NCBI RefSeq assembly: GCF_020164595.1
Contig: NZ_JAIQZE010000001.1
Span: 62,001 to 126,000, forward strand
Length of the DNA: 64,000 bases
Reading direction: 5' to 3'
Source of the DNA: Psychroflexus longus
Lineage (GTDB): Bacteria; Bacteroidota; Bacteroidia; Flavobacteriales; Flavobacteriaceae
The position numbers and the translations under genes were made by a program. Positions within the stretch are counted from its first letter, which is position 1, and every line of letters begins with the position of its first letter. Shown here in pieces: positions 1 through 64,000 of this stretch. The notes under the pieces were generated by a model. It was not told the origin of the DNA. It searched no databases and saw only the letters and a list, made by a program, of their open reading frames with translations.

Positions 1-81
1 AAGGATTGTGTAAAAACTCAATTAAATAGTCCAATAAAAGGGAATCTGATTTTTATCATATTTTGAATTTGACTCTCCATA

Positions 82-89
82 TACATTTG
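82..89 (+). promoter_or_regulatory. Candidate -7 box for the first universal stress gene
   Basis: TACATTTG matches the Bacteroidota -7 consensus TAnnTTTG exactly and lies 20 bases before the ATG at 109. No TTTG at the ideal 19-21 base spacing upstream is seen, so only the -7 half is supported. Confidence 0.45.
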
Positions 90-108
90 CATTCATAGAA
101 TTCTACCT

Positions 109-900
109 ATGAATGTAGTATTGCTTTCAGACTTTTCATCTGCATCCAGCCATATGTTGGATTATGCTGGAACGCTTTTTAAAAATCAAAAGGTCAATTT
201 TACAATTTTACACATCAAAGCACCTTGTGAAAGCGAAAGCTGTAGCGGGAAATGCAGTGTCGTTTTCAATCAAAAATTGAAGAAAGATCGAAATCTTCTA
301 GAGCTGAACGGCTATCATGTTGACCAAATACAACTAAAATTTATAGAAGGCGCCTATATTGAAAGTATACGCAATGTTATAGCAGAACAACACACAGATT
401 TAATTATGCTAGGGAACTCAAACAAAGGCGGATACAATACTGGTCTTTTCTTTGATAAAAAAACTTTGGAAATCATTACAAAAGTGAAATGTTCGGTAGT
501 TTTGGTTCCTGAAGAATCAATTATCAAACTACCACAAAAAGCATTATTACCAACAGATTTCTCCATTACTTCGGATTATAGCATTTTTAATATTTTGACC
601 TCTCTACCTTTTGTTAACCAAACGCATCTTTCCCTTCTCCCAACCGGCTTAAATAAAACTTTGGGCCCAAACAGAAAACATTCTAAAGAATTAATTTCTA
701 AAGTAATAAACTCTTTAGAATTTAAAAGTGTGAAAGAAATTTACTCTACTACCAAAGCTTCTTGCATCGAAGGCTTTGATTTGGTTATGGTCATGGCCAA
801 AAATTTGAGCATTTTTCAGGATTTATTCAGCACTTCCCAAAGCTCGCTTTGTCGTCCAGAAACACCTATTCTATTCCTGCACGATTCCAGGAAGTTATAA
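109..900 (+). CDS. Universal stress protein family (UspA-like), divergent
   Basis: A 263-residue protein built like a tandem Usp protein. The N-terminal domain opens with a hydrophobic strand (MNVVLLSDFS) in the usual position for the Usp fold and has the late strand CSVVLVPE near residue 130; a second, weaker Usp half starts at ALLPTDFS near residue 145. The glycine-rich ATP-binding signature (G-2x-G-9x-G) is degraded to GNSNKGGYNTGLFF, so nucleotide binding is doubtful. An unusual cysteine cluster (CESESCSGKCSV, residues about 40-51) lies where ordinary Usp proteins have none. The gene is separated by only 57 bases from an AsmA-like gene, and a second Usp gene follows on the opposite strand. 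Usp proteins are cytosolic stress and signalling proteins; a specific role cannot be read here. Confidence 0.75.
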   Translation: MNVVLLSDFSSASSHMLDYAGTLFKNQKVNFTILHIKAPCESESCSGKCSVVFNQKLKKDRNLLELNGYHVDQIQLKFIEGAYIESIRNVIAEQHTDLIMLGNSNKGGYNTGLFFDKKTLEIITKVKCSVVLVPEESIIKLPQKALLPTDFSITSDYSIFNILTSLPFVNQTHLSLLPTGLNKTLGPNRKHSKELISKVINSLEFKSVKEIYSTTKASCIEGFDLVMVMAKNLSIFQDLFSTSQSSLCRPETPILFLHDSRKL

Positions 901-957
901 GACTTGATATTCGGTTGATTTTTTTTGTTTAATTTCAAAAATCCTAATCAATTGAAC

Positions 958-2409
958 ATGAAAATTTATTTACGCTACATTCTTATTTTTCTGATTCTAG
1001 TTATTGCAGGTTACCTGTCCATCAACTTTTTGGTGAGCAAAAGAATTAATACCTTATTATCTGAAGAAAAAAACCTGACCTACTCTAGCATAAGCATTAA
1101 CTCTCTAACTGGTAATTTGGGGCTAGTAGATGTTGATTTTAGCGATGACGGGAAACAGATTTATATCGAGACGATTGATATCGATTTGGACTTAATTCAT
1201 TACATAATTAATAGTAAAATCAAGATTCAAAGCGTTGATGCAGACGGCTTTGATCTAAAAATAATCTCGTCTCCAGATTCTGAAAAAATCTCAAACAAGA
1301 AACTAGACTTCACTCAAATCGATAAGTTGCAATTAAAAAATTCCAAAATTAGAATTAGGAAAGAAAACAAAGCCGCTTTTGAAATTTCAAATTTAAAACT
1401 TGAAATTGAAGACCTACAATGGTCAAGTTTGGAAGATTTCTCATGGCTTGGAAATAAAACTTTGAGAATTGAAGGAGAAGATCTAAGACAAGAACTCGAC
1501 CTCTTACATGATCTTAAAAGTGAAAAGTTTTTATACGATAATGCTAGATTTACCCTTAGCGAATTCAGTATAGAACCGAAATTCAAAAAAAGTAATTATG
1601 TAAAGTATATTGAGACTGAGAAGGATTTGATGTCCTTAAAATCAAAAACCATTCAAGCAAGTGGTTTTGATTTTGAAAACCAGGACAACTTAAAAAGCAT
1701 CGTTTTCAATAAAATCTCAATTGACTCTACCTCCTTCAATATTTACAGGGATAAAACAATTACAGACGACATGTCTATCAAAACTTTGTATAGTGAAAGT
1801 TTAAGAAATTTAAACTTCAAGTTATCTATTGACTCTCTGCTAGTTTCTAACCTAAACCTCACCTACCAGGAATTAATTGATAAAGACCTTAAGCCGGGGC
1901 AGATTCAATTTAATTCTATCCAAGCTGAAATTACAAACATTCATAATTCTTTGAAAGCCGATCATCCAAATATAAAAGTTCAGGCGAATGCAAAGTTTAC
2001 AGATAATTCTGAAATCTTATTTAACTATAATTTTGTTCCAGATCATGAGCAGTTTTATGTGTCAACACACTTAAGACAAATCAAAGATTCTTCAATCAAT
2101 GACTTTTTTGGCCCTGCAATGCGCATGAAATTGGGTGGTGAGATCAATGATATTAAAACAAATATAATTGGAAATAACAGTAAAATGAACGGTGACTTTT
2201 CAATTGCTTACAAGAAACTTAAATTGAATATTATTAAAAAAGATGGTTCTAAAAATAATTTTGCTAGTCTATTAAGCAATGTATTTGTGAAGAATAAAGA
2301 TGTTGATGACAAACACAAGATTGAAATATTAGAGAGGGATAACACCAAATCTTTTTGGAATTACGTTTGGAACTTTCATTTCCAAGGTCTTAAAAAATCT
2401 TTGCTTTAA
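958..2409 (+). CDS. AsmA/DUF748-like membrane-anchored protein
   Basis: A 483-residue protein with one N-terminal membrane segment (residues about 4-24) followed by a long soluble part rich in alternating beta-strand patterns (for example ISINSLTGNLGLVDVDF and KIQSVDADGFDLKI). That layout is typical of AsmA-like or DUF748 proteins, which are anchored in the inner membrane, span the periplasm and are linked to lipid or outer-membrane homeostasis. Family assignment is by pattern only. I chose the ATG at 958 because the reading frame can be extended to a TTG at 925, but the extension adds 11 polar residues before the membrane segment. The 3' end overlaps the convergent Usp gene by 4 bases. Confidence 0.55.
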   Translation: MKIYLRYILIFLILVIAGYLSINFLVSKRINTLLSEEKNLTYSSISINSLTGNLGLVDVDFSDDGKQIYIETIDIDLDLIHYIINSKIKIQSVDADGFDLKIISSPDSEKISNKKLDFTQIDKLQLKNSKIRIRKENKAAFEISNLKLEIEDLQWSSLEDFSWLGNKTLRIEGEDLRQELDLLHDLKSEKFLYDNARFTLSEFSIEPKFKKSNYVKYIETEKDLMSLKSKTIQASGFDFENQDNLKSIVFNKISIDSTSFNIYRDKTITDDMSIKTLYSESLRNLNFKLSIDSLLVSNLNLTYQELIDKDLKPGQIQFNSIQAEITNIHNSLKADHPNIKVQANAKFTDNSEILFNYNFVPDHEQFYVSTHLRQIKDSSINDFFGPAMRMKLGGEINDIKTNIIGNNSKMNGDFSIAYKKLKLNIIKKDGSKNNFASLLSNVFVKNKDVDDKHKIEILERDNTKSFWNYVWNFHFQGLKKSLL

Positions 2410-3242
2410 ATCTTAAAAGTTAGTATTGGCGTTTGTACGTGATTTACAACACCCTCAGCGATACTGCCGCTAATAAAGTGTGAAATACCCTTCCTCCCAT
2501 GAGTTCCAATTCCTATTAAATCCGCATTAATTTTGGATGAAAAATTTCGAATTCCTCTCTCAACAGTCACATCATTATAAATATGAAATTGAGAAATGTC
2601 GTAGTTGATACCACTTATGAATTCATCTAAAAAGGAATCTATCTCCTCTGTAGTTTTAAATTTGTTTGGAGTATTTATATAGGCAAGATGCAATTGAGCA
2701 TTTAAAATTTTTGAAAATTCAAAAGCTGATTTAAAAGCTTTTCTATTCTTGATTGTAAGATTTGATACAAATGCAAAGTTTTCAATCTTGAAAATGGGCA
2801 TCTCTTTTTTGATGACTAAAACAGGTATTTTTGAAGACCTGACTACTTTTTCGGTATTTGAACCAATAAATATGTCTTGCAAACAATCAGAACCGTTGGA
2901 TCCCATGACTATGATATCGCAATCGTATTTTTTAACCGTTGAAAGAACACCATCTGAAGTAGAATTGAATTCTACAACTTCATGGATTTTGATTCCTTCA
3001 AGATGATAACTCATCTTGTCCAGTAACTCAGCAAACTTTTTGTGTGCAAGCTTCAGGAAAAACATCGACTCAGGAAGGTCACCGCCTATTCCTTCATTGA
3101 GCGGGTCGATGAGTTGCAGAGGTAGCTCCAGCAGATGAAGAATATAAATTTCACCATCATATTTTTTTGCAATTTGCGCAGCTACTTTGAGTGCATTATC
3201 TGCAGGTAAGGAAAAATCTGTAGGAACAAGAATTCTTTTCAT
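2406..3242 (-). CDS. Universal stress protein, two Usp domains, ATP-binding type
   Basis: A 278-residue tandem Usp protein. Domain 1 starts MKRILVPTDFS and ends with the signature GSNGSDCLQDIFIGSNTEKV followed by PVLVIKK; domain 2 (from about residue 150) ends with GTHGRKGISHFISGS and PILTFKI. Both carry the G-2x-G-9x-G(S/T) loop of ATP-binding Usp proteins, unlike the divergent Usp gene at 109-900. The length and two-domain layout are common in Bacteroidota. It is transcribed towards the AsmA-like gene and back-to-back with the rimP operon. No clear promoter was seen in the 136-base gap to rimP on this strand. Confidence 0.9.
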   Translation of the reverse strand: MKRILVPTDFSLPADNALKVAAQIAKKYDGEIYILHLLELPLQLIDPLNEGIGGDLPESMFFLKLAHKKFAELLDKMSYHLEGIKIHEVVEFNSTSDGVLSTVKKYDCDIIVMGSNGSDCLQDIFIGSNTEKVVRSSKIPVLVIKKEMPIFKIENFAFVSNLTIKNRKAFKSAFEFSKILNAQLHLAYINTPNKFKTTEEIDSFLDEFISGINYDISQFHIYNDVTVERGIRNFSSKINADLIGIGTHGRKGISHFISGSIAEGVVNHVQTPILTFKI

Positions 3243-3294
3243 ATTAAATCATATATAGTTCCTAAATTACTTTAAATTATAAAAAATCAGGCTC

Positions 3295-3325
3295 TTTTAT
3301 AACTGATAAATTATTATTACATTTG
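3295..3325 (+). promoter_or_regulatory. Promoter of the rimP-nusA-infB operon
   Basis: TTTT at 3295-3298, a 19-base spacer, then TACATTTG at 3318-3325. The -7 box is a perfect TAnnTTTG and the -33 element differs from TTTG at one base, with correct spacing. The start of transcription would be near 3332, giving a leader of about 47 bases. Confidence 0.6.
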
Positions 3326-3340
3326 CAAAGTTTTGAATAT

Positions 3341-3367
3341 GAGGGGACAAATTAGTCCCCTCTTTTT
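3341..3367 (+). promoter_or_regulatory. Terminator-like hairpin in the rimP leader (possible attenuator)
   Basis: GAGGGGAC, a 6-base loop, then the exact complement GTCCCCTC followed by five T. This is a perfect 8-bp G/C-rich stem plus T tract, the shape of an intrinsic terminator, yet it sits between the predicted promoter and the rimP start codon (12 bases before it). The upstream gene is on the other strand, so it cannot be that gene's terminator in this orientation. A leader attenuator for the nusA operon is the simplest reading. Confidence 0.6.
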
Positions 3368-3378
3368 ATAAGTATTGA

Positions 3379-3852
3379 ATGGCTTTAGATAAAGAGCAAA
3401 TAATGACCTTGGTAAAAGAGGGTCTTCAAGAGGATGAAAGTCTATTCCTAATTGATTTACAAATTTCTAGTGGTAATAACATCAAAGTTATAATTGATGG
3501 TGATAGAGATCTATCCATTTCAGATTGTGTGAACATCAGCAGAGCCATAGAACATAATCTGGATAGGGAAATTGAAGATTTCTCGCTGGAAGTAGCTTCA
3601 TGTGGCGCTACCGAACCACTGGAATACATCAGACAATATCAAAAAAATGTCGGAAGGAAGTTGTCTGTAGTTACAGAAGAAGAGAAAATTGAAGCTGATT
3701 TAATAGGCGTTGAAGATGATATTATCCACCTTAAGTGGGTAGCTAAAGAACCTAAACCTGTTGGCAAGGGTAAACATAAAGTGCAGAAAGAAGCAAAAAT
3801 AGCTTTCGATGATATCGTAAAAGCTCAAGTTATAATAAATTTTAACAAATAA
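3379..3852 (+). CDS. rimP: Ribosome maturation factor RimP
   Basis: A 157-residue protein of normal RimP length. The N-terminal domain (about 1-80) contains VEVASCG-like text (SLEVASCGATEPLEYIRQY), matching the conserved EVSSPGLxRPL region of RimP in the divergent form usual in Bacteroidota; the C-terminal SH3-like domain follows (about 85-155). RimP acts in the cytosol in late 30S subunit assembly. It is the first gene of the conserved rimP-nusA-infB operon, with 7 bases between its stop and the nusA start. Confidence 0.93.
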   Translation: MALDKEQIMTLVKEGLQEDESLFLIDLQISSGNNIKVIIDGDRDLSISDCVNISRAIEHNLDREIEDFSLEVASCGATEPLEYIRQYQKNVGRKLSVVTEEEKIEADLIGVEDDIIHLKWVAKEPKPVGKGKHKVQKEAKIAFDDIVKAQVIINFNK

Positions 3853-3859
3853 AGATATT

Positions 3860-5095
3860 ATGGAAAATATCGATTTGATCAACTCGTTTTCTGAATTTAA
3901 AGACGATAAATTAATAGATCGAGTAACCTTAATGGCTATTCTAGAAGACGTTTTCAGGAACGCTTTGAAAAAGAAGTTTGGACAAGATGATAATTTTGAT
4001 ATTATTATCAATCCAGATAAAGGCGATTTAGAAATATGGAGAAATAGAATTGTTGTTAATGACGGTGAAGTTGAAGATGATAATGCTGAAATCTCCCTTA
4101 CCGATGCCAGAAAGATAGAACCCGATTTTGAGGTTGGTGAAGATGTTTCCGAAGAAGTGAAGCTTTTTCAATTAGGCCGTAGAGCAATTCTTGCCCTAAG
4201 ACAAAACCTGATTTCAAAAATACATGAACATGACAGCACCAACACCTTCAAATATTTCCAAGATTTAATTGGTGAAATTTATTCCGCTGAGGTTCATCAC
4301 GTGAGACATAATGTGGTTATCCTTTTGGATGATGATGGAAATGAGCTTATCATACCTAAAGAACATCAGATCCCTTCTGACTTTTACAGAAAAGGTGACA
4401 ATATCAGAGGTGTCATCGAAAAAGTAGAACTTAAAGGTAATAAACCAGTTATCATATTGTCAAGAACATCACCAATGTTCTTGGAGAAATTGTTTGAACA
4501 AGAGATACCTGAAGTTTTTGACGGATTGATAACTGTAAAAAACGCAGTAAGAATTCCTGGTGAAAAAGCTAAAGTAGCCGTTGATACTTATGATGACCGA
4601 ATAGATCCAGTTGGAGCCTGTGTAGGTATGAAAGGGTCTCGTATACATGGAATTGTAAGAGAATTAGGGAATGAAAATATTGATGTAATCAACTACACCA
4701 ATAACCCACAACTTTATATACAGAGAGCTTTAAGTCCTGCAAAGATTGTTAATATCAAGCTGGACGAAGAAAAGAAATATGCGGAGGTTACCTTAAAACC
4801 AGAAGAGGTTTCAAAAGCTATAGGTCGTGGTGGACACAACATCAGACTAGCTGGCCAACTTACAGGTTATAATATAGAGGTCTTCAGAGACGGAATTGAA
4901 GAAGAGGATGTTGAATTGACAGAATTCAAAGATGAAATTGAAGACTGGGTGATTAAAGAATTTAGTAGAATAGGTTTGGATACTGCAAAAAGTATCTTAG
5001 AATTGGAAGTAAGTGATCTCGTGAGAAGAACAGATTTGGAAGAAGAGACTGTTATGAACGTAATCAAAATTTTAAAAGAAGAGTTTGAAGAATAG
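3860..5095 (+). CDS. nusA: Transcription termination/antitermination protein NusA
   Basis: A 411-residue NusA. Visible parts in order: RNA-polymerase-binding N-terminal domain (about 1-125), S1 domain (about 135-195, with GEIYSAEVHHVRHNVVIL), and two KH domains (about 200-345), the second carrying the GRGGHN loop (AIGRGGHNIRLAGQ). A short helical tail (about 350-411) follows; the long acidic repeats of E. coli NusA are absent, as usual in this phylum. NusA modulates pausing, termination and antitermination. In many bacteria it feeds back on its own operon, which is relevant to the hairpin in the leader. Confidence 0.95.
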   Translation: MENIDLINSFSEFKDDKLIDRVTLMAILEDVFRNALKKKFGQDDNFDIIINPDKGDLEIWRNRIVVNDGEVEDDNAEISLTDARKIEPDFEVGEDVSEEVKLFQLGRRAILALRQNLISKIHEHDSTNTFKYFQDLIGEIYSAEVHHVRHNVVILLDDDGNELIIPKEHQIPSDFYRKGDNIRGVIEKVELKGNKPVIILSRTSPMFLEKLFEQEIPEVFDGLITVKNAVRIPGEKAKVAVDTYDDRIDPVGACVGMKGSRIHGIVRELGNENIDVINYTNNPQLYIQRALSPAKIVNIKLDEEKKYAEVTLKPEEVSKAIGRGGHNIRLAGQLTGYNIEVFRDGIEEEDVELTEFKDEIEDWVIKEFSRIGLDTAKSILELEVSDLVRRTDLEEETVMNVIKILKEEFEE

Positions 5096-5150
5096 ATTAT
5101 TTAAACTCATCTTTGTAACATTATATAAGAGCTAATATTAGAGGCAATTT

Positions 5151-7940
5151 ATGGCTGAATCAAAACAAACAAGATTAAATAAAGTACTGAGAGAATTTAA
5201 CATTTCACTAGATCGTGCTGTGGAATATTTAAATACTCAAGGCTACGAAATTGAAGCAAGACCTACAACGAAGATTTCTTCGGAAGTTTACGAGGTTTTA
5301 TCAGACAAGTTCGAAACTGATAAAAGCAAAAAAGTAGCTTCCAAAGAGGTGAGTGAAGAACGCAAAAAGGAAAAGGAAGAATTGCGTCTTGCTAGAGAGC
5401 AGGAGCTCGAAAAGAAAAAAGAAGAGGAAGCCAGAAGAGAGCGTCAAGCTGAAGAAAATAAGAAAAAGATAGAGGCTGCTAAAGCAAAAGAGCAAGAAGA
5501 TAAATCCAAAGCAGAAGAAGCTTCTAAGAAAGCAGATCAGGAAGAAGAAGAAACTATCAGGTCCAAGTCCAAAATTTCTGGCTTAAAGCAAGTGGGGAAA
5601 ATTGAGCTTAAAGATGAAAAAAGAGGAAACCCTAAAGGCAAAAAAACATCGGATAAGTCTGAAAAGTCTTCAAAACCTGCTCAAACAACTACCGCAAAAG
5701 AGACTCCGAAAAAAGCTGATGAAAAACCTCAGATTAAGAAATCTGACAAAGAGGAGGAGAAAACTCCAGAAGAAGTTAAACACGAGACCCAGTATACAAA
5801 GCTATCCGGGCCTAACTTCACAGGTGAAAAAATTGATTTAAATCAATTCAAAAAAGCACCAACTAAAAAAGAAAAGGAGAAGGAAAAAGAGAAAGAAGCT
5901 GCTTCAAGAAGAAGAAAGCGTAAACGTATTTCTAAGACAAACACTTCACCAGGAGCAAACAAGCCTGCTGGCAAAAGAGGTGCTGCAAAACCATCTTCAA
6001 GAAGAGGTGCAAAACCTGTGCAAAAGGAAGAGCCTACCCCTGAGGAAGTACAAAAGCAAGTAAGAGAAACCTTAGAAAAACTTCAAGGTAGATCTTCAGG
6101 TAAAAAAGGAGCAAAATATAGAAGAGATAAAAGAGATCAGCACAAACAGCGTTCTCAGGATGATATCACTCAACAGGAGAAAGAAAGTAAGATCCTTAAG
6201 GTTACTGAATTTGTAAGTGTCAATGAAATTGCCACGATGATGGACGTACCTGTAACTAAGATTATTTCTGCTTGTATGTCTCTTGGGATGATGGTAACAA
6301 TGAATCAAAGACTGGATGCAGAAACTTTAAGTGTTGTAGCAGAAGAATTTGGTTACGAAGTTGAATTTGTAAGTGCTGAAGTCGAAGATCCGACTGAGAC
6401 TGTTGCAGAAGATCCTGAAGATCTAAAACCAAGAGCTCCAATTGTGACCGTCATGGGTCACGTCGACCACGGTAAAACATCTTTACTGGATTTTATTAGA
6501 GAAGAAAACGTAATTGCCGGTGAATCCGGAGGTATTACTCAGCACATCGGTGCTTATAGTGTACAAATTAAAACAGGTGAAACTATTTCATTCCTTGATA
6601 CTCCTGGTCACGAAGCTTTTACAGCAATGCGAGCCAGAGGTGCACAAGTAACAGATATTGCAATTATTGTCATTGCGGCAGATGATGACGTGATGCCTCA
6701 GACAAAAGAAGCAATTTCTCACGCTCAAGCTGCCGGAGTGCCAATAGTCTTTGCAATCAATAAGGTCGATTTACCTACAGCTAACGTTGAAAAAATAAAA
6801 GAGTCTTTAGCCAACATGAATCTTTTAGTAGAAGATTGGGGAGGGAAAGTTCAATCTCAAGAAATTTCAGCAAAACATGGTACTGGTGTTCCAGAACTAT
6901 TGGAAAAAGTTTTACTTGAGGCTGAATTATTAGACCTTAAAGCTAATCCTAATAGACTTGCCAAAGGTAGTGTTGTTGAAGCATTCCTAGATAAAGGTAG
7001 AGGTTATGTTTCTACAATTTTAGTACAAACAGGTACTTTAAAAATTGGAGATTATGTGTTAGCTGGTACCACAAGTGGTAAGATAAAAGCTATGCAGGAT
7101 GAGCGTGGTAACAAGGTAAAAGAAGCAACACCGTCTACACCAGTATCGATACTTGGTCTTGATGGCGCACCACAAGCAGGTGACACTTTCCAAGTGATGC
7201 AGGATGAAAGAGAAGCAAAAGATATAGCTTCTAAGAGAAATCAACTTCAAAGGGAGCAAAGTGTAAGAACGCAGAAACATATTACACTGGACGAAATTGG
7301 AAGACGTATTGCTTTGGGAGATTTCAAAGAATTGAACATTATCTTAAAAGCAGATGTGGATGGTTCTGTAGAAGCATTAACAGACAGTTTACAAAAACTA
7401 TCAACTGAAGAAATTCAAGTCAACATTATACATAGAGGTGTTGGAGCCATTACAGAAAGTGATGTACTTCTAGCCTCAGCATCTGAAGCTGTAATTATCG
7501 GATTTAACGTGAGACCAGCAGGTAATGCTAGAACACTCGCAGATAATGAAGAAATCGATATCAGAATGTACTCAATCATCTACGATGCCATCAATGACAT
7601 CAAAGATGCTATGGAGGGTATGCTTTCTCCAGAATTGAGAGAAGAGATTACAGGTACTGCAGAAATCAGAGAAACTTTCAAGATTTCAAAAATTGGAACG
7701 ATCGCCGGTTGTATGGTGTTAACAGGAAAAATTTACAGAAATTCTGGAATCCGACTCATAAGGGATGGAATTGTCATCCATACTGGTACTCTAACTTCTC
7801 TGAAGCGTTTCAAAGACGATGTTAAAGAAGTTTCTAAAGGATACGACTGTGGAATGCAGTTGAAAAATTATAACGACATCCAAGAAGGAGATATTCTAGA
7901 AGCTTTCCAGGAAGTGGAGGTCAAAAAGAAGTTGAAATAA
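5151..7940 (+). CDS. infB: Translation initiation factor IF-2
   Basis: A 929-residue IF-2. Residues 1-50 resemble the IF2 N-terminal domain; residues about 60-330 are a very charged, low-complexity Lys/Glu/Arg region that varies between species. The GTPase domain has G1 GHVDHGKT at 436-443, G2/G3 DTPGHEA and NKVD, then domains II-IV typical of IF-2 (for example VDGSVEAL and [10 protein letters not shown]). IF-2 delivers initiator tRNA to the 30S subunit and promotes subunit joining. A GAGG motif sits 7 bases before the ATG. It is the last gene of the operon and is followed by an intrinsic terminator. Confidence 0.97.
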
Positions 7941-7963
7941 AATATCAGTTTTTTATAAATATG

Positions 7964-7993
7964 AAAAGCTCCACATCACGTGGGGCTTTTTTT
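7964..7993 (+). terminator. Intrinsic terminator after infB
   Basis: AGCTCCAC, 4-base loop, GTGGGGCT (one G-U pair) flanked by A4 and T7. It starts 24 bases after the infB stop and closes the rimP-nusA-infB operon. Confidence 0.85.
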
Positions 7994-8113
7994 ATAAAAG
8001 ATACCTAATAACAGGTATTGACAGAGCTTGAGTTAAGTTATAATTTTACGATGTAGCATTATAAGATATTATCTATTATGTTTCATCCTATGTTTGAGTA
8101 ACTAGCTCAGAAT

Positions 8114-8144
8114 AAAAAAGCTGATTAATCATCAGCTTTTTTTT
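8114..8144 (+). terminator. Second terminator-type hairpin downstream of infB
   Basis: AGCTGAT, 5-base loop, ATCAGCT with A6 before and T8 after, so it can work on either strand. There is no recognised gene directly upstream on either strand; it may be a back-up terminator or close a small transcript from the TATGTTTG box at 8089-8096. Confidence 0.7.
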
Positions 8145-8343
8145 ATGCCTTAGCATAGTGGAGTTTAAGTTATCTATGAGTCATCTTATTTAATAAATTT
8201 TACTTTCCGCTTAGAATAAAATTTCATAGATCCTGATAAACTTCAACTCAGGAACCTTCATAGAGGTAACTAGAAATAAGTCGATTTTAAAACTGTCTTT
8301 AAAGTGCAAGAAAATAAATAAGTATAATTGTGAGGATTTTATT

Positions 8344-8405
8344 AAAAAAAAACGCTTTCAATTAAGAAAACGGTTTTTGAATCAAATTCGCCTATTAGAG
8401 CTTCC
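8344..8405 (-). repeat. Decayed copy A of tRNA-Gln 3' end plus terminator
   Basis: An A-rich hairpin (CAATTAAGAAAACGG core) followed by GCCTATTAGAGCTT, a worn version of the GGCCTACTAGGGCTC that ends the intact tRNA gene. The rest of the tRNA is not recognisable. It lies about 155 bases from copy B and about 305 from the intact gene. Confidence 0.55.
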
Positions 8406-8500
8406 CCGTATAAGATTTCTACGGTTATTTCATTTCCTTGAAATCTATCACGGGATATCAAGGCACCTCGGGACTCATCATTCTAAACTTTCTATTTGAG

Positions 8501-8561
8501 AAAAAAATCCGATCTCAATTAAGAAACCGGATTAAAATAAAGTTGGCCTACTAGGGCTCCC
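8501..8561 (-). repeat. Decayed copy B of tRNA-Gln 3' end plus terminator
   Basis: Hairpin with the CAATTAAGAAACCGG core followed by AGTTGGCCTACTAGGGCTC, identical over 19 bases to the 3' end of the intact tRNA-Gln. After this point the match stops and a TCCCGAT palindrome follows, so the tRNA body is gone. Spacing of copies A, B and the intact gene is close to 150 bases, as expected for a former tandem array. Confidence 0.7.
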
Positions 8562-8650
8562 TTCGATCCCGATACTCATCGGGACTCAGGATAAACCCCG
8601 CCTGAACGGACGGGCAGGTTCTCGCCCTTAAATACTCTCTACCAGAAAAT

Positions 8651-8683
8651 AAAAAAACCGACTTCAATTAAGAAATCGGTTTT
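8651..8683 (-). terminator. Intrinsic terminator of tRNA-Gln
   Basis: AAAACCGA and TCGGTTTT form an 8-bp stem around CTTCAATTAAGAAA; read on the minus strand it ends in a run of T. It begins 9 bases after the tRNA 3' end. Confidence 0.75.
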
Positions 8684-8692
8684 AATTTAAGT

Positions 8693-8764
8693 TGGCCTAC
8701 TAGGGCTCGAACCTAGACTCTTCTGGACCAAAACCAGACGTGTTGCCAGTTACACCATAGGCCA
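8693..8764 (-). tRNA. tRNA-Gln (anticodon TTG)
   Basis: A 72-base cloverleaf on the minus strand. The acceptor arms TGGCCTA and TAGGCCA pair over 7 bases; the anticodon stem CTGG/CCAG holds the loop TTTTGGT with anticodon TTG; the T arm contains GGTTCGAGCC. The CCA tail is not encoded beyond the terminal A. A consensus promoter precedes it and a hairpin terminator follows. It is the only intact copy of what appears to have been a three-copy tandem array. Confidence 0.95.
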
Positions 8765-8779
8765 ATAATTATTGGAGTG

Positions 8780-8810
8780 CAAATATAAAACTAACTTTCA
8801 TACCACCAAA
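8780..8810 (-). promoter_or_regulatory. Promoter of tRNA-Gln
   Basis: On the minus strand TTTG (8807-8810), exactly 19 bases, then TATATTTG (8780-8787): a perfect match to the Bacteroidota housekeeping consensus TTTG-N19-TAnnTTTG. The tRNA starts 15 bases further on. This is the best promoter in the window and a useful internal reference for the others. Confidence 0.85.
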
Positions 8811-8939
8811 CCCATTTTGAAAATTATTTTTTAAAATTTTAAAAGTTCCCAGAATTCATTTAAAATTAGTTGAAATAATAAACAATATCAAGCGTTTATA
8901 AGTTTTTATAAATGTTTATTTTCGTCCAAAATATTTTCA

Positions 8940-11900
8940 ATGACCAAGCATGCCTTCTCACTTTGGAATAAATTATTAGGTTGGTTTGCCTTTTTGGTAG
9001 CCTTTATAACTTACTATCTCACAACAGAACCCACGGCTAGCTTTTGGGATGCTGGTGAATACATTGCAACTTCAGCAAAACTTCAGGTTGGCCATCCTCC
9101 AGGCGCCCCTTTTTATCAGATATTTGGAGCCTTCTTTTCAATGTTTGCTTCAGATGAAAGTCAGATTGCTTTTATGGTTAACCTTATGTCTGGAGTTGCT
9201 AGTGCATTTGCTATTTTGTTTATGTTTTGGTCTATTACTCTTTTATTAAAGAAGCTTACTAAAACTAACGAAATTAAAACAAATGCTTCAGACGTAGCCA
9301 TATTAGCAAGCAGTCTTATTGGTGCACTTACGTTCACGTTCACTGATAGCTTTTGGTTTAGTGCTGTGGAGGCTGAAGTCTATGCCATGGCGGCTTGCAT
9401 AATGGCTGCAATGTTCTATGTAGGCTTATTATGGGAAAGAGACATGCATAAGCCAAGAGGGAATCGTTGGTTAATTTTAATTTGCTTGATCATAGGATTG
9501 TCTTTCGGTGTTCACTTCATGGGACTATTAACCATTCCAGCTATAGGCTTTTTATACTATTTCAAAAATTATAAAAAAATTACGGTAAAAAATTTCATAG
9601 TCGCCAATTTAGTCGTTGTTGGAATTTTGCTTTTTATATTTAAACTACTCCTCCCCTACACACTTACATTTTTCGCTAAGGTGGAGGTGTTTTTCGTCAA
9701 CAGCATAGGACTACCTTTCAACTCGGGAACCATCATCGCAGGCTTACTTGTCATATCCGCATTTTATCTAGGACTTAACTACACAAGACGGAAAAACTAT
9801 ATCCATATCAATACAGTCTTACTTTGTATTTTATTTGTTTTCATAGGATTTTCGAGCTGGATCATGTTGCCTATTCGAGCAAATGCTGGAACAGTAATCA
9901 ATGAAAATAATCCAAGTAGTGCTCAGCAACTGCTAGCCTATTATAACAGAGATCAATATCCTGAAACCCATTTATTTTATGGCCCTCAATTTACAGAGAT
10001 CTTCGCAGGATTAGATCCTGATAATCCCTATCTCGATGAAGATCCTATTTATGAAAAAGATGAAGAGAAAGGCGAATATGTCATCATAAACGACTTCAAG
10101 AATGCAAAGCAGAATTCTGATGCTGCTCACAAAACCTTCCTTCCAAGAATGTGGAGCACTCAGCACGCTTCTAATTATATGATGTTCACTGGACCATTGG
10201 AATTTTCTATAAAACCAGAGTATAGAGGAGAACAAGAACTGGTGTCTGTAGTCAATACATTTAGGTCGGATTTCCAAAAGGGGGAAGTGTCTTCAGATGG
10301 ATATATCAGTTTTTTAAAACGCTTCAATCAGTATTTAGACATTGAAAAACCTTCAACAGCGTCCAACTTCTCTTATCTGTTTGAATTTCAAATGGGCTAC
10401 ATGTATTGGAGGTATTTTATGTGGAATTTCGCCGGAAGACAAAACGACAATCAAGGGAAATACACAAATTTTGACGGCAACTGGCTAAGTGGAATCAATT
10501 TCGTAGATGAAAACAGATTGGGAACACAAGAAAATCTCCCTTCAGATTTAGCTGAAAATAAAGCACGAAATACTTATTATTTTTTACCACTTATCTTAGG
10601 GTTAATCGGTCTCTTTTTTCATGCGTCCAAGGATGTCAAACGCTTTTGGGTGCTGACGGTTTTATTTTTATTTACAGGAATAGCACTGAAGATTTATCTT
10701 AATGAACGGCCTTTTGAACCTAGAGAACGAGATTATGCACTCGTTGGGTCTTTCTATGTATTTGCTATATGGATTGGTCTGGGAGTTTACGCCTTGTTTC
10801 ATTATCTGAAGAAATACATTACCCCTAAAATCGTGGCCCCAGCAGTAGGAATAATCTGTTTGCTTTGCGTGCCGGTTTTAATGGCTTCAGAAAATTGGGA
10901 TGACCACGACCGTTCAGACAAATACACTACTCTTGCCATGGCTAAAAAGTATTTGGATTCTGTAGATCAAGATGCCATCTTATTCACTATTGGGGATAAT
11001 GATACGTTTGCATTGTGGTATGCACAGGAAATAGAAGGTTACAGAACCGATGTAAGAACTATCAATACTAGTTTATTCGCCACTGATTGGTATATTGACC
11101 AGATGAGAAGGAAAGCTTATGAAAGTGAGCCTATTAAAACCACTTTGGAGCATGATGATTACAAGTATGGAACCAATGATGCCGTATGGTTTCAAGAAGA
11201 TCCAAGAATAAGCGATACACTTAGTATAGATAAGTTTATACAGTATATCAAAAGTGATAACGAAACCACAAAAGCCGAATTACAAAGCGGACTGGTAATC
11301 AATACTTTCCCAACCAAAAATTTAAGAGTTCCAGTCGATAAGGAAAAGGTTCTTAATAATGGTATTGTAAAGCCGGAAGATGCTGATTTAATCGAATCTA
11401 ACATTTACATCACTCTTGAAGATAATCTGGTTTATAAACCTAATTTGATGATGCTAGATTTATTAGCTAATAATGATTGGGATAGGCCTATTTACTTTAC
11501 CGGAGGAAGCTTTAGGGATGAAGACTATCTCTGGATGAAAGATTATCTCCAGCTCGAAGGGGTGACTTATAAGCTCACACCTATCAAGACACCTGTGAAC
11601 CCTAACAATCCATTTGATATGGGTCGTATTGACGAAGACAAAATGTACGATATCGTCATGAATTGGGAATGGGGAAATAGTGGAAGCGATGATATCTACC
11701 ATGATCCTGAAACCCGTAAAAATGCAATTACCTACAGAAGTAATCTTGCACGCTTAGTTGAAAAATTAATAAAAGTAAATAAGCTTGACAAAGCTGAAGA
11801 TGTTCTCAACTTGGGTATGAAACATATCCCTGTAAAGCATTACCAGTATTATCAATTGGTTGAACCTTTTGTGACAGGTTATTATCAAATTGATAAACCT

Positions 11901-12260
11901 GAAAAAGCAAGAGAAATTTGGGAGCAACTTGCTACAAATTACCAGGAATGGCTCGATTATTATGCTGGTATGAGTTACGAAAACCAAGTAGAACATGCGG
12001 AAAAGATTTTCACTGAAATTGAAAAATACAGAAGCCTGGTCGATATTTTAATCATTCACCAAGACAACGAATTAGTAAAAGACAAGGCAGCAGAGTTCAA
12101 CTCTTATTTAGAGAAGTTCAGTCATTTTTATCAGGATTCTGAAGTAGAAAATGTTGATGAGGAATTATTGAAAGAACTGAATGAAGAGGAAATGAAAGAA
12201 ATCGAAAAAGACAGTTCCAGTAAAGGTTTATTAAGTCCAGATCAAATTCCAAATGAATAA
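8940..12260 (+). CDS. DUF2723 multi-pass membrane protein with helical-repeat C-terminus
   Basis: A 1106-residue protein. The N-terminus carries the DUF2723 signature region (TEPTASFWDAGEYIATSAKLQVGHPPGAP is the conserved stretch; key residues FWDAGE near 34-39 and GHPPGAP near 51-57). About a dozen membrane segments follow up to residue 650, with the usual GT-C-like D/E motif after the first segment. DUF2723 proteins are thought to be lipid-linked-sugar-using glycosyltransferases acting at the outer face of the inner membrane in Bacteroidota; that role is inference. The C-terminal part (about 660-1070) is soluble and ends in TPR-like helices (LDKAEDVLNLGMKH, PEKAREIWEQLA). The next gene starts 6 bases after the stop. 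Confidence 0.88.
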   Translation: MTKHAFSLWNKLLGWFAFLVAFITYYLTTEPTASFWDAGEYIATSAKLQVGHPPGAPFYQIFGAFFSMFASDESQIAFMVNLMSGVASAFAILFMFWSITLLLKKLTKTNEIKTNASDVAILASSLIGALTFTFTDSFWFSAVEAEVYAMAACIMAAMFYVGLLWERDMHKPRGNRWLILICLIIGLSFGVHFMGLLTIPAIGFLYYFKNYKKITVKNFIVANLVVVGILLFIFKLLLPYTLTFFAKVEVFFVNSIGLPFNSGTIIAGLLVISAFYLGLNYTRRKNYIHINTVLLCILFVFIGFSSWIMLPIRANAGTVINENNPSSAQQLLAYYNRDQYPETHLFYGPQFTEIFAGLDPDNPYLDEDPIYEKDEEKGEYVIINDFKNAKQNSDAAHKTFLPRMWSTQHASNYMMFTGPLEFSIKPEYRGEQELVSVVNTFRSDFQKGEVSSDGYISFLKRFNQYLDIEKPSTASNFSYLFEFQMGYMYWRYFMWNFAGRQNDNQGKYTNFDGNWLSGINFVDENRLGTQENLPSDLAENKARNTYYFLPLILGLIGLFFHASKDVKRFWVLTVLFLFTGIALKIYLNERPFEPRERDYALVGSFYVFAIWIGLGVYALFHYLKKYITPKIVAPAVGIICLLCVPVLMASENWDDHDRSDKYTTLAMAKKYLDSVDQDAILFTIGDNDTFALWYAQEIEGYRTDVRTINTSLFATDWYIDQMRRKAYESEPIKTTLEHDDYKYGTNDAVWFQEDPRISDTLSIDKFIQYIKSDNETTKAELQSGLVINTFPTKNLRVPVDKEKVLNNGIVKPEDADLIESNIYITLEDNLVYKPNLMMLDLLANNDWDRPIYFTGGSFRDEDYLWMKDYLQLEGVTYKLTPIKTPVNPNNPFDMGRIDEDKMYDIVMNWEWGNSGSDDIYHDPETRKNAITYRSNLARLVEKLIKVNKLDKAEDVLNLGMKHIPVKHYQYYQLVEPFVTGYYQIDKPEKAREIWEQLATNYQEWLDYYAGMSYENQVEHAEKIFTEIEKYRSLVDILIIHQDNELVKDKAAEFNSYLEKFSHFYQDSEVENVDEELLKELNEEEMKEIEKDSSSKGLLSPDQIPNE

Positions 12261-12265
12261 ATAAT

Positions 12266-12883
12266 TTGAAGTCAAGTGACTTTTTAAAACCACTATTCCC
12301 AAAACGAGTATGGAACATCTCAACTCAAGAAAAAGAGATGTTCCTCACTTTTGATGATGGACCTATTCCAGAAATCACTTCATGGGTATTGAATACTTTA
12401 AGAAACTACAATGCCAAGGCTACTTTCTTTTGTATCGGAGATAACATAAGAAAACACCCTGAACTATTTAAGCAAATTATCGCAGAAGGACATTCTGTCG
12501 GCAATCATACTTTTCATCACATCAATGGCTGGAAAACTAGCTTCCAAAACTATCTAAACGATTTCGAACGTTGTAAAAAGGAGGTCGAAAAGTACTCAAC
12601 GCCAAAAGATTTATTCAGACCTCCTTACGGCAAATGCACTTCAGCGCAAGCCAAAGCCATACTGAAAGACAATCAGCATATTATTATGTGGGATGTTATT
12701 AGTAAAGATTACGATGCCAAGGTTTCAAAAGAAGATTGTTTTCTTAGAGTAAAAACTAATGCGAAACCTGGCAGCATTGTTGTTTTTCACGACAGTCTCA
12801 AGGCTGAAAAAAACATGAAGTATGCTTTAGAGAAAACACTGAAAACTTTTAAAGAGTATAAGTTTAAGAGCATTAAGCTTTAG
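12266..12883 (+). CDS. Polysaccharide deacetylase family protein (NodB fold)
   Basis: A 205-residue NodB-type carbohydrate esterase. Catalytic motifs are all present: TFDDGP (about 28-33, base and metal Asp), HSVGNHTFHH (about 75-84, metal His pair), RPPYG (about 115-119), and the late MWDV and VVFHDS motifs. Such enzymes remove N- or O-acetyl groups from peptidoglycan or other polysaccharides. No signal peptide is seen. The start is a TTG only 5 bases after the stop of the DUF2723 gene; the first in-frame ATG would remove the first strand of the fold, so TTG with translational coupling is preferred. Confidence 0.88.
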   Translation: MKSSDFLKPLFPKRVWNISTQEKEMFLTFDDGPIPEITSWVLNTLRNYNAKATFFCIGDNIRKHPELFKQIIAEGHSVGNHTFHHINGWKTSFQNYLNDFERCKKEVEKYSTPKDLFRPPYGKCTSAQAKAILKDNQHIIMWDVISKDYDAKVSKEDCFLRVKTNAKPGSIVVFHDSLKAEKNMKYALEKTLKTFKEYKFKSIKL

Positions 12884-12894
12884 AATAAACGAGT

Positions 12895-12973
12895 GTCATC
12901 CTAAACGAAGTGCAACAAAGTGAAGGATCTTTCACCAAGCCGAGATCGAAAATTTCTCCTTCGTCGGAGTGAC
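12895..12973. repeat. GTCAT-type palindromic interspersed repeat, copy 1
   Basis: Begins GTCATCCTAAACGAAG and ends CTTCGTCGGAGTGAC, imperfect inverted ends with AGGATCTTTC in the middle. The same design (GTCATTCCGA ... GGATGAC with GAGGAATCTTT inside) occurs at 28891-28956. Such sequences are frequent between genes in Bacteroidota genomes. Here it lies in the gap between two convergent genes. Confidence 0.6.
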
Positions 12974-12987
12974 AAAAACTTTTTAAT

Positions 12988-13050
12988 TTCTTCGTGCTCT
13001 CTGTGCCTTTGTGGTAAATAAAACCACAGAGGCACAGAGAGCACGAAGAA
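12988..13050. terminator. Long perfect-type hairpin between convergent genes
   Basis: Two 28-base arms (12988-13015 and 13023-13050) pair with one G-U mismatch around the loop AAATAAA. The arm carries the CTTCGTGCTCTCTGTGCC-type text. It starts 14 bases beyond the lysS stop and about 105 beyond the deacetylase stop, so it probably ends transcription from both sides, though the flanking T tracts are weak. Confidence 0.6.
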
Positions 13051-13064
13051 AAGATTATAAATAC

Positions 13065-14756
13065 TTACAGCAACTTTACAAACAAACCTTCGTCAGTTTT
13101 ATCAACCGTAGCCTGATCTTTACTTCTCAATCCTTTTATAGCTTTATCCCATTTCTTATTACTCAGTCCTGAAGCTGACTTGATAGCTTCTAACTCTTGT
13201 GGAGATTCTTGTTTTAGTAATTCTAAAACTATTTTTTCCTCCTCAGTAAGCTCTACTTTTTTCTTTTCCGGACGCATTTGCGGGAAGAATAAAACTTCCT
13301 GAATAGATGGATTATCGGTTAAAAACATAATCAACCTGTCCATACCAATTCCCAAACCTGAGGTTGGCGGCATGCCGTATTCCAAAGCGCGTAAGAAATC
13401 ATAATCGATAAACTCAGTCGCTTCGTCGTCACCTTTCTTGGCTAATTTCAGCTGCTCTTCAAAACGCTCACGCTGATCGATTGGATCATTCAATTCTGAA
13501 TAGGCATTGGCAATTTCCTTTCCACACACCATCAGTTCGAAACGCTCAGTCAGATCCGGATTGTCTCTATGTTCTTTACACAACGGACTCATTTCCTTGG
13601 GATAGTCGGTGATAAACGTAGGTTCTATGTAGTTGCCTTCACACTTTTCTCCAAAAATTTCATCGATTAACTTACCTTTTCCCATGGTCTCATCCACTTC
13701 CAAGCCCATGTCCAAAGCTGCTTTTCTCAGCTCCTCTTCAGACTTGCCCGTAATATCAAATCCTGTATATTCTATAATCGCATCCGTCATCGTCACACGC
13801 TTATACGGCGCTTTAAAGTCCACGTGATGATCTTTAAACTTAGCTTTGGTTGTTCCGTTAACTTTCATAGCACAATGCTCCAGCAAGTTCTCGGTAAACT
13901 CCATCATCCAGTTGTAGTCTTTGTAAGACACGTAGATTTCCATCGCTGTAAACTCTGGATTATGCGTTCTATCCATACCTTCATTTCTGAAGTTTTTGGA
14001 AAACTCATACACACCATCAAAGCCACCTACAATCAAGCGTTTCAGGTACAATTCATTAGCAATTCTCAAGTACAACGGAATGTCCAAAGCATTGTGATGC
14101 GTGATAAACGGACGCGCCGCAGCACCACCAGGAATGGATTGTAAAATTGGCGTTTCCACCTCCATATAGCCTTGCGCGTTGAAGAAATCCCGCATGGCTG
14201 TAAACAAAGCCGAGCGTTTTTTGAAAATCTCTTTCACATCAGGATTCACCGCCAAATCGGCATAGCGTTGTCTGTAACGCTGCTCCGCATCATGAAACCC
14301 ATCGTACTCATTCCCTTCCCTGTCTTTTTTAGGGAGAGGAAGCGGCTTCAAAGCTTTGCTCAACAATTGAAAGTCCAAAACTTTGATGGTTTGCTCTCCC
14401 ACCTGTGTGGTAAACAGCTCCCCTTCAATGCCTATAAAATCACCGATATCCAGCAATTTCTTATACACCTCATTGTACAAAGTCTTGTCTTCGCCCGTGC
14501 AAATCTCATCGCGGTTAAAGTACACCTGGATGCGACCTTCCCCATCCTGCAATTCTGCAAACGATGCTTTCCCCTGAATCCTACGGGAGACCAGACGACC
14601 AGCAACCACCACCTTTTCACCCTCTTTAAAATTTTCCTTTACTTGTTTGGAGGTATGAGTATAATCAAATTGAGCAGCAGGATACGGATTGATGCCCATT
14701 TCCCTAAGAGTAGCCAGTTTATCTCGCCTTACGCGTTCTTGTTCTGATAATTGCAT
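13065..14756 (-). CDS. lysS: Lysine--tRNA ligase, class II
   Basis: A 563-residue class II LysRS. An N-terminal OB-fold anticodon-binding domain (about 55-165, with VAGRLVSRRIQGKASF) precedes the catalytic domain (about 180-500) with motif 2 FRNEGMDRTHNPEFT and motif 3 GLGIGMDRLIMFLTD. A tail of about 65 residues after the catalytic domain (KVELTEEEKIVLELL onward) is absent from the 505-residue E. coli enzyme but usual in Flavobacteriia; it looks like a small winged-helix-type module. The enzyme charges tRNA-Lys in the cytosol. Transcribed alone, with a -7 box at 14780-14787. Confidence 0.97.
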   Translation of the reverse strand: MQLSEQERVRRDKLATLREMGINPYPAAQFDYTHTSKQVKENFKEGEKVVVAGRLVSRRIQGKASFAELQDGEGRIQVYFNRDEICTGEDKTLYNEVYKKLLDIGDFIGIEGELFTTQVGEQTIKVLDFQLLSKALKPLPLPKKDREGNEYDGFHDAEQRYRQRYADLAVNPDVKEIFKKRSALFTAMRDFFNAQGYMEVETPILQSIPGGAAARPFITHHNALDIPLYLRIANELYLKRLIVGGFDGVYEFSKNFRNEGMDRTHNPEFTAMEIYVSYKDYNWMMEFTENLLEHCAMKVNGTTKAKFKDHHVDFKAPYKRVTMTDAIIEYTGFDITGKSEEELRKAALDMGLEVDETMGKGKLIDEIFGEKCEGNYIEPTFITDYPKEMSPLCKEHRDNPDLTERFELMVCGKEIANAYSELNDPIDQRERFEEQLKLAKKGDDEATEFIDYDFLRALEYGMPPTSGLGIGMDRLIMFLTDNPSIQEVLFFPQMRPEKKKVELTEEEKIVLELLKQESPQELEAIKSASGLSNKKWDKAIKGLRSKDQATVDKTDEGLFVKLL

Positions 14757-14779
14757 GAGTGTATAATTTTCTAAAACCG

Positions 14780-14787
14780 CAAAGATA
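14780..14787 (-). promoter_or_regulatory. Candidate -7 box for lysS
   Basis: TATCTTTG on the minus strand is a perfect TAnnTTTG, 24 bases before the lysS ATG. No good -33 element is seen at 19-21 bases. Confidence 0.45.
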
Positions 14788-14866
14788 AAGACAATCCAAC
14801 AATTTCTTTTATAAACCCGGGATTAAAGATTTTAAGATTTGTTCCAATCTTTTCTTTTTATTCTGA

Positions 14867-14893
14867 CCTGCCTGACTGCATCACGCAGGCAGG
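14867..14893. repeat. Small GC-rich palindrome (REP-like)
   Basis: CCTGCCTG and CAGGCAGG around an 11-base centre, a marked GC island in AT-rich intergenic DNA. A related CCTG-rich element is at 8597-8618. It may be one member of a dispersed palindrome family. Confidence 0.5.
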
Positions 14894-14995
14894 ATTTGAT
14901 TCAAGTTGACCTCATGGTTTAGATCCTTAGCTTTGTGTTCTCAACTGACTTCATGCAACTTCTTAAGTGAAGAGGTTCAGCTGAAGGGTTTAAGG

Positions 14996-15023
14996 AAAAA
15001 CCACCTCAATGGAGGTGGTTTTT
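14996..15023 (-). terminator. Intrinsic terminator after the two small genes
   Basis: AAAAACCACCTC, 4-base loop, GAGGTGGTTTTT. It begins 9 bases after the stop of the 15032-15502 gene on the minus strand; the A and T tracts make it bidirectional. Confidence 0.85.
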
Positions 15024-15031
15024 AGTAGATT

Positions 15032-15502
15032 CTAATGCAGTTTTCTCTTTTTCAAGTCCACTTTACTGACTTCCTTGTTTTCATGATAAATAAGCAATCT
15101 ATTTTCATAAATATCTAATTTTCCTGCTTCTAATATTTTATATTCAAAAATGCTATCATTTTCTGTCGTTGGCTCACCTAGCTTCGCCTTTACTTCCTCA
15201 GTCGTATAGGATGTAAGCAACTTCTTTTCTATCAAATCTTCAAGCATTAAGTGTCTTTTTAATGGTTTTTCCATCCATACTTGCTGATTAAAATCTAATT
15301 GAGGTGTATAACCATAATAAATAAATACAGTGCTCAAAAAAAGAATTAGATAAATTAAAATAGACGCTGAAATTGTAATTAAAAAACGCCTAGTCCTTGT
15401 TTTGGACTTTAGACGATTTTTGATAAAGAAATTAACAAGTAGATAAATGGATACAATAAGTATAGGTCCTGAAATAAAGAATAATAGCTTCATAGAATTC
15501 AT
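15032..15502 (-). CDS. Unknown membrane protein with a BamE/SmpA-like motif
   Basis: A 156-residue protein I cannot name. Two membrane segments (about 7-26 and 40-65) are followed by a soluble part that reads LEDLIEKKLLTSYTTEEVKAKLGEPT, the helix-helix plus LGxP pattern seen in BamE/SmpA-like domains, and then beta strands. Its start ATG overlaps the stop of the upstream gene in an ATGA arrangement (15499-15502), so the pair is very likely translated together. An alternative start is the ATG at 15493. The gene is part of the accessory-looking 15-18 kb patch. Confidence 0.6.
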   Translation of the reverse strand: MNSMKLLFFISGPILIVSIYLLVNFFIKNRLKSKTRTRRFLITISASILIYLILFLSTVFIYYGYTPQLDFNQQVWMEKPLKRHLMLEDLIEKKLLTSYTTEEVKAKLGEPTTENDSIFEYKILEAGKLDIYENRLLIYHENKEVSKVDLKKRKLH

Positions 15503-15882
15503 TTAGGTTGTCTTATTTGTATCAAATAACTATTATTTAGAACAAGTGAATCATATTCAAAAATTCCATATTCTGCTTTGTAAATGGTATTTTCAGAAAA
15601 GAGTTGAATTTCTACTTCAAGACAATTTTCCTGAATATTAATTGAATTAAATTTTAAAGCATTTACTTTTTCATCTGACACAAGCTTAATATTAAACATT
15701 TTTTTAAATTCAGATGAAAGCTTACAATCTGAGCTAGCTGCTAAATTAATAATTCTTCTGTTTTCAAAAAACACTTTTAATTTATCATCATTTACAAGGT
15801 CTATAAGTATTTGTTCTTTAGTTGAACACATTTCATTAAAAAATACAAAGACCAACACCAATGTTATCGTAAGTTTCATCAT
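15499..15882 (-). CDS. Unknown small exported protein
   Basis: A 127-residue protein with an N-terminal hydrophobic signal (MMKLTITLVLVFVFFNEMC); the cysteine after the signal is not in a standard lipobox, so lipidation is uncertain. The mature part is short, beta-rich and has two further cysteines (DCKLSS, ENCLEV) that could form a disulfide. No family recognised. It overlaps the following membrane-protein gene by 4 bases. Its place downstream of a polymorphic-type lipoprotein would suit an immunity-like or accessory protein, but this is only inference. Confidence 0.55.
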   Translation of the reverse strand: MMKLTITLVLVFVFFNEMCSTKEQILIDLVNDDKLKVFFENRRIINLAASSDCKLSSEFKKMFNIKLVSDEKVNALKFNSINIQENCLEVEIQLFSENTIYKAEYGIFEYDSLVLNNSYLIQIRQPK

Positions 15883-15979
15883 AACTTTAATTTGTTAGTT
15901 TTTTAAGATAATTAATGCATTTTCTCTCCAAACAGTATCACCGTAAACGTCAGTTTTAAAAAGCAGTCCAGACTCTCTA

Positions 15980-16230
15980 TTATTCTTCTACCAACAACTT
16001 TTTGGCATCATAACTTACCCAGCCGCTTTCCTCTTCAACATACAATTTGAAATTCATCCCTAAATTGAATTTTTCTAAAGTTGCACAATTACACGTATTT
16101 AAGGAATCAGGTATATTTTTAATTTCTTCTCTATTTTGAAGATTATAGGATTAGGATTATCATAAACATATCTTGTATAATAGTCTTGCAATCCAATAAA
16201 ATCACTCTTAAAATAATGCTCTGCAATCAC
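15980..16230 (-). pseudogene. Frameshifted remnant of a small unknown gene
   Basis: On the minus strand one frame reads VIAEHYFKSDFIGLQDYYTR then YVYDNPNP before running to a stop; a shifted frame continues as NLQNREEIKNIPDSLNTCNC and ends in YDAKKLLVEE at 15980. The switch falls at the near-repeat CCTAATCCTATAATC (about 16135-16150). The composition of both parts looks coding and they join into one sensible protein of about 80 residues. There is an in-frame stop just upstream of 16230 and a 9-bp inverted repeat (CTCTGCAAT/ATTGCAGAG, 16219-16259) spans that edge, so the 5' end seems lost. Family unknown. Confidence 0.5.
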
Positions 16231-16278
16231 CTCATTTATTTAATAAGATAATTGCAGAGTCATTTATTATATAAAAAT

Positions 16279-16434
16279 TCAGTTTTCAGATTTTTCCTCT
16301 AAGTGTTTTATTTTCAATTTTAGATATTTTATTAACAAAATAAAAATTCTAATTATATAATAGGTTATCAAAAGTATTAGGAAAAACCCTAAAAAAGGAC
16401 TCAGTCCAATTAAAATATCCGTTACTAATTCCAT
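16279..16434 (-). CDS. 51-residue single-pass membrane protein
   Basis: An ATG at 16434 opens a 51-codon frame ending in TGA at 16279. The product starts MELVTDILIGLSPFLGFFLI, has a long hydrophobic segment (about 7-40) and a charged tail ending LKIKHLEEKSEN. It starts 12 bases after the stop of the large lipoprotein gene on the same strand, so it is probably co-transcribed. Small membrane proteins directly downstream of variable toxin-like or surface proteins can be immunity proteins; here that is inference. The frame, hydrophobic profile and spacing are what is seen. Confidence 0.6.
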   Translation of the reverse strand: MELVTDILIGLSPFLGFFLILLITYYIIRIFILLIKYLKLKIKHLEEKSEN

Positions 16435-16446
16435 TCTTTATATTAT

Positions 16447-17937
16447 TTATCTAATTATTTTAGCAGTATCGAATTCTCCATTAAATCTATTAATCCTAAT
16501 CTCAATTATAATAGTTTCACTATAGAACAAGCCATAACCTTGGATATTTAGACCTGTTGTAAGTGTTCCAGATAATGAAATAAATATATAATCACCATCA
16601 ATAACAGAATTTACTTCGCTAGATTGTTCAAAATTGTAAGGAGTTGTAAAACCAGAAAGACTTGTATTTACATTATCAAAATCGTAACAGTCTTCATGGC
16701 TGTTATAATTTGATGATATTATTACATCTAACTTGCATGGAGTCAATGGACTTCTATTTATTGTAAATTCAGCTATTGAATTTACAATATTATCTTGTAA
16801 GTCGATCAATGTCGAACTTGCTAAAGATTCAGAATCAATATTTTCTAAAAACTCTTGAATACTTTCAAATTGAATTAGATTAAGATTATATTCATTTTCA
16901 AAATCCACTTCTACCTCTGGGTTTTCAATTGATACTTTTACAACTTCGACTGCAAAATCCTTTCCCTCATTCCTATCTCTCCAGCTCAATTCGTCGATAA
17001 ATTGATTGATTTGGGTAATTTTATATAATGGAGCTTGGTTATTTACCCAGTTTCTTTCACTAATAGACAGCCTATCACCTATAGATATGAGTAAATTACC
17101 ACGTTCAATTTCATCTACTGTAGTTATGCATCCGTCATCTCCAGTAATACCTGTAGATCCATTACTTGTTTCACAAGGTTCATTTGGATTTGGATTGGTC
17201 AGTACGTTATCATCGCCAGGGGTGCTTCCACCACCGCCAGTATTTCCTCCATCGTCTATGGTTTCTGGCGGATTTGGATTTGTTTCTATACACACTGAGC
17301 CACAAGACTGATATTGATAAGGTTGTTGGTCTGCAGTTCCATTACAAGTCTGACCATATGAATGATCCCCTCCTGCAGAACAATTTACATTAACAGTCTC
17401 ACAAACCCTAAAACAGGAACTCTTACCTAAAAAAGAATTTAAGGTTCCTCCTTTTAGTTCAGTTATGAGAACATCTACATCATCACCTAAAGAAGAACCT
17501 TGGTTTATCTGTATAAATTCTTGATCATTGACGTCATATTGTACTAAATATTCATCATAAGAAAAGGTTTTAACATTATAATGTAAGACTATATTTTCTA
17601 TATAGTATTGAGGATTATTTCTTAGCAATTTGAAGGTATAAGTATGAGTTTCTGCATAGGTCATATATATGATGTCATCTGTCAAAATTTGAACCTCATC
17701 ATTATCTAAATTCTTAAATAAAGAATTCGCGCCAGAATTTAAATTCTTATCTAATTTTTGAATACTTTTATTAACTTTATCGTAGTTAGGAATATCTTCT
17801 AAATTTAATGTTTTACTAAGAACCTCTTGGATTTCAGAAGAATTTTCGCCTTCCCCTATAGCATCATCTTTCTCACAGCCTAATGCTATAAACAGAATTG
17901 AAATTAGAAGTAATAGTTTTATGGATATAGTTTTCAT
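16447..17937 (-). CDS. Large two-part lipoprotein, polymorphic type
   Basis: A 496-residue lipoprotein: signal peptide with lipobox IALGC (lipidated Cys at residue 21). Residues about 35-165 form an N-terminal module (NLEDIPNYDKVNKSIQKL, YAETHTYTFKLLRNNPQYYI) that I associate with a family of flavobacterial surface lipoproteins whose C-terminal ends differ between loci. Residues about 175-215 hold at least seven cysteines in pairs; residues about 215-260 are a Pro/Asn/Gly linker; the rest is a separate domain ending in GYGLFYSETIIIEIRINRF. That split is typical of polymorphic secreted proteins, but no toxin active site is recognised. A 51-residue membrane protein and gene fragments follow downstream. 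Confidence 0.6.
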   Translation of the reverse strand: MKTISIKLLLLISILFIALGCEKDDAIGEGENSSEIQEVLSKTLNLEDIPNYDKVNKSIQKLDKNLNSGANSLFKNLDNDEVQILTDDIIYMTYAETHTYTFKLLRNNPQYYIENIVLHYNVKTFSYDEYLVQYDVNDQEFIQINQGSSLGDDVDVLITELKGGTLNSFLGKSSCFRVCETVNVNCSAGGDHSYGQTCNGTADQQPYQYQSCGSVCIETNPNPPETIDDGGNTGGGGSTPGDDNVLTNPNPNEPCETSNGSTGITGDDGCITTVDEIERGNLLISIGDRLSISERNWVNNQAPLYKITQINQFIDELSWRDRNEGKDFAVEVVKVSIENPEVEVDFENEYNLNLIQFESIQEFLENIDSESLASSTLIDLQDNIVNSIAEFTINRSPLTPCKLDVIISSNYNSHEDCYDFDNVNTSLSGFTTPYNFEQSSEVNSVIDGDYIFISLSGTLTTGLNIQGYGLFYSETIIIEIRINRFNGEFDTAKIIR

Positions 17938-18271
17938 TTTAAATATGTGTTTTTGTTAGTTATGAAGTTTTCTGGGAGTAAAACTCACAACTAAGTAAAC
18001 CCATAGATAAATTCTATTCTTTCATAAAGTCGAACGGTTTTCGCTGTGTGTGTGTGTGTGTAAAATCACTTCGTAAATTATTAACTAGGCAATAATAAAA
18101 CTTTAAGATTTAAAAGAATTACGGTTCGACCGTACTTTTGCTGCGGGAAAACCGTACATTTTTTAAAAAAGCCCATTTCCTTAGAGAGGGGTTGGGGAGA
18201 GGCCTAAGAATTTCAGAATAAAACCAAGGTCTACGCTATAAAGTGTACATTTGTAGTACAATTTTAAATCC
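17938..18271. other. Intergenic region with dinucleotide run and ACGGT palindromes
   Basis: 334 bases between the divergent lipoprotein gene and lipB. Contents: (TG)8 at 18045-18060; a perfect palindrome TACGGT-TCG-ACCGTA at 18120-18134; flanking copies AACGGTTTTC (about 18032-18041) and GAAAACCGTA (about 18147-18156) in opposite orientation; a CCTTAGAGAGGGGTTGGGGA-type dispersed repeat around 18178-18199; and the lipB -7 box. No coding frame seen. Confidence 0.6.
18246..18253 (+). promoter_or_regulatory. Candidate -7 box for lipB
   Basis: TACATTTG, perfect TAnnTTTG, 18 bases before the lipB ATG. The -33 region is not a good match. Confidence 0.5.
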
Positions 18272-18976
18272 ATGAATAAAGCCATAAAAGTCCTGGAATT
18301 GGGACAACGCGATTATAAAGAAACCTGGGATTTTCAAGAGGAATTGTTCCAAAAAGTACTCAACATAAAGGTTCAAAACCGACGGGAATCAACCGATTTA
18401 GCTACAGAAAATCACCTGATTTTCGTTGAGCATCCGCATGTGTATACCTTAGGGAAAAGCGGAGATTTGGCCAATTTACTTCTCGATGAAAAGCAGCTAG
18501 CTGAAAAAGGCGCTACCTTTTATAAAATCAATCGTGGTGGTGATATTACTTATCACGGCCCTGGACAAATTGTAGGTTATCCGATTTTAGATCTTGAAAA
18601 TTTCTTTACCGATATTCATAAATACCTCCGTTTTCTTGAAGAAATGGTGATTCTTACTTTGGCAGAATATGGCCTAAAATCAGAACGCAGTGAAGGTGAA
18701 ACTGGCGTTTGGCTGGATGTGGGCACTCCGTTTGCCAGAAAAATTTGTGCAATGGGCGTTCGTGCTTCGCGGTGGGTGACCATGCATGGCTTCGCCTTCA
18801 ATGTGAATGCTGACTTGGGATATTTTGATAACATCGTGCCTTGTGGTATACAAGACAAATCTGTGACTTCTTTAAACGTAGAACTCGGCAAAGCTGAAAT
18901 TCCGGTTGATGAAGTGAAAATCAAGCTAAAAAAACATTTCGCTAAACTGTTCGAAGCCGAACTTCAGGATGCTTAA
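18272..18976 (+). CDS. lipB: Octanoyl-[ACP]:protein N-octanoyltransferase LipB
   Basis: A 234-residue LipB, which moves octanoyl groups from acyl carrier protein to lipoyl domains, the first step of lipoate synthesis in the cytosol. Seen: NRGGDITYHGPGQIVGYPI (the conserved RGGxxTxHGPGQ block, about 88-106), catalytic Lys157 in ARKICAMG, and catalytic Cys191 in VPCGI; the Lys-Cys spacing of 34 matches characterised LipB. Its 3' end overlaps the convergent lipoprotein gene by 4 bases. Confidence 0.97.
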   Translation: MNKAIKVLELGQRDYKETWDFQEELFQKVLNIKVQNRRESTDLATENHLIFVEHPHVYTLGKSGDLANLLLDEKQLAEKGATFYKINRGGDITYHGPGQIVGYPILDLENFFTDIHKYLRFLEEMVILTLAEYGLKSERSEGETGVWLDVGTPFARKICAMGVRASRWVTMHGFAFNVNADLGYFDNIVPCGIQDKSVTSLNVELGKAEIPVDEVKIKLKKHFAKLFEAELQDA

Positions 18977-21426
18977 AGACTTTTAGTGTAAATCAACACC
19001 GCATTATCATCGCCTTTTGTGATAAATTGAAATTGGTTGGGTTGTTCAAGATCCAGAGTGATTTGAGAGTTTCCAAAAACAGGAAATCCAGAAACTAATT
19101 CAGCTTGTTCATCAAATACGTAAACTTTACTTGCTTGCTGATCCACTATACTAAAATAAGTTCTATTGGCTTGTTCGTGAATTTGTGGTTGAAGATACAG
19201 ACCATAATCCAAAGTCTTACTCACGCCGTTGATGATTAATTTATTTTCAGAAAAAGTTACTACATGCTTAGGACTCACCGTGATAAAGTGATTATAAGAT
19301 AAATTCATATCTGAAGATTTTACGGATCCAGTTTCAGAAATTTCTAATAAATCACCTTCATTATTAGTTCCTACAAAACTTTCATCGTGCAAGCCAAATT
19401 CATTCCCAGATGTTGATATTTTTTGTTTCGGTTTCACACGCTCTGCACCTGTCCTGCTTAAGATTTTGAGGCCTTGGTCATTTTCCACCAGAATATAATC
19501 CTTCCGGCCTATTCTGATGTGCTTTGGTGTCCGTTTGATGACGCCTTGAGCTTTATAATCAAAACCCTTCACCAGCTTTCCATCTTTGTCAAACATCAAC
19601 ACCTCATCGTTTTGAACCACTACAAACCTATGTTTTCCATTATTGTCGTAATCAAAAATAGCGAGCCCCTCAGTTATAAAATCATTGAAGTCTAGAGGGA
19701 ATGGATCTACATTCTTACCATTTTTATCAATAACATAAAGTCTATTTTGAGTCGTAAAAGCCATTTGAAGCCTTGTGTTTCTGTAGATGTCGAAGGTATG
19801 GATGTCACCAACAATCCTACTATCGAGAGCTTTTGTCCAAATCGTTTTTCCATCTTTAGCAATCAGATGCAGCGCATTTGTTTCATCTTGAATCGCAATA
19901 TCTTTTTGTCGGGTTCTCCAGTTGGTGAAGAAATAAGGATTGGAGGTAATGGTGTTTTCAAGTTTTATACGCTTCACTTGTATGGCTTCAGTTGATTTAT
20001 CTTCCGCCTTATTTTTAGAAAGGATTCCGTTGACGAAAGCAAAATTTCCCTCGTGCGTCGCTTGCATAATTGTGGAGCTATAGCCTTTGGTATTAAATTC
20101 TTTCAGGTTGGGTAAAAAGTCAGTTGTCGCCAATTTTTCAAGTTTATTCTTAATACCATCAAGCTGTCCTCCCCAAACCATGTGTGCAGAAGAGCTCATT
20201 TTGTCCAAAGCGGTTTGAAAAGAAGTAGATTCACTCAAGATCGATCGATTATTGATGTTTACCAGCAGGTTCTCTAAAACCTCCTGGTCTTTAGCGAATA
20301 GAAAATGGCTGTCGTAAACGGTGAATACAGAAAACTTATGATTGGATAGAAGTGGAGAAAAATCTGCAAATACATTCTCAGCCTTAAAGCTATAGATGGT
20401 TTGGTTTCTAAATGATGTTTCTTGTTGTGTTATATTAGATAAGGAGTCTAAAGTTTTTGTCACATTTGAGCTTACCACGTCATAAACTAATCCCCCGTTT
20501 TCAAGCTCTATAGCTCCAACCTCGTTTGCATTTTCAAAAATAAATTTAAAAGGAGAGGATGCTGTATAATTTTGTTTGGATCTATTTTCCTGAAGCTTAT
20601 TAAAATCAGAAAAAGATAAGCTTAGAAATCCTGTTGCGTTGAGAGGGGTAACTTCATGAAGCCTGAATGTTTTTGGAGAAGTTCCTTTAAATAAATTCAA
20701 TTTACCAGTTGTTTCCTCGCTCAGGATCGCTCCAGACCATTTGTAGTTGCCTTTAGAAACTTCTAAATCTAAACTTAGCCACTTTCCTAAACCTTTCATC
20801 GACTTTGCGTTTAAGCCTTTGAATTCATTTTTATAAAGATAATCTGCTTCTTCAAGGTTGATAAAAAATGAAGTCTCTCCGGTGGCAGCTTTATGAGCTT
20901 TATAGAAAGTCTCATCAAATTTGAATTGATTATTGTAAGCCCTGATCACATTTTCTACGATAAGCTTGGACTCTGAGGAAATTCTCACTTTATCAATAAG
21001 CGTTGAATAAAATGTAGCATTTTCCAGCTTAAATTCTGAAATCTCTTTACCAGCATATTCTATCCTGGTTTGTTTTTTAAGCTGAATAGAATCCAGGCTT
21101 AAATACTTGTCTTCGATAATTAATGAGGTTGCGAGTTCGCGTTCACCTATAGGAGTCACCACTAAAAATGCTTCTGCATCTTGCTGAAAATACTTTAAAA
21201 ATTTAAAATTATTCTGAATCTTTGAAAAAACAGTTAATGAAATATTGTTCTGAAATAGTTCTGTAGAGGTTAACTCTTCGACGGATTGAGAAAGATTTTC
21301 AGATTCTAAAATCAATATAGACTTGGAAGGAATAAAATCTATGAGTTTGCCTTGTGCTGAATCTGATTCAAAATCACAGGAGCTTAAACCTATTGAAACA
21401 CAAATAATAATAAAAAGATGGCGCAT
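18973..21426 (-). CDS. Large lipoprotein of unknown function with beta-propeller-like C-terminus
   Basis: A protein of 817 residues from the ATG at 21426 (frame can extend 8 residues upstream). Signal peptide with lipobox LSSC, lipidated Cys17. The first half (about 25-480) has the alternating pattern of DUF3352-like proteins (IDFIPSKSILILESENL; FDETFYKAHKAATGETSFFI). The second half (about 510-817) is a run of short beta-strand repeats with the W-x-T-K and VIDKNGK, MFDKDGKLVKGF motifs of PQQ/VCBS-type propeller blades, ending SGFPVFG. It probably sits in the outer membrane or periplasm. It lies next to rnhB on the same strand, 43 bases downstream of it on the coding strand. No specific function is recognised. 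Confidence 0.65.
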   Translation of the reverse strand: MRHLFIIICVSIGLSSCDFESDSAQGKLIDFIPSKSILILESENLSQSVEELTSTELFQNNISLTVFSKIQNNFKFLKYFQQDAEAFLVVTPIGERELATSLIIEDKYLSLDSIQLKKQTRIEYAGKEISEFKLENATFYSTLIDKVRISSESKLIVENVIRAYNNQFKFDETFYKAHKAATGETSFFINLEEADYLYKNEFKGLNAKSMKGLGKWLSLDLEVSKGNYKWSGAILSEETTGKLNLFKGTSPKTFRLHEVTPLNATGFLSLSFSDFNKLQENRSKQNYTASSPFKFIFENANEVGAIELENGGLVYDVVSSNVTKTLDSLSNITQQETSFRNQTIYSFKAENVFADFSPLLSNHKFSVFTVYDSHFLFAKDQEVLENLLVNINNRSILSESTSFQTALDKMSSSAHMVWGGQLDGIKNKLEKLATTDFLPNLKEFNTKGYSSTIMQATHEGNFAFVNGILSKNKAEDKSTEAIQVKRIKLENTITSNPYFFTNWRTRQKDIAIQDETNALHLIAKDGKTIWTKALDSRIVGDIHTFDIYRNTRLQMAFTTQNRLYVIDKNGKNVDPFPLDFNDFITEGLAIFDYDNNGKHRFVVVQNDEVLMFDKDGKLVKGFDYKAQGVIKRTPKHIRIGRKDYILVENDQGLKILSRTGAERVKPKQKISTSGNEFGLHDESFVGTNNEGDLLEISETGSVKSSDMNLSYNHFITVSPKHVVTFSENKLIINGVSKTLDYGLYLQPQIHEQANRTYFSIVDQQASKVYVFDEQAELVSGFPVFGNSQITLDLEQPNQFQFITKGDDNAVLIYTKSL

Positions 21427-21493
21427 AGATAGAAGAATTTCAAAAAACAAAATTAAGTTGAAAAATAGGATTTAAACAAGAAAATGTCTCGGT

Positions 21494-22096
21494 TTATAAT
21501 TTTAATCCCAATTGGTCTGGCAACAACTTAAAGCTTTTTCTGTGATATTTTGTTATCCCATAAGTTTGAATAGCTTTCCTGTGCGCTTTGGTTGGATATC
21601 CTTTGTTTTGGGCCCAACCATACATGGGAAATTCTTTGTCTATTTTTTTCATGAACGCATCTCTGGCGGTCTTAGCTAAAACAGAAGCAGCTGCAATGCT
21701 TAAAAATTTTGAATCCCCTTTAATGATACACTCGTGAATAATTTTTTTGTAAGGCTTAAATCTGTTGCCGTCTACCAAAATCATTTCAGGATGAGGATTA
21801 AGCTGTTCTATGGAACAATGCATAGCTGAAATTGACGCGTTCAAAATATTTATCTCGTCGATGGTCTCCATAAATATGTGTGATATACCAAAACTAACAG
21901 ATGTTTCTTTTAAAATAACTTCCAACACTTCACGTTTTTTGGATGTAAGAAGCTTAGAATCATTGAGGATATCATTTTTGAACTCTTTTGGCAAAATGAC
22001 AGCCGCCGCTGTCACAGGCCCAGCCAAGCAGCCAAGACCTGCTTCGTCTGTTCCACATTCTAAGTATTTATCTTGATAGTTAAGTTGTAGCATCAT
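21494..22096 (-). CDS. rnhB: Ribonuclease HII with GLG in place of GRG
   Basis: About 200 residues, normal for RNase HII, which nicks DNA at single ribonucleotides and removes RNA primers. Seen: the first catalytic Asp-Glu in [14 protein letters not shown] (D17, E18), [22 protein letters not shown] and [14 protein letters not shown]. In the family the first motif is DEAGRG; here codon CTT gives Leu at the Arg position (residue 21). The Arg of GRG takes part in ribonucleotide recognition, so activity or specificity may differ. Start at 22096 or 22093; the reading frame can be extended to a TTG at 22111, but that would lie inside the -7 box. Confidence 0.93.
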
Positions 22097-22108
22097 CAAA
22101 TTCAGTAA

Positions 22109-22116
22109 CAAAAATA
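22109..22116 (-). promoter_or_regulatory. Candidate -7 box for rnhB
   Basis: TATTTTTG on the minus strand matches TAnnTTTG and lies 12 bases before the ATG at 22096, giving a very short leader. The -33 element is not clear. Confidence 0.4.
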
Positions 22117-22178
22117 TGAATTCTGAAATTCTAAATTGATTTCACAATAACATTAAAACTTAAGTAAACTAAAAATGA

Positions 22179-22186
22179 TACTTTTG
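22179..22186 (+). promoter_or_regulatory. Candidate -7 box for the porin gene
   Basis: TACTTTTG matches TAnnTTTG, 20 bases before the ATG at 22207. It is back-to-back with the rnhB box. Confidence 0.45.
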
Positions 22187-22206
22187 CTCACGCTTTTAAA
22201 TTGCTA

Positions 22207-24177
22207 ATGAAGTCGGTACTCACTTTCATCTTTATAATTTTATTTTCTACGTTTTCGGTAGCTCAAAAGACGCTGAGTGGAGCTGAAACTCCGAAAAACA
22301 CTGAGGGTATAAATGCCAGGGAAAAAACAACATCAGTAAAAAGTGACCGGGATAAACCTCCTATTACTAGTTATAAGATCATAAGCATAAGTAACGACAC
22401 CACCTATGTGGATACCACACTCAGTATAAGAAAAGACTACGCTTACAATTATCTAAGAAAGGATGATTTTGAACTCTTGCCTTTTTCCAATATTGGCAGG
22501 CCTTTCACAGAATTAGGGTATTCGTTTGATGATTTGCAGGCTTTACCTCGATTTGGAGCAAGAGCAAAACATTTCTTTTATTTGGAAGTCGAAGATATTC
22601 CTTATTACGAAGTTCCTACGCCTTTGACTGAGCTTTACTTCAGAACTGTTTTTCAACAAGGGCAAAATCTAGATGCTACGTTTTCTACCAATTTGAAACC
22701 AAATCTAAACGTTTCTATTGCTTATAAAGGACTGAGATCTTTGGGGAATTATCAAAGAGAACTGACGAGTACAGGAAACCTCAGAATTGGTCTTAATTAT
22801 AGAACAAGAAACAATCGCTATTTTGTTAGATCTCACTTTGCTACGCAGGACATCTTGAACCAAGAAAATGGTGGTTTGACAGATCGAGCTAATCAACAGT
22901 TTATAGATGAGATTGAAGAAATACAGAATAGAGCTTCTGCTGAAGTAAGACTTAGAAATGCAGAAAACAAAATGGATGCAAAACGGTTCTATCTGAATCA
23001 ATATTACAACATCAGACCAGGAAATGATTCTACGCAAAACGGGCAAATTCGTTTAAACCACATCATGGATTTTACGGATAAAGAATACTCCTTTACTCAA
23101 GCTAGCTCAACACCTCAATTTTTTGGAACACCTTTCGAAAACTCTGACTTAAATAAAGAGGTTGAATACCAGAATGTTTCTAACGCAATGGTACTATCTT
23201 ATTATCAAAAGTACCTGGGTCGTATCGGTTTTATGGCCAAACACTCCAACCTGAACTATGGATATAACTCAACTTTGATTGAAGAAAACAGCATTCCCAA
23301 CCGCCTTAAAACAGATGTCATTAGCCTGGGAGGGACATATTTAAAAACTTATAAGGGGTTCAAGCTTGAGGGTAAAGCACTATATAATATTACTGGAGAT
23401 TATGATGGTGGATATGAAGTCCATGGTAAAGCGAGTACCAAAATTTCAGATTCACTTCAGTTTTGTGCGAGATTGGATTTAAGCTCAACCGCACCCAATT
23501 TCAATTGGATTTTGAATCAAAGTGATTACGAGAACTACAACTGGTATAATCCAGATTTTGATAACGTCAACACTCAGAATCTTGGGATTGAGGCAAAGTC
23601 TGAAGTTTACGGAAGAGTTTCCGCTTCATTTACTCAAATAGACAATCATGCTTATTTTGGATTTGAAGAAGCACCTGAAGGCTCTGCAACAGACAGCCTG
23701 GTAAGACCACTTCAAACCGATCTTCAAATTCGATATCTTAAGGTAAAGGCTGAAAAAGATTTCAAGTACAGTCACTTCAATTTGGCAAATACAGTCATGT
23801 ATCAAAATGTACTAGAAGGTGAGTCTGTATTTCCAGTCCCAGAATTTGTAACCAGAAATTCACTTTTTTACGATAATTTTCTATTTGACAAAGCCCTATA
23901 TCTTCAGACAGGCTTTACGTTTAATTACTTCACGAGCTTTATGAGCAAAGCTTATGATCCTATTCTTTCAGAATTTGCCATCCAAGATTTTCAAAAGCTA
24001 GAAAGTTTCTATACCGCAGATTTCTTTATAAATGCAAAAATAAGAGAAGCCCGTATTTATTTTAAGCTTGAAAACTTCACGACCCTAATTGAAGGTAATA
24101 CAAATTTTGCGGCGCCAAGACAACCCTATAGAGACTTTGCTATCCGATTCGGCTTGGTCTGGAATTTCTTTTTATAA
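22207..24177 (+). CDS. Putative porin, Porin_10-type outer-membrane beta-barrel
   Basis: A 656-residue protein with a cleavable signal peptide (MKSVLTFIFIILFSTFSVAQ). Residues about 60-165 hold the family-typical text on the periplasmic side of the first strands (FELLPFSNIGRPFTELGY, HFFYLEVEDIPYYEVPTPLTEL), and the rest is a long series of amphipathic strands ending in an aromatic residue pattern (FGLVWNFFL) that suits barrel assembly. Members of this family are predicted outer-membrane porins of Bacteroidota; the substrate is unknown. Start set at the ATG at 22207 rather than the TTG at 22201. Confidence 0.82.
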   Translation: MKSVLTFIFIILFSTFSVAQKTLSGAETPKNTEGINAREKTTSVKSDRDKPPITSYKIISISNDTTYVDTTLSIRKDYAYNYLRKDDFELLPFSNIGRPFTELGYSFDDLQALPRFGARAKHFFYLEVEDIPYYEVPTPLTELYFRTVFQQGQNLDATFSTNLKPNLNVSIAYKGLRSLGNYQRELTSTGNLRIGLNYRTRNNRYFVRSHFATQDILNQENGGLTDRANQQFIDEIEEIQNRASAEVRLRNAENKMDAKRFYLNQYYNIRPGNDSTQNGQIRLNHIMDFTDKEYSFTQASSTPQFFGTPFENSDLNKEVEYQNVSNAMVLSYYQKYLGRIGFMAKHSNLNYGYNSTLIEENSIPNRLKTDVISLGGTYLKTYKGFKLEGKALYNITGDYDGGYEVHGKASTKISDSLQFCARLDLSSTAPNFNWILNQSDYENYNWYNPDFDNVNTQNLGIEAKSEVYGRVSASFTQIDNHAYFGFEEAPEGSATDSLVRPLQTDLQIRYLKVKAEKDFKYSHFNLANTVMYQNVLEGESVFPVPEFVTRNSLFYDNFLFDKALYLQTGFTFNYFTSFMSKAYDPILSEFAIQDFQKLESFYTADFFINAKIREARIYFKLENFTTLIEGNTNFAAPRQPYRDFAIRFGLVWNFFL

Positions 24178-24328
24178 ATCAATTTATTTTTCAATATCAA
24201 AATCATTAATTTTTATCTCTTGTCTGAAATTAATAGTAGTGTATTGATATTTATTTATTAAATATTTAAAAAGCTACTTTGAGAACAAGCTTTAATTCCG
24301 ACTTTCGTAAAAATCAAAATTTGAATTT

Positions 24329-25585
24329 ATGTGTCATTCCAAGTTACTAATTATTGGATTTGTTTGGCCAGAGCCTAATTCTTCTGCAGCTGGAGGACGG
24401 ATGATGCAGATTATAGATTTGTTTTTGAAGAAAAAATTTGAAGTGATTTATGCCTCACCAGCCAAATTTTCTGAAAATGCTGAAAACCTGGAAGATCTCG
24501 GCATTACGCAGAAACAAATTCAGGTCAACGATTCTAGTTTTGATGAGTTTTTAATAGAAGAACAGCCTACACATGTGCTTTTTGATAGGTTTATGATGGA
24601 AGAGCAATTTGGCTGGAGAATTGCAGAACAGTGTCCTGAGGCGATGAGAATTTTGGATACTGAAGATTTACATTTCTTAAGAAAAGCAAGACAACAAGCT
24701 TATAAAGACAAGAAAACTTTTAAAAAGAAATATTTATATACAGATATTGCTAAGCGAGAAATCGCTTCTATTTTACGATGTGATCTAAGCTTAATCATCT
24801 CCAAATCCGAAATGGATCTATTGGTGAATGAGTTCAAAGTCCAGAAGAGTTTACTGCTTTATTTGCCATTTCTCTTAAAACCACTAAAAACTAATGATGT
24901 TGAAAATCTACCAAATTTTGATGCTCGTCAACATTTCATTAGCATTGGTAATTTTCTGCATGCGCCAAATTGGGACAAAACTTTATTCTTGAAAGAAGAA
25001 ATCTGGCCACTGATCAAAAAAGAATTACCAGAAGCAGAACTTCACGTTTATGGCGCTTACACTTCTCAAAAGGTAGAGCAACTTCACAGTGCAAAGCAAG
25101 GCTTTCTAATTAAAGGAAGAGCACCGAATGCCATAGATGCAATCAAGCAAGCTAAAGTTTTGCTAGGTCCTTTACGGTTTGGTGCTGGTTTAAAAGGTAA
25201 GTTCATAGATGCAATGCAAGCTGGCACGCCGTCCATCACGACCACTGTTGGCGCGGAAGGTTTATGCGGCGACTTCCCCTGGTGCGGCGAAATTGCCAAC
25301 TCTGCAGAAGAAATCGCCAAGCAGGCCATTCTGCTTTATAAAATGCCAAAGCGCTGGAAGATTGCACAGCGCAACGGCTTCAATATTATCAATAAGCGAT
25401 TTCAAAGGAAAGTCTTTGCAGCCAATTTCTTCAAGCGTTTGAAAAAACTGGAACAGGACTTGAACCTGCATCGGCAACAAAACTTTACTGGACAAGTTTT
25501 GATGCATCACACTACCCAAAGCACCAAATACATGTCTCTTTGGATAGAATCCAAAAACAAAAACACTTCAAAAGAAAGCATTTGA
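24329..25585 (+). CDS. Glycosyltransferase, group 1 (GT-B fold)
   Basis: A 418-residue protein. N-terminal Rossmann half begins LLIIGFVWPEPNSSAAGGRMMQ (a glycine-rich acceptor-side loop), and the C-terminal half has the GT4-like nucleotide-sugar site FGAGLKGKFIDAMQAGTP...TTVGAEGL (about 284-312). The sugar and acceptor cannot be told. A short lipoprotein gene follows after 13 bases. The leader has TTTG and GACTTTCG at 18 bases, a weak promoter match. Confidence 0.82.
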   Translation: MCHSKLLIIGFVWPEPNSSAAGGRMMQIIDLFLKKKFEVIYASPAKFSENAENLEDLGITQKQIQVNDSSFDEFLIEEQPTHVLFDRFMMEEQFGWRIAEQCPEAMRILDTEDLHFLRKARQQAYKDKKTFKKKYLYTDIAKREIASILRCDLSLIISKSEMDLLVNEFKVQKSLLLYLPFLLKPLKTNDVENLPNFDARQHFISIGNFLHAPNWDKTLFLKEEIWPLIKKELPEAELHVYGAYTSQKVEQLHSAKQGFLIKGRAPNAIDAIKQAKVLLGPLRFGAGLKGKFIDAMQAGTPSITTTVGAEGLCGDFPWCGEIANSAEEIAKQAILLYKMPKRWKIAQRNGFNIINKRFQRKVFAANFFKRLKKLEQDLNLHRQQNFTGQVLMHHTTQSTKYMSLWIESKNKNTSKESI

Positions 25586-25598
25586 TTACATTTACTTT

Positions 25599-26069
25599 AT
25601 GAAGTTTTGTTTTTGGTTTTTATCCCTCTTATTGCTCCTCTCTTGCAAAGATTTTGATCTCAAAAAACAATCTGCAGATCAGATTTTGGAAAAAGAGATG
25701 AAATCCATCAATTGGAACGAAGTCGATTTTTACCCTACGTTTCAAAATTGTGGAACAATAACTTCCAAGGCAGAAAGCAAGACTTGTTTTGAAACAAAAA
25801 TTAAAAACACAATAAGTGACTATTTAGCTTCGCATCAAATTTCGACAACAAGCTCCACTCAAGATACTTTAATAGTCAATATTTTTATAACTGTAGAAGG
25901 TGATTTAAATATTGAAGAGATTAGAATTCCAGATAAAATCAACTCTCAAAACCCTCATCTCAGAGAAATACTAAAAAAAGCTATTTCTAAGTTACCTGAA
26001 GTGTATCCTGCTCAAAAAAGAAGTGTTCCAGTTTCCTTGAGAACAGAACTTCCGATTATTTTGAAGTAA
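25599..26069 (+). CDS. Unknown small lipoprotein, TonB-C-like
   Basis: A 156-residue protein with a lipobox LLLSC (Cys16 or close) after a hydrophobic signal. The C-terminal 70 residues (TLIVNIFITVEGDLNIEEIRI ... LPEVYPAQKRSVPVSLR in essence) have the strand-helix-strand pattern of TonB C-terminal-like domains common in flavobacterial small lipoproteins. Two cysteines in the mature part (NCGTI, TCFET) may pair. It follows the glycosyltransferase gene by 13 bases and is convergent with the next gene. Confidence 0.55.
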   Translation: MKFCFWFLSLLLLLSCKDFDLKKQSADQILEKEMKSINWNEVDFYPTFQNCGTITSKAESKTCFETKIKNTISDYLASHQISTTSSTQDTLIVNIFITVEGDLNIEEIRIPDKINSQNPHLREILKKAISKLPEVYPAQKRSVPVSLRTELPIILK

Positions 26070-26223
26070 AAAGTAGGATGATTTCAAATTTGAAAGCTGC
26101 TATTTTTCATTTTAAATTTAAAACTACTTCCTACTGTGTTATATTTCGCAACTATGATTTATTAGATTTAGTTCTCGAGACTTATTTCTTTTATTCATTG
26201 GCTCATCGACTCAAAAACTATTC

Positions 26224-27357
26224 TTATTTCTTAAACCGTCTCCCCTTCCATTCGAATTTTCCGTAAAAACTTGTCAATGAAAAAAACAAGGTGAAAAAAG
26301 GATATACCAAACTAACTTTAAAGAAATCTGTCCAGCAAAATCCTAGATTCTGGATCTTTGCCATTCGAGTCAAACTCCAGCCGTCGATGATGAATTTCAA
26401 CAAAAAGGCATTGATCAAAAATCCAAAAAAAGTCGATTCCCAAAACCCAAGAATTAAGCCTAAAACCAAAACAAGCTGCATCAAAGTGACCAAAACTCCT
26501 ACGCTTTTCATATACCAACTTTCCACAGATGCAGTTTTGCTTGCCCATCGCCTTCGCTGATGCCACAAACCCTCAAACGACTCCAAAGCTCGAGTCCAAA
26601 CCACACTTTGAGCATCACTTAGAAAGTCTATTTCATAGCCTAATTGTTTGAATTTCTGCAACGTAAACACATCATCACCACTAGCTATATCTTCCTTTCC
26701 GTAATTGACTTCAGCATCCAAATAGGCTTGTTTTTTATAACATAAATTAGCGCCATTACAAATCACAGGTTGATTCCTGGCAAAACTTGCTAAACCAAAA
26801 AGCTGCAAACTTAACATATCAAAATGCTGGTAATGAGACAGAAATGAAGAATTTTTAGCCACTATTACTCCACCCGCTAATAAATCTGCTCCAGTGCTCT
26901 GTAGCTTAGCATCAAAGCTCTTCAGCCAATTCTCAGGTAAAATCACATCCGCATCTGTCGTCAAAATATATGGATAAGTAGATTTTCGTATGGCTGTGTA
27001 GATTGCATTCTTTTTAGGCGTATACTTTTCTTCTGAAATTGATAGAAGATAGATTTTGATGTCGCTATAGTGAGCTTGAAATGCTCTAGCCAGTTTCCAG
27101 GATTCGTCCTGAGAGTCGTCATCTATTAAAATAATTTCGAATAAATTTTTAGGATACGACAAGTCTGAAACCGACTGAAATAATGCAGGTAAATTCTCCG
27201 CTTCATTTCTCATAGAGATAACCACAGAAAATTTAGTTTCAGGCTGATTCGATAATTTAAAATCAGTTGACTTAAGTTTTGGTAATCCAAAAGTTAACCA
27301 AAGGATATAAAAGATATACAAGCCTAAGATGAGATAGAATACCACAAGCCAACTCAT
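26224..27357 (-). CDS. Glycosyltransferase family 2, membrane-bound
   Basis: A 377-residue GT-A enzyme. An N-terminal membrane segment (about 3-22) precedes the catalytic domain with FSVVISMRNEAENLP, IDDDSQDES (first Asp motif), TTDADV (DxD) and RRRRW-type text (HQRRRWASK, the Q/RxxRW motif) at about residue 240; two or three membrane segments follow (about 265-370). This is the layout of processive or lipid-linked sugar transferases. It overlaps the upstream membrane-protein gene by 4 bases (ATGA), so the two are co-translated. Confidence 0.88.
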   Translation of the reverse strand: MSWLVVFYLILGLYIFYILWLTFGLPKLKSTDFKLSNQPETKFSVVISMRNEAENLPALFQSVSDLSYPKNLFEIILIDDDSQDESWKLARAFQAHYSDIKIYLLSISEEKYTPKKNAIYTAIRKSTYPYILTTDADVILPENWLKSFDAKLQSTGADLLAGGVIVAKNSSFLSHYQHFDMLSLQLFGLASFARNQPVICNGANLCYKKQAYLDAEVNYGKEDIASGDDVFTLQKFKQLGYEIDFLSDAQSVVWTRALESFEGLWHQRRRWASKTASVESWYMKSVGVLVTLMQLVLVLGLILGFWESTFFGFLINAFLLKFIIDGWSLTRMAKIQNLGFCWTDFFKVSLVYPFFTLFFSLTSFYGKFEWKGRRFKK

Positions 27358-28298
27358 AGGACTTTTTTGGAATGAAACGAAATACGCCTTGGTGTCAAAA
27401 GTAAAAGGTTACCAAACAAAGCAGGAATGCCGAAATTAAAAATCCACATTAGGAAGCTTACTAGGATAATAAATTCAGAAGAAAGATGGTTTTGCAATAG
27501 GACTAAGCCAAAACCAGCTTTTACAGTAGCATCCAGAATCAAAAACGTTGGAACAAAAGAACTAATAAAGTAAATCGAAAAGATAATCGGCATAACCTGC
27601 ACATAATTCAATTCAGGTTGGAATATCCACATTAGCAAATAAAACTGATGGCTGAAGCACACGTACCTCAAAATTGAGAGCAATAAAACTTTAGCATTTT
27701 TAATATCTGATATTTTTGTAATGGAAATTAAATACAGATTTAACCGAGTGAGCCATTTATTTTTGAACTTCAAGGCATAAACAATCAAACTCACGCCAAA
27801 TAGTATTCCTAAAGCAATTCCGATATATAATTTTAACTTAAACGACAACTGAGTGTAAATTACAGTCACCCCTATCGAGCCGAAAAGACAAGTGGTAGCT
27901 AATTGATACAGCTGACCTGTCAAGGTTAGTTTTAAAATTTCCGGTCTTATAGATTTAGAATAGAAACTCGCTTTGGCACCAAACTCTCCAATTTTATTGG
28001 GTGTAATTATGCTGACCGCATGAGCTCTCAAGGTCTCTGAAAAGGCGATGGAAAATTTAATGACTTTGAAATCACTAAGCAAAGTTCTCCACTTTAAGCC
28101 TTCCAGTGACCAATTCAGAAGAGAAAGAAAAAAACCAACCCATAGAAGACTAGAAAATTTAGAGAAATCATAAATCAGTTGCCATTGAGAATTGTCCACT
28201 TCGTAAACTGCCCTGAAAATCACAATAAAACTTAGACTTACCACCAAAAGTTTGACGGCTAAACTCCAGAATTGCTTAGTTTTGTGAGGGAACTGCAT
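27354..28298 (-). CDS. Lysylphosphatidylglycerol synthase TM-domain family (UPF0104)
   Basis: About 314 residues, nearly all hydrophobic with eight or so membrane segments, including the family-typical region SETLRAHAVSIITPNKIGEFGAKASFYSK near residues 85-115. Many members lack the enzymatic domain of MprF and are thought to move lipids. The 4-base overlap with a GT2 gene suggests they handle the same lipid-linked substrate; this is inference. Start set at the ATG at 28298; the frame extends to a TTG at 28313. Confidence 0.75.
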   Translation of the reverse strand: MQFPHKTKQFWSLAVKLLVVSLSFIVIFRAVYEVDNSQWQLIYDFSKFSSLLWVGFFLSLLNWSLEGLKWRTLLSDFKVIKFSIAFSETLRAHAVSIITPNKIGEFGAKASFYSKSIRPEILKLTLTGQLYQLATTCLFGSIGVTVIYTQLSFKLKLYIGIALGILFGVSLIVYALKFKNKWLTRLNLYLISITKISDIKNAKVLLLSILRYVCFSHQFYLLMWIFQPELNYVQVMPIIFSIYFISSFVPTFLILDATVKAGFGLVLLQNHLSSEFIILVSFLMWIFNFGIPALFGNLLLLTPRRISFHSKKVL

Positions 28299-28325
28299 TC
28301 TACAAAATAACAAATAAATAAGCTA

Positions 28326-28880
28326 TTGGCGACAGAAAGAATCATTTTAGGTATCGATCCAGGAACCACCATCATGGGTTTTGGAGTCATTGAGATTGTG
28401 AACAAAAAAATGAAATTTGTTCAGTTAAATGAACTCATGCTTACAAAATACGATGATCACTACAATAAATTGAAACTCATTTTTGAGCGCACCATCGAAT
28501 TGATAGACACATACCACCCCGATGAAATTGCCATTGAAGCCCCGTTTTTTGGAAAAAATGTACAGTCCATGTTGAAGTTAGGCCGTGCTCAAGGAGTAGC
28601 GATGGCGGCTGGCTTATCCAGAGAAATTCCTATCACCGAATATCTTCCTAAAAAAATTAAAATGGCGATTACGGGCAACGGAAACGCTAGTAAAGAGCAG
28701 GTTGCTAAAATGCTGCAGCAGATGCTCAAAATAAAAGAGCTCCCTAAAAATCTAGACTCCACTGATGGTTTGGCGGCGGCAGTTTGTCATTTCTACAACA
28801 GTGGACAACCTGACATTGGAACCTCATATACCAGCTGGGATGCATTTGTGAAAAAGAATGAAAAACGGGTAAAGAAGTAA
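28326..28880 (+). CDS. ruvC: Crossover junction endodeoxyribonuclease RuvC
   Basis: A 184-residue RuvC, the nuclease that resolves Holliday junctions with RuvAB. Catalytic acidic residues are visible: D11 in GIDPGT, E71 in AIEAPFFGK, D144 and D147 in LDSTDG. FGKNVQSMLKLGRAQG is the conserved DNA-contact stretch. The start is a TTG (28326), 27 bases from the divergent LPG-synthase-like gene; no in-frame ATG lies before the first catalytic strand. Confidence 0.96.
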   Translation: MATERIILGIDPGTTIMGFGVIEIVNKKMKFVQLNELMLTKYDDHYNKLKLIFERTIELIDTYHPDEIAIEAPFFGKNVQSMLKLGRAQGVAMAAGLSREIPITEYLPKKIKMAITGNGNASKEQVAKMLQQMLKIKELPKNLDSTDGLAAAVCHFYNSGQPDIGTSYTSWDAFVKKNEKRVKK

Positions 28881-28890
28881 AGGTTTTATT

Positions 28891-28956
28891 GTCATTCCGA
28901 CAGAGAAGTTTGTTTTCAGCTTCGACGAGGAATCTTTTGCTTTTTAATAGGATGAC
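28891..28956. repeat. GTCAT-type palindromic interspersed repeat, copy 2
   Basis: Begins GTCATTCCGACAGAG, contains GAGGAATCTTTTG and ends GGATGAC, with inverted ends. Related to 12895-12973. Both copies lie between convergent genes, a place where such elements do little harm and might aid termination. Confidence 0.6.
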
Positions 28957-28985
28957 AAGAAAACATTTTACGCTTGAATTATTAC

Positions 28986-30764
28986 CTATTCCACAATGTC
29001 CATTTTCTTCAGCAAGAAAGAAGCGTTCATATTCTTACAAACGCCTCTCTTTAAAGTGTAATCGAAATTCAATTCGTCGTCAATGATTTCAGCATCGAAA
29101 TAGTAGTTTTGAACCTGTGGTAAGTCATCAGCGACTTCGCATAAACTCAAGTCATGAGTCGCAATGATGCCAATGGCATTGGCTTTGACCAAACGCTCCA
29201 CAAATTTTCTGGAACCGATGGCTTTATCTGTAGAGTTTGTTCCTTTTAAGATTTCATCCAATACTATGAAGTATTTATCGGTTTGAATTTGATCTACAAT
29301 ATATTTGAGTCGGGTGAGTTCAGCAAAAAAGTAAGAGGCTTCATCAGCTAGAGAATCCACCGTACGCATGCTGGTAATGAGTTTGGTCGGCACATACTCA
29401 CAAGAAGTAGCGCAAACGGGAAGACCTACGTTGGACATGACGATTTGTAATGAAACAGTTCTCAAAAACGTACTCTTTCCAGCCATGTTGGCTCCAGTGA
29501 TGATGAAAAATTCGTTGTCCTTGATTTCAAAATCATTTCTCACCGCATCTTCAGGATCGATGAGCGGATGAACTGCACCTTGAGTTTTGGTAAAGCTTCC
29601 GTTTCCCTTGATTTCCGGAAAGACATAATTTGGGTGGTTAAAATGGAAGTTCGCTAAACTATTGTAAGCATCCATTTCTGCTATAATTTCAAACCAATTT
29701 TGTACTTGACTGGCGTGAGTTGTAATCCATTTCTCAATTTTGAGGGATTGTGTTAGGTCGCGAAGCATAAATCCGTTGAGGACAATTCCCAGTAAGATAT
29801 TATTTCGCTGATCCAAACCATCGATATGCTTAGAAAGTGTTTTTAGAATCTGACTGGCTTTTGTTGAATCTGCGTGGATTTGATTTTGATAGTTTTGAAG
29901 TAAATCTGATTTAAACTCAGCATCTTCTATTAGTTTTAAGAGTTTAAAGTACTGCTGAAAAGTGCTTTGCGCCTGACTCACGTGGCTGGACAATTTGTTG
30001 ATTCGTTTTAAAAATGCTCCCGTAATTCCCAAACCAATTATAAACCAAAGTAGCAATTGAGCTCCAGTGAGGATATTGAAAAAGTAAGCAGCAATCACCA
30101 CCAAAGACACTACTGAAAAGACTTTTGGAAACCAGGACATCCATTTTGGGACAAACGTTTTATACTGAGTAATCCAGTTAACGATACTGCTGGCTTTGGT
30201 TTCGGTGTTGACTAACTTGGCATCTGCGGTGAAATTTTGTCTTAGTTCTACCTTTTCTGCTAATTCTTTGATTGCTTCCTGCCGAGGCTCAATATGATCG
30301 ACGGAATTGGAAGTCAACTTGTAAGCCAAATTTTCCTCACCTTCTTTTAAAGCGGTTCTATTCAGGTATTGAAAAAACGAATGCTTCCCGAAAATGTCAA
30401 TGTCCTGACTAAATTCGTGCTCTGGATTTTTGTACTGCTCCCCTGATGGCAAGTCTGTGAATTCTCGTTTTAAAACCTTTAGCTCAGTTTCGTTGAGCTG
30501 AAGCAAGGCTTTCAGTTTGGCTTTTTTATACTGGATTTTAGAGTGTCTTGTAACTAAAATTAAAAAGATCACAATTCCAATTATGATAGATCCAATCACG
30601 ATTCTTGTGGATGACCAGAAAAAATAAACTGCGAAGGCTACTGCAAGAAAAATCCCCAACCGAATCATACTCGACCAGAATAGTTGAGTTTTTACCGCTT
30701 TTAAATCTTTGGTATATCGAGTAATAAATTCAGAATAAATAGATCCAGGAGTTGACATATACAT
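28986..30764 (-). CDS. MutS-family ATPase with membrane segments, lacking mismatch-recognition domains
   Basis: A 592-residue protein. Two hydrophobic segment pairs are visible (about 30-72 and about 215-250); residues 330-430 resemble the MutS core helices; the C-terminal ATPase has Walker A GANMAGKST (about 430), and Walker B YFIVLDEILKGTNSTDK (about 515). The FxE mismatch-binding domain and connector of MutS are absent. Such membrane-bound MutS relatives are common in Bacteroidota; their job is unknown, and they should not be taken as mismatch repair proteins. Start at 30764 or the ATG at 30758. A TATTTTTG box lies at 30778-30785. Confidence 0.82.
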   Translation of the reverse strand: MYMSTPGSIYSEFITRYTKDLKAVKTQLFWSSMIRLGIFLAVAFAVYFFWSSTRIVIGSIIIGIVIFLILVTRHSKIQYKKAKLKALLQLNETELKVLKREFTDLPSGEQYKNPEHEFSQDIDIFGKHSFFQYLNRTALKEGEENLAYKLTSNSVDHIEPRQEAIKELAEKVELRQNFTADAKLVNTETKASSIVNWITQYKTFVPKWMSWFPKVFSVVSLVVIAAYFFNILTGAQLLLWFIIGLGITGAFLKRINKLSSHVSQAQSTFQQYFKLLKLIEDAEFKSDLLQNYQNQIHADSTKASQILKTLSKHIDGLDQRNNILLGIVLNGFMLRDLTQSLKIEKWITTHASQVQNWFEIIAEMDAYNSLANFHFNHPNYVFPEIKGNGSFTKTQGAVHPLIDPEDAVRNDFEIKDNEFFIITGANMAGKSTFLRTVSLQIVMSNVGLPVCATSCEYVPTKLITSMRTVDSLADEASYFFAELTRLKYIVDQIQTDKYFIVLDEILKGTNSTDKAIGSRKFVERLVKANAIGIIATHDLSLCEVADDLPQVQNYYFDAEIIDDELNFDYTLKRGVCKNMNASFLLKKMDIVE

Positions 30765-30777
30765 GAAAATTAAGCTG

Positions 30778-30785
30778 CAAAAATA
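30778..30785 (-). promoter_or_regulatory. Candidate -7 box for the MutS-like gene
   Basis: TATTTTTG, perfect TAnnTTTG, 14 bases before the first ATG. No -33 match. Confidence 0.35.
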
Positions 30786-30836
30786 GAGTTATTGAATTAT
30801 CTGCCGCTATGAAATGATGAAGTTTATTGAATTCGA

Positions 30837-31205
30837 TTAGGGAAGCAGACCTTGTCGCTGAGATTTTGGTAATTTACTTACTACTAACTCATAACTGTGA
30901 TTGATGAGATGCTGAATGAACTTGGGAGTAAGTTGTGGACCGTCGACAACCACCGTATTCCAATGCTTTTTGTTCATGTGATACCCAGGAAAGACTTCAT
31001 CTGGGTATTGCTCTCGATACTCTATGGCTTTTTGGGGATCGCATTTCAAGTTGATGCCACGGTCACCAGCTTCCCACTTCTTAAGGGAAGTGAGAGCAAA
31101 TATCTTATTTTTCACTTTGAAAACTAAAGTGTCATTATCGAAAGGAAAGTCTTCAGTCGCTTCTGGTTTGCTTAAGCAGTAAGTTCTGAATTCTTCGATA
31201 TTCAT
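30837..31205 (-). CDS. MmcQ/YjbR family protein
   Basis: A 122-residue protein of the usual YjbR length. Typical stretches are EATEDFPFDNDTLVFKVKNKIFAL, LKCDPQKAIEYREQYPDEVFPGYHMNKKHW (key residues P-G-Y-H-M-N-K-H-W) and LIDHSYELV-like LINHSYELVVSKL near the end. The fold binds DNA in some relatives, but no cellular role is established. It follows hemW by 18 bases on the same strand. Confidence 0.88.
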   Translation of the reverse strand: MNIEEFRTYCLSKPEATEDFPFDNDTLVFKVKNKIFALTSLKKWEAGDRGINLKCDPQKAIEYREQYPDEVFPGYHMNKKHWNTVVVDGPQLTPKFIQHLINHSYELVVSKLPKSQRQGLLP

Positions 31206-31223
31206 ATCACAATTTAAATTCTA

Positions 31224-32354
31224 CTACTTCAAATTCAGCATAAAGAGTTCTGATGCAATTCCATCTGAAAGGAATTTCCCTTCTGCTGTGACGTTCAGCA
31301 TGTCGCCATTTAAAGCCAACAATCCTTGCTGCTGGTAATCTTGAATCTGGTCCATAAGGTAGGCGGCGTAATTAAGACCAAATTCAGTTTCAACAAGTTT
31401 TACATTAACGCCCCACTTAGTTCTAAGACCTGTCATAATGTATTCGTTGTAGCGATCGGTCAACGATAATTCTTCTCGCTCTGCTGGCAGTTCTCCAACT
31501 TCAATAGCTTTGATGTATTTAGGATTGTTGTTAATGTTCCAGCTTCTTGTCGCATTAACATGACTGTGTGCTGAAGGACCAATCCCCAGATAAAATTTAC
31601 CTGTCCAGTAGGCGGTGTTATTCTGAGAATAATAGCCGGTTTTTCCAAAATTGGAAAACTCATAATTTTCGAAACCGTTTTGTTCCATAGTTTCTACCAA
31701 AATATCAAAATGCGATTTGGCTAAGTCGTCGTCTACAGGCGGAATGATTTCTTTGTCGATAAAATGCTTTAAAGCGGTATTCGGCTCTACCGTAAGGGCA
31801 TAGCTAGAAATATGAGGAATGTCCAGCTCCAGAGCTTTAGTTAGATTCCCTTTCCACCGTTCTTCGCTCATATCTGGAATGCCGTAAATCAAGTCGATAG
31901 AAATATTATCAAAAAATTGTTTGGCTAGCAGAATCGAAGTTTCTGCTTCTTCAGCATTATGCGCGCGATTCATCAACTTCAGATCCTTTTCAAAAAACGA
32001 CTGTACACCTATGCTCAGACGGTTGACTTTAGTTCTGGACAGCATTTGCAAATACTCCAGATCCAGATCATCCGGATTAGCTTCCAAAGTAATTTCAGGG
32101 GTTTTTACGATTTTATATTCAGAATAAATCGTTTCAAAAATTAAATTCAATTCATTTTCAGACAGCAAACTCGGAGTCCCGCCACCAAAATAAATATTCT
32201 CAACCGCACCTGGCAGCTCATCTTTTCGCATTACAAGTTCCTTGCAGATTGCCTGTATCAATTGGTCTTTATACTTCAACGACGTCGAAAAATGAAAATC
32301 GCAGTAATGGCAAGCTTGCTTACAGAAAGGGATATGAATATAAAGCGAACTCAT
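31224..32354 (-). CDS. hemW: HemW-type radical SAM protein (coproporphyrinogen III oxidase-like)
   Basis: A 376-residue protein with the radical SAM cluster motif C11-x3-C15-x2-C18 (PFCKQACHYCDFHF), the GGGTPS SAM-binding loop, and the HemW C-terminal domain (HISSYALTVEPNTAL; YWTGKFYLGIGPSAHS). It lacks the extra N-terminal part of HemN, so a heme chaperone role (HemW) is more likely than an oxidase role. Often misnamed HemN. Leads a small operon with the YjbR-type gene. Confidence 0.9.
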   Translation of the reverse strand: MSSLYIHIPFCKQACHYCDFHFSTSLKYKDQLIQAICKELVMRKDELPGAVENIYFGGGTPSLLSENELNLIFETIYSEYKIVKTPEITLEANPDDLDLEYLQMLSRTKVNRLSIGVQSFFEKDLKLMNRAHNAEEAETSILLAKQFFDNISIDLIYGIPDMSEERWKGNLTKALELDIPHISSYALTVEPNTALKHFIDKEIIPPVDDDLAKSHFDILVETMEQNGFENYEFSNFGKTGYYSQNNTAYWTGKFYLGIGPSAHSHVNATRSWNINNNPKYIKAIEVGELPAEREELSLTDRYNEYIMTGLRTKWGVNVKLVETEFGLNYAAYLMDQIQDYQQQGLLALNGDMLNVTAEGKFLSDGIASELFMLNLK

Positions 32355-32368
32355 GAAATAATTTTAAA

Positions 32369-32376
32369 CAAAAGTA
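32369..32376 (-). promoter_or_regulatory. Candidate -7 box for hemW
   Basis: TACTTTTG, perfect TAnnTTTG, 14 bases before the hemW ATG. Confidence 0.4.
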
Positions 32377-32399
32377 AGATTTACAAAGTCTAATTCTTT

Positions 32400-32933
32400 A
32401 TGTTTAAGTTCAATTTGACACAAAATAAACACATGAGCATCCTTCTCATCAGTCTTGGCTTTATCTGTTGTATCGTTGGAATCATAGGTAGTTTTCTTCC
32501 CGTTTTACCTGGACTGCCCACATCATGGATTGGAATCCTCCTCCTCTATTTCGTGCCAGAAGTAGATATCAGCTCCAACTTGCTATGGATCACTTTTGGC
32601 ATAACGGTAGTTATCTTTATATTGGATTACCTCATTCCGATGCTGGGGGTTAAAAAATTTGGCGGTAGCAAATACGGCATGTACGGTGCTGGCATTGGAC
32701 TCGTTGTTGGTATCTTTGCCCCTATTCCATTAACTGTTTTGGTTTTTCCCTTTTTGGGCGCTTATATTGCAGAACTTGTCTTTTCTAAAATGGAAAGTAA
32801 ACAGGCACTCAGAGCAGCTTTTGGTTCGTTTATCGGATTTTTGGCCTCCACTTTTGTCGAGTTTATAGTAGCTTTGGCATTCATTATCATTTTCTGTTAC
32901 AAACTCATTCAGTATAGGGAGTTTTTATTCTGA
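32400..32933 (+). CDS. DUF456 membrane protein
   Basis: Up to 177 residues (166 if the ATG at 32433 is used, which fits the family start better). Four or five membrane segments, with the family signature GIIGSFLPVLPGLPTSWIGI at the first and second segments and a glycine-rich GGSKYGMYGAGIGLVVGIF hinge. DUF456 proteins are small inner-membrane proteins with glycine-zipper character and no known function. Confidence 0.85.
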   Translation: MFKFNLTQNKHMSILLISLGFICCIVGIIGSFLPVLPGLPTSWIGILLLYFVPEVDISSNLLWITFGITVVIFILDYLIPMLGVKKFGGSKYGMYGAGIGLVVGIFAPIPLTVLVFPFLGAYIAELVFSKMESKQALRAAFGSFIGFLASTFVEFIVALAFIIIFCYKLIQYREFLF

Positions 32934-32976
32934 TTTTGCTTCTTATTAACCTTATTGCCTTTAGACACATTGCTTT

Positions 32977-33651
32977 ATGCTCATTAGTATCATAATACCG
33001 GCGTTAAATGAAGAGAAGTTGATTACTGAAGTCCTTAAGCATACCTTGAAGCTTCCAGGCCATTATGAAGTCATCGTTGTAGATGGCGGCAGCTTAGACA
33101 AAACTTTAGAAATTGTTCAAAAATTCAAAAATATAAATGTGCTTCAATCCAAAAAAGGCAGAGCCGTACAAATGAATTACGGTGCAGGACATGCCAAAGG
33201 AGATGTTTTTCTATTCCTCCACGCAGATACATTTTTACCAAAGACTTTTTACAATGACGTATTAGCTCTAATGCAAAATCCAAAAGTAATTGGAGGAAGC
33301 TTTAGGCTTAAGATGGATGATTCTCATCCTATTTTCAAATTTTACAGGTGGTGTAGTCAATTCAGTTTAGAGTTTTTTACCTACGGCGATCATGGAATGT
33401 TTTTTAAAGCAGAAAACTTTCAAAACATCAATGGCTACAAAAACATCGATTTTATGGAGGATGTAGAAATCCAGAAACGAATCCGCAAACATGGACTATT
33501 CAAAAAGCTGAAATCTTCAGTCCAAACTTCCAATCGAAGATTTGCGAAAAAAGGAGTAATTAAACAACTAGTCATTGATACCCTTTTAGTTTTCTTTTTT
33601 AAAATCGGAATTTCAGCACGTCGACTCAAACGTTTTTATCCTGATAATTAG
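32977..33651 (+). CDS. TIGR04283-type family 2 glycosyltransferase
   Basis: A 224-residue GT-A protein. Seen: MLISIIIPALNEEKLI, VVDGGSLDKT, the K-G-R-A-x-Q-M-N-Y-G stretch (SKKGRAVQMNYGAGHA) that marks TIGR04283, LFLHADT (DxD-equivalent) and the late EDVEIQKRI. TIGR04283 members occur in arsenosugar gene sets in some bacteria; no arsenic genes are seen in this window, so that function is not claimed. It starts 43 bases after the DUF456 gene. Confidence 0.85.
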   Translation: MLISIIIPALNEEKLITEVLKHTLKLPGHYEVIVVDGGSLDKTLEIVQKFKNINVLQSKKGRAVQMNYGAGHAKGDVFLFLHADTFLPKTFYNDVLALMQNPKVIGGSFRLKMDDSHPIFKFYRWCSQFSLEFFTYGDHGMFFKAENFQNINGYKNIDFMEDVEIQKRIRKHGLFKKLKSSVQTSNRRFAKKGVIKQLVIDTLLVFFFKIGISARRLKRFYPDN

Positions 33652-33768
33652 TTTCAAAAGGGGAATAAACCACGCTAATCAAATATTTTAACGAAATTCT
33701 AAGTCAACCCTTACAACATACTATAGCAAAATGGCGTTATTTACCTCAACAAATCAAAACAACAAATT

Positions 33769-34599
33769 ATGCGAACCAGAGAAATAATTCTAACCTTAAG
33801 TGCAGTTGCAATGTTATCGAGTTGTGTATCCAAGAAAAAGTACACCGAACTGGAGAAAGATCGTGACGACACAAAATCAGAATTGATGCAAACTCGAACT
33901 GAAAAGCAAGAGTTGGAGAATCAAATGAACCAAATCGAAATGCGTGTAGAGCGTTACAATAACAAAATTGCTTCGCTACAAACTGAAAAAGACGGCATGA
34001 TGGTAAGTGTTCCTAATGAAAGTCTTGTGCTTTCAGAAAAGAACAAACAAGCCATGAGAAAAACACTGAAAGATGTTCCAGCATCAAAACTAGCAGGAGC
34101 AACTTCATTGAAAGACTCTTTAAATATTGCTATCTCTCATAATATTTCAAAAAAATTAGGAGATTCTGGTAAAGATCTTAACCTCTCCATCGAAGAAACC
34201 ATGGTCAAAATCAATATTGATGACAATCTATTGTTTGGTGATAGTAGCTTTAGCGTAGGTAGAAACGCCGATGATATCCTATCTAGAATCGCAGATGTCA
34301 TTAAATCTGAACCATCATTGGAGGTTTTGGTAGAAGGACACACCGACAGCAGAACTATTAAAGAAGAAAGCTATATAGTTGATAACTGGGACTTGAGTGC
34401 AAGACGAAGTGCTGCAGTTGTGAGAAGACTTGAAACTAAATTCAATGTCCCTTCAGAGCAATTGATTGTAGCAGGACGTTCAAGTTATGATCCTGTTGTT
34501 CCAAATAATTCTAAAGAGAACATGGCTAAAAACCGTAGAACTCAAATAGTTATTATGCCAAATCTTGATAAATTCTTTGCTATGTTAGATAGCGAATAA
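33769..34599 (+). CDS. OmpA-family lipoprotein
   Basis: A 276-residue protein. Signal with lipobox LSSC (Cys19), a coiled-coil segment (about 25-75, rich in Glu/Lys/Gln heptads), and a C-terminal OmpA-like peptidoglycan-binding domain (about 140-270) with EVLVEGHTDSR and NWDLSARRSAAVVRRL. It would tether the outer membrane to the cell wall. Followed by a strong terminator. Confidence 0.92.
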   Translation: MRTREIILTLSAVAMLSSCVSKKKYTELEKDRDDTKSELMQTRTEKQELENQMNQIEMRVERYNNKIASLQTEKDGMMVSVPNESLVLSEKNKQAMRKTLKDVPASKLAGATSLKDSLNIAISHNISKKLGDSGKDLNLSIEETMVKINIDDNLLFGDSSFSVGRNADDILSRIADVIKSEPSLEVLVEGHTDSRTIKEESYIVDNWDLSARRSAAVVRRLETKFNVPSEQLIVAGRSSYDPVVPNNSKENMAKNRRTQIVIMPNLDKFFAMLDSE

Positions 34600-34613
34600 T
34601 ATCCATTAAATAT

Positions 34614-34652
34614 AAAAAAGCCTCGCTTAAAGTTTTAAGCGAGGCTTTTTTT
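34614..34652 (+). terminator. Intrinsic terminator after the OmpA gene
   Basis: AGCCTCGCTTAAA and TTAAGCGAGGCT form a 12-bp stem flanked by A6 and T7, 14 bases after the stop. Confidence 0.9.
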
Positions 34653-34722
34653 ATGCCAAATAATTTAATTCAAAAGTTTTCCATGTTTAAAATTTAAAAT
34701 TAAATTGAATAAAAAATTTAAT

Positions 34723-35511
34723 ATGGACTTAAAAGGAAAAAAAGTACTGATCACAGGGGGTAGCGCTGGCATTGGAAAAGCTTTACTCAGAGAACTTATT
34801 TCACACGGAGTAAATGATTTTGCTATAATTGGCAGGTCGCAAGATAAACTGGACAAACTGAAAAAAGATTTTGAAAACATCAATTTCATACTAGTTCAGG
34901 GAGATGTATCACAACTTTCAGATATAGAAAGATTAGTGAAAGAGGTTGATAAACAGTGGGGAAACCTTGATTTGCTCATCAACAATGCTGGAGTGATAAG
35001 CACAGGATCTCTACAAACTATTTCTGATGTAGATATCATCAATCAAATCAACATCAACCTTACAGGTCTTATTTTATTGACAAAAAAGGCTTTGCCTTTG
35101 CTTCTCAAAAGCGAAGAAGCTGGACTGATGAATATTTCTTCTGGACTTGGATACATTGCTAAACCTTTTTACTCGGTATACGCTGCGACCAAAGCAGGGG
35201 TGAAACATTTTTCTGAAGCCATGCGGAGAGAACTCGTATTTGAAAATATACATGTAATGACAGTCTACCCTACTGCCACCGATACAGATATGATGATTAC
35301 CTCCAAAATTGAAAACATGGACACTGCAGAGTTGGTAGCCAGAAAGTCGATAGAAGGTTTACTAAACAAAGATATCGATGTGATTTTGGGAGGTAAGCAA
35401 CGTAAAAAGGACATTGAAACCAACATCAATAGACCTCTTGAAATGGATAAAATAGCAAAAGAACGCTACGAATCTTACCGTGATAAAACAGAGTTCCATA
35501 GAGCTATGTAA
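34723..35511 (+). CDS. Short-chain dehydrogenase/reductase
   Basis: A 262-residue classical SDR. Seen: cofactor loop TGGSAGIGKA (about 12-21), NNAG at about 86-89, catalytic Ser in NISSGLG, and YAATKAG (YxxxK) at about 151-157. Substrate unknown. I use the ATG at 34723; the frame extends to a TTG at 34705. The broken haloacid dehalogenase gene starts 10 bases after its stop, so the two probably formed one transcript. Confidence 0.9.
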   Translation: MDLKGKKVLITGGSAGIGKALLRELISHGVNDFAIIGRSQDKLDKLKKDFENINFILVQGDVSQLSDIERLVKEVDKQWGNLDLLINNAGVISTGSLQTISDVDIINQININLTGLILLTKKALPLLLKSEEAGLMNISSGLGYIAKPFYSVYAATKAGVKHFSEAMRRELVFENIHVMTVYPTATDTDMMITSKIENMDTAELVARKSIEGLLNKDIDVILGGKQRKKDIETNINRPLEMDKIAKERYESYRDKTEFHRAM

Positions 35512-35521
35512 AACTAAAACC

Positions 35522-36187
35522 ATGAAACCTGAACTTCTTATTTTTGATGTCAATGAAACTTTACTCGACCTTTCCCCTTTGAAAGAATACATCAATCAAT
35601 TGCTTGGCTCGTCTGAAGCTTTTGACCATTGGTTTCCAAAACTGATACAATTTGCCATGGTAGAAACTTTAACAGGTAGCTATTCAGATTTTGGTGAAAT
35701 CGGGGCTGCAACTTTAAAGATGGCTGCCCGAAGCTTTTCGAAATCAATTTCAGAAGAAGAGGTAAAATCCACACTTTCAGTTATCACTCAATTGAAACCA
35801 CATCCAGATGTTTTGGAAAGTTTAGAGTGTTAAAAACAACAGGGGTTTAAATTGGTTGCATTAACCAATGGAGGCAAAGAAACTCTAGAAAAACAAATGA
35901 ACTCTTCTGGCCTGAATATTTATTTTGATGCCGCATATAGCGTAGAATCAGTTAAAAAATTCAAACCTCATCCAGAGACTTATCAGCATGTGCTGAGAGA
36001 AGAAAACTGCCTACCTAAAAACGCCATGTTGATCGCCGCTCATGCCTGGGATATCATGGGTGCTAAAAAGATAGGAATGCAAACTGCTTTTTTACAGAGG
36101 CAAGGAAAATATTTATACCCTAATGCAGAGAAGCCAACACTCACTATTAAAAGTTTAATTGAATTACATTTAAAGTTAGAATCATAA
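35522..36187 (+). pseudogene. Haloacid dehalogenase type II-like gene with one in-frame stop
   Basis: The frame starting MKPELLIFDVNETLLDLS (nucleophile Asp, residue 8) runs to a TAA at 35831-35833 and continues in the same frame with KQQGFKLVALTNGGKETL (Thr/Asn motif), KFKPHPETY (Lys motif) and AHAWDIMGAKKIG (acid motif) to 36187. All HAD motifs of a 221-residue L-2-haloacid dehalogenase-type protein are kept on the two sides, and the reading frame is unchanged, so a single base change (TTA to TAA would restore Leu) explains it. It is a young pseudogene or a base error. Gene order with the SDR suggests a former operon. Confidence 0.85.
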
Positions 36188-36235
36188 CTTTATTTATAAA
36201 TCCTCTTTTAACGTCATGTTTGTAGTTTTGAAAAA

Positions 36236-37162
36236 TCATCGGTAAGCTTCAGTCCATGCAAAATGCTTTTTTGCAATTTTGTTCTTTTCAATCTTCAAAT
36301 GATCTAAAAAAGCCGTTGCAACAGGGTTTAATTTTTTTGAGGAAAGCCAGGTTACCTGCCACATGCTTGAAATGGGCAGACTCTCGATAGGAATTATCTG
36401 AAGATCTTTTGCTTTAAGTTCATTTTTTATACCGATGAGCGGCATTATTGAAATGCCCAATCCAGCAATGACTGCTTGCTTTACAGCTTCATTGGACGTC
36501 AACTGAATTTTTTTTCTTATTTGGAAACCATTTTTTTGAATAAAAGTTTCCATAGCGTTACGTGTTGCAGAGCCTTCTTCCCTATAAAGTAAAGGAAGTT
36601 TGTTGAGGAGTTGTTCTCCCTCCGCAAGCTGCTCTTGAGTTATTTGCTTTCCACCGACAAGAAAAAGTTCATTATGCATAAGTTCCACAGAATTAACTTT
36701 TAATTTTTTGGGCAACACAGAAATAAGAGCAAAATCAACTTCATTCTTTTCCAGACTCCTTATCACTTTAGTTTTATTTGTGACGTCCATAACCAAGTCC
36801 ACACCACTGTGAATGTTCATGAATTCTGATAAGAAATAAGGCATCACATTTTTCCCCGTAGACGCAATTGAGATTTTTATTCTACCTGATAACTTTCCTT
36901 TAAAGGCGTTGGATTTGTAGTTAATAGCTTCTACCTCATCGAGTATTTTTTTGGCAGCTGCTGCGATTTCATCTCCAAAATCTGTCACATAAAGCTGGCG
37001 CCCAACCACTTCAGTAAGCGGAATTGAAAATTGGTCCTGAAAATTTTTTAATTGTATGGAAACAGCCGGCTGAGTTAAGTGAAGTTTTTCTGCTGTTCTG
37101 GTTATACTCTTTGAATTTGCTATCTCTGAAAATATGATCAATTGATGTAATGTATAATTCAT
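36236..37162 (-). CDS. LysR-family regulator, divergent from the dab operon (CbbR-like position)
   Basis: A 308-residue LysR regulator: N-terminal winged helix (HQLIIFSEIANSKSITRTAEKLHLTQPAVSIQLKNF is the helix-turn-helix region, residues about 6-42) and a C-terminal effector domain (about 88-295). It is transcribed away from the small gene, dabB and dabA, the classical arrangement for a LysR protein that controls the neighbouring operon. LysR genes of the CbbR/CmpR type often sit beside carbon-uptake and fixation genes. The effector is not known here. Confidence 0.9.
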   Translation of the reverse strand: MNYTLHQLIIFSEIANSKSITRTAEKLHLTQPAVSIQLKNFQDQFSIPLTEVVGRQLYVTDFGDEIAAAAKKILDEVEAINYKSNAFKGKLSGRIKISIASTGKNVMPYFLSEFMNIHSGVDLVMDVTNKTKVIRSLEKNEVDFALISVLPKKLKVNSVELMHNELFLVGGKQITQEQLAEGEQLLNKLPLLYREEGSATRNAMETFIQKNGFQIRKKIQLTSNEAVKQAVIAGLGISIMPLIGIKNELKAKDLQIIPIESLPISSMWQVTWLSSKKLNPVATAFLDHLKIEKNKIAKKHFAWTEAYR

Positions 37163-37192
37163 AATATTTTTTTATGCTTTGTATAAAAGTAT

Positions 37193-37208
37193 ATAAATAA
37201 TAATTTAT
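37193..37208. promoter_or_regulatory. Palindrome, candidate LysR operator
   Basis: ATAAAT-AATA-ATTTAT, perfect 6-base arms, fits the T-N11-A LysR-box shape and lies in the 94-base gap between the LysR gene and the dab operon. In such AT-rich DNA a 6-bp palindrome can arise by chance, so this is suggestive only. AATATTTG at 37222-37229 is a one-mismatch -7 box for the dab side. Confidence 0.4.
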
Positions 37209-37256
37209 GGATCTAAATTATAATATTTGCATCATAAATCAAAATAATATTTAACA

Positions 37257-37559
37257 ATGGAAACAAATCAAACTTTTACAATCAAGGACAAAAAAGTAAA
37301 ATTAGTAGAGGGTGAATTTACTCCATCTCAAGCTTCAGATATTCTTCATGCTTTGATCGATCAAAAAATAAACTACCACAAAATCGAAAATTTACAACAC
37401 TGGGAACAAGATCACAATAAGGATCCAAAACCTTACATACAGAGAATTCAAGAATTAGAAAACGAAAAGAAAGCAATTGATCATTATCTCTCTAACATCA
37501 AAAAAGAGGGTAAAAAATTGAGCATCGATGGAGTTTTGAATTTGAAGCCTATCGACTAG
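37257..37559 (+). CDS. 100-residue protein of unknown function ahead of dabB
   Basis: A small charged protein: a beta-strand start, then EFTPSQASDILHALIDQKINYHKIENL, a helical Glu/Lys-rich middle and IDGVLNLKPI at the end. The FTPxxAxxIL...INxHK pattern occurs, as far as I recall, in many small flavobacterial proteins of unknown function not tied to dab genes. It is the first gene after the LysR operator region, 46 bases before dabB, so it could be a cytosolic accessory or regulator of the transporter. No signal peptide or membrane segment. Confidence 0.65.
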   Translation: METNQTFTIKDKKVKLVEGEFTPSQASDILHALIDQKINYHKIENLQHWEQDHNKDPKPYIQRIQELENEKKAIDHYLSNIKKEGKKLSIDGVLNLKPID

Positions 37560-37605
37560 ACTTCATTTGCATTCTCGCTTTAATCTCAATCTCTAAAATT
37601 CAACT

Positions 37606-39069
37606 ATGGAAAGTTATACTCTATCTGCAAATGAAACCCAAACCCATGAGCAGAACCAATCGATCCCTTTACTTTCTAAGATTTCTGCTCCAATCCATTG
37701 GTTTTTACTCGTTACATGTATTTCAGCTTTAATTTATTATCAGATATATCTTCGCAAATGGGACTACTTAGGCATTTTTAGGATTAACGGATTCACACTT
37801 CTAATCTGGACTGCTGTTCTGTTCTTCAGTTCAATAGTGAGTAGTTATTCTAAAAATTACCTAGCAGGTTTTCAATACCAAAAACGTTTTTCGCTTTTAA
37901 GCATAGGTTTCACCTTGTCTGTTATGCTTTTCGTGATGTCAAATCACATTGTAGCCTTATTAATTTCGTGGTTAGCCATGGGCTATTTTATGGCAAAACT
38001 TATCGGTGTTCATAAAAGCTGGGGGGAAGCAAGACAAGCAGAAAAGTTTTCGCTTAGGTATTTTATGTCTGGCACTATAATATTGGCTGCAGGCATTCTC
38101 GTACTCTGCTATGATAGCGGTCAGTTTACATTACAAGGATTGATGGCTACAAGTGAATTTAATTCTTTCATGCTCATTCTTTCTTGCTTACTGATCATCA
38201 TCGCCGCCATCATTCAATCTGCAATTTTCCCCTTTCATAAGTGGTTGCTCTCGGCGATGACTTCACCAACTCCTGCCTCTGCTCTAATGCATGCTGGATT
38301 TGTCAACGGTTCAGGCTTATTGCTCACCCTATTTGCTCACTTGATCATTCTTTCCGATACACTTTGGATTTTATTTATCATAGGTGGAATTACTGCAATT
38401 CTAGCTCAATTTCAGAAGTTGATACAGGTAAACGTAAAACATAAACTCGCCTGCTCGACTATTGCACAAATGGGTTTTATGATCATGCAATGCGGTTTAG
38501 GATTTTTTAATGCAGCGGTAGCTCACCTCATTTTACATGGATTTTATAAAGCTTACTTATTTCTATCCTCAGGTGAGCAAGTCTCACAAAGTTCGCCACA
38601 AGAATCGCCACGTCTCAAAATAACAGTTTTGCAAGCGGTGGCTGTTGCTATCTTCGGAGTTTTGGGGGCTTTATTATTCTCTTATCTCACCGGAAAAACC
38701 AGCATGACCGATAGTAGTATTTTTCTTACACTTATAGTCGCTATAACCGTTGGGCAGGCTACTTACAATATTGTTAAAGAGCAAAGCCTTTCCTACACAG
38801 AAAAAATTGGAGTTTCTGCTCTTCTCTTTAGTGTAGGAATTAGTGTTTACGCTATTATTTTCAATGGTGTCACGCATTTAATGTCTGAGATGCCAATGAT
38901 ACAGGCTCCGCAAACTCTGGATACGCTTCAAGTGGTCTTTGGAATCATCTTTTTGATTGGATTTTTTATTATGAAACTTGGCATATATAGAAAATCGCCA
39001 TGGCTCTATGTTAAGCTTTTGAATTTATCACAGCCTTACAAAAAAACTATTCATTACTATAAAAAATAG
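37606..39069 (+). CDS. dabB: DabB-like proton-conducting membrane subunit
   Basis: A 487-residue membrane protein of the NuoL/MrpA (proton-translocating subunit) family, about 13-14 membrane segments. The conserved helix with FPFHKWLLSAMTSPTPASALMHAGFVNG (key Lys in HKW, and PTPASALMHA) is at about 205-230. Beside a DUF2309 gene this marks DabB, thought to feed the proton or sodium gradient to DabA so that CO2 is hydrated to bicarbonate in one direction. A complete complex I is not seen nearby. dabA starts 4 bases after its stop. Confidence 0.85.
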   Translation: MESYTLSANETQTHEQNQSIPLLSKISAPIHWFLLVTCISALIYYQIYLRKWDYLGIFRINGFTLLIWTAVLFFSSIVSSYSKNYLAGFQYQKRFSLLSIGFTLSVMLFVMSNHIVALLISWLAMGYFMAKLIGVHKSWGEARQAEKFSLRYFMSGTIILAAGILVLCYDSGQFTLQGLMATSEFNSFMLILSCLLIIIAAIIQSAIFPFHKWLLSAMTSPTPASALMHAGFVNGSGLLLTLFAHLIILSDTLWILFIIGGITAILAQFQKLIQVNVKHKLACSTIAQMGFMIMQCGLGFFNAAVAHLILHGFYKAYLFLSSGEQVSQSSPQESPRLKITVLQAVAVAIFGVLGALLFSYLTGKTSMTDSSIFLTLIVAITVGQATYNIVKEQSLSYTEKIGVSALLFSVGISVYAIIFNGVTHLMSEMPMIQAPQTLDTLQVVFGIIFLIGFFIMKLGIYRKSPWLYVKLLNLSQPYKKTIHYYKK

Positions 39070-39073
39070 ATTT

Positions 39074-41440
39074 ATGAAACGAGACAGCATTTTACAAAAG
39101 ATTGATTCTGCATCCCATGTGATTGGGAAAACCTGGCCGCTATATGCTTTTGTAACTTCAAACCCGCTGACTGGTTATGAAAACAGACATTTTAAGCAAG
39201 CCACTGCAGATGCGACGCAATTAGTTGGTGGACATCTTCTCCCAGGCGTATCTACCTTCAGAAACGCTTGGCAACTAGGAGAGATTGATGAGCAGGAATT
39301 GAATAATCTTTTCAAAAGAAATAAAATAAATTTTTCTGCTGAAGAGAGTCTCTCTCAGATGGAATCCCAAATTACGGAGTCAAAAAACCCTCATCATGAA
39401 GTCGATAGACTTGTCATCAAATGGCTGATGACGTTTATGGATGAAGGACTTGCTGAATGGAGTATGCCTAATAAAGAAAAAGGATTCTATAAAGCCTGGA
39501 GATCCCTAGTTCGTTACGATCATGAATTCAAATTGAAACCTTTAGTTGCTTTACCTGAGGAAAATCTTGAATCTTTAGAGGAATTATTCAAAAAATATAC
39601 TGAAGAAGAACAAATAAAAATCCTGGAGCAGCATTTATCTGCCCTACCCGGGTGGACGGGCTACATCAAATACAGAGCAGAAACAAATTCAGAATGGCAA
39701 AACAAATTCAGCATCACTTTGGAAGATTACCTTGCGGTTAGACTTTCAATAGCAAATAATCTTGGTTATGAACTTTTACACGCTGAAAAAGATCACCCAG
39801 AAAAAAATGAAAAAAGCGACCTGCAATACCTGTGGTTGAAAGCCTGGGAAAAAACCTGGCAGAACAAATTATCCAAAGAACTAGAAACAATTCTTGAAAC
39901 TTCCGAAACCACTACATCATCCAAAACAGAAATCGATACTCCTGAAGCACAATTGGTATTTTGTATCGATACACGATCAGAATTGATTCGACGACATGTG
40001 GAATCCAAAGGGAATTATGAAACCTTTGGATATGCAGGCTTTTTTGGGATAGCTATGGATTACGAAAATTTAAGTGATGGACTTGTCAAAAAATCATGTC
40101 CGCCCATTTTAGCTTCGGCTTATACAGTCTCTGAAAAAGCAAAAGGTGAAAACCATCAAGAAATTGACAATTATCATAAACGCCAGGAAAGAGAAAAATT
40201 CACACATTACTTTCTGAAGCGCATGAAACACATGCTACCTTCAGCATTCGGTTATGTAGAAGGATCAGGTTTCTTTTATGGGGTTTCACTTTTTCTGAGA
40301 ACACTCATGCCAGATCGTCTTTATAATTCAGAAAAGAAAGAGAAAAAGTCTTTTGAAGGAAGCTGCGCTCCCGATATACAATCCATAAACAATTCATCTG
40401 CTTTCGAAGGCGTAAGTCTGGAAGAAAAAACAGCTATCGTAAAATCTGCCTTCTATTTAACAGGTTGGAAAACCTTTTCACCACTAATTTTTTTCGTAGG
40501 ACACGGTAGTCATTCTGCTAATAATCCTTTTGGATCCAGTCTAGATTGCGGGGCATGCGCTGCCAGTCCTGGAAGACATAATGCACGAATGCTGGCTAAA
40601 CTGGCCAACCAACCCGAAGTAAGAGAAGCTTTAAAAGAACAGAATGTCCATATACCAGATTATACATTCTTCCTGGGAGCGGAGCATAATACTACCACAG
40701 ATGAAATTGTGATATTCGATTCTGAGTTGCCTATGTCGCATAGAGATCAATTATCAAAACTGAAAGAGAATCTTCTAAAAGCCCAGCACTCAGCAATTAC
40801 TGAACGTCTAGGGAATTCAAACAACAGCATAAAAGCTGCCCATAAAAAAACAAACGACTGGTCTGAAACCAGGCCCGAATGGGGACTTGCTAAAAATGCT
40901 GGATTTATCGTTGGACCACGATCTTTATCTAAAAGTATCAACCTGGATGGAAATTGTTTCCTTCATTCTTACGATTGGAAAATGGATACAGAAGGAAAAG
41001 CTTTGGAAGGCATAATGCAAGGGCCAATGGTAGTGACGCAATGGATCAACAACCATTACTACTTCTCTTCCGTAGATAACGACAATTATGGCGGAGGCAC
41101 AAAAATCACTCATAATGTCACAGGAAGTTTTGGAGTCATGCAAGGAAATGGTGGTGATTTGAAACGAGGTTTGCCTTTGCAATCGATCAACGAAACCGAT
41201 CAGAAAGCCTATCACAAGCCTTTGAGGTTATCTGTTTATATTCAGGCTCCAAAAGAAAGAATCACTTCCATTTTGAAGAAAAATGAAAACCTCAGATCTC
41301 TACTAGATAACGAATGGATTTATTTGTTGGTCATAGATCCGACCGATTCTAATAAAATTATAAGCTATGAGCAAAACTTAAAATGGACTACTCCAAAAAG
41401 AGTTGCTGAAAAAGAATTACAAGGAATGCAAAAAATATAA
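39074..41440 (+). CDS. dabA: DabA (DUF2309), zinc-dependent inorganic carbon uptake subunit
   Basis: A 788-residue DUF2309 protein. The zinc site known from characterised DabA (Cys, Asp, His, Cys) can be placed: C297 and D299 in VFCIDTRSE, H477 in FFVGHGSHS, C492 in SLDCGACAA; the H-to-C spacing of 15 equals that in the Halothiobacillus protein. GHGSHSANNPFGSSLDCGAC is the beta-carbonic-anhydrase-like core. The N-terminal part has WPLYAFVTSNPLTGYENRHF, also typical. Works with DabB at the inner membrane. A strong terminator follows. Confidence 0.92.
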   Translation: MKRDSILQKIDSASHVIGKTWPLYAFVTSNPLTGYENRHFKQATADATQLVGGHLLPGVSTFRNAWQLGEIDEQELNNLFKRNKINFSAEESLSQMESQITESKNPHHEVDRLVIKWLMTFMDEGLAEWSMPNKEKGFYKAWRSLVRYDHEFKLKPLVALPEENLESLEELFKKYTEEEQIKILEQHLSALPGWTGYIKYRAETNSEWQNKFSITLEDYLAVRLSIANNLGYELLHAEKDHPEKNEKSDLQYLWLKAWEKTWQNKLSKELETILETSETTTSSKTEIDTPEAQLVFCIDTRSELIRRHVESKGNYETFGYAGFFGIAMDYENLSDGLVKKSCPPILASAYTVSEKAKGENHQEIDNYHKRQEREKFTHYFLKRMKHMLPSAFGYVEGSGFFYGVSLFLRTLMPDRLYNSEKKEKKSFEGSCAPDIQSINNSSAFEGVSLEEKTAIVKSAFYLTGWKTFSPLIFFVGHGSHSANNPFGSSLDCGACAASPGRHNARMLAKLANQPEVREALKEQNVHIPDYTFFLGAEHNTTTDEIVIFDSELPMSHRDQLSKLKENLLKAQHSAITERLGNSNNSIKAAHKKTNDWSETRPEWGLAKNAGFIVGPRSLSKSINLDGNCFLHSYDWKMDTEGKALEGIMQGPMVVTQWINNHYYFSSVDNDNYGGGTKITHNVTGSFGVMQGNGGDLKRGLPLQSINETDQKAYHKPLRLSVYIQAPKERITSILKKNENLRSLLDNEWIYLLVIDPTDSNKIISYEQNLKWTTPKRVAEKELQGMQKI

Positions 41441-41494
41441 ACTCTCTAATTAAAAACTTTATCCAAAGTTAATTCATTTGTTAGTTAGTCCACT

Positions 41495-41531
41495 GTGGTG
41501 GGAATTCTCTAGAATTCCCACCACTTTTTTT
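41495..41531 (+). terminator. Intrinsic terminator of the dab operon
   Basis: A 14-bp perfect stem (GTGGTGGGAATTCT and its complement) with a 2-base loop in the sequence, followed by seven T. Confidence 0.88.
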
Positions 41532-41671
41532 ACTAAAAAAAAGGATTTCGATTTCGCAGATTTACCAAAACAGACCCTCGAAGTTTCAAATAGGAGGTTT
41601 TTTAAATGACCGAAGAAGCCTCAAACTTAAGTCGTTAAACTACTGAATTATTAATTTCACTCAACTGAAAG

Positions 41672-43417
41672 TTATAATTTGGGCATTAACCATAAACCAG
41701 CCATACTTAAAAGAAAAATACCAAAAAACCAGAATGGATCTATCGCCACATATACTTGACTAATATCCTTATTGCTGGTAAATGTCTCTTGAAAGAATTT
41801 TAAGTTAGCTTGTTGAGTTTTGAAATGTCGTAGGGATTTCCAGTTTTCAGATTGATGCACATAATACTCATAACTTAATGTTGAGTCTTGCTCCATATTC
41901 AATTGTTGCCATCCGAGAGACAATGGATGGGTCACTCCACTCCATGTTTCAGAAGCATTTAAATCTTGTTTTAATGGAATCAAGCGGTCATTTTGATCAA
42001 AAATCTTTGGGTTTTCCAATGAAGTTCTAATTTGGAAAATAAAAGGTTTATCCTTTACTGCAAACTTGTCTATTGGTGAAAATGAAGCTAGAATAGATTC
42101 TCTCTTACTGACTTCCTCAATAATTTCTGACCAAATTTGCTGGTAGGCATCTTGCTTTCCGTCTAGTAACAACTGCCAGGTATCTTTCAGCATCGTTGTG
42201 CCAATTCTTCCCTGCCCTAAGCGTTTATAAGCGCTAAAAATTGAAGCATTTGAGGTGTGAATTTCTGCCAAACCAAATTCTTGTTTAAGCCGGTAAGGCT
42301 GGATTGCCAACCTCACTGTTTTAAGTTTATCAAAACCTACTTCTAAAGTTGAAACTGACTGTGGAGTGAAGACTGAAAAATCACCTAAATTATTTAAAGC
42401 CTTAGCTTCTCCAAGTATTAAAAGTCCTAATCCTGAACTTTTTATTGACTTTAGTAAAGCATTCCGCTCTGAATTAGAAAGATTTTTTAAAAACTCGGCA
42501 TCTAAAATAACTAAGTCAAACCCTTCTAAATTTGAAAAATTCAGACTTCTCAGATTCTTTTGTTCAGTATTAAAAAATTCAAACTTATATCTTCCAGTAG
42601 TGATTCGATTTTTAACGACGACTTCATGACCTAAGTCTGCTAAAAAGTTTTTTAAATACTTGATTTCAAATGTTGGAAAAGCATTCAGAATTAAAATTCT
42701 TGGAGTCTTGCTTTCATTAATTTTTACTGGTAAGGTATTTCGGTTAAGCACTTCACCTAAAGAATCTTTTTCTACAATACTAAAAACAAAATTCCCTGAA
42801 ACATTCAAATGAGTTGAAAGCTGAAAGTGCTCTTTCTCCTCAGAATCAAAAATCAAAGAATCCAGAGCAGTTCCTCCGGCATCCTCAAGCACCAAGCGAT
42901 TTTTAGATCTTGGATTTGCAAAAATACCTTTGACATCAAGTTGATTCCCAACGTTATTTTCCTGTTTATAATTTAGCTTAATTATACCTGATAACTCCTG
43001 ACCAGGAAGATAAGTCACTGGAATATTCTTTAGAGACCACAAATCATAAGTTGGTATTCCACTGCCTAAAACAAAAATTTCTTCAGAATTCGAAAGGCCC
43101 AGCAGAGATTCGTCGTTGTTATAATCTATCACTTTAAGGTTTCGATAAGCCTTTTTTAGGCTATCCAATTGGGATTGCTTAAAATTATCGGTGGTAATTA
43201 CAACTCTTCCTTCCTTAACTTCTTTCAAAAGAGCTGGTTTTAAAGCTAACAGAGCTAATGAAGACACCGCAAGAAAAATCAGAACAATTTTTAGTATAAA
43301 GCCTTTGTTTCCTGAAAATGCCCTTTCCTTCCAGATGAAAACCGAAATCAAAATCACCCAGAATACAAGTGCTGGCCAAAACCAGGCTGCGTTTAAAAAT
43401 GTAAAACTATCACTCAT
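41672..43417 (-). CDS. Membrane protein with glutamine-amidotransferase-like middle domain, last gene of the MoxR/BatA operon
   Basis: A 581-residue protein. Two membrane segments at the N-terminus (about 10-28 and 38-58) and one at the C-terminus (about 558-577) enclose a large periplasmic part. Residues about 245-345 (PRILILNAFPTFEIKYLKNFL; LEGFDLVILDAEFL; GLGLLILGEA) have the pattern of class I glutamine-amidotransferase-like folds found in BatA-associated proteins, without an evident catalytic Cys. Overlaps the upstream gene by 8 bases. No precise function known. Confidence 0.6.
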   Translation of the reverse strand: MSDSFTFLNAAWFWPALVFWVILISVFIWKERAFSGNKGFILKIVLIFLAVSSLALLALKPALLKEVKEGRVVITTDNFKQSQLDSLKKAYRNLKVIDYNNDESLLGLSNSEEIFVLGSGIPTYDLWSLKNIPVTYLPGQELSGIIKLNYKQENNVGNQLDVKGIFANPRSKNRLVLEDAGGTALDSLIFDSEEKEHFQLSTHLNVSGNFVFSIVEKDSLGEVLNRNTLPVKINESKTPRILILNAFPTFEIKYLKNFLADLGHEVVVKNRITTGRYKFEFFNTEQKNLRSLNFSNLEGFDLVILDAEFLKNLSNSERNALLKSIKSSGLGLLILGEAKALNNLGDFSVFTPQSVSTLEVGFDKLKTVRLAIQPYRLKQEFGLAEIHTSNASIFSAYKRLGQGRIGTTMLKDTWQLLLDGKQDAYQQIWSEIIEEVSKRESILASFSPIDKFAVKDKPFIFQIRTSLENPKIFDQNDRLIPLKQDLNASETWSGVTHPLSLGWQQLNMEQDSTLSYEYYVHQSENWKSLRHFKTQQANLKFFQETFTSNKDISQVYVAIDPFWFFGIFLLSMAGLWLMPKL

Positions 43418-45641
43418 TTAATTCCAGTTCTTTCAAGACTAATTCGTTGAGTTTACCACCGAAACCATATTTCTGCTGCGGTTCTGGTGCAACTTCAGGT
43501 AATGCTTTGAGAAGCCCCTTTTGCACTTCAATTATTAATTTCTTAGATATTTGCTGTCTTTCTGCCAGTTGTTTCAATTGCTGAAGGGTTTTCAAAAACC
43601 TTCCAGGTTCTTGAATCGCTTTTTTAGCCAACTCACTTCCTGCTTTATCAAATAACTCTCTATCGATTCCTGTTGATTTTGAATTTAAATCTTTCAATTC
43701 TTCTAATCTGAAAATACTTTGCTTTATGAAAGAGTACTCGTCTGAACTCTCAAATTGTTCGTTTTTATTGAAATTGGTAACGTCCTTAATATCACCAGAT
43801 AATCTCACCTCCTCTTTAATTGGCGGCGGATCAAATCCTATGCGGTGAACGTATATTCTCGCACTGTTTTTAATGTCTTGAATCAGTTCCAGAGCTTCAT
43901 ATTGAAAAGGCAAAGACTTTTCCGGTTCATAAAGTCGCAGATGCAGCTCAGCATCCCACATGATATTGAGCGCTTGTCTAAGCTTACTTTTTAAGTTATC
44001 TGTAAATAAAGTTGAAGACTCAGGATCTCCATGATCGTGTAAATAGTCTGCCAGAGGATCTTCCTCTTCCTTGTTTTCATCCTGGTCATGATCGTGAGGA
44101 TCTTCGACAAGATTATGCTCGTTGTCACTATCGTGAGCATGAGAATATTTTGCTAGAGGATCTTCCTCTTGATCATGATCGTGGTCAATAGCTTCTGTGA
44201 CTTCTCCGCCATTTGTTGACGATCCTTCAGCTTCATCTCCCATAAATTGACCATATTTTAGACGAAGTGATTTTTGGTCAAAACCCAGATCATTACTGGT
44301 TGAATTGAATTCTTCTTCTGATATTTTTCCGCGTTGAGTTATTAGTTTTTCAGTATCAATAATTAATTGCCGCTGACTTCTAAAATAATCGGGCATCAAA
44401 TCTACACCAAGACCACCTTCTACGCCAGGCCCATAATTAATTGTGTCTTTGATAACAGCAAAATAAGTTTCGCTTCTGGCCGTATTCTCCTTTGGTCGTC
44501 TCAGGTCTTGCGCTTCTACATAAAAATAAAGTTCATCACCCGGCTCCATATTCATCTTATCCAGATCTATAGTTTTAGAAAGATTCAATTGCTTTTCTCC
44601 ACTCGACATAGGTTCGTCAAATTCCAACTGTTCCTCTCTGAATTTCACAGATTCTCCCGTTCCTTTACTCACTGTTGCTATGATATGAGCGTTTCCCACT
44701 CCGAAATCATCTGTGATAAAAGCGCCAAAACTTAAGACTTTATTATCGGTATAATCAAAAGAAGAAAACTGTTTCAGGTTTTCTATCCGAATTAAGGGTG
44801 ATTTGTCTTTTATGACTTCTATGGTAAAAAGGTCTGAGGAATAAGTTGCTCCAAAGGTATCGGTAAATTTAAAATTATAAAACCCGGAAGTATTCAAAGC
44901 GGTACTTCCCGTAAAGCTTTGATTGGTTTTCATCATCTCTCTATGTTTACCCATACTTTCAAGGCTGACACTATCTACGGCAGCATCAAAATCAAGTTCC
45001 CAGGTCACTCTAGAGCCCTCCACGGCTTTGATGTCCATTTTTGAAGTGGATGCAGTTGCCAAACCGGTATATGAAGGATAATTGATAGTAACCAATTGAC
45101 TTTTCAATACTGGAACCTTGTGTTTAACAGCTAAGGAATCGATGGGCACAAAACTTGCAGTTTTCTCTTTTGAAGTTGTATTTCTATTGAAATTAAAGTT
45201 TTCAGAAATCCCAGTGTAAAATCCTAAATAACCAATGGCAACTAAAAATACCGATATAATGATTGCTGTTTTAAGTTGATGTTCTGGTTTTATACTTTTT
45301 ATTTCAGCTTCTAAAGTATTTGACATTTTTTGTTGCTGAAGCTTGGCCAATCCGGTAAGTTCAGCAGATTCTTCTAACAATAACCAACTGCTGTATTCAA
45401 GTTTTGTTGAATTTGCATCTACATAGTTACTGGCTATTTGTAAGTTGATTTTCCATGGTTTTTTAATTAACAGTGCCATAACAAAAATCAGTGCAAAACA
45501 TGTCAAGCTCAAAACCCAACTTTGGGTTAAAAACCAGATCAAAATAGCTGAGCTGAAAGTATACAGGAAAACTTCAAGCCACAACATAAGTTGCCATTGC
45601 TTTTGAAACCTAATCAATATGTTTTTCCCTGTTTGTTTCAT
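43410..45641 (-). CDS. Large membrane-anchored protein (DUF4175-like) with a His/Asp-rich repeat
   Basis: A 743-residue protein. Membrane segments at about 17-60 and 142-162, then a periplasmic region (LNTSGFYNFKFTD, DFGVGNAHIIATVSK) typical of DUF4175-type proteins in this operon, and a helical C-terminus. Residues about 479-537 contain two imperfect repeats: DHDQEEDPLAKYSHAHD and DHDQDENKEEEDPLADYLHD with HDHG after it, about a dozen His in 60 residues. This could bind divalent metal. Overlaps batA by 4 bases and the next gene by 8. Confidence 0.6.
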   Translation of the reverse strand: MKQTGKNILIRFQKQWQLMLWLEVFLYTFSSAILIWFLTQSWVLSLTCFALIFVMALLIKKPWKINLQIASNYVDANSTKLEYSSWLLLEESAELTGLAKLQQQKMSNTLEAEIKSIKPEHQLKTAIIISVFLVAIGYLGFYTGISENFNFNRNTTSKEKTASFVPIDSLAVKHKVPVLKSQLVTINYPSYTGLATASTSKMDIKAVEGSRVTWELDFDAAVDSVSLESMGKHREMMKTNQSFTGSTALNTSGFYNFKFTDTFGATYSSDLFTIEVIKDKSPLIRIENLKQFSSFDYTDNKVLSFGAFITDDFGVGNAHIIATVSKGTGESVKFREEQLEFDEPMSSGEKQLNLSKTIDLDKMNMEPGDELYFYVEAQDLRRPKENTARSETYFAVIKDTINYGPGVEGGLGVDLMPDYFRSQRQLIIDTEKLITQRGKISEEEFNSTSNDLGFDQKSLRLKYGQFMGDEAEGSSTNGGEVTEAIDHDHDQEEDPLAKYSHAHDSDNEHNLVEDPHDHDQDENKEEEDPLADYLHDHGDPESSTLFTDNLKSKLRQALNIMWDAELHLRLYEPEKSLPFQYEALELIQDIKNSARIYVHRIGFDPPPIKEEVRLSGDIKDVTNFNKNEQFESSDEYSFIKQSIFRLEELKDLNSKSTGIDRELFDKAGSELAKKAIQEPGRFLKTLQQLKQLAERQQISKKLIIEVQKGLLKALPEVAPEPQQKYGFGGKLNELVLKELELNE

Positions 45642-46885
45642 TGCATTCTATACCTTGACAATACTCGTTCCGATATGAGTAAAAGGACAAAAAATAACCA
45701 TAAAAGGTTGGAAAACTCTTTTCTTTCTTGCTTTGAGTTTGATTTCAAGCCTTCTTTAAAATTTGGTTTAAAAAGCTCCAGATTCATAACCCGGCGGTCA
45801 AAAATTTCAGATCCTTTTTCCAGTTCAGGATAAAAGTCTATTAATTTTATGAGTTGCCCACCCAAATGTTGCTCAATACTATTTTCTGAATTTAATGAGG
45901 CTGTTAGTACGTATTCATTTTTAAAATCTCCAGCTTCAATTAGTGAATTTGAAAAAATATTTTTTTGGAATTTCAAAACTTTTGCTTCAGTTTTTGGAAC
46001 AGAATCACCGCTCAACCATACCAATAAATTATTCGATGTCAACTTAAGACTATCCTCTTTTTTAATATTTTGAATTTTAATCGGATGACTCAAATATTTT
46101 GATATGGCTAAAAAAGACGCTTTTAAATATTTGCTTTCAGTTTTAAATTTGTCTTCAGAATACATTTTTACTTTTAAAGTATCTTTTTCAATTTCAAGAA
46201 TTGAATCCCTGCTTTCTGGAGTAATGTTTTGTATCTCTTTTTCAAATTTAAACACCTCAACATCGCTTATTGCTGAAATAATTTCAACCTCATTTTCACT
46301 TTTTAGAGTTCCAACTAGATTAGTTTTTGATTCATCGGAATTCAGACTGACCCAATAAATATTTTTGTCAATCTCCGGCCGTTTACCTTTTACACCAGTT
46401 AAAAATGCATTTGTAAAAACCACAATACTATCTGTTTTTAAAGACTGCATTTCTCTGGCTAATTGCCAGTAATTAGGAGTTTCTAAATGTTTTGCTTCTG
46501 AAAATTTAGAGTCATAAACAGGAAATTCTGAGTGTAAAAATCGTACTTCATATTTCAAAGCTAAACTATCAAAAAGCCTTTTAGATTTTGGAGAATCCAA
46601 CAACGAAGGTTCAACCAAGTAAGTGATAGGCGTATTTTCAGTTTTGTAATTCCATCTTGGCTCAGACATGATAAAAACCAAGATTGTGATGAGCAGCATT
46701 CTGAGTAATAACAGCCAAAGTTCATTCAATTTGATGCTTCTGCTTCTTTTAGAATCTGAATCTTGCAAATATTTAATGCTCCCCACTTTTATAGTTTTTC
46801 CTTGCTTTCTGCTCCACAAATGGATTGCCAAAGGAATGCTAAGTCCAAGCAGAGCCCATAAAAATGAAGGATTCAGAAAAACCAT
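45638..46885 (-). CDS. BatA-type protein (aerotolerance regulator N-terminal domain)
   Basis: A 415-residue protein starting MVFLNPSFLWALLGLSIPLAIHLW, the signature of the BatA N-terminal membrane domain (TIGR02226-like), with a second segment at about 57-75 and a third at about 393-410. The region between lacks a clear MIDAS motif of a von Willebrand A domain, so it is not a complete BatA. Part of the MoxR-DUF58-Bat set, which in other bacteria is linked to periplasmic protein folding, metal insertion or stress tolerance. Confidence 0.75.
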   Translation of the reverse strand: MVFLNPSFLWALLGLSIPLAIHLWSRKQGKTIKVGSIKYLQDSDSKRSRSIKLNELWLLLLRMLLITILVFIMSEPRWNYKTENTPITYLVEPSLLDSPKSKRLFDSLALKYEVRFLHSEFPVYDSKFSEAKHLETPNYWQLAREMQSLKTDSIVVFTNAFLTGVKGKRPEIDKNIYWVSLNSDESKTNLVGTLKSENEVEIISAISDVEVFKFEKEIQNITPESRDSILEIEKDTLKVKMYSEDKFKTESKYLKASFLAISKYLSHPIKIQNIKKEDSLKLTSNNLLVWLSGDSVPKTEAKVLKFQKNIFSNSLIEAGDFKNEYVLTASLNSENSIEQHLGGQLIKLIDFYPELEKGSEIFDRRVMNLELFKPNFKEGLKSNSKQERKEFSNLLWLFFVLLLISERVLSRYRMQ

Positions 46886-46886
46886 A

Positions 46887-47783
46887 TTACATGAAGTTGG
46901 TGCGTTTTTTTAGTAACAATTGAAGAGCTTCTCCAATAGGATCATTGAGTCGAAACAGTTGATAGCTTATAGCGTTGGCCAATAGAATATCTTTGGTAGC
47001 TTTAATGGAATCTTCAAAAGATTTTAAATAGGCAGAACGCGCTTTTTCTGCATCAAGCTCTAGTTTGGTTCCCGTTTCCAAATCCTCAAATGTGAGAGCG
47101 CCTTTGTAATTGAATTCCATTTCATCATTACCTAAAATATGTAGAACAACCACTTCATTTCTGGAAGTTTTCAATCTTGTAATAACATCAGTCAATTCTG
47201 AAGCTTCTTCATGTAAATCTGAAATAAAGAAAATAAGTTCCTTTTGACTTCGGTTATGTAATTTCTCAAAAGCTTGTGGATCTTTAGGCCATTTCCCTCT
47301 CGATTCAATAGTGATTAATTCTTGTAATAAACGTTTGAAATGCTTTTTTTGAACACGTGGTTGCAAGGCATGTAAGTTGTATTCATTCAAAGCAAATAAA
47401 CCCACTGCATCGCCTTGAGATTGAGCCAACCAAGCTAAAGAAGCTATTAAAACTCTGGCGAAATCCATTTTAGCTATTCCTCCTTCTTCATGCTGCATAG
47501 ATTTGCTGGCATCAAGTATAAACTTTACAAAAATATTGGTTTCAATCTCAGATTGCTTGATGAAGTACCTTCCCGACCTTGCCAGCATTTTCCAATCCAA
47601 AAGCCGCATATCATCCCCGACTTCATAGCCACGGTACTGGCTAAATTCCATTCCAGAGCCCAAACTTCGGCTATGGTTTAAACCAGACAAATGACCATCT
47701 ACCACAACTCTGGAAATAAGCGCCAAGCCACTTACTCTGTTAATGATTTCTGGTTTTAGTAATTGCCGGTAGTCTTGCTTCAC
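46887..47783 (-). CDS. DUF58 domain protein
   Basis: A 298-residue protein of standard DUF58 layout: FSQYRGYEVGDDMRLLDWKMLARSGRYFIKQSE is the conserved block (residues about 47-80; key R-x-Y-x-x-G-D and DWK), followed by a VWA-like fold with FILDASKSM (DxSxS). Soluble, presumed cytosolic, partner of the MoxR ATPase encoded just upstream. Gap of 9 bases to moxR and 1 base to batA. Confidence 0.92.
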   Translation of the reverse strand: MKQDYRQLLKPEIINRVSGLALISRVVVDGHLSGLNHSRSLGSGMEFSQYRGYEVGDDMRLLDWKMLARSGRYFIKQSEIETNIFVKFILDASKSMQHEEGGIAKMDFARVLIASLAWLAQSQGDAVGLFALNEYNLHALQPRVQKKHFKRLLQELITIESRGKWPKDPQAFEKLHNRSQKELIFFISDLHEEASELTDVITRLKTSRNEVVVLHILGNDEMEFNYKGALTFEDLETGTKLELDAEKARSAYLKSFEDSIKATKDILLANAISYQLFRLNDPIGEALQLLLKKRTNFM

Positions 47784-47792
47784 TTTAATTAT

Positions 47793-48794
47793 TTATTTTG
47801 AAGGAAATATAGATTCCAATAATTCCGAAGTTACCTTATCGGATGTAATGTTTTCCGCTTCTGCTTTAAAATTCACAATCACTCTATGACGCAAAACAGG
47901 ATAAGCGCAATGCTCAAGATCTTTTAAAGTTACAGCCAGTCTTCCCTGAAGTAAAGCTCGGGCTTTGGCTGTTAAAATTAGAGCCTGACCGGCTCTTGGT
48001 CCTGCTCCCCAACTTACCCATTCTTTTACAAATTCATTTTTACTGGTTTCTGGTCGAGTTGCACGAATCAATGTATTCACATAAGAAATCAACTCGTCAC
48101 TGATGGGAACTTCCCGCACTAACTCTTGTAACCTTAGGATTTCTGCACCGGTGAGAACTGGATTTATTTTGTTTTTTTGAGTTCCAGTAGTATATTTTAA
48201 TATCTGGTTTTCTTCAGCTTCGGTTGGATAACCAATTTTAATATAAAACAGGAAACGATCCTGTTGTGCTTCAGGCAATGGAAACGTGCCTGACTGTTCA
48301 ATTGGATTTTGTGTGGCCAGAATAAAAAACGGGCGTTCCAGCTTATAAGTTTTACCAGAATAAGTCACTTCAAATTCCTGCATAGCCTCCAGAAGAGCGG
48401 CCTGAGTTTTGGGAGGCGTCCTGTTGATTTCATCTGCAAGAATGATGTTTGCGAAAATCGGTCCTTTATTGAATTCGAAAAACTTCTTTCCCGTGGTATG
48501 GTCTTCCTCAAGTATTTCTGTTCCAATAATATCTGATGGCATCAAATCTGGTGTAAACTGAATTCTATTAAAATCGAGTGCTATCGCCTCTGAAAGACTA
48601 CGAATCATAAGTGTTTTTGCTAAGCCAGGTACACCTTCCAAAAGCGCATGGCCTCCAGCCAAAAACGTGATAAGTAACTGGTCTACGGTTTCTTCCTGAC
48701 CTACAATAACCTTAGCAATTTCTGCTTTAAGGGTTTTGAGTTTTTGAGTAAGTCTTTTGACTTCCTGGTCTAAATCGGCTAGTGGCTGATTCAT
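47793..48794 (-). CDS. MoxR-family AAA+ ATPase
   Basis: A 333-residue MoxR ATPase: Walker A GVPGLAKT (about 58-65), Walker B ILADEINRTPPKTQ (about 116-129), sensor 1 FILATQNPIEQSGTFPLPEAQQDRF. MoxR proteins act as chaperones with VWA or DUF58 partners; here DUF58, BatA and membrane proteins follow in one operon. Confidence 0.95.
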   Translation of the reverse strand: MNQPLADLDQEVKRLTQKLKTLKAEIAKVIVGQEETVDQLLITFLAGGHALLEGVPGLAKTLMIRSLSEAIALDFNRIQFTPDLMPSDIIGTEILEEDHTTGKKFFEFNKGPIFANIILADEINRTPPKTQAALLEAMQEFEVTYSGKTYKLERPFFILATQNPIEQSGTFPLPEAQQDRFLFYIKIGYPTEAEENQILKYTTGTQKNKINPVLTGAEILRLQELVREVPISDELISYVNTLIRATRPETSKNEFVKEWVSWGAGPRAGQALILTAKARALLQGRLAVTLKDLEHCAYPVLRHRVIVNFKAEAENITSDKVTSELLESIFPSK

Positions 48795-48806
48795 AGTTTT
48801 CTTGGT

Positions 48807-49424
48807 TTAAGATGTAAGTGCATACATCACGATGTTCACCCCAAATCGGGTATTATCTATTTTGTAAAATCGTTTGTTCCTAAAGTCATAATCCCATTCG
48901 CAGCCATAATCTTTGTTGCTGTACAACACTCCTATTCTACCATCTATAACAATGGCTTTTAGGTATTCGTGCACAAGATCATCTCCCCAACCATTCAGCT
49001 CCTGGGATGTAGTTGGCGGACCATCTTCAAATTCAAAAAAGACGTTGTACAGCTCATGAGTGTTAGGAATTTTGGATAATTCTGAAGGACCAAAAATATC
49101 TTCCATTTGACGCTCAAAGGATTTAGCGAAAAGCCCGTCAATGTCATGATTACAATCATCAGCAAAAACAAAACCCCCGTTATTCACATATTTTTCAAAG
49201 TTGGCTTTTTCTTTTGCGGTAAATTGTACCAGTTTATGTCCTGAGATATAGCAAAACGGACATTTGAATACCTCATCACTGCTCAAAGGAACAATATTTT
49301 CTACGGTATCCACTTTCAGTGTGGTATACTCTACCAGAGAATTGAGCAAATTGGAAGGCATGCGCTGGTCCACATCCCAATCTCCGGATTCGTATTGAAG
49401 TCTTGTAAAGAAAAAGCTGCTCAT
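48807..49424 (-). CDS. DUF4159 protein, first gene of the MoxR operon
   Basis: A 205-residue protein. FFFTRLQYESGDWDVDQRMPSNLL is the typical DUF4159 start and FVFADDCNHDID (Asp/Cys cluster, about 85-96) the central motif; a glutamine-amidotransferase-like fold is likely. Unlike many relatives, no signal peptide is visible, so it may be cytosolic. It opens the minus-strand operon with moxR 12 bases downstream. Confidence 0.85.
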   Translation of the reverse strand: MSSFFFTRLQYESGDWDVDQRMPSNLLNSLVEYTTLKVDTVENIVPLSSDEVFKCPFCYISGHKLVQFTAKEKANFEKYVNNGGFVFADDCNHDIDGLFAKSFERQMEDIFGPSELSKIPNTHELYNVFFEFEDGPPTTSQELNGWGDDLVHEYLKAIVIDGRIGVLYSNKDYGCEWDYDFRNKRFYKIDNTRFGVNIVMYALTS

Positions 49425-49452
49425 TACATTATATATTGTTCACCTTTAAAGT

Positions 49453-49484
49453 TGAAAATAACGGTTATTGAAGGTTCCATCAAA
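49453..49484 (-). promoter_or_regulatory. Candidate promoter of the DUF4159-MoxR operon
   Basis: On the minus strand TTTG (49481-49484), 20 bases, then TATTTTCA (49453-49460), two mismatches from TAnnTTTG. It shows the operon can be started separately from tldD-tldE, which ends at its own terminator. Confidence 0.35.
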
Positions 49485-49617
49485 AATAAGTTTTGCGTTT
49501 TTGAAACTTAATTTCGTGAAGCTGTTAGTCTTGTTTCGAACTAAAATTACTCTTGAAATTTCAATTCTCTAATTTATAAACAAATAAAAACTTATTTATT
49601 ACAGTTTATAGAAAATG

Positions 49618-49657
49618 AAAACTGATTGGAGTGAACTCGTCACACCAATCAGTTTTT
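49618..49657 (-). terminator. Intrinsic terminator of the tldD-tldE operon
   Basis: AAAACTGATTGG and CCAATCAGTTTT pair over 12 bases around a 15-base loop; on the minus strand it ends in TTTTC and begins 17 bases after the tldE stop. Confidence 0.8.
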
Positions 49658-49673
49658 GAATATCATTTTTAAG

Positions 49674-50987
49674 CTATATCGCGTCAGAAAGACTGGTAAA
49701 CGTGAAGTCTCTGACTTTCATGTAAGGAATCAAATTTCCATTGATTCTTACTTGTTCCCCAAGAGCTTCCAAATTATTCAACATGATAATCGGACTTTCA
49801 TTGAATCTAAAGTTTTTCACAGGATATCTTATTTTTCCATTTTCGATGTAGAAAGTACCGTCTCTGGTAAGGCCTGTGTACAACAAAGTTTGTGGGTCTA
49901 CACTCCTGATATACCATAACCTTGTCACCAGAATTCCTCGTTTAGTACTTTTTATAAGTTCTTCGCGTGAAGCGTCTCCCCCTTCCATGATAAAGTTGGA
50001 AGGAAAAGGTACAGGATCTACTCCTTTCTCCTTAGCCCAGTACCGGCTGTAAGCCAGATTTTTGACCACTCCATTTTCTATCCACTTCATTTTTTTGAGC
50101 GGTAAACCTTCCCCATTCCACGTAGAAGTCGGCACATCGGGATGTAAAGGATCACTCCAAACATTCACACGTTCGTCAACAATTTTTTGTCCCATTTTGG
50201 TCCCATCGTCTTTGGACATGAAGCTACGGCCTTCATCGGCTGTACGGGCATTAAACGCTCCAGACATATTTCTAAGCAAGTCTGCAGATGCAGCAGGTTC
50301 TAAAATCACTGTATATTTTCCAGGTTCTATGGCTCTCGCTTCACGGGACATTACAGCTTTATCGATCGCCACTTTAGCGGCTTCTTCCGGATTGAATTTA
50401 CGAACATCATTGAAATCTCTCGAAACCCAACCCGAACCAGTGCCATCGTTGGTTCTCATGGTTACTGTAAATCCTACATCTGTAGATTTGTTGTAAGCGA
50501 ATAATCCGTTGGAGTTCAGCATAGCACTGAATCCAGATGAATCGTCCAAAAAACCGGCAGCGGTTACATCTTGTTCTGAAGCTGGATTTATACTTTTGGC
50601 TGCAACTTCTGCACGAAATTCTGGTTTGATATTCGCTGTCGCTTCCACAAAAGTAATAGAGTCATCATAAGTCTGTGGAGCCAGCGGCGCCATAAATTCA
50701 GGATTTTCTGGAGAAAGTTTTGCCAGTTCTTCAGCCCTTTTAACTACGTTTTTTAAAGATTCATCATCAAATTCGTCTACGGTTGCAGTCCCAGATTTTT
50801 TCCCATAACTGGCTTCTACGGCGAGGGTTTGATTGGAACGGTGTCCAGATGTCGAAACTGTATTTCGGGCGTAACGAATGTTTCCACTCTCGCTACCTCC
50901 CATATTGATTACACAAGCATCTGCAGTAGAAAAGCTCAAGGCTTTTTCCATGATTTGTCTTGCTTCTTCTTTGGTATATATTGCCAT
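49674..50987 (-). CDS. TldE/PmbA-type metalloprotease subunit
   Basis: A 437-residue member of the TldD/PmbA family without the HExxxH metal motif, as expected of the TldE partner. Seen: ESGNIRYARNTVSTSGHRSN near the N-terminus, GKYTVILEPAASADLLRNM in the middle and ENGKIRYPVKNFRFNESP near the C-terminus. TldD and TldE form a heterodimeric protease that trims unfolded or modified peptides. The gene is 30 bases downstream of tldD. Confidence 0.92.
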   Translation of the reverse strand: MAIYTKEEARQIMEKALSFSTADACVINMGGSESGNIRYARNTVSTSGHRSNQTLAVEASYGKKSGTATVDEFDDESLKNVVKRAEELAKLSPENPEFMAPLAPQTYDDSITFVEATANIKPEFRAEVAAKSINPASEQDVTAAGFLDDSSGFSAMLNSNGLFAYNKSTDVGFTVTMRTNDGTGSGWVSRDFNDVRKFNPEEAAKVAIDKAVMSREARAIEPGKYTVILEPAASADLLRNMSGAFNARTADEGRSFMSKDDGTKMGQKIVDERVNVWSDPLHPDVPTSTWNGEGLPLKKMKWIENGVVKNLAYSRYWAKEKGVDPVPFPSNFIMEGGDASREELIKSTKRGILVTRLWYIRSVDPQTLLYTGLTRDGTFYIENGKIRYPVKNFRFNESPIIMLNNLEALGEQVRINGNLIPYMKVRDFTFTSLSDAI

Positions 50988-51017
50988 TTCTATAATTCTT
51001 TTTTAGTTCACCGATTA

Positions 51018-52661
51018 TTAAACACTTCTACCTGTATTGATCACATTGACGCCGTCAAATCTGGAAGTAGAACTTCCATGAGAAACAGCACTTACTTGGG
51101 AAGGCTGACCTTTTCCATCGAAGAAAGAACCAAACATGCGGTAGTCGCTTTCATCACAAATTTTGGTACAAGAATTCCAGAATTCCTGTGTATTGGACTG
51201 GTAAGCGACATCATCCAGCATCCCCACGATTTCACCGTTCTTGATCTCGTAAAATACAGTTCCTCCAAACTGGAAGTTGTAGCGCTGCTGATCTATTGAG
51301 TAAGACCCACGACCTGCGATGTAAATTCCTTTTTCTACATTCTTAATCATGTCATTGATTGAGTATTTTTCTTTACCAGCTTCTAGAGAAACATTTGGCA
51401 TGCGTTGAAACTGAACATCGTTCCAACTTTGAGCATAGCAGCAACCATGAGATTCTTTTTGATCAATCATATGAACCTGATCCCGAATTGCCTGATAGTT
51501 GGTCAACACGCCATTTCTTACCAAATCCCATTTCTTGGTTTTCACCCCTTCATCATCAAACCCCACAGCCCCAAGAGAATGTTTCTGAGTTTTATCTGCA
51601 ACAAGGTTAACGATGTCACTTCCGTATTTGAAATCTCCAGATTTCCACTTATCTAATGTGGCAAAACTCGTTCCTGCATAATTGGCTTCATAACCAAGTA
51701 CACGGTCCAGTTCTAAAGGATGACCTACAGACTCATGAATAGTTAAGCCTAAATGGTTAGGTTCTAACACCAAATCGTATTTTCCTGGCTGAACTGACTT
51801 AGCCGTAAGCATTTCTTTAGCCTGCTTGGCCGCCAAGGTCGCATCTTCTACGATGTCATAACTATTGCGGTATAGTCTCAGTCCTGAAGGACCTTCCAGT
51901 TTCTCAGACTCAAGACCATCCATATATTCATACCCCATGCCCATTGGTGCACTCATGGCTTGACGGGATTTGAATTTTCCTGCTCCACGGTCTATGGCGG
52001 TCACACCGAAGGTTGGCCAAATCCTATGAATGTCCTGATCTATATAAGAACCTTCAGTAGAAGCGAAGTACTTTTGTTCATTCACCATAAACAAGGCGGA
52101 ATTCACAAAATTAGCTCCGTTTTCCATCGCAGCTGCGTTGGCGCTGAGCAATAAATCTACTTTTTCAGACACCGGAACTTTTTTAAAGTCTTTTTTAATC
52201 GGAGTTTTCCAGGACACTTCGCCATGTGATTCGACTGGGGCCAGTTGGACAGGATCTTTTTGAATTTTAGAATTCGCCTTGGCGATAGCTACCGCTTGTT
52301 GCGTAGCTTTCATGATGCCATCTTCGGTCACGCTATTTGTTGAGGCAAATCCCCAGGTTCCGTTGGCAATCACACGAATACCAATTCCAAAAGACTCAGT
52401 ATTGACCACATTTTGAACTTTGTCTTCTCTCGTAAACACATACTGGTTGAGATAGCGACCTATCCTGGCATCAGCATAAGTAGATCCCAAAGATCTCGCT
52501 GTGTTCAAAGCTACATCTGCAAGTTTCCTTTTGGTTAGGATATCCATGCCAGGCATCAAAAGTGCATCGGCTGTGATGCTACTCCCCATCATCATAGAAG
52601 GAACCAACATGGCTGCACCTGCACCCATTCCGCTTAATTGAACAAACTTTCTTCTTTTCAT
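51018..52661 (-). CDS. TldD-type metalloprotease with Tat-like signal
   Basis: A 547-residue TldD relative. The catalytic zinc motif HESVGH is at residues 309-314, inside LTIHESVGHPLELDRVLG. The N-terminus begins MKRRKFVQLSGMGAGAAMLVP, a twin-arginine-type signal absent from E. coli TldD, so export through Tat is likely and the protein may act in the periplasm. The partner TldE has no signal and could be carried along as a complex or stay inside. Confidence 0.92.
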   Translation of the reverse strand: MKRRKFVQLSGMGAGAAMLVPSMMMGSSITADALLMPGMDILTKRKLADVALNTARSLGSTYADARIGRYLNQYVFTREDKVQNVVNTESFGIGIRVIANGTWGFASTNSVTEDGIMKATQQAVAIAKANSKIQKDPVQLAPVESHGEVSWKTPIKKDFKKVPVSEKVDLLLSANAAAMENGANFVNSALFMVNEQKYFASTEGSYIDQDIHRIWPTFGVTAIDRGAGKFKSRQAMSAPMGMGYEYMDGLESEKLEGPSGLRLYRNSYDIVEDATLAAKQAKEMLTAKSVQPGKYDLVLEPNHLGLTIHESVGHPLELDRVLGYEANYAGTSFATLDKWKSGDFKYGSDIVNLVADKTQKHSLGAVGFDDEGVKTKKWDLVRNGVLTNYQAIRDQVHMIDQKESHGCCYAQSWNDVQFQRMPNVSLEAGKEKYSINDMIKNVEKGIYIAGRGSYSIDQQRYNFQFGGTVFYEIKNGEIVGMLDDVAYQSNTQEFWNSCTKICDESDYRMFGSFFDGKGQPSQVSAVSHGSSTSRFDGVNVINTGRSV

Positions 52662-53444
52662 AAAAATCTTCTGTTTTTTGATTGAATGATTTGTTTAACA
52701 ATTAAGAAAACAACAAAGTTCAAATTACGTCATGTCTTACAAAAAGTTGATTCTATTGCTATAATTCTTAATTAATGCCTAAAATAATATTTTTTACTAA
52801 ACTTTACTGCTTAATATTGAGTAGAATCTGAATGTTAACAAAAGAACAATTTGGAAGTCCATCCTTATTCTCTTTTAGAAGATTTTGCGCATCCTGAATT
52901 TATGCTCTACGATACATTTCTTAATACTTCTGGTTGACCTAAAAAATCCAGCTTGGCAAGATGACTTCTGAAGATTTTTCGGAATATTCAGAATCTGATA
53001 AGGATTCTGATGATAAAGTGTCCTGAATGAAAGTCCCAAGCCTGTTGACCATGATTTTGAATTGATCTTGTAAAATTATAATCTAATAAATATTAGAATC
53101 TATAAGAAACTCGAGGAAATGATTTTTTTTAGAGTGATTTTCAGAAATAGAATTAAAATACCTAGAAAATTATCCTGAGTAGTCATAAACTTATACTGAC
53201 CTAAATCCTGTTTATGAATCCAGACGTTCTTAAAACCCTGTCACGAGAAAAATAACACGATAACTAAAAACTATTCAAAACACCAATCCAACGTATCACT
53301 TTCAGTTGAATCTACAAACAAAACTAAATTCATTAAACTTACTTATAGCAACGAAGCAATGTATTGTAAATCACCCAATATAGAAGAAACAAAATCAAAC
53401 TAAACAGCAAAAGAATTTATTAGACAATCACTAATTAGGATTCT
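52662..53444. other. 783-base gap, decayed coding traces only
   Basis: No intact gene, hairpin terminator or clear promoter. Around 52856-52940 the plus strand reads VHPYSLLEDFAHPEFMLYDT in one frame before a stop, and short codon-like stretches (DLKNPAWQDDF; EDFSEYSESDKDSDD) follow in shifting frames to about 53080. They look like remains of a lost gene but match nothing I recognise. Confidence 0.4.
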
Positions 53445-54137
53445 TTACTTCTGCTCTAGTTTATCTTTCAAGACACTCCAGACGTTTTCTCTAACGATTT
53501 TATAACCTTCGGCGGTGGGATGAATTCCGTCGGGCTGGTTGAGTTCCGGATTGCCTGCAACGCCTTCCAAAAGAAAAGGAATAAGGGCAACATCATTTTT
53601 CTCGGCCAGTTCTGGAAAGATATTCTTAAATTCAGAGGTATAATCCTGTCCCATATTTGGAGGAATCTGCATGCCTGCAAGAACGATTTTAGTATCTGGA
53701 TTTTTGGTTTTTACTGTAATGATGATGTCCTGAAGGTTTTGCCGAGTTTCCTTCAGCGGTATTCCTCGCAGGCCATCGTTAGCGCCCAATTCTAAAACAA
53801 AAATATCTACATTTTGTTTCAATACCCAGTCTATCCGGTTTTTTCCACTGGCTGTGGTTTCACCGCTCAATCCGGCATTGACAACTTCATAATCATAGCC
53901 GAGGGAATCCAATCTGTTTTGAATTAATGTAGGGAAAGCTTCAGAAGGTTCTAAGCCCATTCCTGCCGTGAGGCTGTTCCCAAAGAAAAGAATAACATCC
54001 TTCTCGCTTTCTTTAGTTTCAGTTTCGGTTTTTGCTTCTTCAGAAGTTTTGTTTTCGGGCTGTTTTTCAGTTTTCCCTCCACAGGAAAATAGCATTAGTA
54101 CTATCATAATTGCGCCAAAGCGCCTTAAGTTTCTCAT
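53445..54137 (-). CDS. SGNH/GDSL arylesterase lipoprotein (TesA-like)
   Basis: About 230 residues. Signal with lipobox LFSC, then SGNH hydrolase blocks: ILFFGNSLTAGMGL (block I, catalytic Ser, written GNSL rather than GDSL), NAGLSGETT (block II), LELGANDGLRG (block III) and DGIHPTAEGY (block V, catalytic Asp-x-x-His). The ATG at 54137 is used; the frame extends to a TTG at 54158. It is divergent from an ABC ATPase and permease pair, the same order as tesA-ybbA-ybbP in E. coli, which suggests a shared role in lipid or lysophospholipid handling at the envelope. Confidence 0.9.
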   Translation of the reverse strand: MRNLRRFGAIMIVLMLFSCGGKTEKQPENKTSEEAKTETETKESEKDVILFFGNSLTAGMGLEPSEAFPTLIQNRLDSLGYDYEVVNAGLSGETTASGKNRIDWVLKQNVDIFVLELGANDGLRGIPLKETRQNLQDIIITVKTKNPDTKIVLAGMQIPPNMGQDYTSEFKNIFPELAEKNDVALIPFLLEGVAGNPELNQPDGIHPTAEGYKIVRENVWSVLKDKLEQK

Positions 54138-54210
54138 AACAAAGGGGTTTATAACCAAACTGTTTCTTTATTTTGTTTTCTTTTTAAGAAAGCAATAATT
54201 TCAATTACAC

Positions 54211-54897
54211 ATGGCAAAGATATTAAACGTTCACCATCTTGAGAAGAGCTATTCTAGCGGTTCCAAGAATTTAAAAGTACTGCAGGACATTAACTTTGAA
54301 GTAGAAGAGCAGAAAACTTTTGCTATCGTTGGTCCATCGGGAAGTGGAAAGACAACTTTGCTTGGGCTTTGTGCTGGCCTTGATAGCCCTGACTCTGGTT
54401 CTATAAAGTTATGCGGAAGTGAATTGAGTAATCTAGGTGAAGATGAACGCGCACTGCTTAGAAATAAACATATTGGATTTGTGTTTCAGGATTTTCAATT
54501 GTTGCCCACCCTAACGGCATTGGAAAATGTAGCTGTTCCCCTGGAACTTCAAGGTGATAAAAAAGCTTTAAAAATAGGTAAGGAATTACTGGAAAAAGTA
54601 GGTTTGGGAGACCGTATTCACCATTATCCTTCTCAGCTTTCTGGTGGCGAACAGCAACGTGTGGCTTTGGCGCGTGCTTTTTCCAACAAGCCCTCTATTC
54701 TGTTTGCAGATGAACCTACAGGAAATCTAGATGCTGAAACTGGAGAAAAAGTGGAGGAACTGCTTTTTGAACTCAACAGAGAATCTGGGACTACTCTTAT
54801 CATTGTTACCCACGATATAGAATTGGCCAATAAAACGCAGCATATATTGAGATTGAAAGGAGGGAGAATTGTGGAGAATAATGAAAAGCAGGTATAA
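54211..54897 (+). CDS. ABC transporter ATP-binding protein (YbbA/LolD-like)
   Basis: A 228-residue ATPase: Walker A GPSGSGKTTLL (about 39-49), Q-loop FQDFQLLPTLTALENV, signature LSGGEQQRVALARAF (about 140-154), Walker B ILFADEPTGNLD, switch His in IIVTHD. It belongs to the MacB/LolD/FtsE group that works with FtsX-like permeases rather than in solute import. The stop codon overlaps the permease start by one base (TAATG). Confidence 0.93.
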   Translation: MAKILNVHHLEKSYSSGSKNLKVLQDINFEVEEQKTFAIVGPSGSGKTTLLGLCAGLDSPDSGSIKLCGSELSNLGEDERALLRNKHIGFVFQDFQLLPTLTALENVAVPLELQGDKKALKIGKELLEKVGLGDRIHHYPSQLSGGEQQRVALARAFSNKPSILFADEPTGNLDAETGEKVEELLFELNRESGTTLIIVTHDIELANKTQHILRLKGGRIVENNEKQV

Positions 54898-57446
54898 TGA
54901 GTAAATCAAACAACTCAAAACCAGGTTTGAATTGGCTTTTCAAAATGGCCTGGCGAGATGGCAAGTCCAGCGGAAACAAGTTGATTCTTTTTATGGCTTC
55001 CATAGTGCTTGGTATAGCTGCAGTAGTATCTATACAATCTTTTGGAGTGACGCTAAAAGACAATATTTCGTCAGAGTCTAAAGCATTAATGGGTGCAGAT
55101 TTTAAAATTGATAGCGATGATCCTCCAAATGAGCGCGTCTTGCAAATTATGGATTCGCTGGGCGGCCCTAAAGCAGAAGAGATCAAGTTTGCATCGATGG
55201 CTGCATTTCCTCAGAATAAGGCGACTAAATTGATGCAGGTAAGAGGAATCAAAGGTGGATTCCCATTTTACGGTCAACTGGAAACAGAGCCTGAAAATGC
55301 TGCAACATCTTATCAGAATGAAGGTTCCGCATTGGTAGATGCTACCGTTATGCTTCAATTTGGAGTCCAAGCTGGAGACAGCATCAAGATAGGTAACGTG
55401 ACTTTACCGATTGCTGGCGCACTCAATTCTGTTCCAGGAAGTACGGTTATTTTCAGTTCTGTAGCACCACCAGTACTTATTCCATATCGTTTTATTGAAG
55501 AATCTGGCTTAGTACAGACAGGAAGTAGAATAGATTACGAATTTTATTTTACCGCTGATGCTAATACAGACTTAGAAAAGCTTGATAAAAAATTAGACCC
55601 GATTCTTGACGCAGAAGAGGCTGATCTTGATACCCACACCTCAACCAGTGACAGACTTGGTCGTCGCTACGAGAATTTTGGGAAATTCCTAAATCTGGTG
55701 GCGTTTATTGCTTTGCTTTTGGGCTGTGTTGGAATAGCTAGCGCTATTCATATTTACATTAAAGAAAAATTACGAGCGGTCGCTGTACTAAAATGCCTGG
55801 GAGCCAGCAAAAGGCAAACTTTTTTGATTTATCTCATTCAAGTGGCTTTTATGGGGTTTGTTGGAGGTGTGTTTGGAACAGGCCTTGGACTGCTGCTTCA
55901 GCAATTATTTCCTTATCTACTAGAAGGATTATTGCCTGTTGATGTTCAACTTACATTTTCTGTCCAAGTGATCATCATGGGAATTCTACTTGGAATGCTT
56001 ATGTCAGTCTTATTTGCTCTATATCCTCTAATTGGTACTTTATACATTTCACCATTACAAGCTTTACGCGTCATAAAGGAAAACTCTACTAAATCCAGAA
56101 AGGCTATTATTTTGGTTTCAGTGGTCATCTTTCTGTTCATATTTTTATTTTCACTCTGGCTACTGGAGGACTGGAAGTATTCACTTGCCTTTGTGGGTGG
56201 GATTTTAGCTACATTTTCAATCTTGGCAGGCATAGCCTATATGTTTATGCGGACTATTAGGAAATATTTTCCGCATAACTGGGGATTTGTAGCCAGACAG
56301 AGTTTACAAAATCTCTTCAGACCTCAAAACCAAACCTTAACACTTGTCCTTGCCATTGGCGTTGGAACTTTTTTAATCAGTACACTTTATTTCAGCAAAG
56401 ATTTATTGCTGGCACAGGCTTCTTTAGAATCTGAGACGGATAGTCCCAATATTATTCTGCTGGACGTACAAAGTAATCAAAGAGAAGATTTAGCAAAAAC
56501 CATAAACACATTCGATTTACCAGTTTTGAGTGACATTCCGATCGTGACTATGCGTGTGCAAAGCATTGCTGGTAAATCAGTTGCTGAAATCAGAAAAGAC
56601 TCCACGTCTCAGGTGAACGGATGGGTTTTAAATCATGAATTCCGCACTACCTATCGCGATTCACTTATTGCTTCGGAAACCCTCAAAAGTGGAACCTGGA
56701 CATCTCAGGCAGAAGACTTGAATCTTGTTCCCGTCTCCGTGAGTGAGAATTTTGCTGAAGATGCAAAAGTCAAAGTTGGCGATCGTTTGGTCTTCAATAT
56801 TCAAGGCGTTTTACAAGATGCGGTTGTGGGAAGTATCAGAAAGGTGGACTGGTCTAGAATGCAGCTTAATTTCTCACTTGTTTTCCCAGAAGGCCTTTTG
56901 GAAAAAGCTCCTCAATTTCATGTCTTAACCACCAAAGTGCCTGGCGATGAAAAATCTGCTGTTTTACAACAAGAATTAGTAAAAAAATACCCCAACGTAT
57001 CCATTATTGATTTAAGGCAGATCCTCAACGTCATAGAAACGCTGCTTGGTAAAATTTCCTGGATTATCAATTTTATGGCTTTCTTTAGTATTATGATTGG
57101 CATAATTGTGCTTTTGGGTGCGATACGAACCAGCAAATATCAACGCATCAAGGAAAGTGTGTTATTGAGAACACTCGGAGCCAAAGGCCGTCAAATCATA
57201 AACATTAATGCCTTAGAATATTTGTATTTAGGAATCCTTGGAGGATTATCTGGTGTTGTCTTATCTCTTATCAGCAGCCAATTATTGGCCTGGCTGGTAT
57301 TTGAATCTCCATTTGTTCCGTCACTTATCCCGGTTTTGGTCATCTTCCCTGGAATTGTTCTACTTGTCCTTGTCATAGGACTTAGCAACAGTCTAAGCGT
57401 CATCAATAAACCGCCATTGGAAGTTTTGAGGAAGGAAGTTTCATAG
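54897..57446 (+). CDS. ABC permease, FtsX-like (YbbP type)
   Basis: An 849-residue permease with two FtsX domains: one N-terminal membrane segment (about 28-50), a periplasmic domain (about 55-250), three segments (about 255-390), two central segments (about 400-455), a second periplasmic domain, and three final segments (about 715-840). Text such as LGCVGIASAIHIYIKEKLRAVAVLKCLGASKRQ and RIKESVLLRTLGAKGRQI is the repeated FtsX coupling-helix region. Length and layout match YbbP. Function of YbbAP-type systems is not settled; lipid or hydrophobic-compound extraction with TesA is a fair inference. Confidence 0.9.
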   Translation: MSKSNNSKPGLNWLFKMAWRDGKSSGNKLILFMASIVLGIAAVVSIQSFGVTLKDNISSESKALMGADFKIDSDDPPNERVLQIMDSLGGPKAEEIKFASMAAFPQNKATKLMQVRGIKGGFPFYGQLETEPENAATSYQNEGSALVDATVMLQFGVQAGDSIKIGNVTLPIAGALNSVPGSTVIFSSVAPPVLIPYRFIEESGLVQTGSRIDYEFYFTADANTDLEKLDKKLDPILDAEEADLDTHTSTSDRLGRRYENFGKFLNLVAFIALLLGCVGIASAIHIYIKEKLRAVAVLKCLGASKRQTFLIYLIQVAFMGFVGGVFGTGLGLLLQQLFPYLLEGLLPVDVQLTFSVQVIIMGILLGMLMSVLFALYPLIGTLYISPLQALRVIKENSTKSRKAIILVSVVIFLFIFLFSLWLLEDWKYSLAFVGGILATFSILAGIAYMFMRTIRKYFPHNWGFVARQSLQNLFRPQNQTLTLVLAIGVGTFLISTLYFSKDLLLAQASLESETDSPNIILLDVQSNQREDLAKTINTFDLPVLSDIPIVTMRVQSIAGKSVAEIRKDSTSQVNGWVLNHEFRTTYRDSLIASETLKSGTWTSQAEDLNLVPVSVSENFAEDAKVKVGDRLVFNIQGVLQDAVVGSIRKVDWSRMQLNFSLVFPEGLLEKAPQFHVLTTKVPGDEKSAVLQQELVKKYPNVSIIDLRQILNVIETLLGKISWIINFMAFFSIMIGIIVLLGAIRTSKYQRIKESVLLRTLGAKGRQIININALEYLYLGILGGLSGVVLSLISSQLLAWLVFESPFVPSLIPVLVIFPGIVLLVLVIGLSNSLSVINKPPLEVLRKEVS

Positions 57447-57592
57447 TATATACGCCTTAAGGATTCTAATTATACATGATTGATTACAAGTTGTTAAGAA
57501 TTGAACGAATTTTATCTGAGGATAGACATGCAACTCTCTGTAAGGTTTCTTCTGAATTTTATAAAATCAATTAAAAACGACTTATATTGAAT

Positions 57593-58375
57593 TTATTTTT
57601 TCTGCCATTCTGGAGAAAAGTAAGTGGTTCTTCCTCCGACTTTGATTTTTTCAATTTCGGCACCGGTATAGTAACAAGTCTCCCCTTCTTTTCTGAAATG
57701 CATCAGGAAATCTTTTGGAAAGTCTCGATAGTGTGCATCATTCGCAATAGCCACTTCGATTACTTTTTTCATAGCATCAAATACCGATTCAATTTCTTCA
57801 GGTGTCATGTTATCTACTCTTCTGGTGGGATGAATTTTAGATTGGTAAAGAATCTCATCTGCCATCCAATTACCAACTCCTGCAGCAACACTCTGATCCA
57901 TGATGATTTTTTTTATATCCGTTTTGCGAGCGCTTAAAGAAGACTTAAAATCCCCTAAAGATAAATCTCTGGCATCATCACTCAGCTTATGTTTCTCCTT
58001 AAAGTTTGCAATGGAATCGGTGAGATCCCACCAGCCAAATTTTCGTTTATTTTCAAAAGCAAAATGATAACCATTGTCAAAAGATAACTGAATATGACCA
58101 AATTTTGGTCGGTCGTCCTCACTCTTGTAATAATTTGGTCGACCGGTCATACCAAAATGAATCACCAGGACTTTCTCGCCTGTGGTTTCAACGAATAAAT
58201 ATTTGCCGATGCGGTGAGTCGATTTAAACTCATAGTTCAGTAAATGTTTTTCAAATTCAGTTTTAGGTTGCTTAAATAATCTTGTATCTCTGCAGTCCAG
58301 CTCAACAATACGCTGATGCAACGAGGTACTATCTATATAAGTTTTATATCCGTGTACTTCTGGTAATTCAGGCAT
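57593..58375 (-). CDS. Fpg/Nei-family DNA glycosylase with degenerate zinc finger
   Basis: A 260-residue base-excision repair enzyme. It starts MPELPEV (Pro2 nucleophile and Glu3 of the family), has the conserved Lys in RIGKYLFVE (about 57-65), VIHFGMTGR, and MDQSVAAGVGNWMADEILY (helix-two-turn-helix). The C-terminal zinc finger normally reads C-x2-C-x16-C-x2-C; here it is C234, T237, S254, W257, so only one of four ligands is left, while the DNA-contacting GGRTT (247-251) is kept. This resembles zincless-finger relatives such as NEIL1. Enzyme specificity (8-oxoguanine or oxidised pyrimidines) cannot be told. Confidence 0.88.
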   Translation of the reverse strand: MPELPEVHGYKTYIDSTSLHQRIVELDCRDTRLFKQPKTEFEKHLLNYEFKSTHRIGKYLFVETTGEKVLVIHFGMTGRPNYYKSEDDRPKFGHIQLSFDNGYHFAFENKRKFGWWDLTDSIANFKEKHKLSDDARDLSLGDFKSSLSARKTDIKKIIMDQSVAAGVGNWMADEILYQSKIHPTRRVDNMTPEEIESVFDAMKKVIEVAIANDAHYRDFPKDFLMHFRKEGETCYYTGAEIEKIKVGGRTTYFSPEWQKK

Positions 58376-58399
58376 ATTTTTTTATTTAAAGTTAAGAAA

Positions 58400-58484
58400 A
58401 AGAGTGTTTCAATTGTGGTGAAATTAGTCAAGGAAAATAATTTTTAAATCTTAATTTGGATCAAAGCAAGCAATTGACACTCTT
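58400..58484. repeat. Inverted repeat downstream of the lactate permease gene
   Basis: AAGAGTGTTTCAATTG (58400-58415) and CAATTGACACTCTT (58471-58484) are complementary apart from two extra T, with 55 bases between. It could form an extended structure in the 3' region of the lactate permease mRNA or be the trace of a small mobile element. No T tract follows. Confidence 0.4.
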
Positions 58485-58606
58485 AACATCAATATAGTTA
58501 AGAAAGTTAAAAGCCTTAAATCTTAAAGTAAACTTTAAAACAGTATTGAGAGTTTCAACTGTTATAAAGGTAAACCTAGATCGTTTTAATTTTTTCCAAT
58601 TTAATT

Positions 58607-60262
58607 TTAAACTGAAAAGGGATCGAAACCAATGTAGATCATTGTGCCTATAATTGCCGTGATGAAGAGGTAATATAAAAAAGCAGGAAGAGCATTGGTT
58701 CGTATCATTTTACCTTCTGCTCCAAGACAGCCAACTGTTGCAGCAACAGCTACTATATTGTTAATACAAATCATATTACCAATACCAGCACCTATACCCT
58801 GCATGGACAAAATTAATAATTCTGGAAAGCCTAAAATGGAGGCGGTTTCATATTGGAAAGACATAAATAATATATTGGATACCGTTGCGGAACCGGACAT
58901 AAATGTGCCTAACATACCTATAAGTGTCGAGAAAAACGGATAAGAATTACCCGACAAATCTGCAGTGGCCAATGCCATTTCTGTAAGCATGCTTTCCATG
59001 CCACTAGCATTATTTCCAGAGTTGAGCATTAGCTGTACTAAACCTACACCAGCAAGTAAAGCAATAGCAGCTCCACTAACTTGTTTAAAGGTTAGCTTCC
59101 AGGATTTTTTTATTTCTGGCAAAGGCATTTTATGATGCCATTGGGTAAATAGAGCTACTAGAATAAAAGGAATAGTTCCGGGTAAATACGCCCATTTCAA
59201 AACGTAATCCAAACCATCGATGCCCGCAACATTATTTAAAGTTAGTTGCTGATTAGCCAAAAAATCTTTGAGACCAAAGGAAGGGATTCTGGTGACGACA
59301 AGAATGATAGCTATAAGCATATATGGAGACCATGCTTTAAGTAAAGACATTTCAGCTTGGCCAGTATCTCCGGTATCACTATTGGATTTCCAGATTTTCG
59401 GCCATTTGCTTTCCTCAGGAAAATTCCAGGGTTGTTTTGGGACTAAAAAACCCTTTTTAGCAGCAACCACTACTATAATCATCCCTATAAAAGCTCCGAC
59501 TAAAGATGGTAATTCTGGTCCAAAAAAATAGCCGATCACGGCATAAGGGATCATAAAAGCAAACCCCGCGAATAAGGCAAAAGGCAGAGCCTGTAAAGCC
59601 GGCTTAAACGATTTTTCTTTTCCAAAAAGTTTAGTCAAAATAGCTATGGCTAGTATTGGAATAAAAATTCCTGCGACAGCATTGGGCAGTGCAATTGATT
59701 TTGTGAGAGCCATCATGAATGTTTCCGGATCTACTCCAGAAGCTTCTATGTTTGCTTCTAATGTGCTCATCCCTCCAAAAATTGGTGTACCAACTGCTCC
59801 AAAAGGAACGGGAACTGTATTGAAAATGAGAGCTACTAAAGCTGCTGCCAAAGGCGGAAAACCTAACCCCACCAGTAATGGTCCTGCCAATGCTGCAGGA
59901 GTACCAAACCCCGCCGCACCTTCTATAAACCCACCAAACATAAAACCAATAATTATGGCTTGTACACGTCTGTCTGTGGTAATTCCGTTAAAACCGTTAT
60001 TTATGGTCGCCATGGCGCCGGAAAGCTTTAGCGTATTTAAAATTAGAATAGCGCCAAAGATGATCACCAAAATATCAAAGGCTTTCAGAAATCCGAAAAG
60101 CGTGTAGCCGAAAACATTTTGAACATTCATTTCCCATTGAAAGAATGCAATGAGTATAGCGGAAAGAAGGGCTAAAGGAAGAGCTTTTTTAGCACCCCAA
60201 TTGAAGCCTACCATTAAAACTATAGTCAATAAAATCGGAAAGAAGGCCAATAATGCGTTCAT
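58607..60262 (-). CDS. L-lactate permease (LctP family)
   Basis: A 551-residue transporter with 12-14 membrane segments. Typical stretches: [28 protein letters not shown] is the family signature (residues about 99-126), then [29 protein letters not shown] (about 425-455) and [16 protein letters not shown]. It imports L-lactate, possibly glycolate, with protons. It is a single gene; no lactate dehydrogenase genes lie beside it in the window. Confidence 0.95.
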
Positions 60263-60373
60263 TGATAAAAATTAAGATTGGTTAGGATATACGATATGAC
60301 ATCCTAAAATTATCATTAATTTATATTTTCTGTAAATTAAATCAGTGTTTAAATGAATTAAATGACTGACTTC

Positions 60374-62422
60374 TTAAACCACATTGATTAAAGTCTCCTT
60401 TTGTGCTTTCATTTTTCCTATTGAAACCGCCTGAAGTCCATTTTCTTTGAGCAACTGTTCAACCTTCAAATGTTCACCTTCTTCAACAGAAATTAGCAGA
60501 CCTCCACTCGTTTGTGGATCGCAAAGAATTTCTTTGTAGCGCTCGTCTTTTAAACTGGTATGATGCCCGTAACTTTTCCAATTTCTATAGGTTCCCCCAG
60601 GTATGCATCCTTGTTCAATATATTTATGTACTTCATCAAATACAGGAACTTTATCAAATTGTACTTCTGCAGATAAGTGACTTCCCTCACACATTTCAAC
60701 CAGGTGTCCCAAAAGTCCAAAGCCGGTAACGTCTGTCATCGCTTTTACACCCTCGATTTTTCCGAGTTCAAAACCGATAGAATTCAGTGTGGTCATGGAT
60801 TTGGCTGCGATGTCTATATCTTTTTCATCAATTTTCCCTTGTTTGCCAGCTGTAGATAATATTCCAACGCCCAAAGGTTTGGTGAGATAAAGTTTACAGC
60901 CTTGAGTGGCTGAATCATTTCGCTTAAGGTGCTTTAGATTTATTTTTCCGGTAACCGCCAATCCAAAAATGGGCTCAGGACTGTCAATGCTATGTCCGCC
61001 TACCAGTGGACTTCCCACTCTTGAGCATACGTCACGACCGCCAGCTAATACTTCTCTGGCAACTTCCGCAGAAAGTTTATCGATCGGCCAGCCAAAAATT
61101 GCAATTGACATGATAGGCTGTCCACCCATAGCAAAAATATCACTTATGGCGTTGGTTGCTGCAATTTGTCCAAAGGTAAAAGGATCGTCGACTATGGGCA
61201 TGAAAAAATCTGTAGTAGTGATAATACCAGTGCCATCTCCCATATCGTAAACGGCAGCATCATCGCGTGTACTGTTTCCTACAATAATATTTTTATCCAA
61301 TACTTGTGGCTGATCGGTATGCAGCATCTCCGATAACAAAGCAGGTGATATTTTGCAGCCACATCCAGCTCCGTGACTATATGCGGTCAGTTTGATGTTT
61401 TCCATTTCTTTCATATGTTTTAGTATATCTAGTGCATTTTGATGATGATTCGTTGAAGCTAGTTTGAGTTTTCTTATTCTGGAAGTCATTTTTTTTTGAA
61501 TTCCAAGTAAATAGTATTTGTCGTAATAATTGAGCGTCATCAACGCCACATTATAATAATCTTTGCAAGCTAAAAAATCTAAGGCTTGTTGTGTTCTAAG
61601 TCCTCCCAGACGCTTCTTTATTCTTAGGATTCCATCCTTCAAAAACTCATCTCCACAATCTGCATACCCATTCACCAGATGTTTGGCGCGTTCTTCTTTG
61701 GGTATTTCCAAAAATAATACCTCAGCCTTATGCATTTGATGAAATAATGAGGCTGGTAAAATCACTTTACCAATATTCTGACTTTCATCCTCCAGCCAAA
61801 TGATTCTCTTTAAATCTAATTTAGAAAACTGGTACTGCAAATTGTTTTCAAATTGCTCTACACTTGGCTGTTCTCCTTGGCCAATACCCCCAAAAGCAGA
61901 GCCTTTGTGATTCGCAAAGCCTTCTAAATCTATGACCTGTTCGCCTTGTTTCTGTAATTCGTGAAGGATTTCAGTTTTCCCACTCCCCGTATAACCACCA
62001 ATAATCTTTAGAGGAAAAGACGTTTTAAAATAATCAAGAACAAAGTTTCTAAAAGCTTTGTAACCGCCTTCTATCACTTTTACTTCATCGAACCCGTTAG
62101 CCATTAAATGTTCTGCAAAAGATTGACTTCGCATCCCTCCTCTCCAACAATGAATAATTACAGAACCTTTTGAAGCTACTTTTTTTGCTTCCTGGATATA
62201 AGTTTGAAGTTTAGGATTAACATAAGTGTAGCCTAACTCAATAGCTGCTTCTTTGGATTGCTGCTTATAAACAGTTCCTACATGTACCCTCTCTTCATTA
62301 CTGAATAAAGGAATATTGTATGAATTTGGAATATGACCCTTTTCATGTTCTGAGGGAGAACGGACGTCAATAATCGGCAATTGAAGGTCTAAAGCTGCTT
62401 GTATGTTTATGAAATTAACCAT
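60374..62422 (-). CDS. MnmH-SelD fusion: tRNA 2-selenouridine synthase plus selenophosphate synthetase
   Basis: One 682-residue frame joins two enzymes. Residues 1-335 are MnmH: rhodanese domain with catalytic C92 in HCWRGGMRSQ, then a P-loop domain with GGYTGSGKT (142-150); it replaces sulfur by selenium in 2-thiouridine at tRNA position 34. From M340 onward a complete SelD follows: SHGAGCGCK with C354 and K357 at the places of Cys17 and Lys20 of E. coli SelD, then TTDFFMPIVD, AGGHSID-like VGGHSIDSPEPIFGL and DPQTSGGLL. SelD makes selenophosphate, the selenium donor MnmH uses, so product could pass directly. Sel genes for selenocysteine are not seen in the window. Start set at the ATG at 62422 (a TTG lies 6 bases upstream). 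Confidence 0.95.
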   Translation of the reverse strand: MVNFINIQAALDLQLPIIDVRSPSEHEKGHIPNSYNIPLFSNEERVHVGTVYKQQSKEAAIELGYTYVNPKLQTYIQEAKKVASKGSVIIHCWRGGMRSQSFAEHLMANGFDEVKVIEGGYKAFRNFVLDYFKTSFPLKIIGGYTGSGKTEILHELQKQGEQVIDLEGFANHKGSAFGGIGQGEQPSVEQFENNLQYQFSKLDLKRIIWLEDESQNIGKVILPASLFHQMHKAEVLFLEIPKEERAKHLVNGYADCGDEFLKDGILRIKKRLGGLRTQQALDFLACKDYYNVALMTLNYYDKYYLLGIQKKMTSRIRKLKLASTNHHQNALDILKHMKEMENIKLTAYSHGAGCGCKISPALLSEMLHTDQPQVLDKNIIVGNSTRDDAAVYDMGDGTGIITTTDFFMPIVDDPFTFGQIAATNAISDIFAMGGQPIMSIAIFGWPIDKLSAEVAREVLAGGRDVCSRVGSPLVGGHSIDSPEPIFGLAVTGKINLKHLKRNDSATQGCKLYLTKPLGVGILSTAGKQGKIDEKDIDIAAKSMTTLNSIGFELGKIEGVKAMTDVTGFGLLGHLVEMCEGSHLSAEVQFDKVPVFDEVHKYIEQGCIPGGTYRNWKSYGHHTSLKDERYKEILCDPQTSGGLLISVEEGEHLKVEQLLKENGLQAVSIGKMKAQKETLINVV

Positions 62423-62770
62423 ACACAAACATAGAGTTTATTAATAGTCCTTTAAATTATGAATGGAAGTTTTCACTTTAGTTTATTAATTGAATGCTAA
62501 CTAATAATTCAATAATAGTTTTAAGGAAAACGTAGGCTGTCTAAAATATTTTAAAAAATGTATAAACTTTGATTTGAAAGGCCTGCTGATGAATATTGAA
62601 TAAGGGCTTTAAAATATTTTCATAAAATATAATAAATGACTTGTTGGTCCACGCAGTCAGTTCTATATTGGAAATGAGTTAGATTATTTTTACTAAAAAT
62701 ATTTAATAATGAATTGAAATCATTACAGATAGTCGGATTATGAATAATAGTGACCGCAAATTTTTAATTA
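62423..62770. other. 348-base intergenic region
   Basis: AT-rich gap between the divergent mnmH-selD and the 195-residue gene. Apart from the promoter at 62426-62456 no hairpin terminator, coding frame or clear TAnnTTTG box on the plus strand was found. Confidence 0.5.
62426..62456 (-). promoter_or_regulatory. Promoter of the mnmH-selD fusion gene, nearly leaderless
   Basis: On the minus strand TTTA (62453-62456), 19 bases, then TATGTTTG (62426-62433), a perfect -7 box. The start of transcription expected 5-7 bases after the box falls at or within a base or two of the ATG at 62422, so the mRNA would have almost no leader. Confidence 0.6.
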
Positions 62771-63358
62771 ATGAATAAAGTAAATTTACCCTCTACCCAA
62801 GTTGAAAATTTCATCTACTGCCTTGAAGCCGTTCAAGATGCAGACACTACTCGATCCACTGAGGTAGTAAAAATCCTGGAAGATATGGCGTTAACTCAAG
62901 ATATAAGCAGTATTTACAAAGCTTGTGATACCATGGAAGGACTTGAGGAAAGTTTAAGTTATTTGTTGTATGATGACCATAACTTCAAAGATTATGAAAT
63001 CATCTACTTGGTCCTGCCGGGTGATTCCAATACTATTTTGATTAATGATTACCACTATAGCATTGAAGAGATAGCAGAACTTTTTGAAGGCAAAATGAAA
63101 GGGAAAGTCATACATTTTTCCAACAAAAAAGTTTTGGATCTTACCGATGAAGAGTCTCAGTATTTCCTTGATGTGACTGGCGCGAGAGCCATATCGGGAT
63201 ACGGATTTCAATCTGAAAGCATGTCGAGTGCATTTACAATCGACAGGGCCTTTTTCAGCTTGTTTTATGAAAATGATGACCTTAGAGATGTCGTAGAAAT
63301 AATGTTCCAAAAGCATTATAAACTCTGTAAACTGCTTGACTTTAGGTTGTATTATTAA
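62771..63358 (+). CDS. Unknown protein, possibly DUF6642-like with lost catalytic residues
   Basis: A 195-residue soluble protein. Its order of features (FIYCLEAV near the N-terminus, EESLSYLLYD, YEIIYLVLPGDSN, KGKVIHFSNKKVLDL, FLDVTGARAISGYG) follows what I recall of DUF6642 proteins, which have a caspase-like pattern with His-Gly after the first strand and a Ser-Cys after HFG. Here those places read PG and SNKK, so any protease function would be lost. The family call is tentative. The gene stands alone, divergent from mnmH-selD. Confidence 0.5.
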   Translation: MNKVNLPSTQVENFIYCLEAVQDADTTRSTEVVKILEDMALTQDISSIYKACDTMEGLEESLSYLLYDDHNFKDYEIIYLVLPGDSNTILINDYHYSIEEIAELFEGKMKGKVIHFSNKKVLDLTDEESQYFLDVTGARAISGYGFQSESMSSAFTIDRAFFSLFYENDDLRDVVEIMFQKHYKLCKLLDFRLYY

Positions 63359-63535
63359 TAAACCCTTAATGCCTATTAAGATTTTATTTACTCTTTGGTA
63401 TAATAGATTTCAAAAATTATAAAGAGGTTGATCAATTAGATGGATTTTAAGACTTTAAATCACTACAAATAAATACTACTTATTTTTGAATAGTATAGTT
63501 TGTGAATTCTGTTTTATTTTAGTGTTTAGAGTGAC

Positions 63536-63568
63536 AGAAAAAAGAAGGCTGCTCTTGAGAGCAGCCTT
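63536..63568 (-). terminator. Intrinsic terminator of the last (partial) gene
   Basis: AAGGCTGCTC, 4-base loop, GAGCAGCCTT: a perfect 10-bp stem that on the minus strand is followed by CTTTTTTCTG. It lies about 70 bases after the stop of the gene that enters from the right edge. Confidence 0.8.
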
Positions 63569-63636
63569 TGTTATTACTTAGCAGAGATCTTATTAAAATC
63601 TATGCTAAAGTTTGAATTTAAATATTGCAGTTAAGT

Positions 63637-64000
63637 TTACAGACCACAACTTTCATACAAACTTCCCAAATTACTTACAGGAGTAAAATTCGTATCGAAG
63701 CTAGGTCCATAAACGGTCCTAATATCTACACGGTCTACAACCCATTTCCAATCCTTAGGAGTAATTAAACCATTTTTCATTTCTTGTCCATCTTTTGTGA
63801 AAGTGGAAGGCGTAAACATATTACCCATTGTAAGGTCAAATATGCCGTCATTTCCATCTACACCTAGATTTGCATCATATGGATTTAGAAGAAAATATGT
63901 AAAGTCTGGAGCATTAGTAATATCAACCTTTACGGTTTTCACAATACCATTTCCCGTTACATCGTTACATCTAGCATTTACAAAACCGCTATTAGTGTTA
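63637..64000 (-). CDS. 3' part of an unknown gene cut by the window edge
   Basis: The frame is open to the edge (121 codons seen; the first start-like codon, a GTG at 63942, is internal). The visible C-terminus is polar and beta-rich, with RCNDVTGNG, DANLGVDGNDGIFDLTMGNMF and a final SLYESCGL; the two cysteines may pair. It looks like an exported or surface protein, but no family is recognised. Confidence 0.6.
   Translation of the reverse strand, partial: NTNSGFVNARCNDVTGNGIVKTVKVDITNAPDFTYFLLNPYDANLGVDGNDGIFDLTMGNMFTPSTFTKDGQEMKNGLITPKDWKWVVDRVDIRTVYGPSFDTNFTPVSNLGSLYESCGL

Follow-up and report, generated by a model that had tools for sequence, protein, structure and literature searches.

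Can one gene hold both the enzyme that makes selenophosphate and an enzyme that consumes it, and if so, how did such a gene arise and what would it do for the cell? Selenophosphate is a labile selenium donor, and whether it is handed over directly from selenophosphate synthetase (SelD) to the enzymes that use it is, to our knowledge, an open question. The window analyzed here, a stretch of 64,000 nucleotides from the 2.95-Mb genome (43 contigs) of Psychroflexus longus, carries a gene that the initial annotation had described as two complete enzymes in one frame. We consider it very probable that this gene specifies one bifunctional enzyme, born from an overlapping mnmH–selD pair, that makes selenophosphate and uses it for tRNA.

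Two complete enzymes in one reading frame

The mnmH–selD fusion gene is located at 60374..62422 on the reverse strand (682 codons plus stop). Open reading frame analysis of this interval gave a start ATG at 62422 and a 682-residue frame with no internal stop, in which a full MnmH (tRNA 2-selenouridine synthase) is followed, nearly without a linker, by a full SelD. The MnmH part (residues 1–335; 61418..62422, reverse strand) comprises rhodanese and P-loop domains, the rhodanese domain being matched by Pfam at residues 14–125. In hmmscan with NCBIfam it scored 361.2 bits for NF008750 over residues 12–336 (cut-off 241) and 337.4 for TIGR03167 (cut-off 219.75), and the sister MnmH models NF008749, NF008751 and NF008752 scored under their own cut-offs on the fusion protein. 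The SelD part (residues 340–682; 60377..61405, reverse strand), which has PDB relatives such as 3u0o, scored 529.6 bits for NF002098 over residues 340–678 (cut-off 299) and 437 for TIGR00476 (cut-off 125). Pfam recognized only rhodanese, AIRS and AIRS_C on the fusion protein, and scans for promoters and terminators gave nothing above chance.

Residues were mapped by pairwise alignment with SelU and SelD of Escherichia coli K-12 (NC_000913), with 126 of 324 aligned residues identical in the MnmH half and 189 of 345 in the SelD half. C92 (62147..62149, reverse strand) corresponds to C97 of E. coli MnmH (SelU), which is required for selenation according to the available text of PMC4830565. The Walker A motif (P-loop) GGYTGSGKT occupies residues 142–150 (61973..61999, reverse strand), with the Walker motif of SelU aligning at 143–150. 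In the SelD half, the catalytic loop HGAGCGCK (residues 350–357; 61352..61375, reverse strand) contains C354, C356 and K357, the counterparts of C17, C19 and K20 of E. coli SelD, and D51 corresponds to D388; the enzyme is thus the Cys form of SelD. Further conserved aspartates are D405 and D428, and we take the conserved aspartates of this half to have a metal-binding role. The motif DPQTSGG was located in the sequence at residues 635–641 (60500..60520, reverse strand). The claim of two complete enzymes in a single gene was therefore borne out, with both halves above their NCBIfam cut-offs and the catalytic residues kept, and every sequence feature listed in the initial annotation (C92, the P-loop, C354, K357 and DPQTSGG) was found in its place.

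Occurrence of the fusion within Psychroflexus

Among 27 Psychroflexus genomes, searched with E-values up to 1e-20, the fusion was present in four, separate adjacent genes were present in two, and 21 had no match. The fused copies of P. curvus CAK1W, P. lacisalsi KACC 14089 and an uncultured Psychroflexus metagenome-assembled genome (MAG; G005) were 99, 91 and 69% identical to the copy in the window, respectively. The MAG copy ends at residue 640, where its contig ends, and another contig, with a 92-bp overlap at 98.9%, supplies the remainder. A stop or frameshift at 61405–61420, which the initial annotation had named as the sign of two separate parts, was looked for; none was found, and the same unbroken junction exists in the three other genomes. 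A single frameshift or misassembly would suffice to join genes that overlap, but the junction is open in four genomes, including those of the named isolates P. curvus and P. lacisalsi and a divergent MAG; this recurrence rules out an assembly, sequencing or frameshift error as the source of the fusion, and the probability that we leave to it is negligible.

The two unfused mnmH–selD pairs of the genus (G021 and G025; loci L060 and L061; about 53% and 61–62% identity) sit on a different branch of the tree from the fused copies, and the selenouridine trait thus exists in two distinct forms within Psychroflexus. When the window copy was compared with that of P. lacisalsi, dN/dS values of 0.08 (MnmH part), 0.12 (30-codon junction) and 0.03 (SelD part) were obtained, and from this one informative pair we conclude that both halves are under purifying selection; the comparison with the MAG copy was unusable, as synonymous sites were saturated in both halves.

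Rarity of the fusion beyond the genus

The fusion is rare, in line with the initial annotation, which had called the two genes separate in the organisms known to it: among 103 distinct loci that encode both enzymes, only 4 were fused, all of them in Psychroflexus. The unfused loci had mnmH followed by selD on one strand in 90 cases, selD followed by mnmH in 3 and opposite strands in 6. This count, from which 22 recognized duplicate loci and three E. coli loci were excluded, came from searches seeded by the fusion protein and covers mostly Bacteroidota, and it is not a census. Matches were found in 3 of 397 genomes of the family sample (E-values up to 1e-30), 17 of 395 of the order sample (1e-100), 21 of 395 of the class sample (1e-140) and 65 of 395 of the phylum sample (1e-30), each count including the genome of the window and that of P. 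curvus. Full-span matches outside the genus numbered 8 in the phylum, 2 in the order and 18 in the class sample, with some genomes shared, and each contained at least one stop. Wherever the DNA of the locus was examined, these matches proved to be separate open reading frames; the others were judged from the match rows alone.

Several candidates for further fusions were rejected. Open frames of 740–862 were indicated for the pairs of G807, G454 and G052 and for SelD of G786; in a six-frame check the three pairs resolved into separate open reading frames, and the G786 frame was a NifS-like–SelD protein. Nine stretches of viral contigs matched the peptides, and none was a relative. Matches occurred in 184 plasmid records, 7 of which had a place covering at least 80%; among the 40 plasmid matches listed, the best (Runella) was annotated as two genes and six others were in two pieces, a form that is no strict exclusion of a fusion. 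In a contig scan, the best 80 of 90 relatives included three fused loci, all from Psychroflexus; the scan was queried with two MnmH peptides, which favors close relatives, and phyla other than Bacteroidota were hardly sampled. Many mnmH–selD pairs of the class and phylum samples share a frame with a single stop between the genes, so that one stop loss would fuse them, and no stop-loss fusion of such same-frame pairs was seen in these two samples.

Origin of the fused gene

According to the available text of PMC2432076, ybbB (mnmH, selU) often lies in one operon with selD. The separate adjacent genes of Bacteroidota encode the same enzymes in the same order as the fusion, often overlapping, and differ from it in that the two proteins are made separately, either in different frames or in a shared frame interrupted by a stop. 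Of the 90 pairs, 42 overlap by 1–44 bp, 35 are 0–50 bp apart, 12 are farther apart and one (L193) yielded no start codon, distances that depend on the simple rule by which start codons were chosen. The nearest unfused relative among the best 80 of 90 is a Mongoliibacter MAG (66% identity for MnmH and 76% for SelD), whose sequence comes from a contig with a coverage of about 6x according to the contig title. Its selD overlaps mnmH by 29 bp in a different frame, and 2 bp fewer separate its conserved MnmH tail from the selD ATG than in the fusions. One net frame-changing indel in such an overlap would likely explain the fusion, with the loss of only the out-of-frame tail of MnmH.

The number of fusion events was considered with a tree of 43 rows (SelD above 59% and MnmH above 50% identity; duplicates and, by hand, L084, L099, L100 and L102 omitted). 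In the joined tree, the four fusions were grouped beside Mongoliibacter; the support for the fused group was weak (87/49), and that for the five-member group of the four fusions and Mongoliibacter was 100/100. In the SelD-only tree, the MAG fusion was more distant than Mongoliibacter from the three isolate fusions (window, P. curvus and P. lacisalsi), which speaks against a single event and for two fusion events or a reversal. The trees taken together are compatible with one fusion or two, and also with a reversal in Mongoliibacter.

The junction itself was delimited by comparison of the fusions to residues 334–342 (61397..61423, reverse strand); it reaches from where the conserved tail of MnmH stops to the former start of SelD, and its sequence differs among the four. 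An ATG at codon 337 overlapping a TGA was considered as a relic of the overlapping stop and dropped, as P. lacisalsi has no ATG337. M340, the old selD start codon, is unchanged in all four fusions and the residues around it vary, as would be expected if internal initiation at this codon yielded a separate SelD besides the fusion; invariance in just four sequences, of which one pair is 99% identical, nevertheless carries little weight, and we regard internal initiation as unlikely.

The join may also be nothing but a translational unit, a harmless and neutral by-product of gene overlap in which the two enzymes work independently. Overlapping or touching pairs are so usual under the heuristic starts that a chance merger would be easy, and the variable junction agrees with this reading. 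Against it, the frame has stayed open in the 69% identical copy and in a copy at another locus, and the consumer has been placed on the mobile N-terminus of SelD, which in E. coli is needed for SelA docking (PMC7595633, available text). We give the neutral reading not quite an even chance.

Probable lateral transfer of the fusion gene

The moved unit would be the block common to the window and P. curvus (60306..62570; 2269 bp), which is 97.6% identical despite differing surroundings; the rest of window positions 50001–64000 had no match in the 15 kb around the P. curvus gene. The gene order of the window is shared with P. lacisalsi. Two proteins near the fusion gene show a different pattern: for a long permease-like membrane protein (54897–57446, named by eye), identity was 95% with P. 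lacisalsi but 84% with P. curvus, and for a DUF6642 protein it was 96 and 82%, respectively. This DUF6642 protein, of unknown function, lies beside the fusion gene at 62771–63358 on the forward strand and has a match in 13 of the 27 genomes of the genus. A lactate permease also adjoins the fusion gene; it is whole in the window (58607–60262) and broken into several open reading frames in P. lacisalsi (L058, about 7380–8785).

In P. curvus, the shared block ends at an element with integrase-core and HTH_21 proteins (L059, about 8955–10217), which we take to be of the IS3 type, and a perfect 21-bp direct repeat (L059, 6657–6677 and 10586–10606) flanks the block together with this element. The repeat is possibly the footprint of the move, and the P. 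curvus sequence would most simply be read as a recent lateral transfer in which little more than the fused gene moved. Compared with P. curvus, the gene in the window (60377–62422) has 5 differences in the 1089 bases of codons 1–363 and 39 in the remaining 957, and this uneven divergence probably reflects recombination inside the fusion gene.

Selenium use in the genome

The genome has one SelD; of its two remaining AIRS proteins, one is a ThiL that passes the family cut-off, and the other is PurM-like and falls short of its own. MnmA, which provides the 2-thiouridine substrate, is present (377.6 bits; cut-off 236.95), so that SelD and MnmH in the fusion gene together with MnmA make up the markers of the selenouridine (SeU) trait. 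The initial annotation had proposed a search for selA and tRNA-Sec, and neither was found among the 27 Psychroflexus genomes: SelA had no match in any of them (1 of 14 control genomes passed the cut-off), and no tRNA-Sec was above the gathering score. The selenocysteine (Sec) trait, defined by SelA and tRNA-Sec, is thus absent from these 27 genomes as judged by its markers.

Selenophosphate made by the fusion might also feed selenoproteins or selenium-dependent molybdenum hydroxylases, the latter a trait marked by YqeB and YqeC, and sub-threshold matches to the tRNA-Sec model in all 27 genomes could be read in this way. However, these are such as ordinary tRNAs would give, none passed the gathering score, and all 14 controls likewise had matches, of which 5 passed and 9 were in the same sub-threshold state; with SelA also unmatched in the 27 genomes, we consider another selenium use very improbable. 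With no SelA match, no tRNA-Sec above cut-off and one SelD, tRNA is likely the use of selenium in this organism, and the earlier suggestion that selenium serves tRNA only is supported on the markers searched.

Comparison with known SelD fusions

A fusion of SelD with an NADH-dehydrogenase-like protein (Ndh–SelD) is described in PMC2398784, PMC2432076 and PMC4561486. It resembles the Psychroflexus protein in that SelD has an N-terminal partner, and differs in that the partner is proposed, in the text available, to act upstream of SelD (reduction), whereas the Psychroflexus partner uses the product of SelD; furthermore, all Ndh–SelD fusions detected in PMC2398784 have CxxC, whereas the Psychroflexus fusion has CGC. 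A NifS–SelD fusion is described from Geobacter sp. FRC-32 and others (PMC2398784; PMC4561486), likewise with an N-terminal partner on SelD; NifS delivers selenium to SelD, whereas MnmH is a consumer. The Psychroflexus fusion belongs to neither type, having no pyridine-nucleotide oxidoreductase or class-V aminotransferase domain in Pfam. Both types were encountered in our searches. A pyridine-nucleotide oxidoreductase–SelD fusion adjoins mnmH in Defluviimonas (L131, 5120–7312, reverse strand), and neighbors in L134, L140, L141 and L145 look similar, judged solely on their length and their match to SelD; a NifS-like class-V aminotransferase is fused to SelD at L053 (3617–5836, reverse strand) in the same phylum.

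More distant cases are the SelD-like–acylphosphatase fusion of Thermoproteales (PMC4210487), in which a SelD relative is likewise joined to another domain but the partner is a different one and the SelD-like family is thought to act in sulfur metabolism, and the Methanococcales, in which the gene structure of MnmH is altered by a split into two genes (PMC4561486; PMC4830565), whereas the Psychroflexus MnmH is whole and joined to SelD. As far as its text was available, the systematic search for SelD fusions in PMC4561486 gives NADH-dehydrogenase-like and NifS-like partners and, for protists, a methyltransferase domain as well as an extension in Plasmodium. An MnmH–SelD fusion is not named in the available parts of PMC5322559, PMC9312934, PMC2276186 and PMC4210487. 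No description of one was found in the full-text literature, a search outside which lay most subscription journals and supplements, including that of PMC4561486, and nothing useful was found there on Psychroflexus and selenium; the fusion sequence may be in protein databases under an automatic name.

Proposed mechanism

The fusion is intact, its catalytic residues are conserved, both halves are under selection, and its genome has no SelA match. The protein is probably an active two-enzyme protein, as judged from its sequence. In the predicted structure, which is a confident one (80-row alignment; mean pLDDT 90.6, pTM 0.76), a helix of residues 326–341 spans the junction, and the lowest confidence falls at residues 353–356, within the SelD catalytic loop. 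The SelD half matched E. coli SelD (3u0o_A) with an E-value of 8.5e-41 and a TMt of 0.95, as expected for the SelD fold; for the MnmH half, a PDB sequence search returned only 3g5j, a 134-residue chain of the rhodanese part. At this pTM, the model leaves the mutual orientation of the two halves unfixed.

Considering the above results, we infer the following model. A short indel just ahead of the selD start would have merged the frames of an overlapping pair, with no catalytic part lost. The C-terminal SelD half would convert selenide and ATP to selenophosphate, with which the N-terminal MnmH half would turn the MnmA-derived 2-thiouridine at tRNA position 34 into 2-selenouridine, probably through a geranylated intermediate. 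The MnmH chemistry, C97 and geranylation have support in PMC4830565, although the same paper, in its available text, also argues against a geranylated intermediate; the chemistry is likewise supported by the available text of PMC9105526. As described in the available text of PMC7595633, SelD proteins form dimers, the loop at their N-terminus that bears the catalytic Cys and Lys becomes ordered upon substrate binding, and the N-terminus of E. coli SelD takes part in the interaction with SelA. The fusion protein would probably also be a dimer, with two MnmH arms adjoining the mobile N-terminal loop in which the SelD catalytic residues lie.

In the fusion, MnmH is attached 14 residues ahead of the SelD catalytic Cys, and this geometry suggests direct hand-over of selenophosphate. 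The SelD N-terminus is covalently tied to the consumer, in a genome with no SelA match. It is plausible that the fusion couples the making of selenophosphate to its use and would help to retain scarce selenium. More tentatively, and with clearly less than an even chance, the gene may be a self-sufficient selenouridine module, in which selenophosphate is transferred within the polypeptide via the mobile SelD N-terminus, no docking is needed and the complete trait spreads as one gene.

Implications

In the common known bacterial SelD fusions, the partner acts before SelD, whereas in the Psychroflexus fusion it acts after SelD. As a natural fusion in an organism for which a second use of selenium has so far not come to light, it offers a clean system in which to test direct transfer, and its interest would be higher if hand-over within the protein is true. 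It is also a possible single-gene tool to install 2-selenouridine in laboratory strains. The loci compared here also display the likely steps from adjacent genes to overlapping genes, to a fused gene and to a laterally moved gene.
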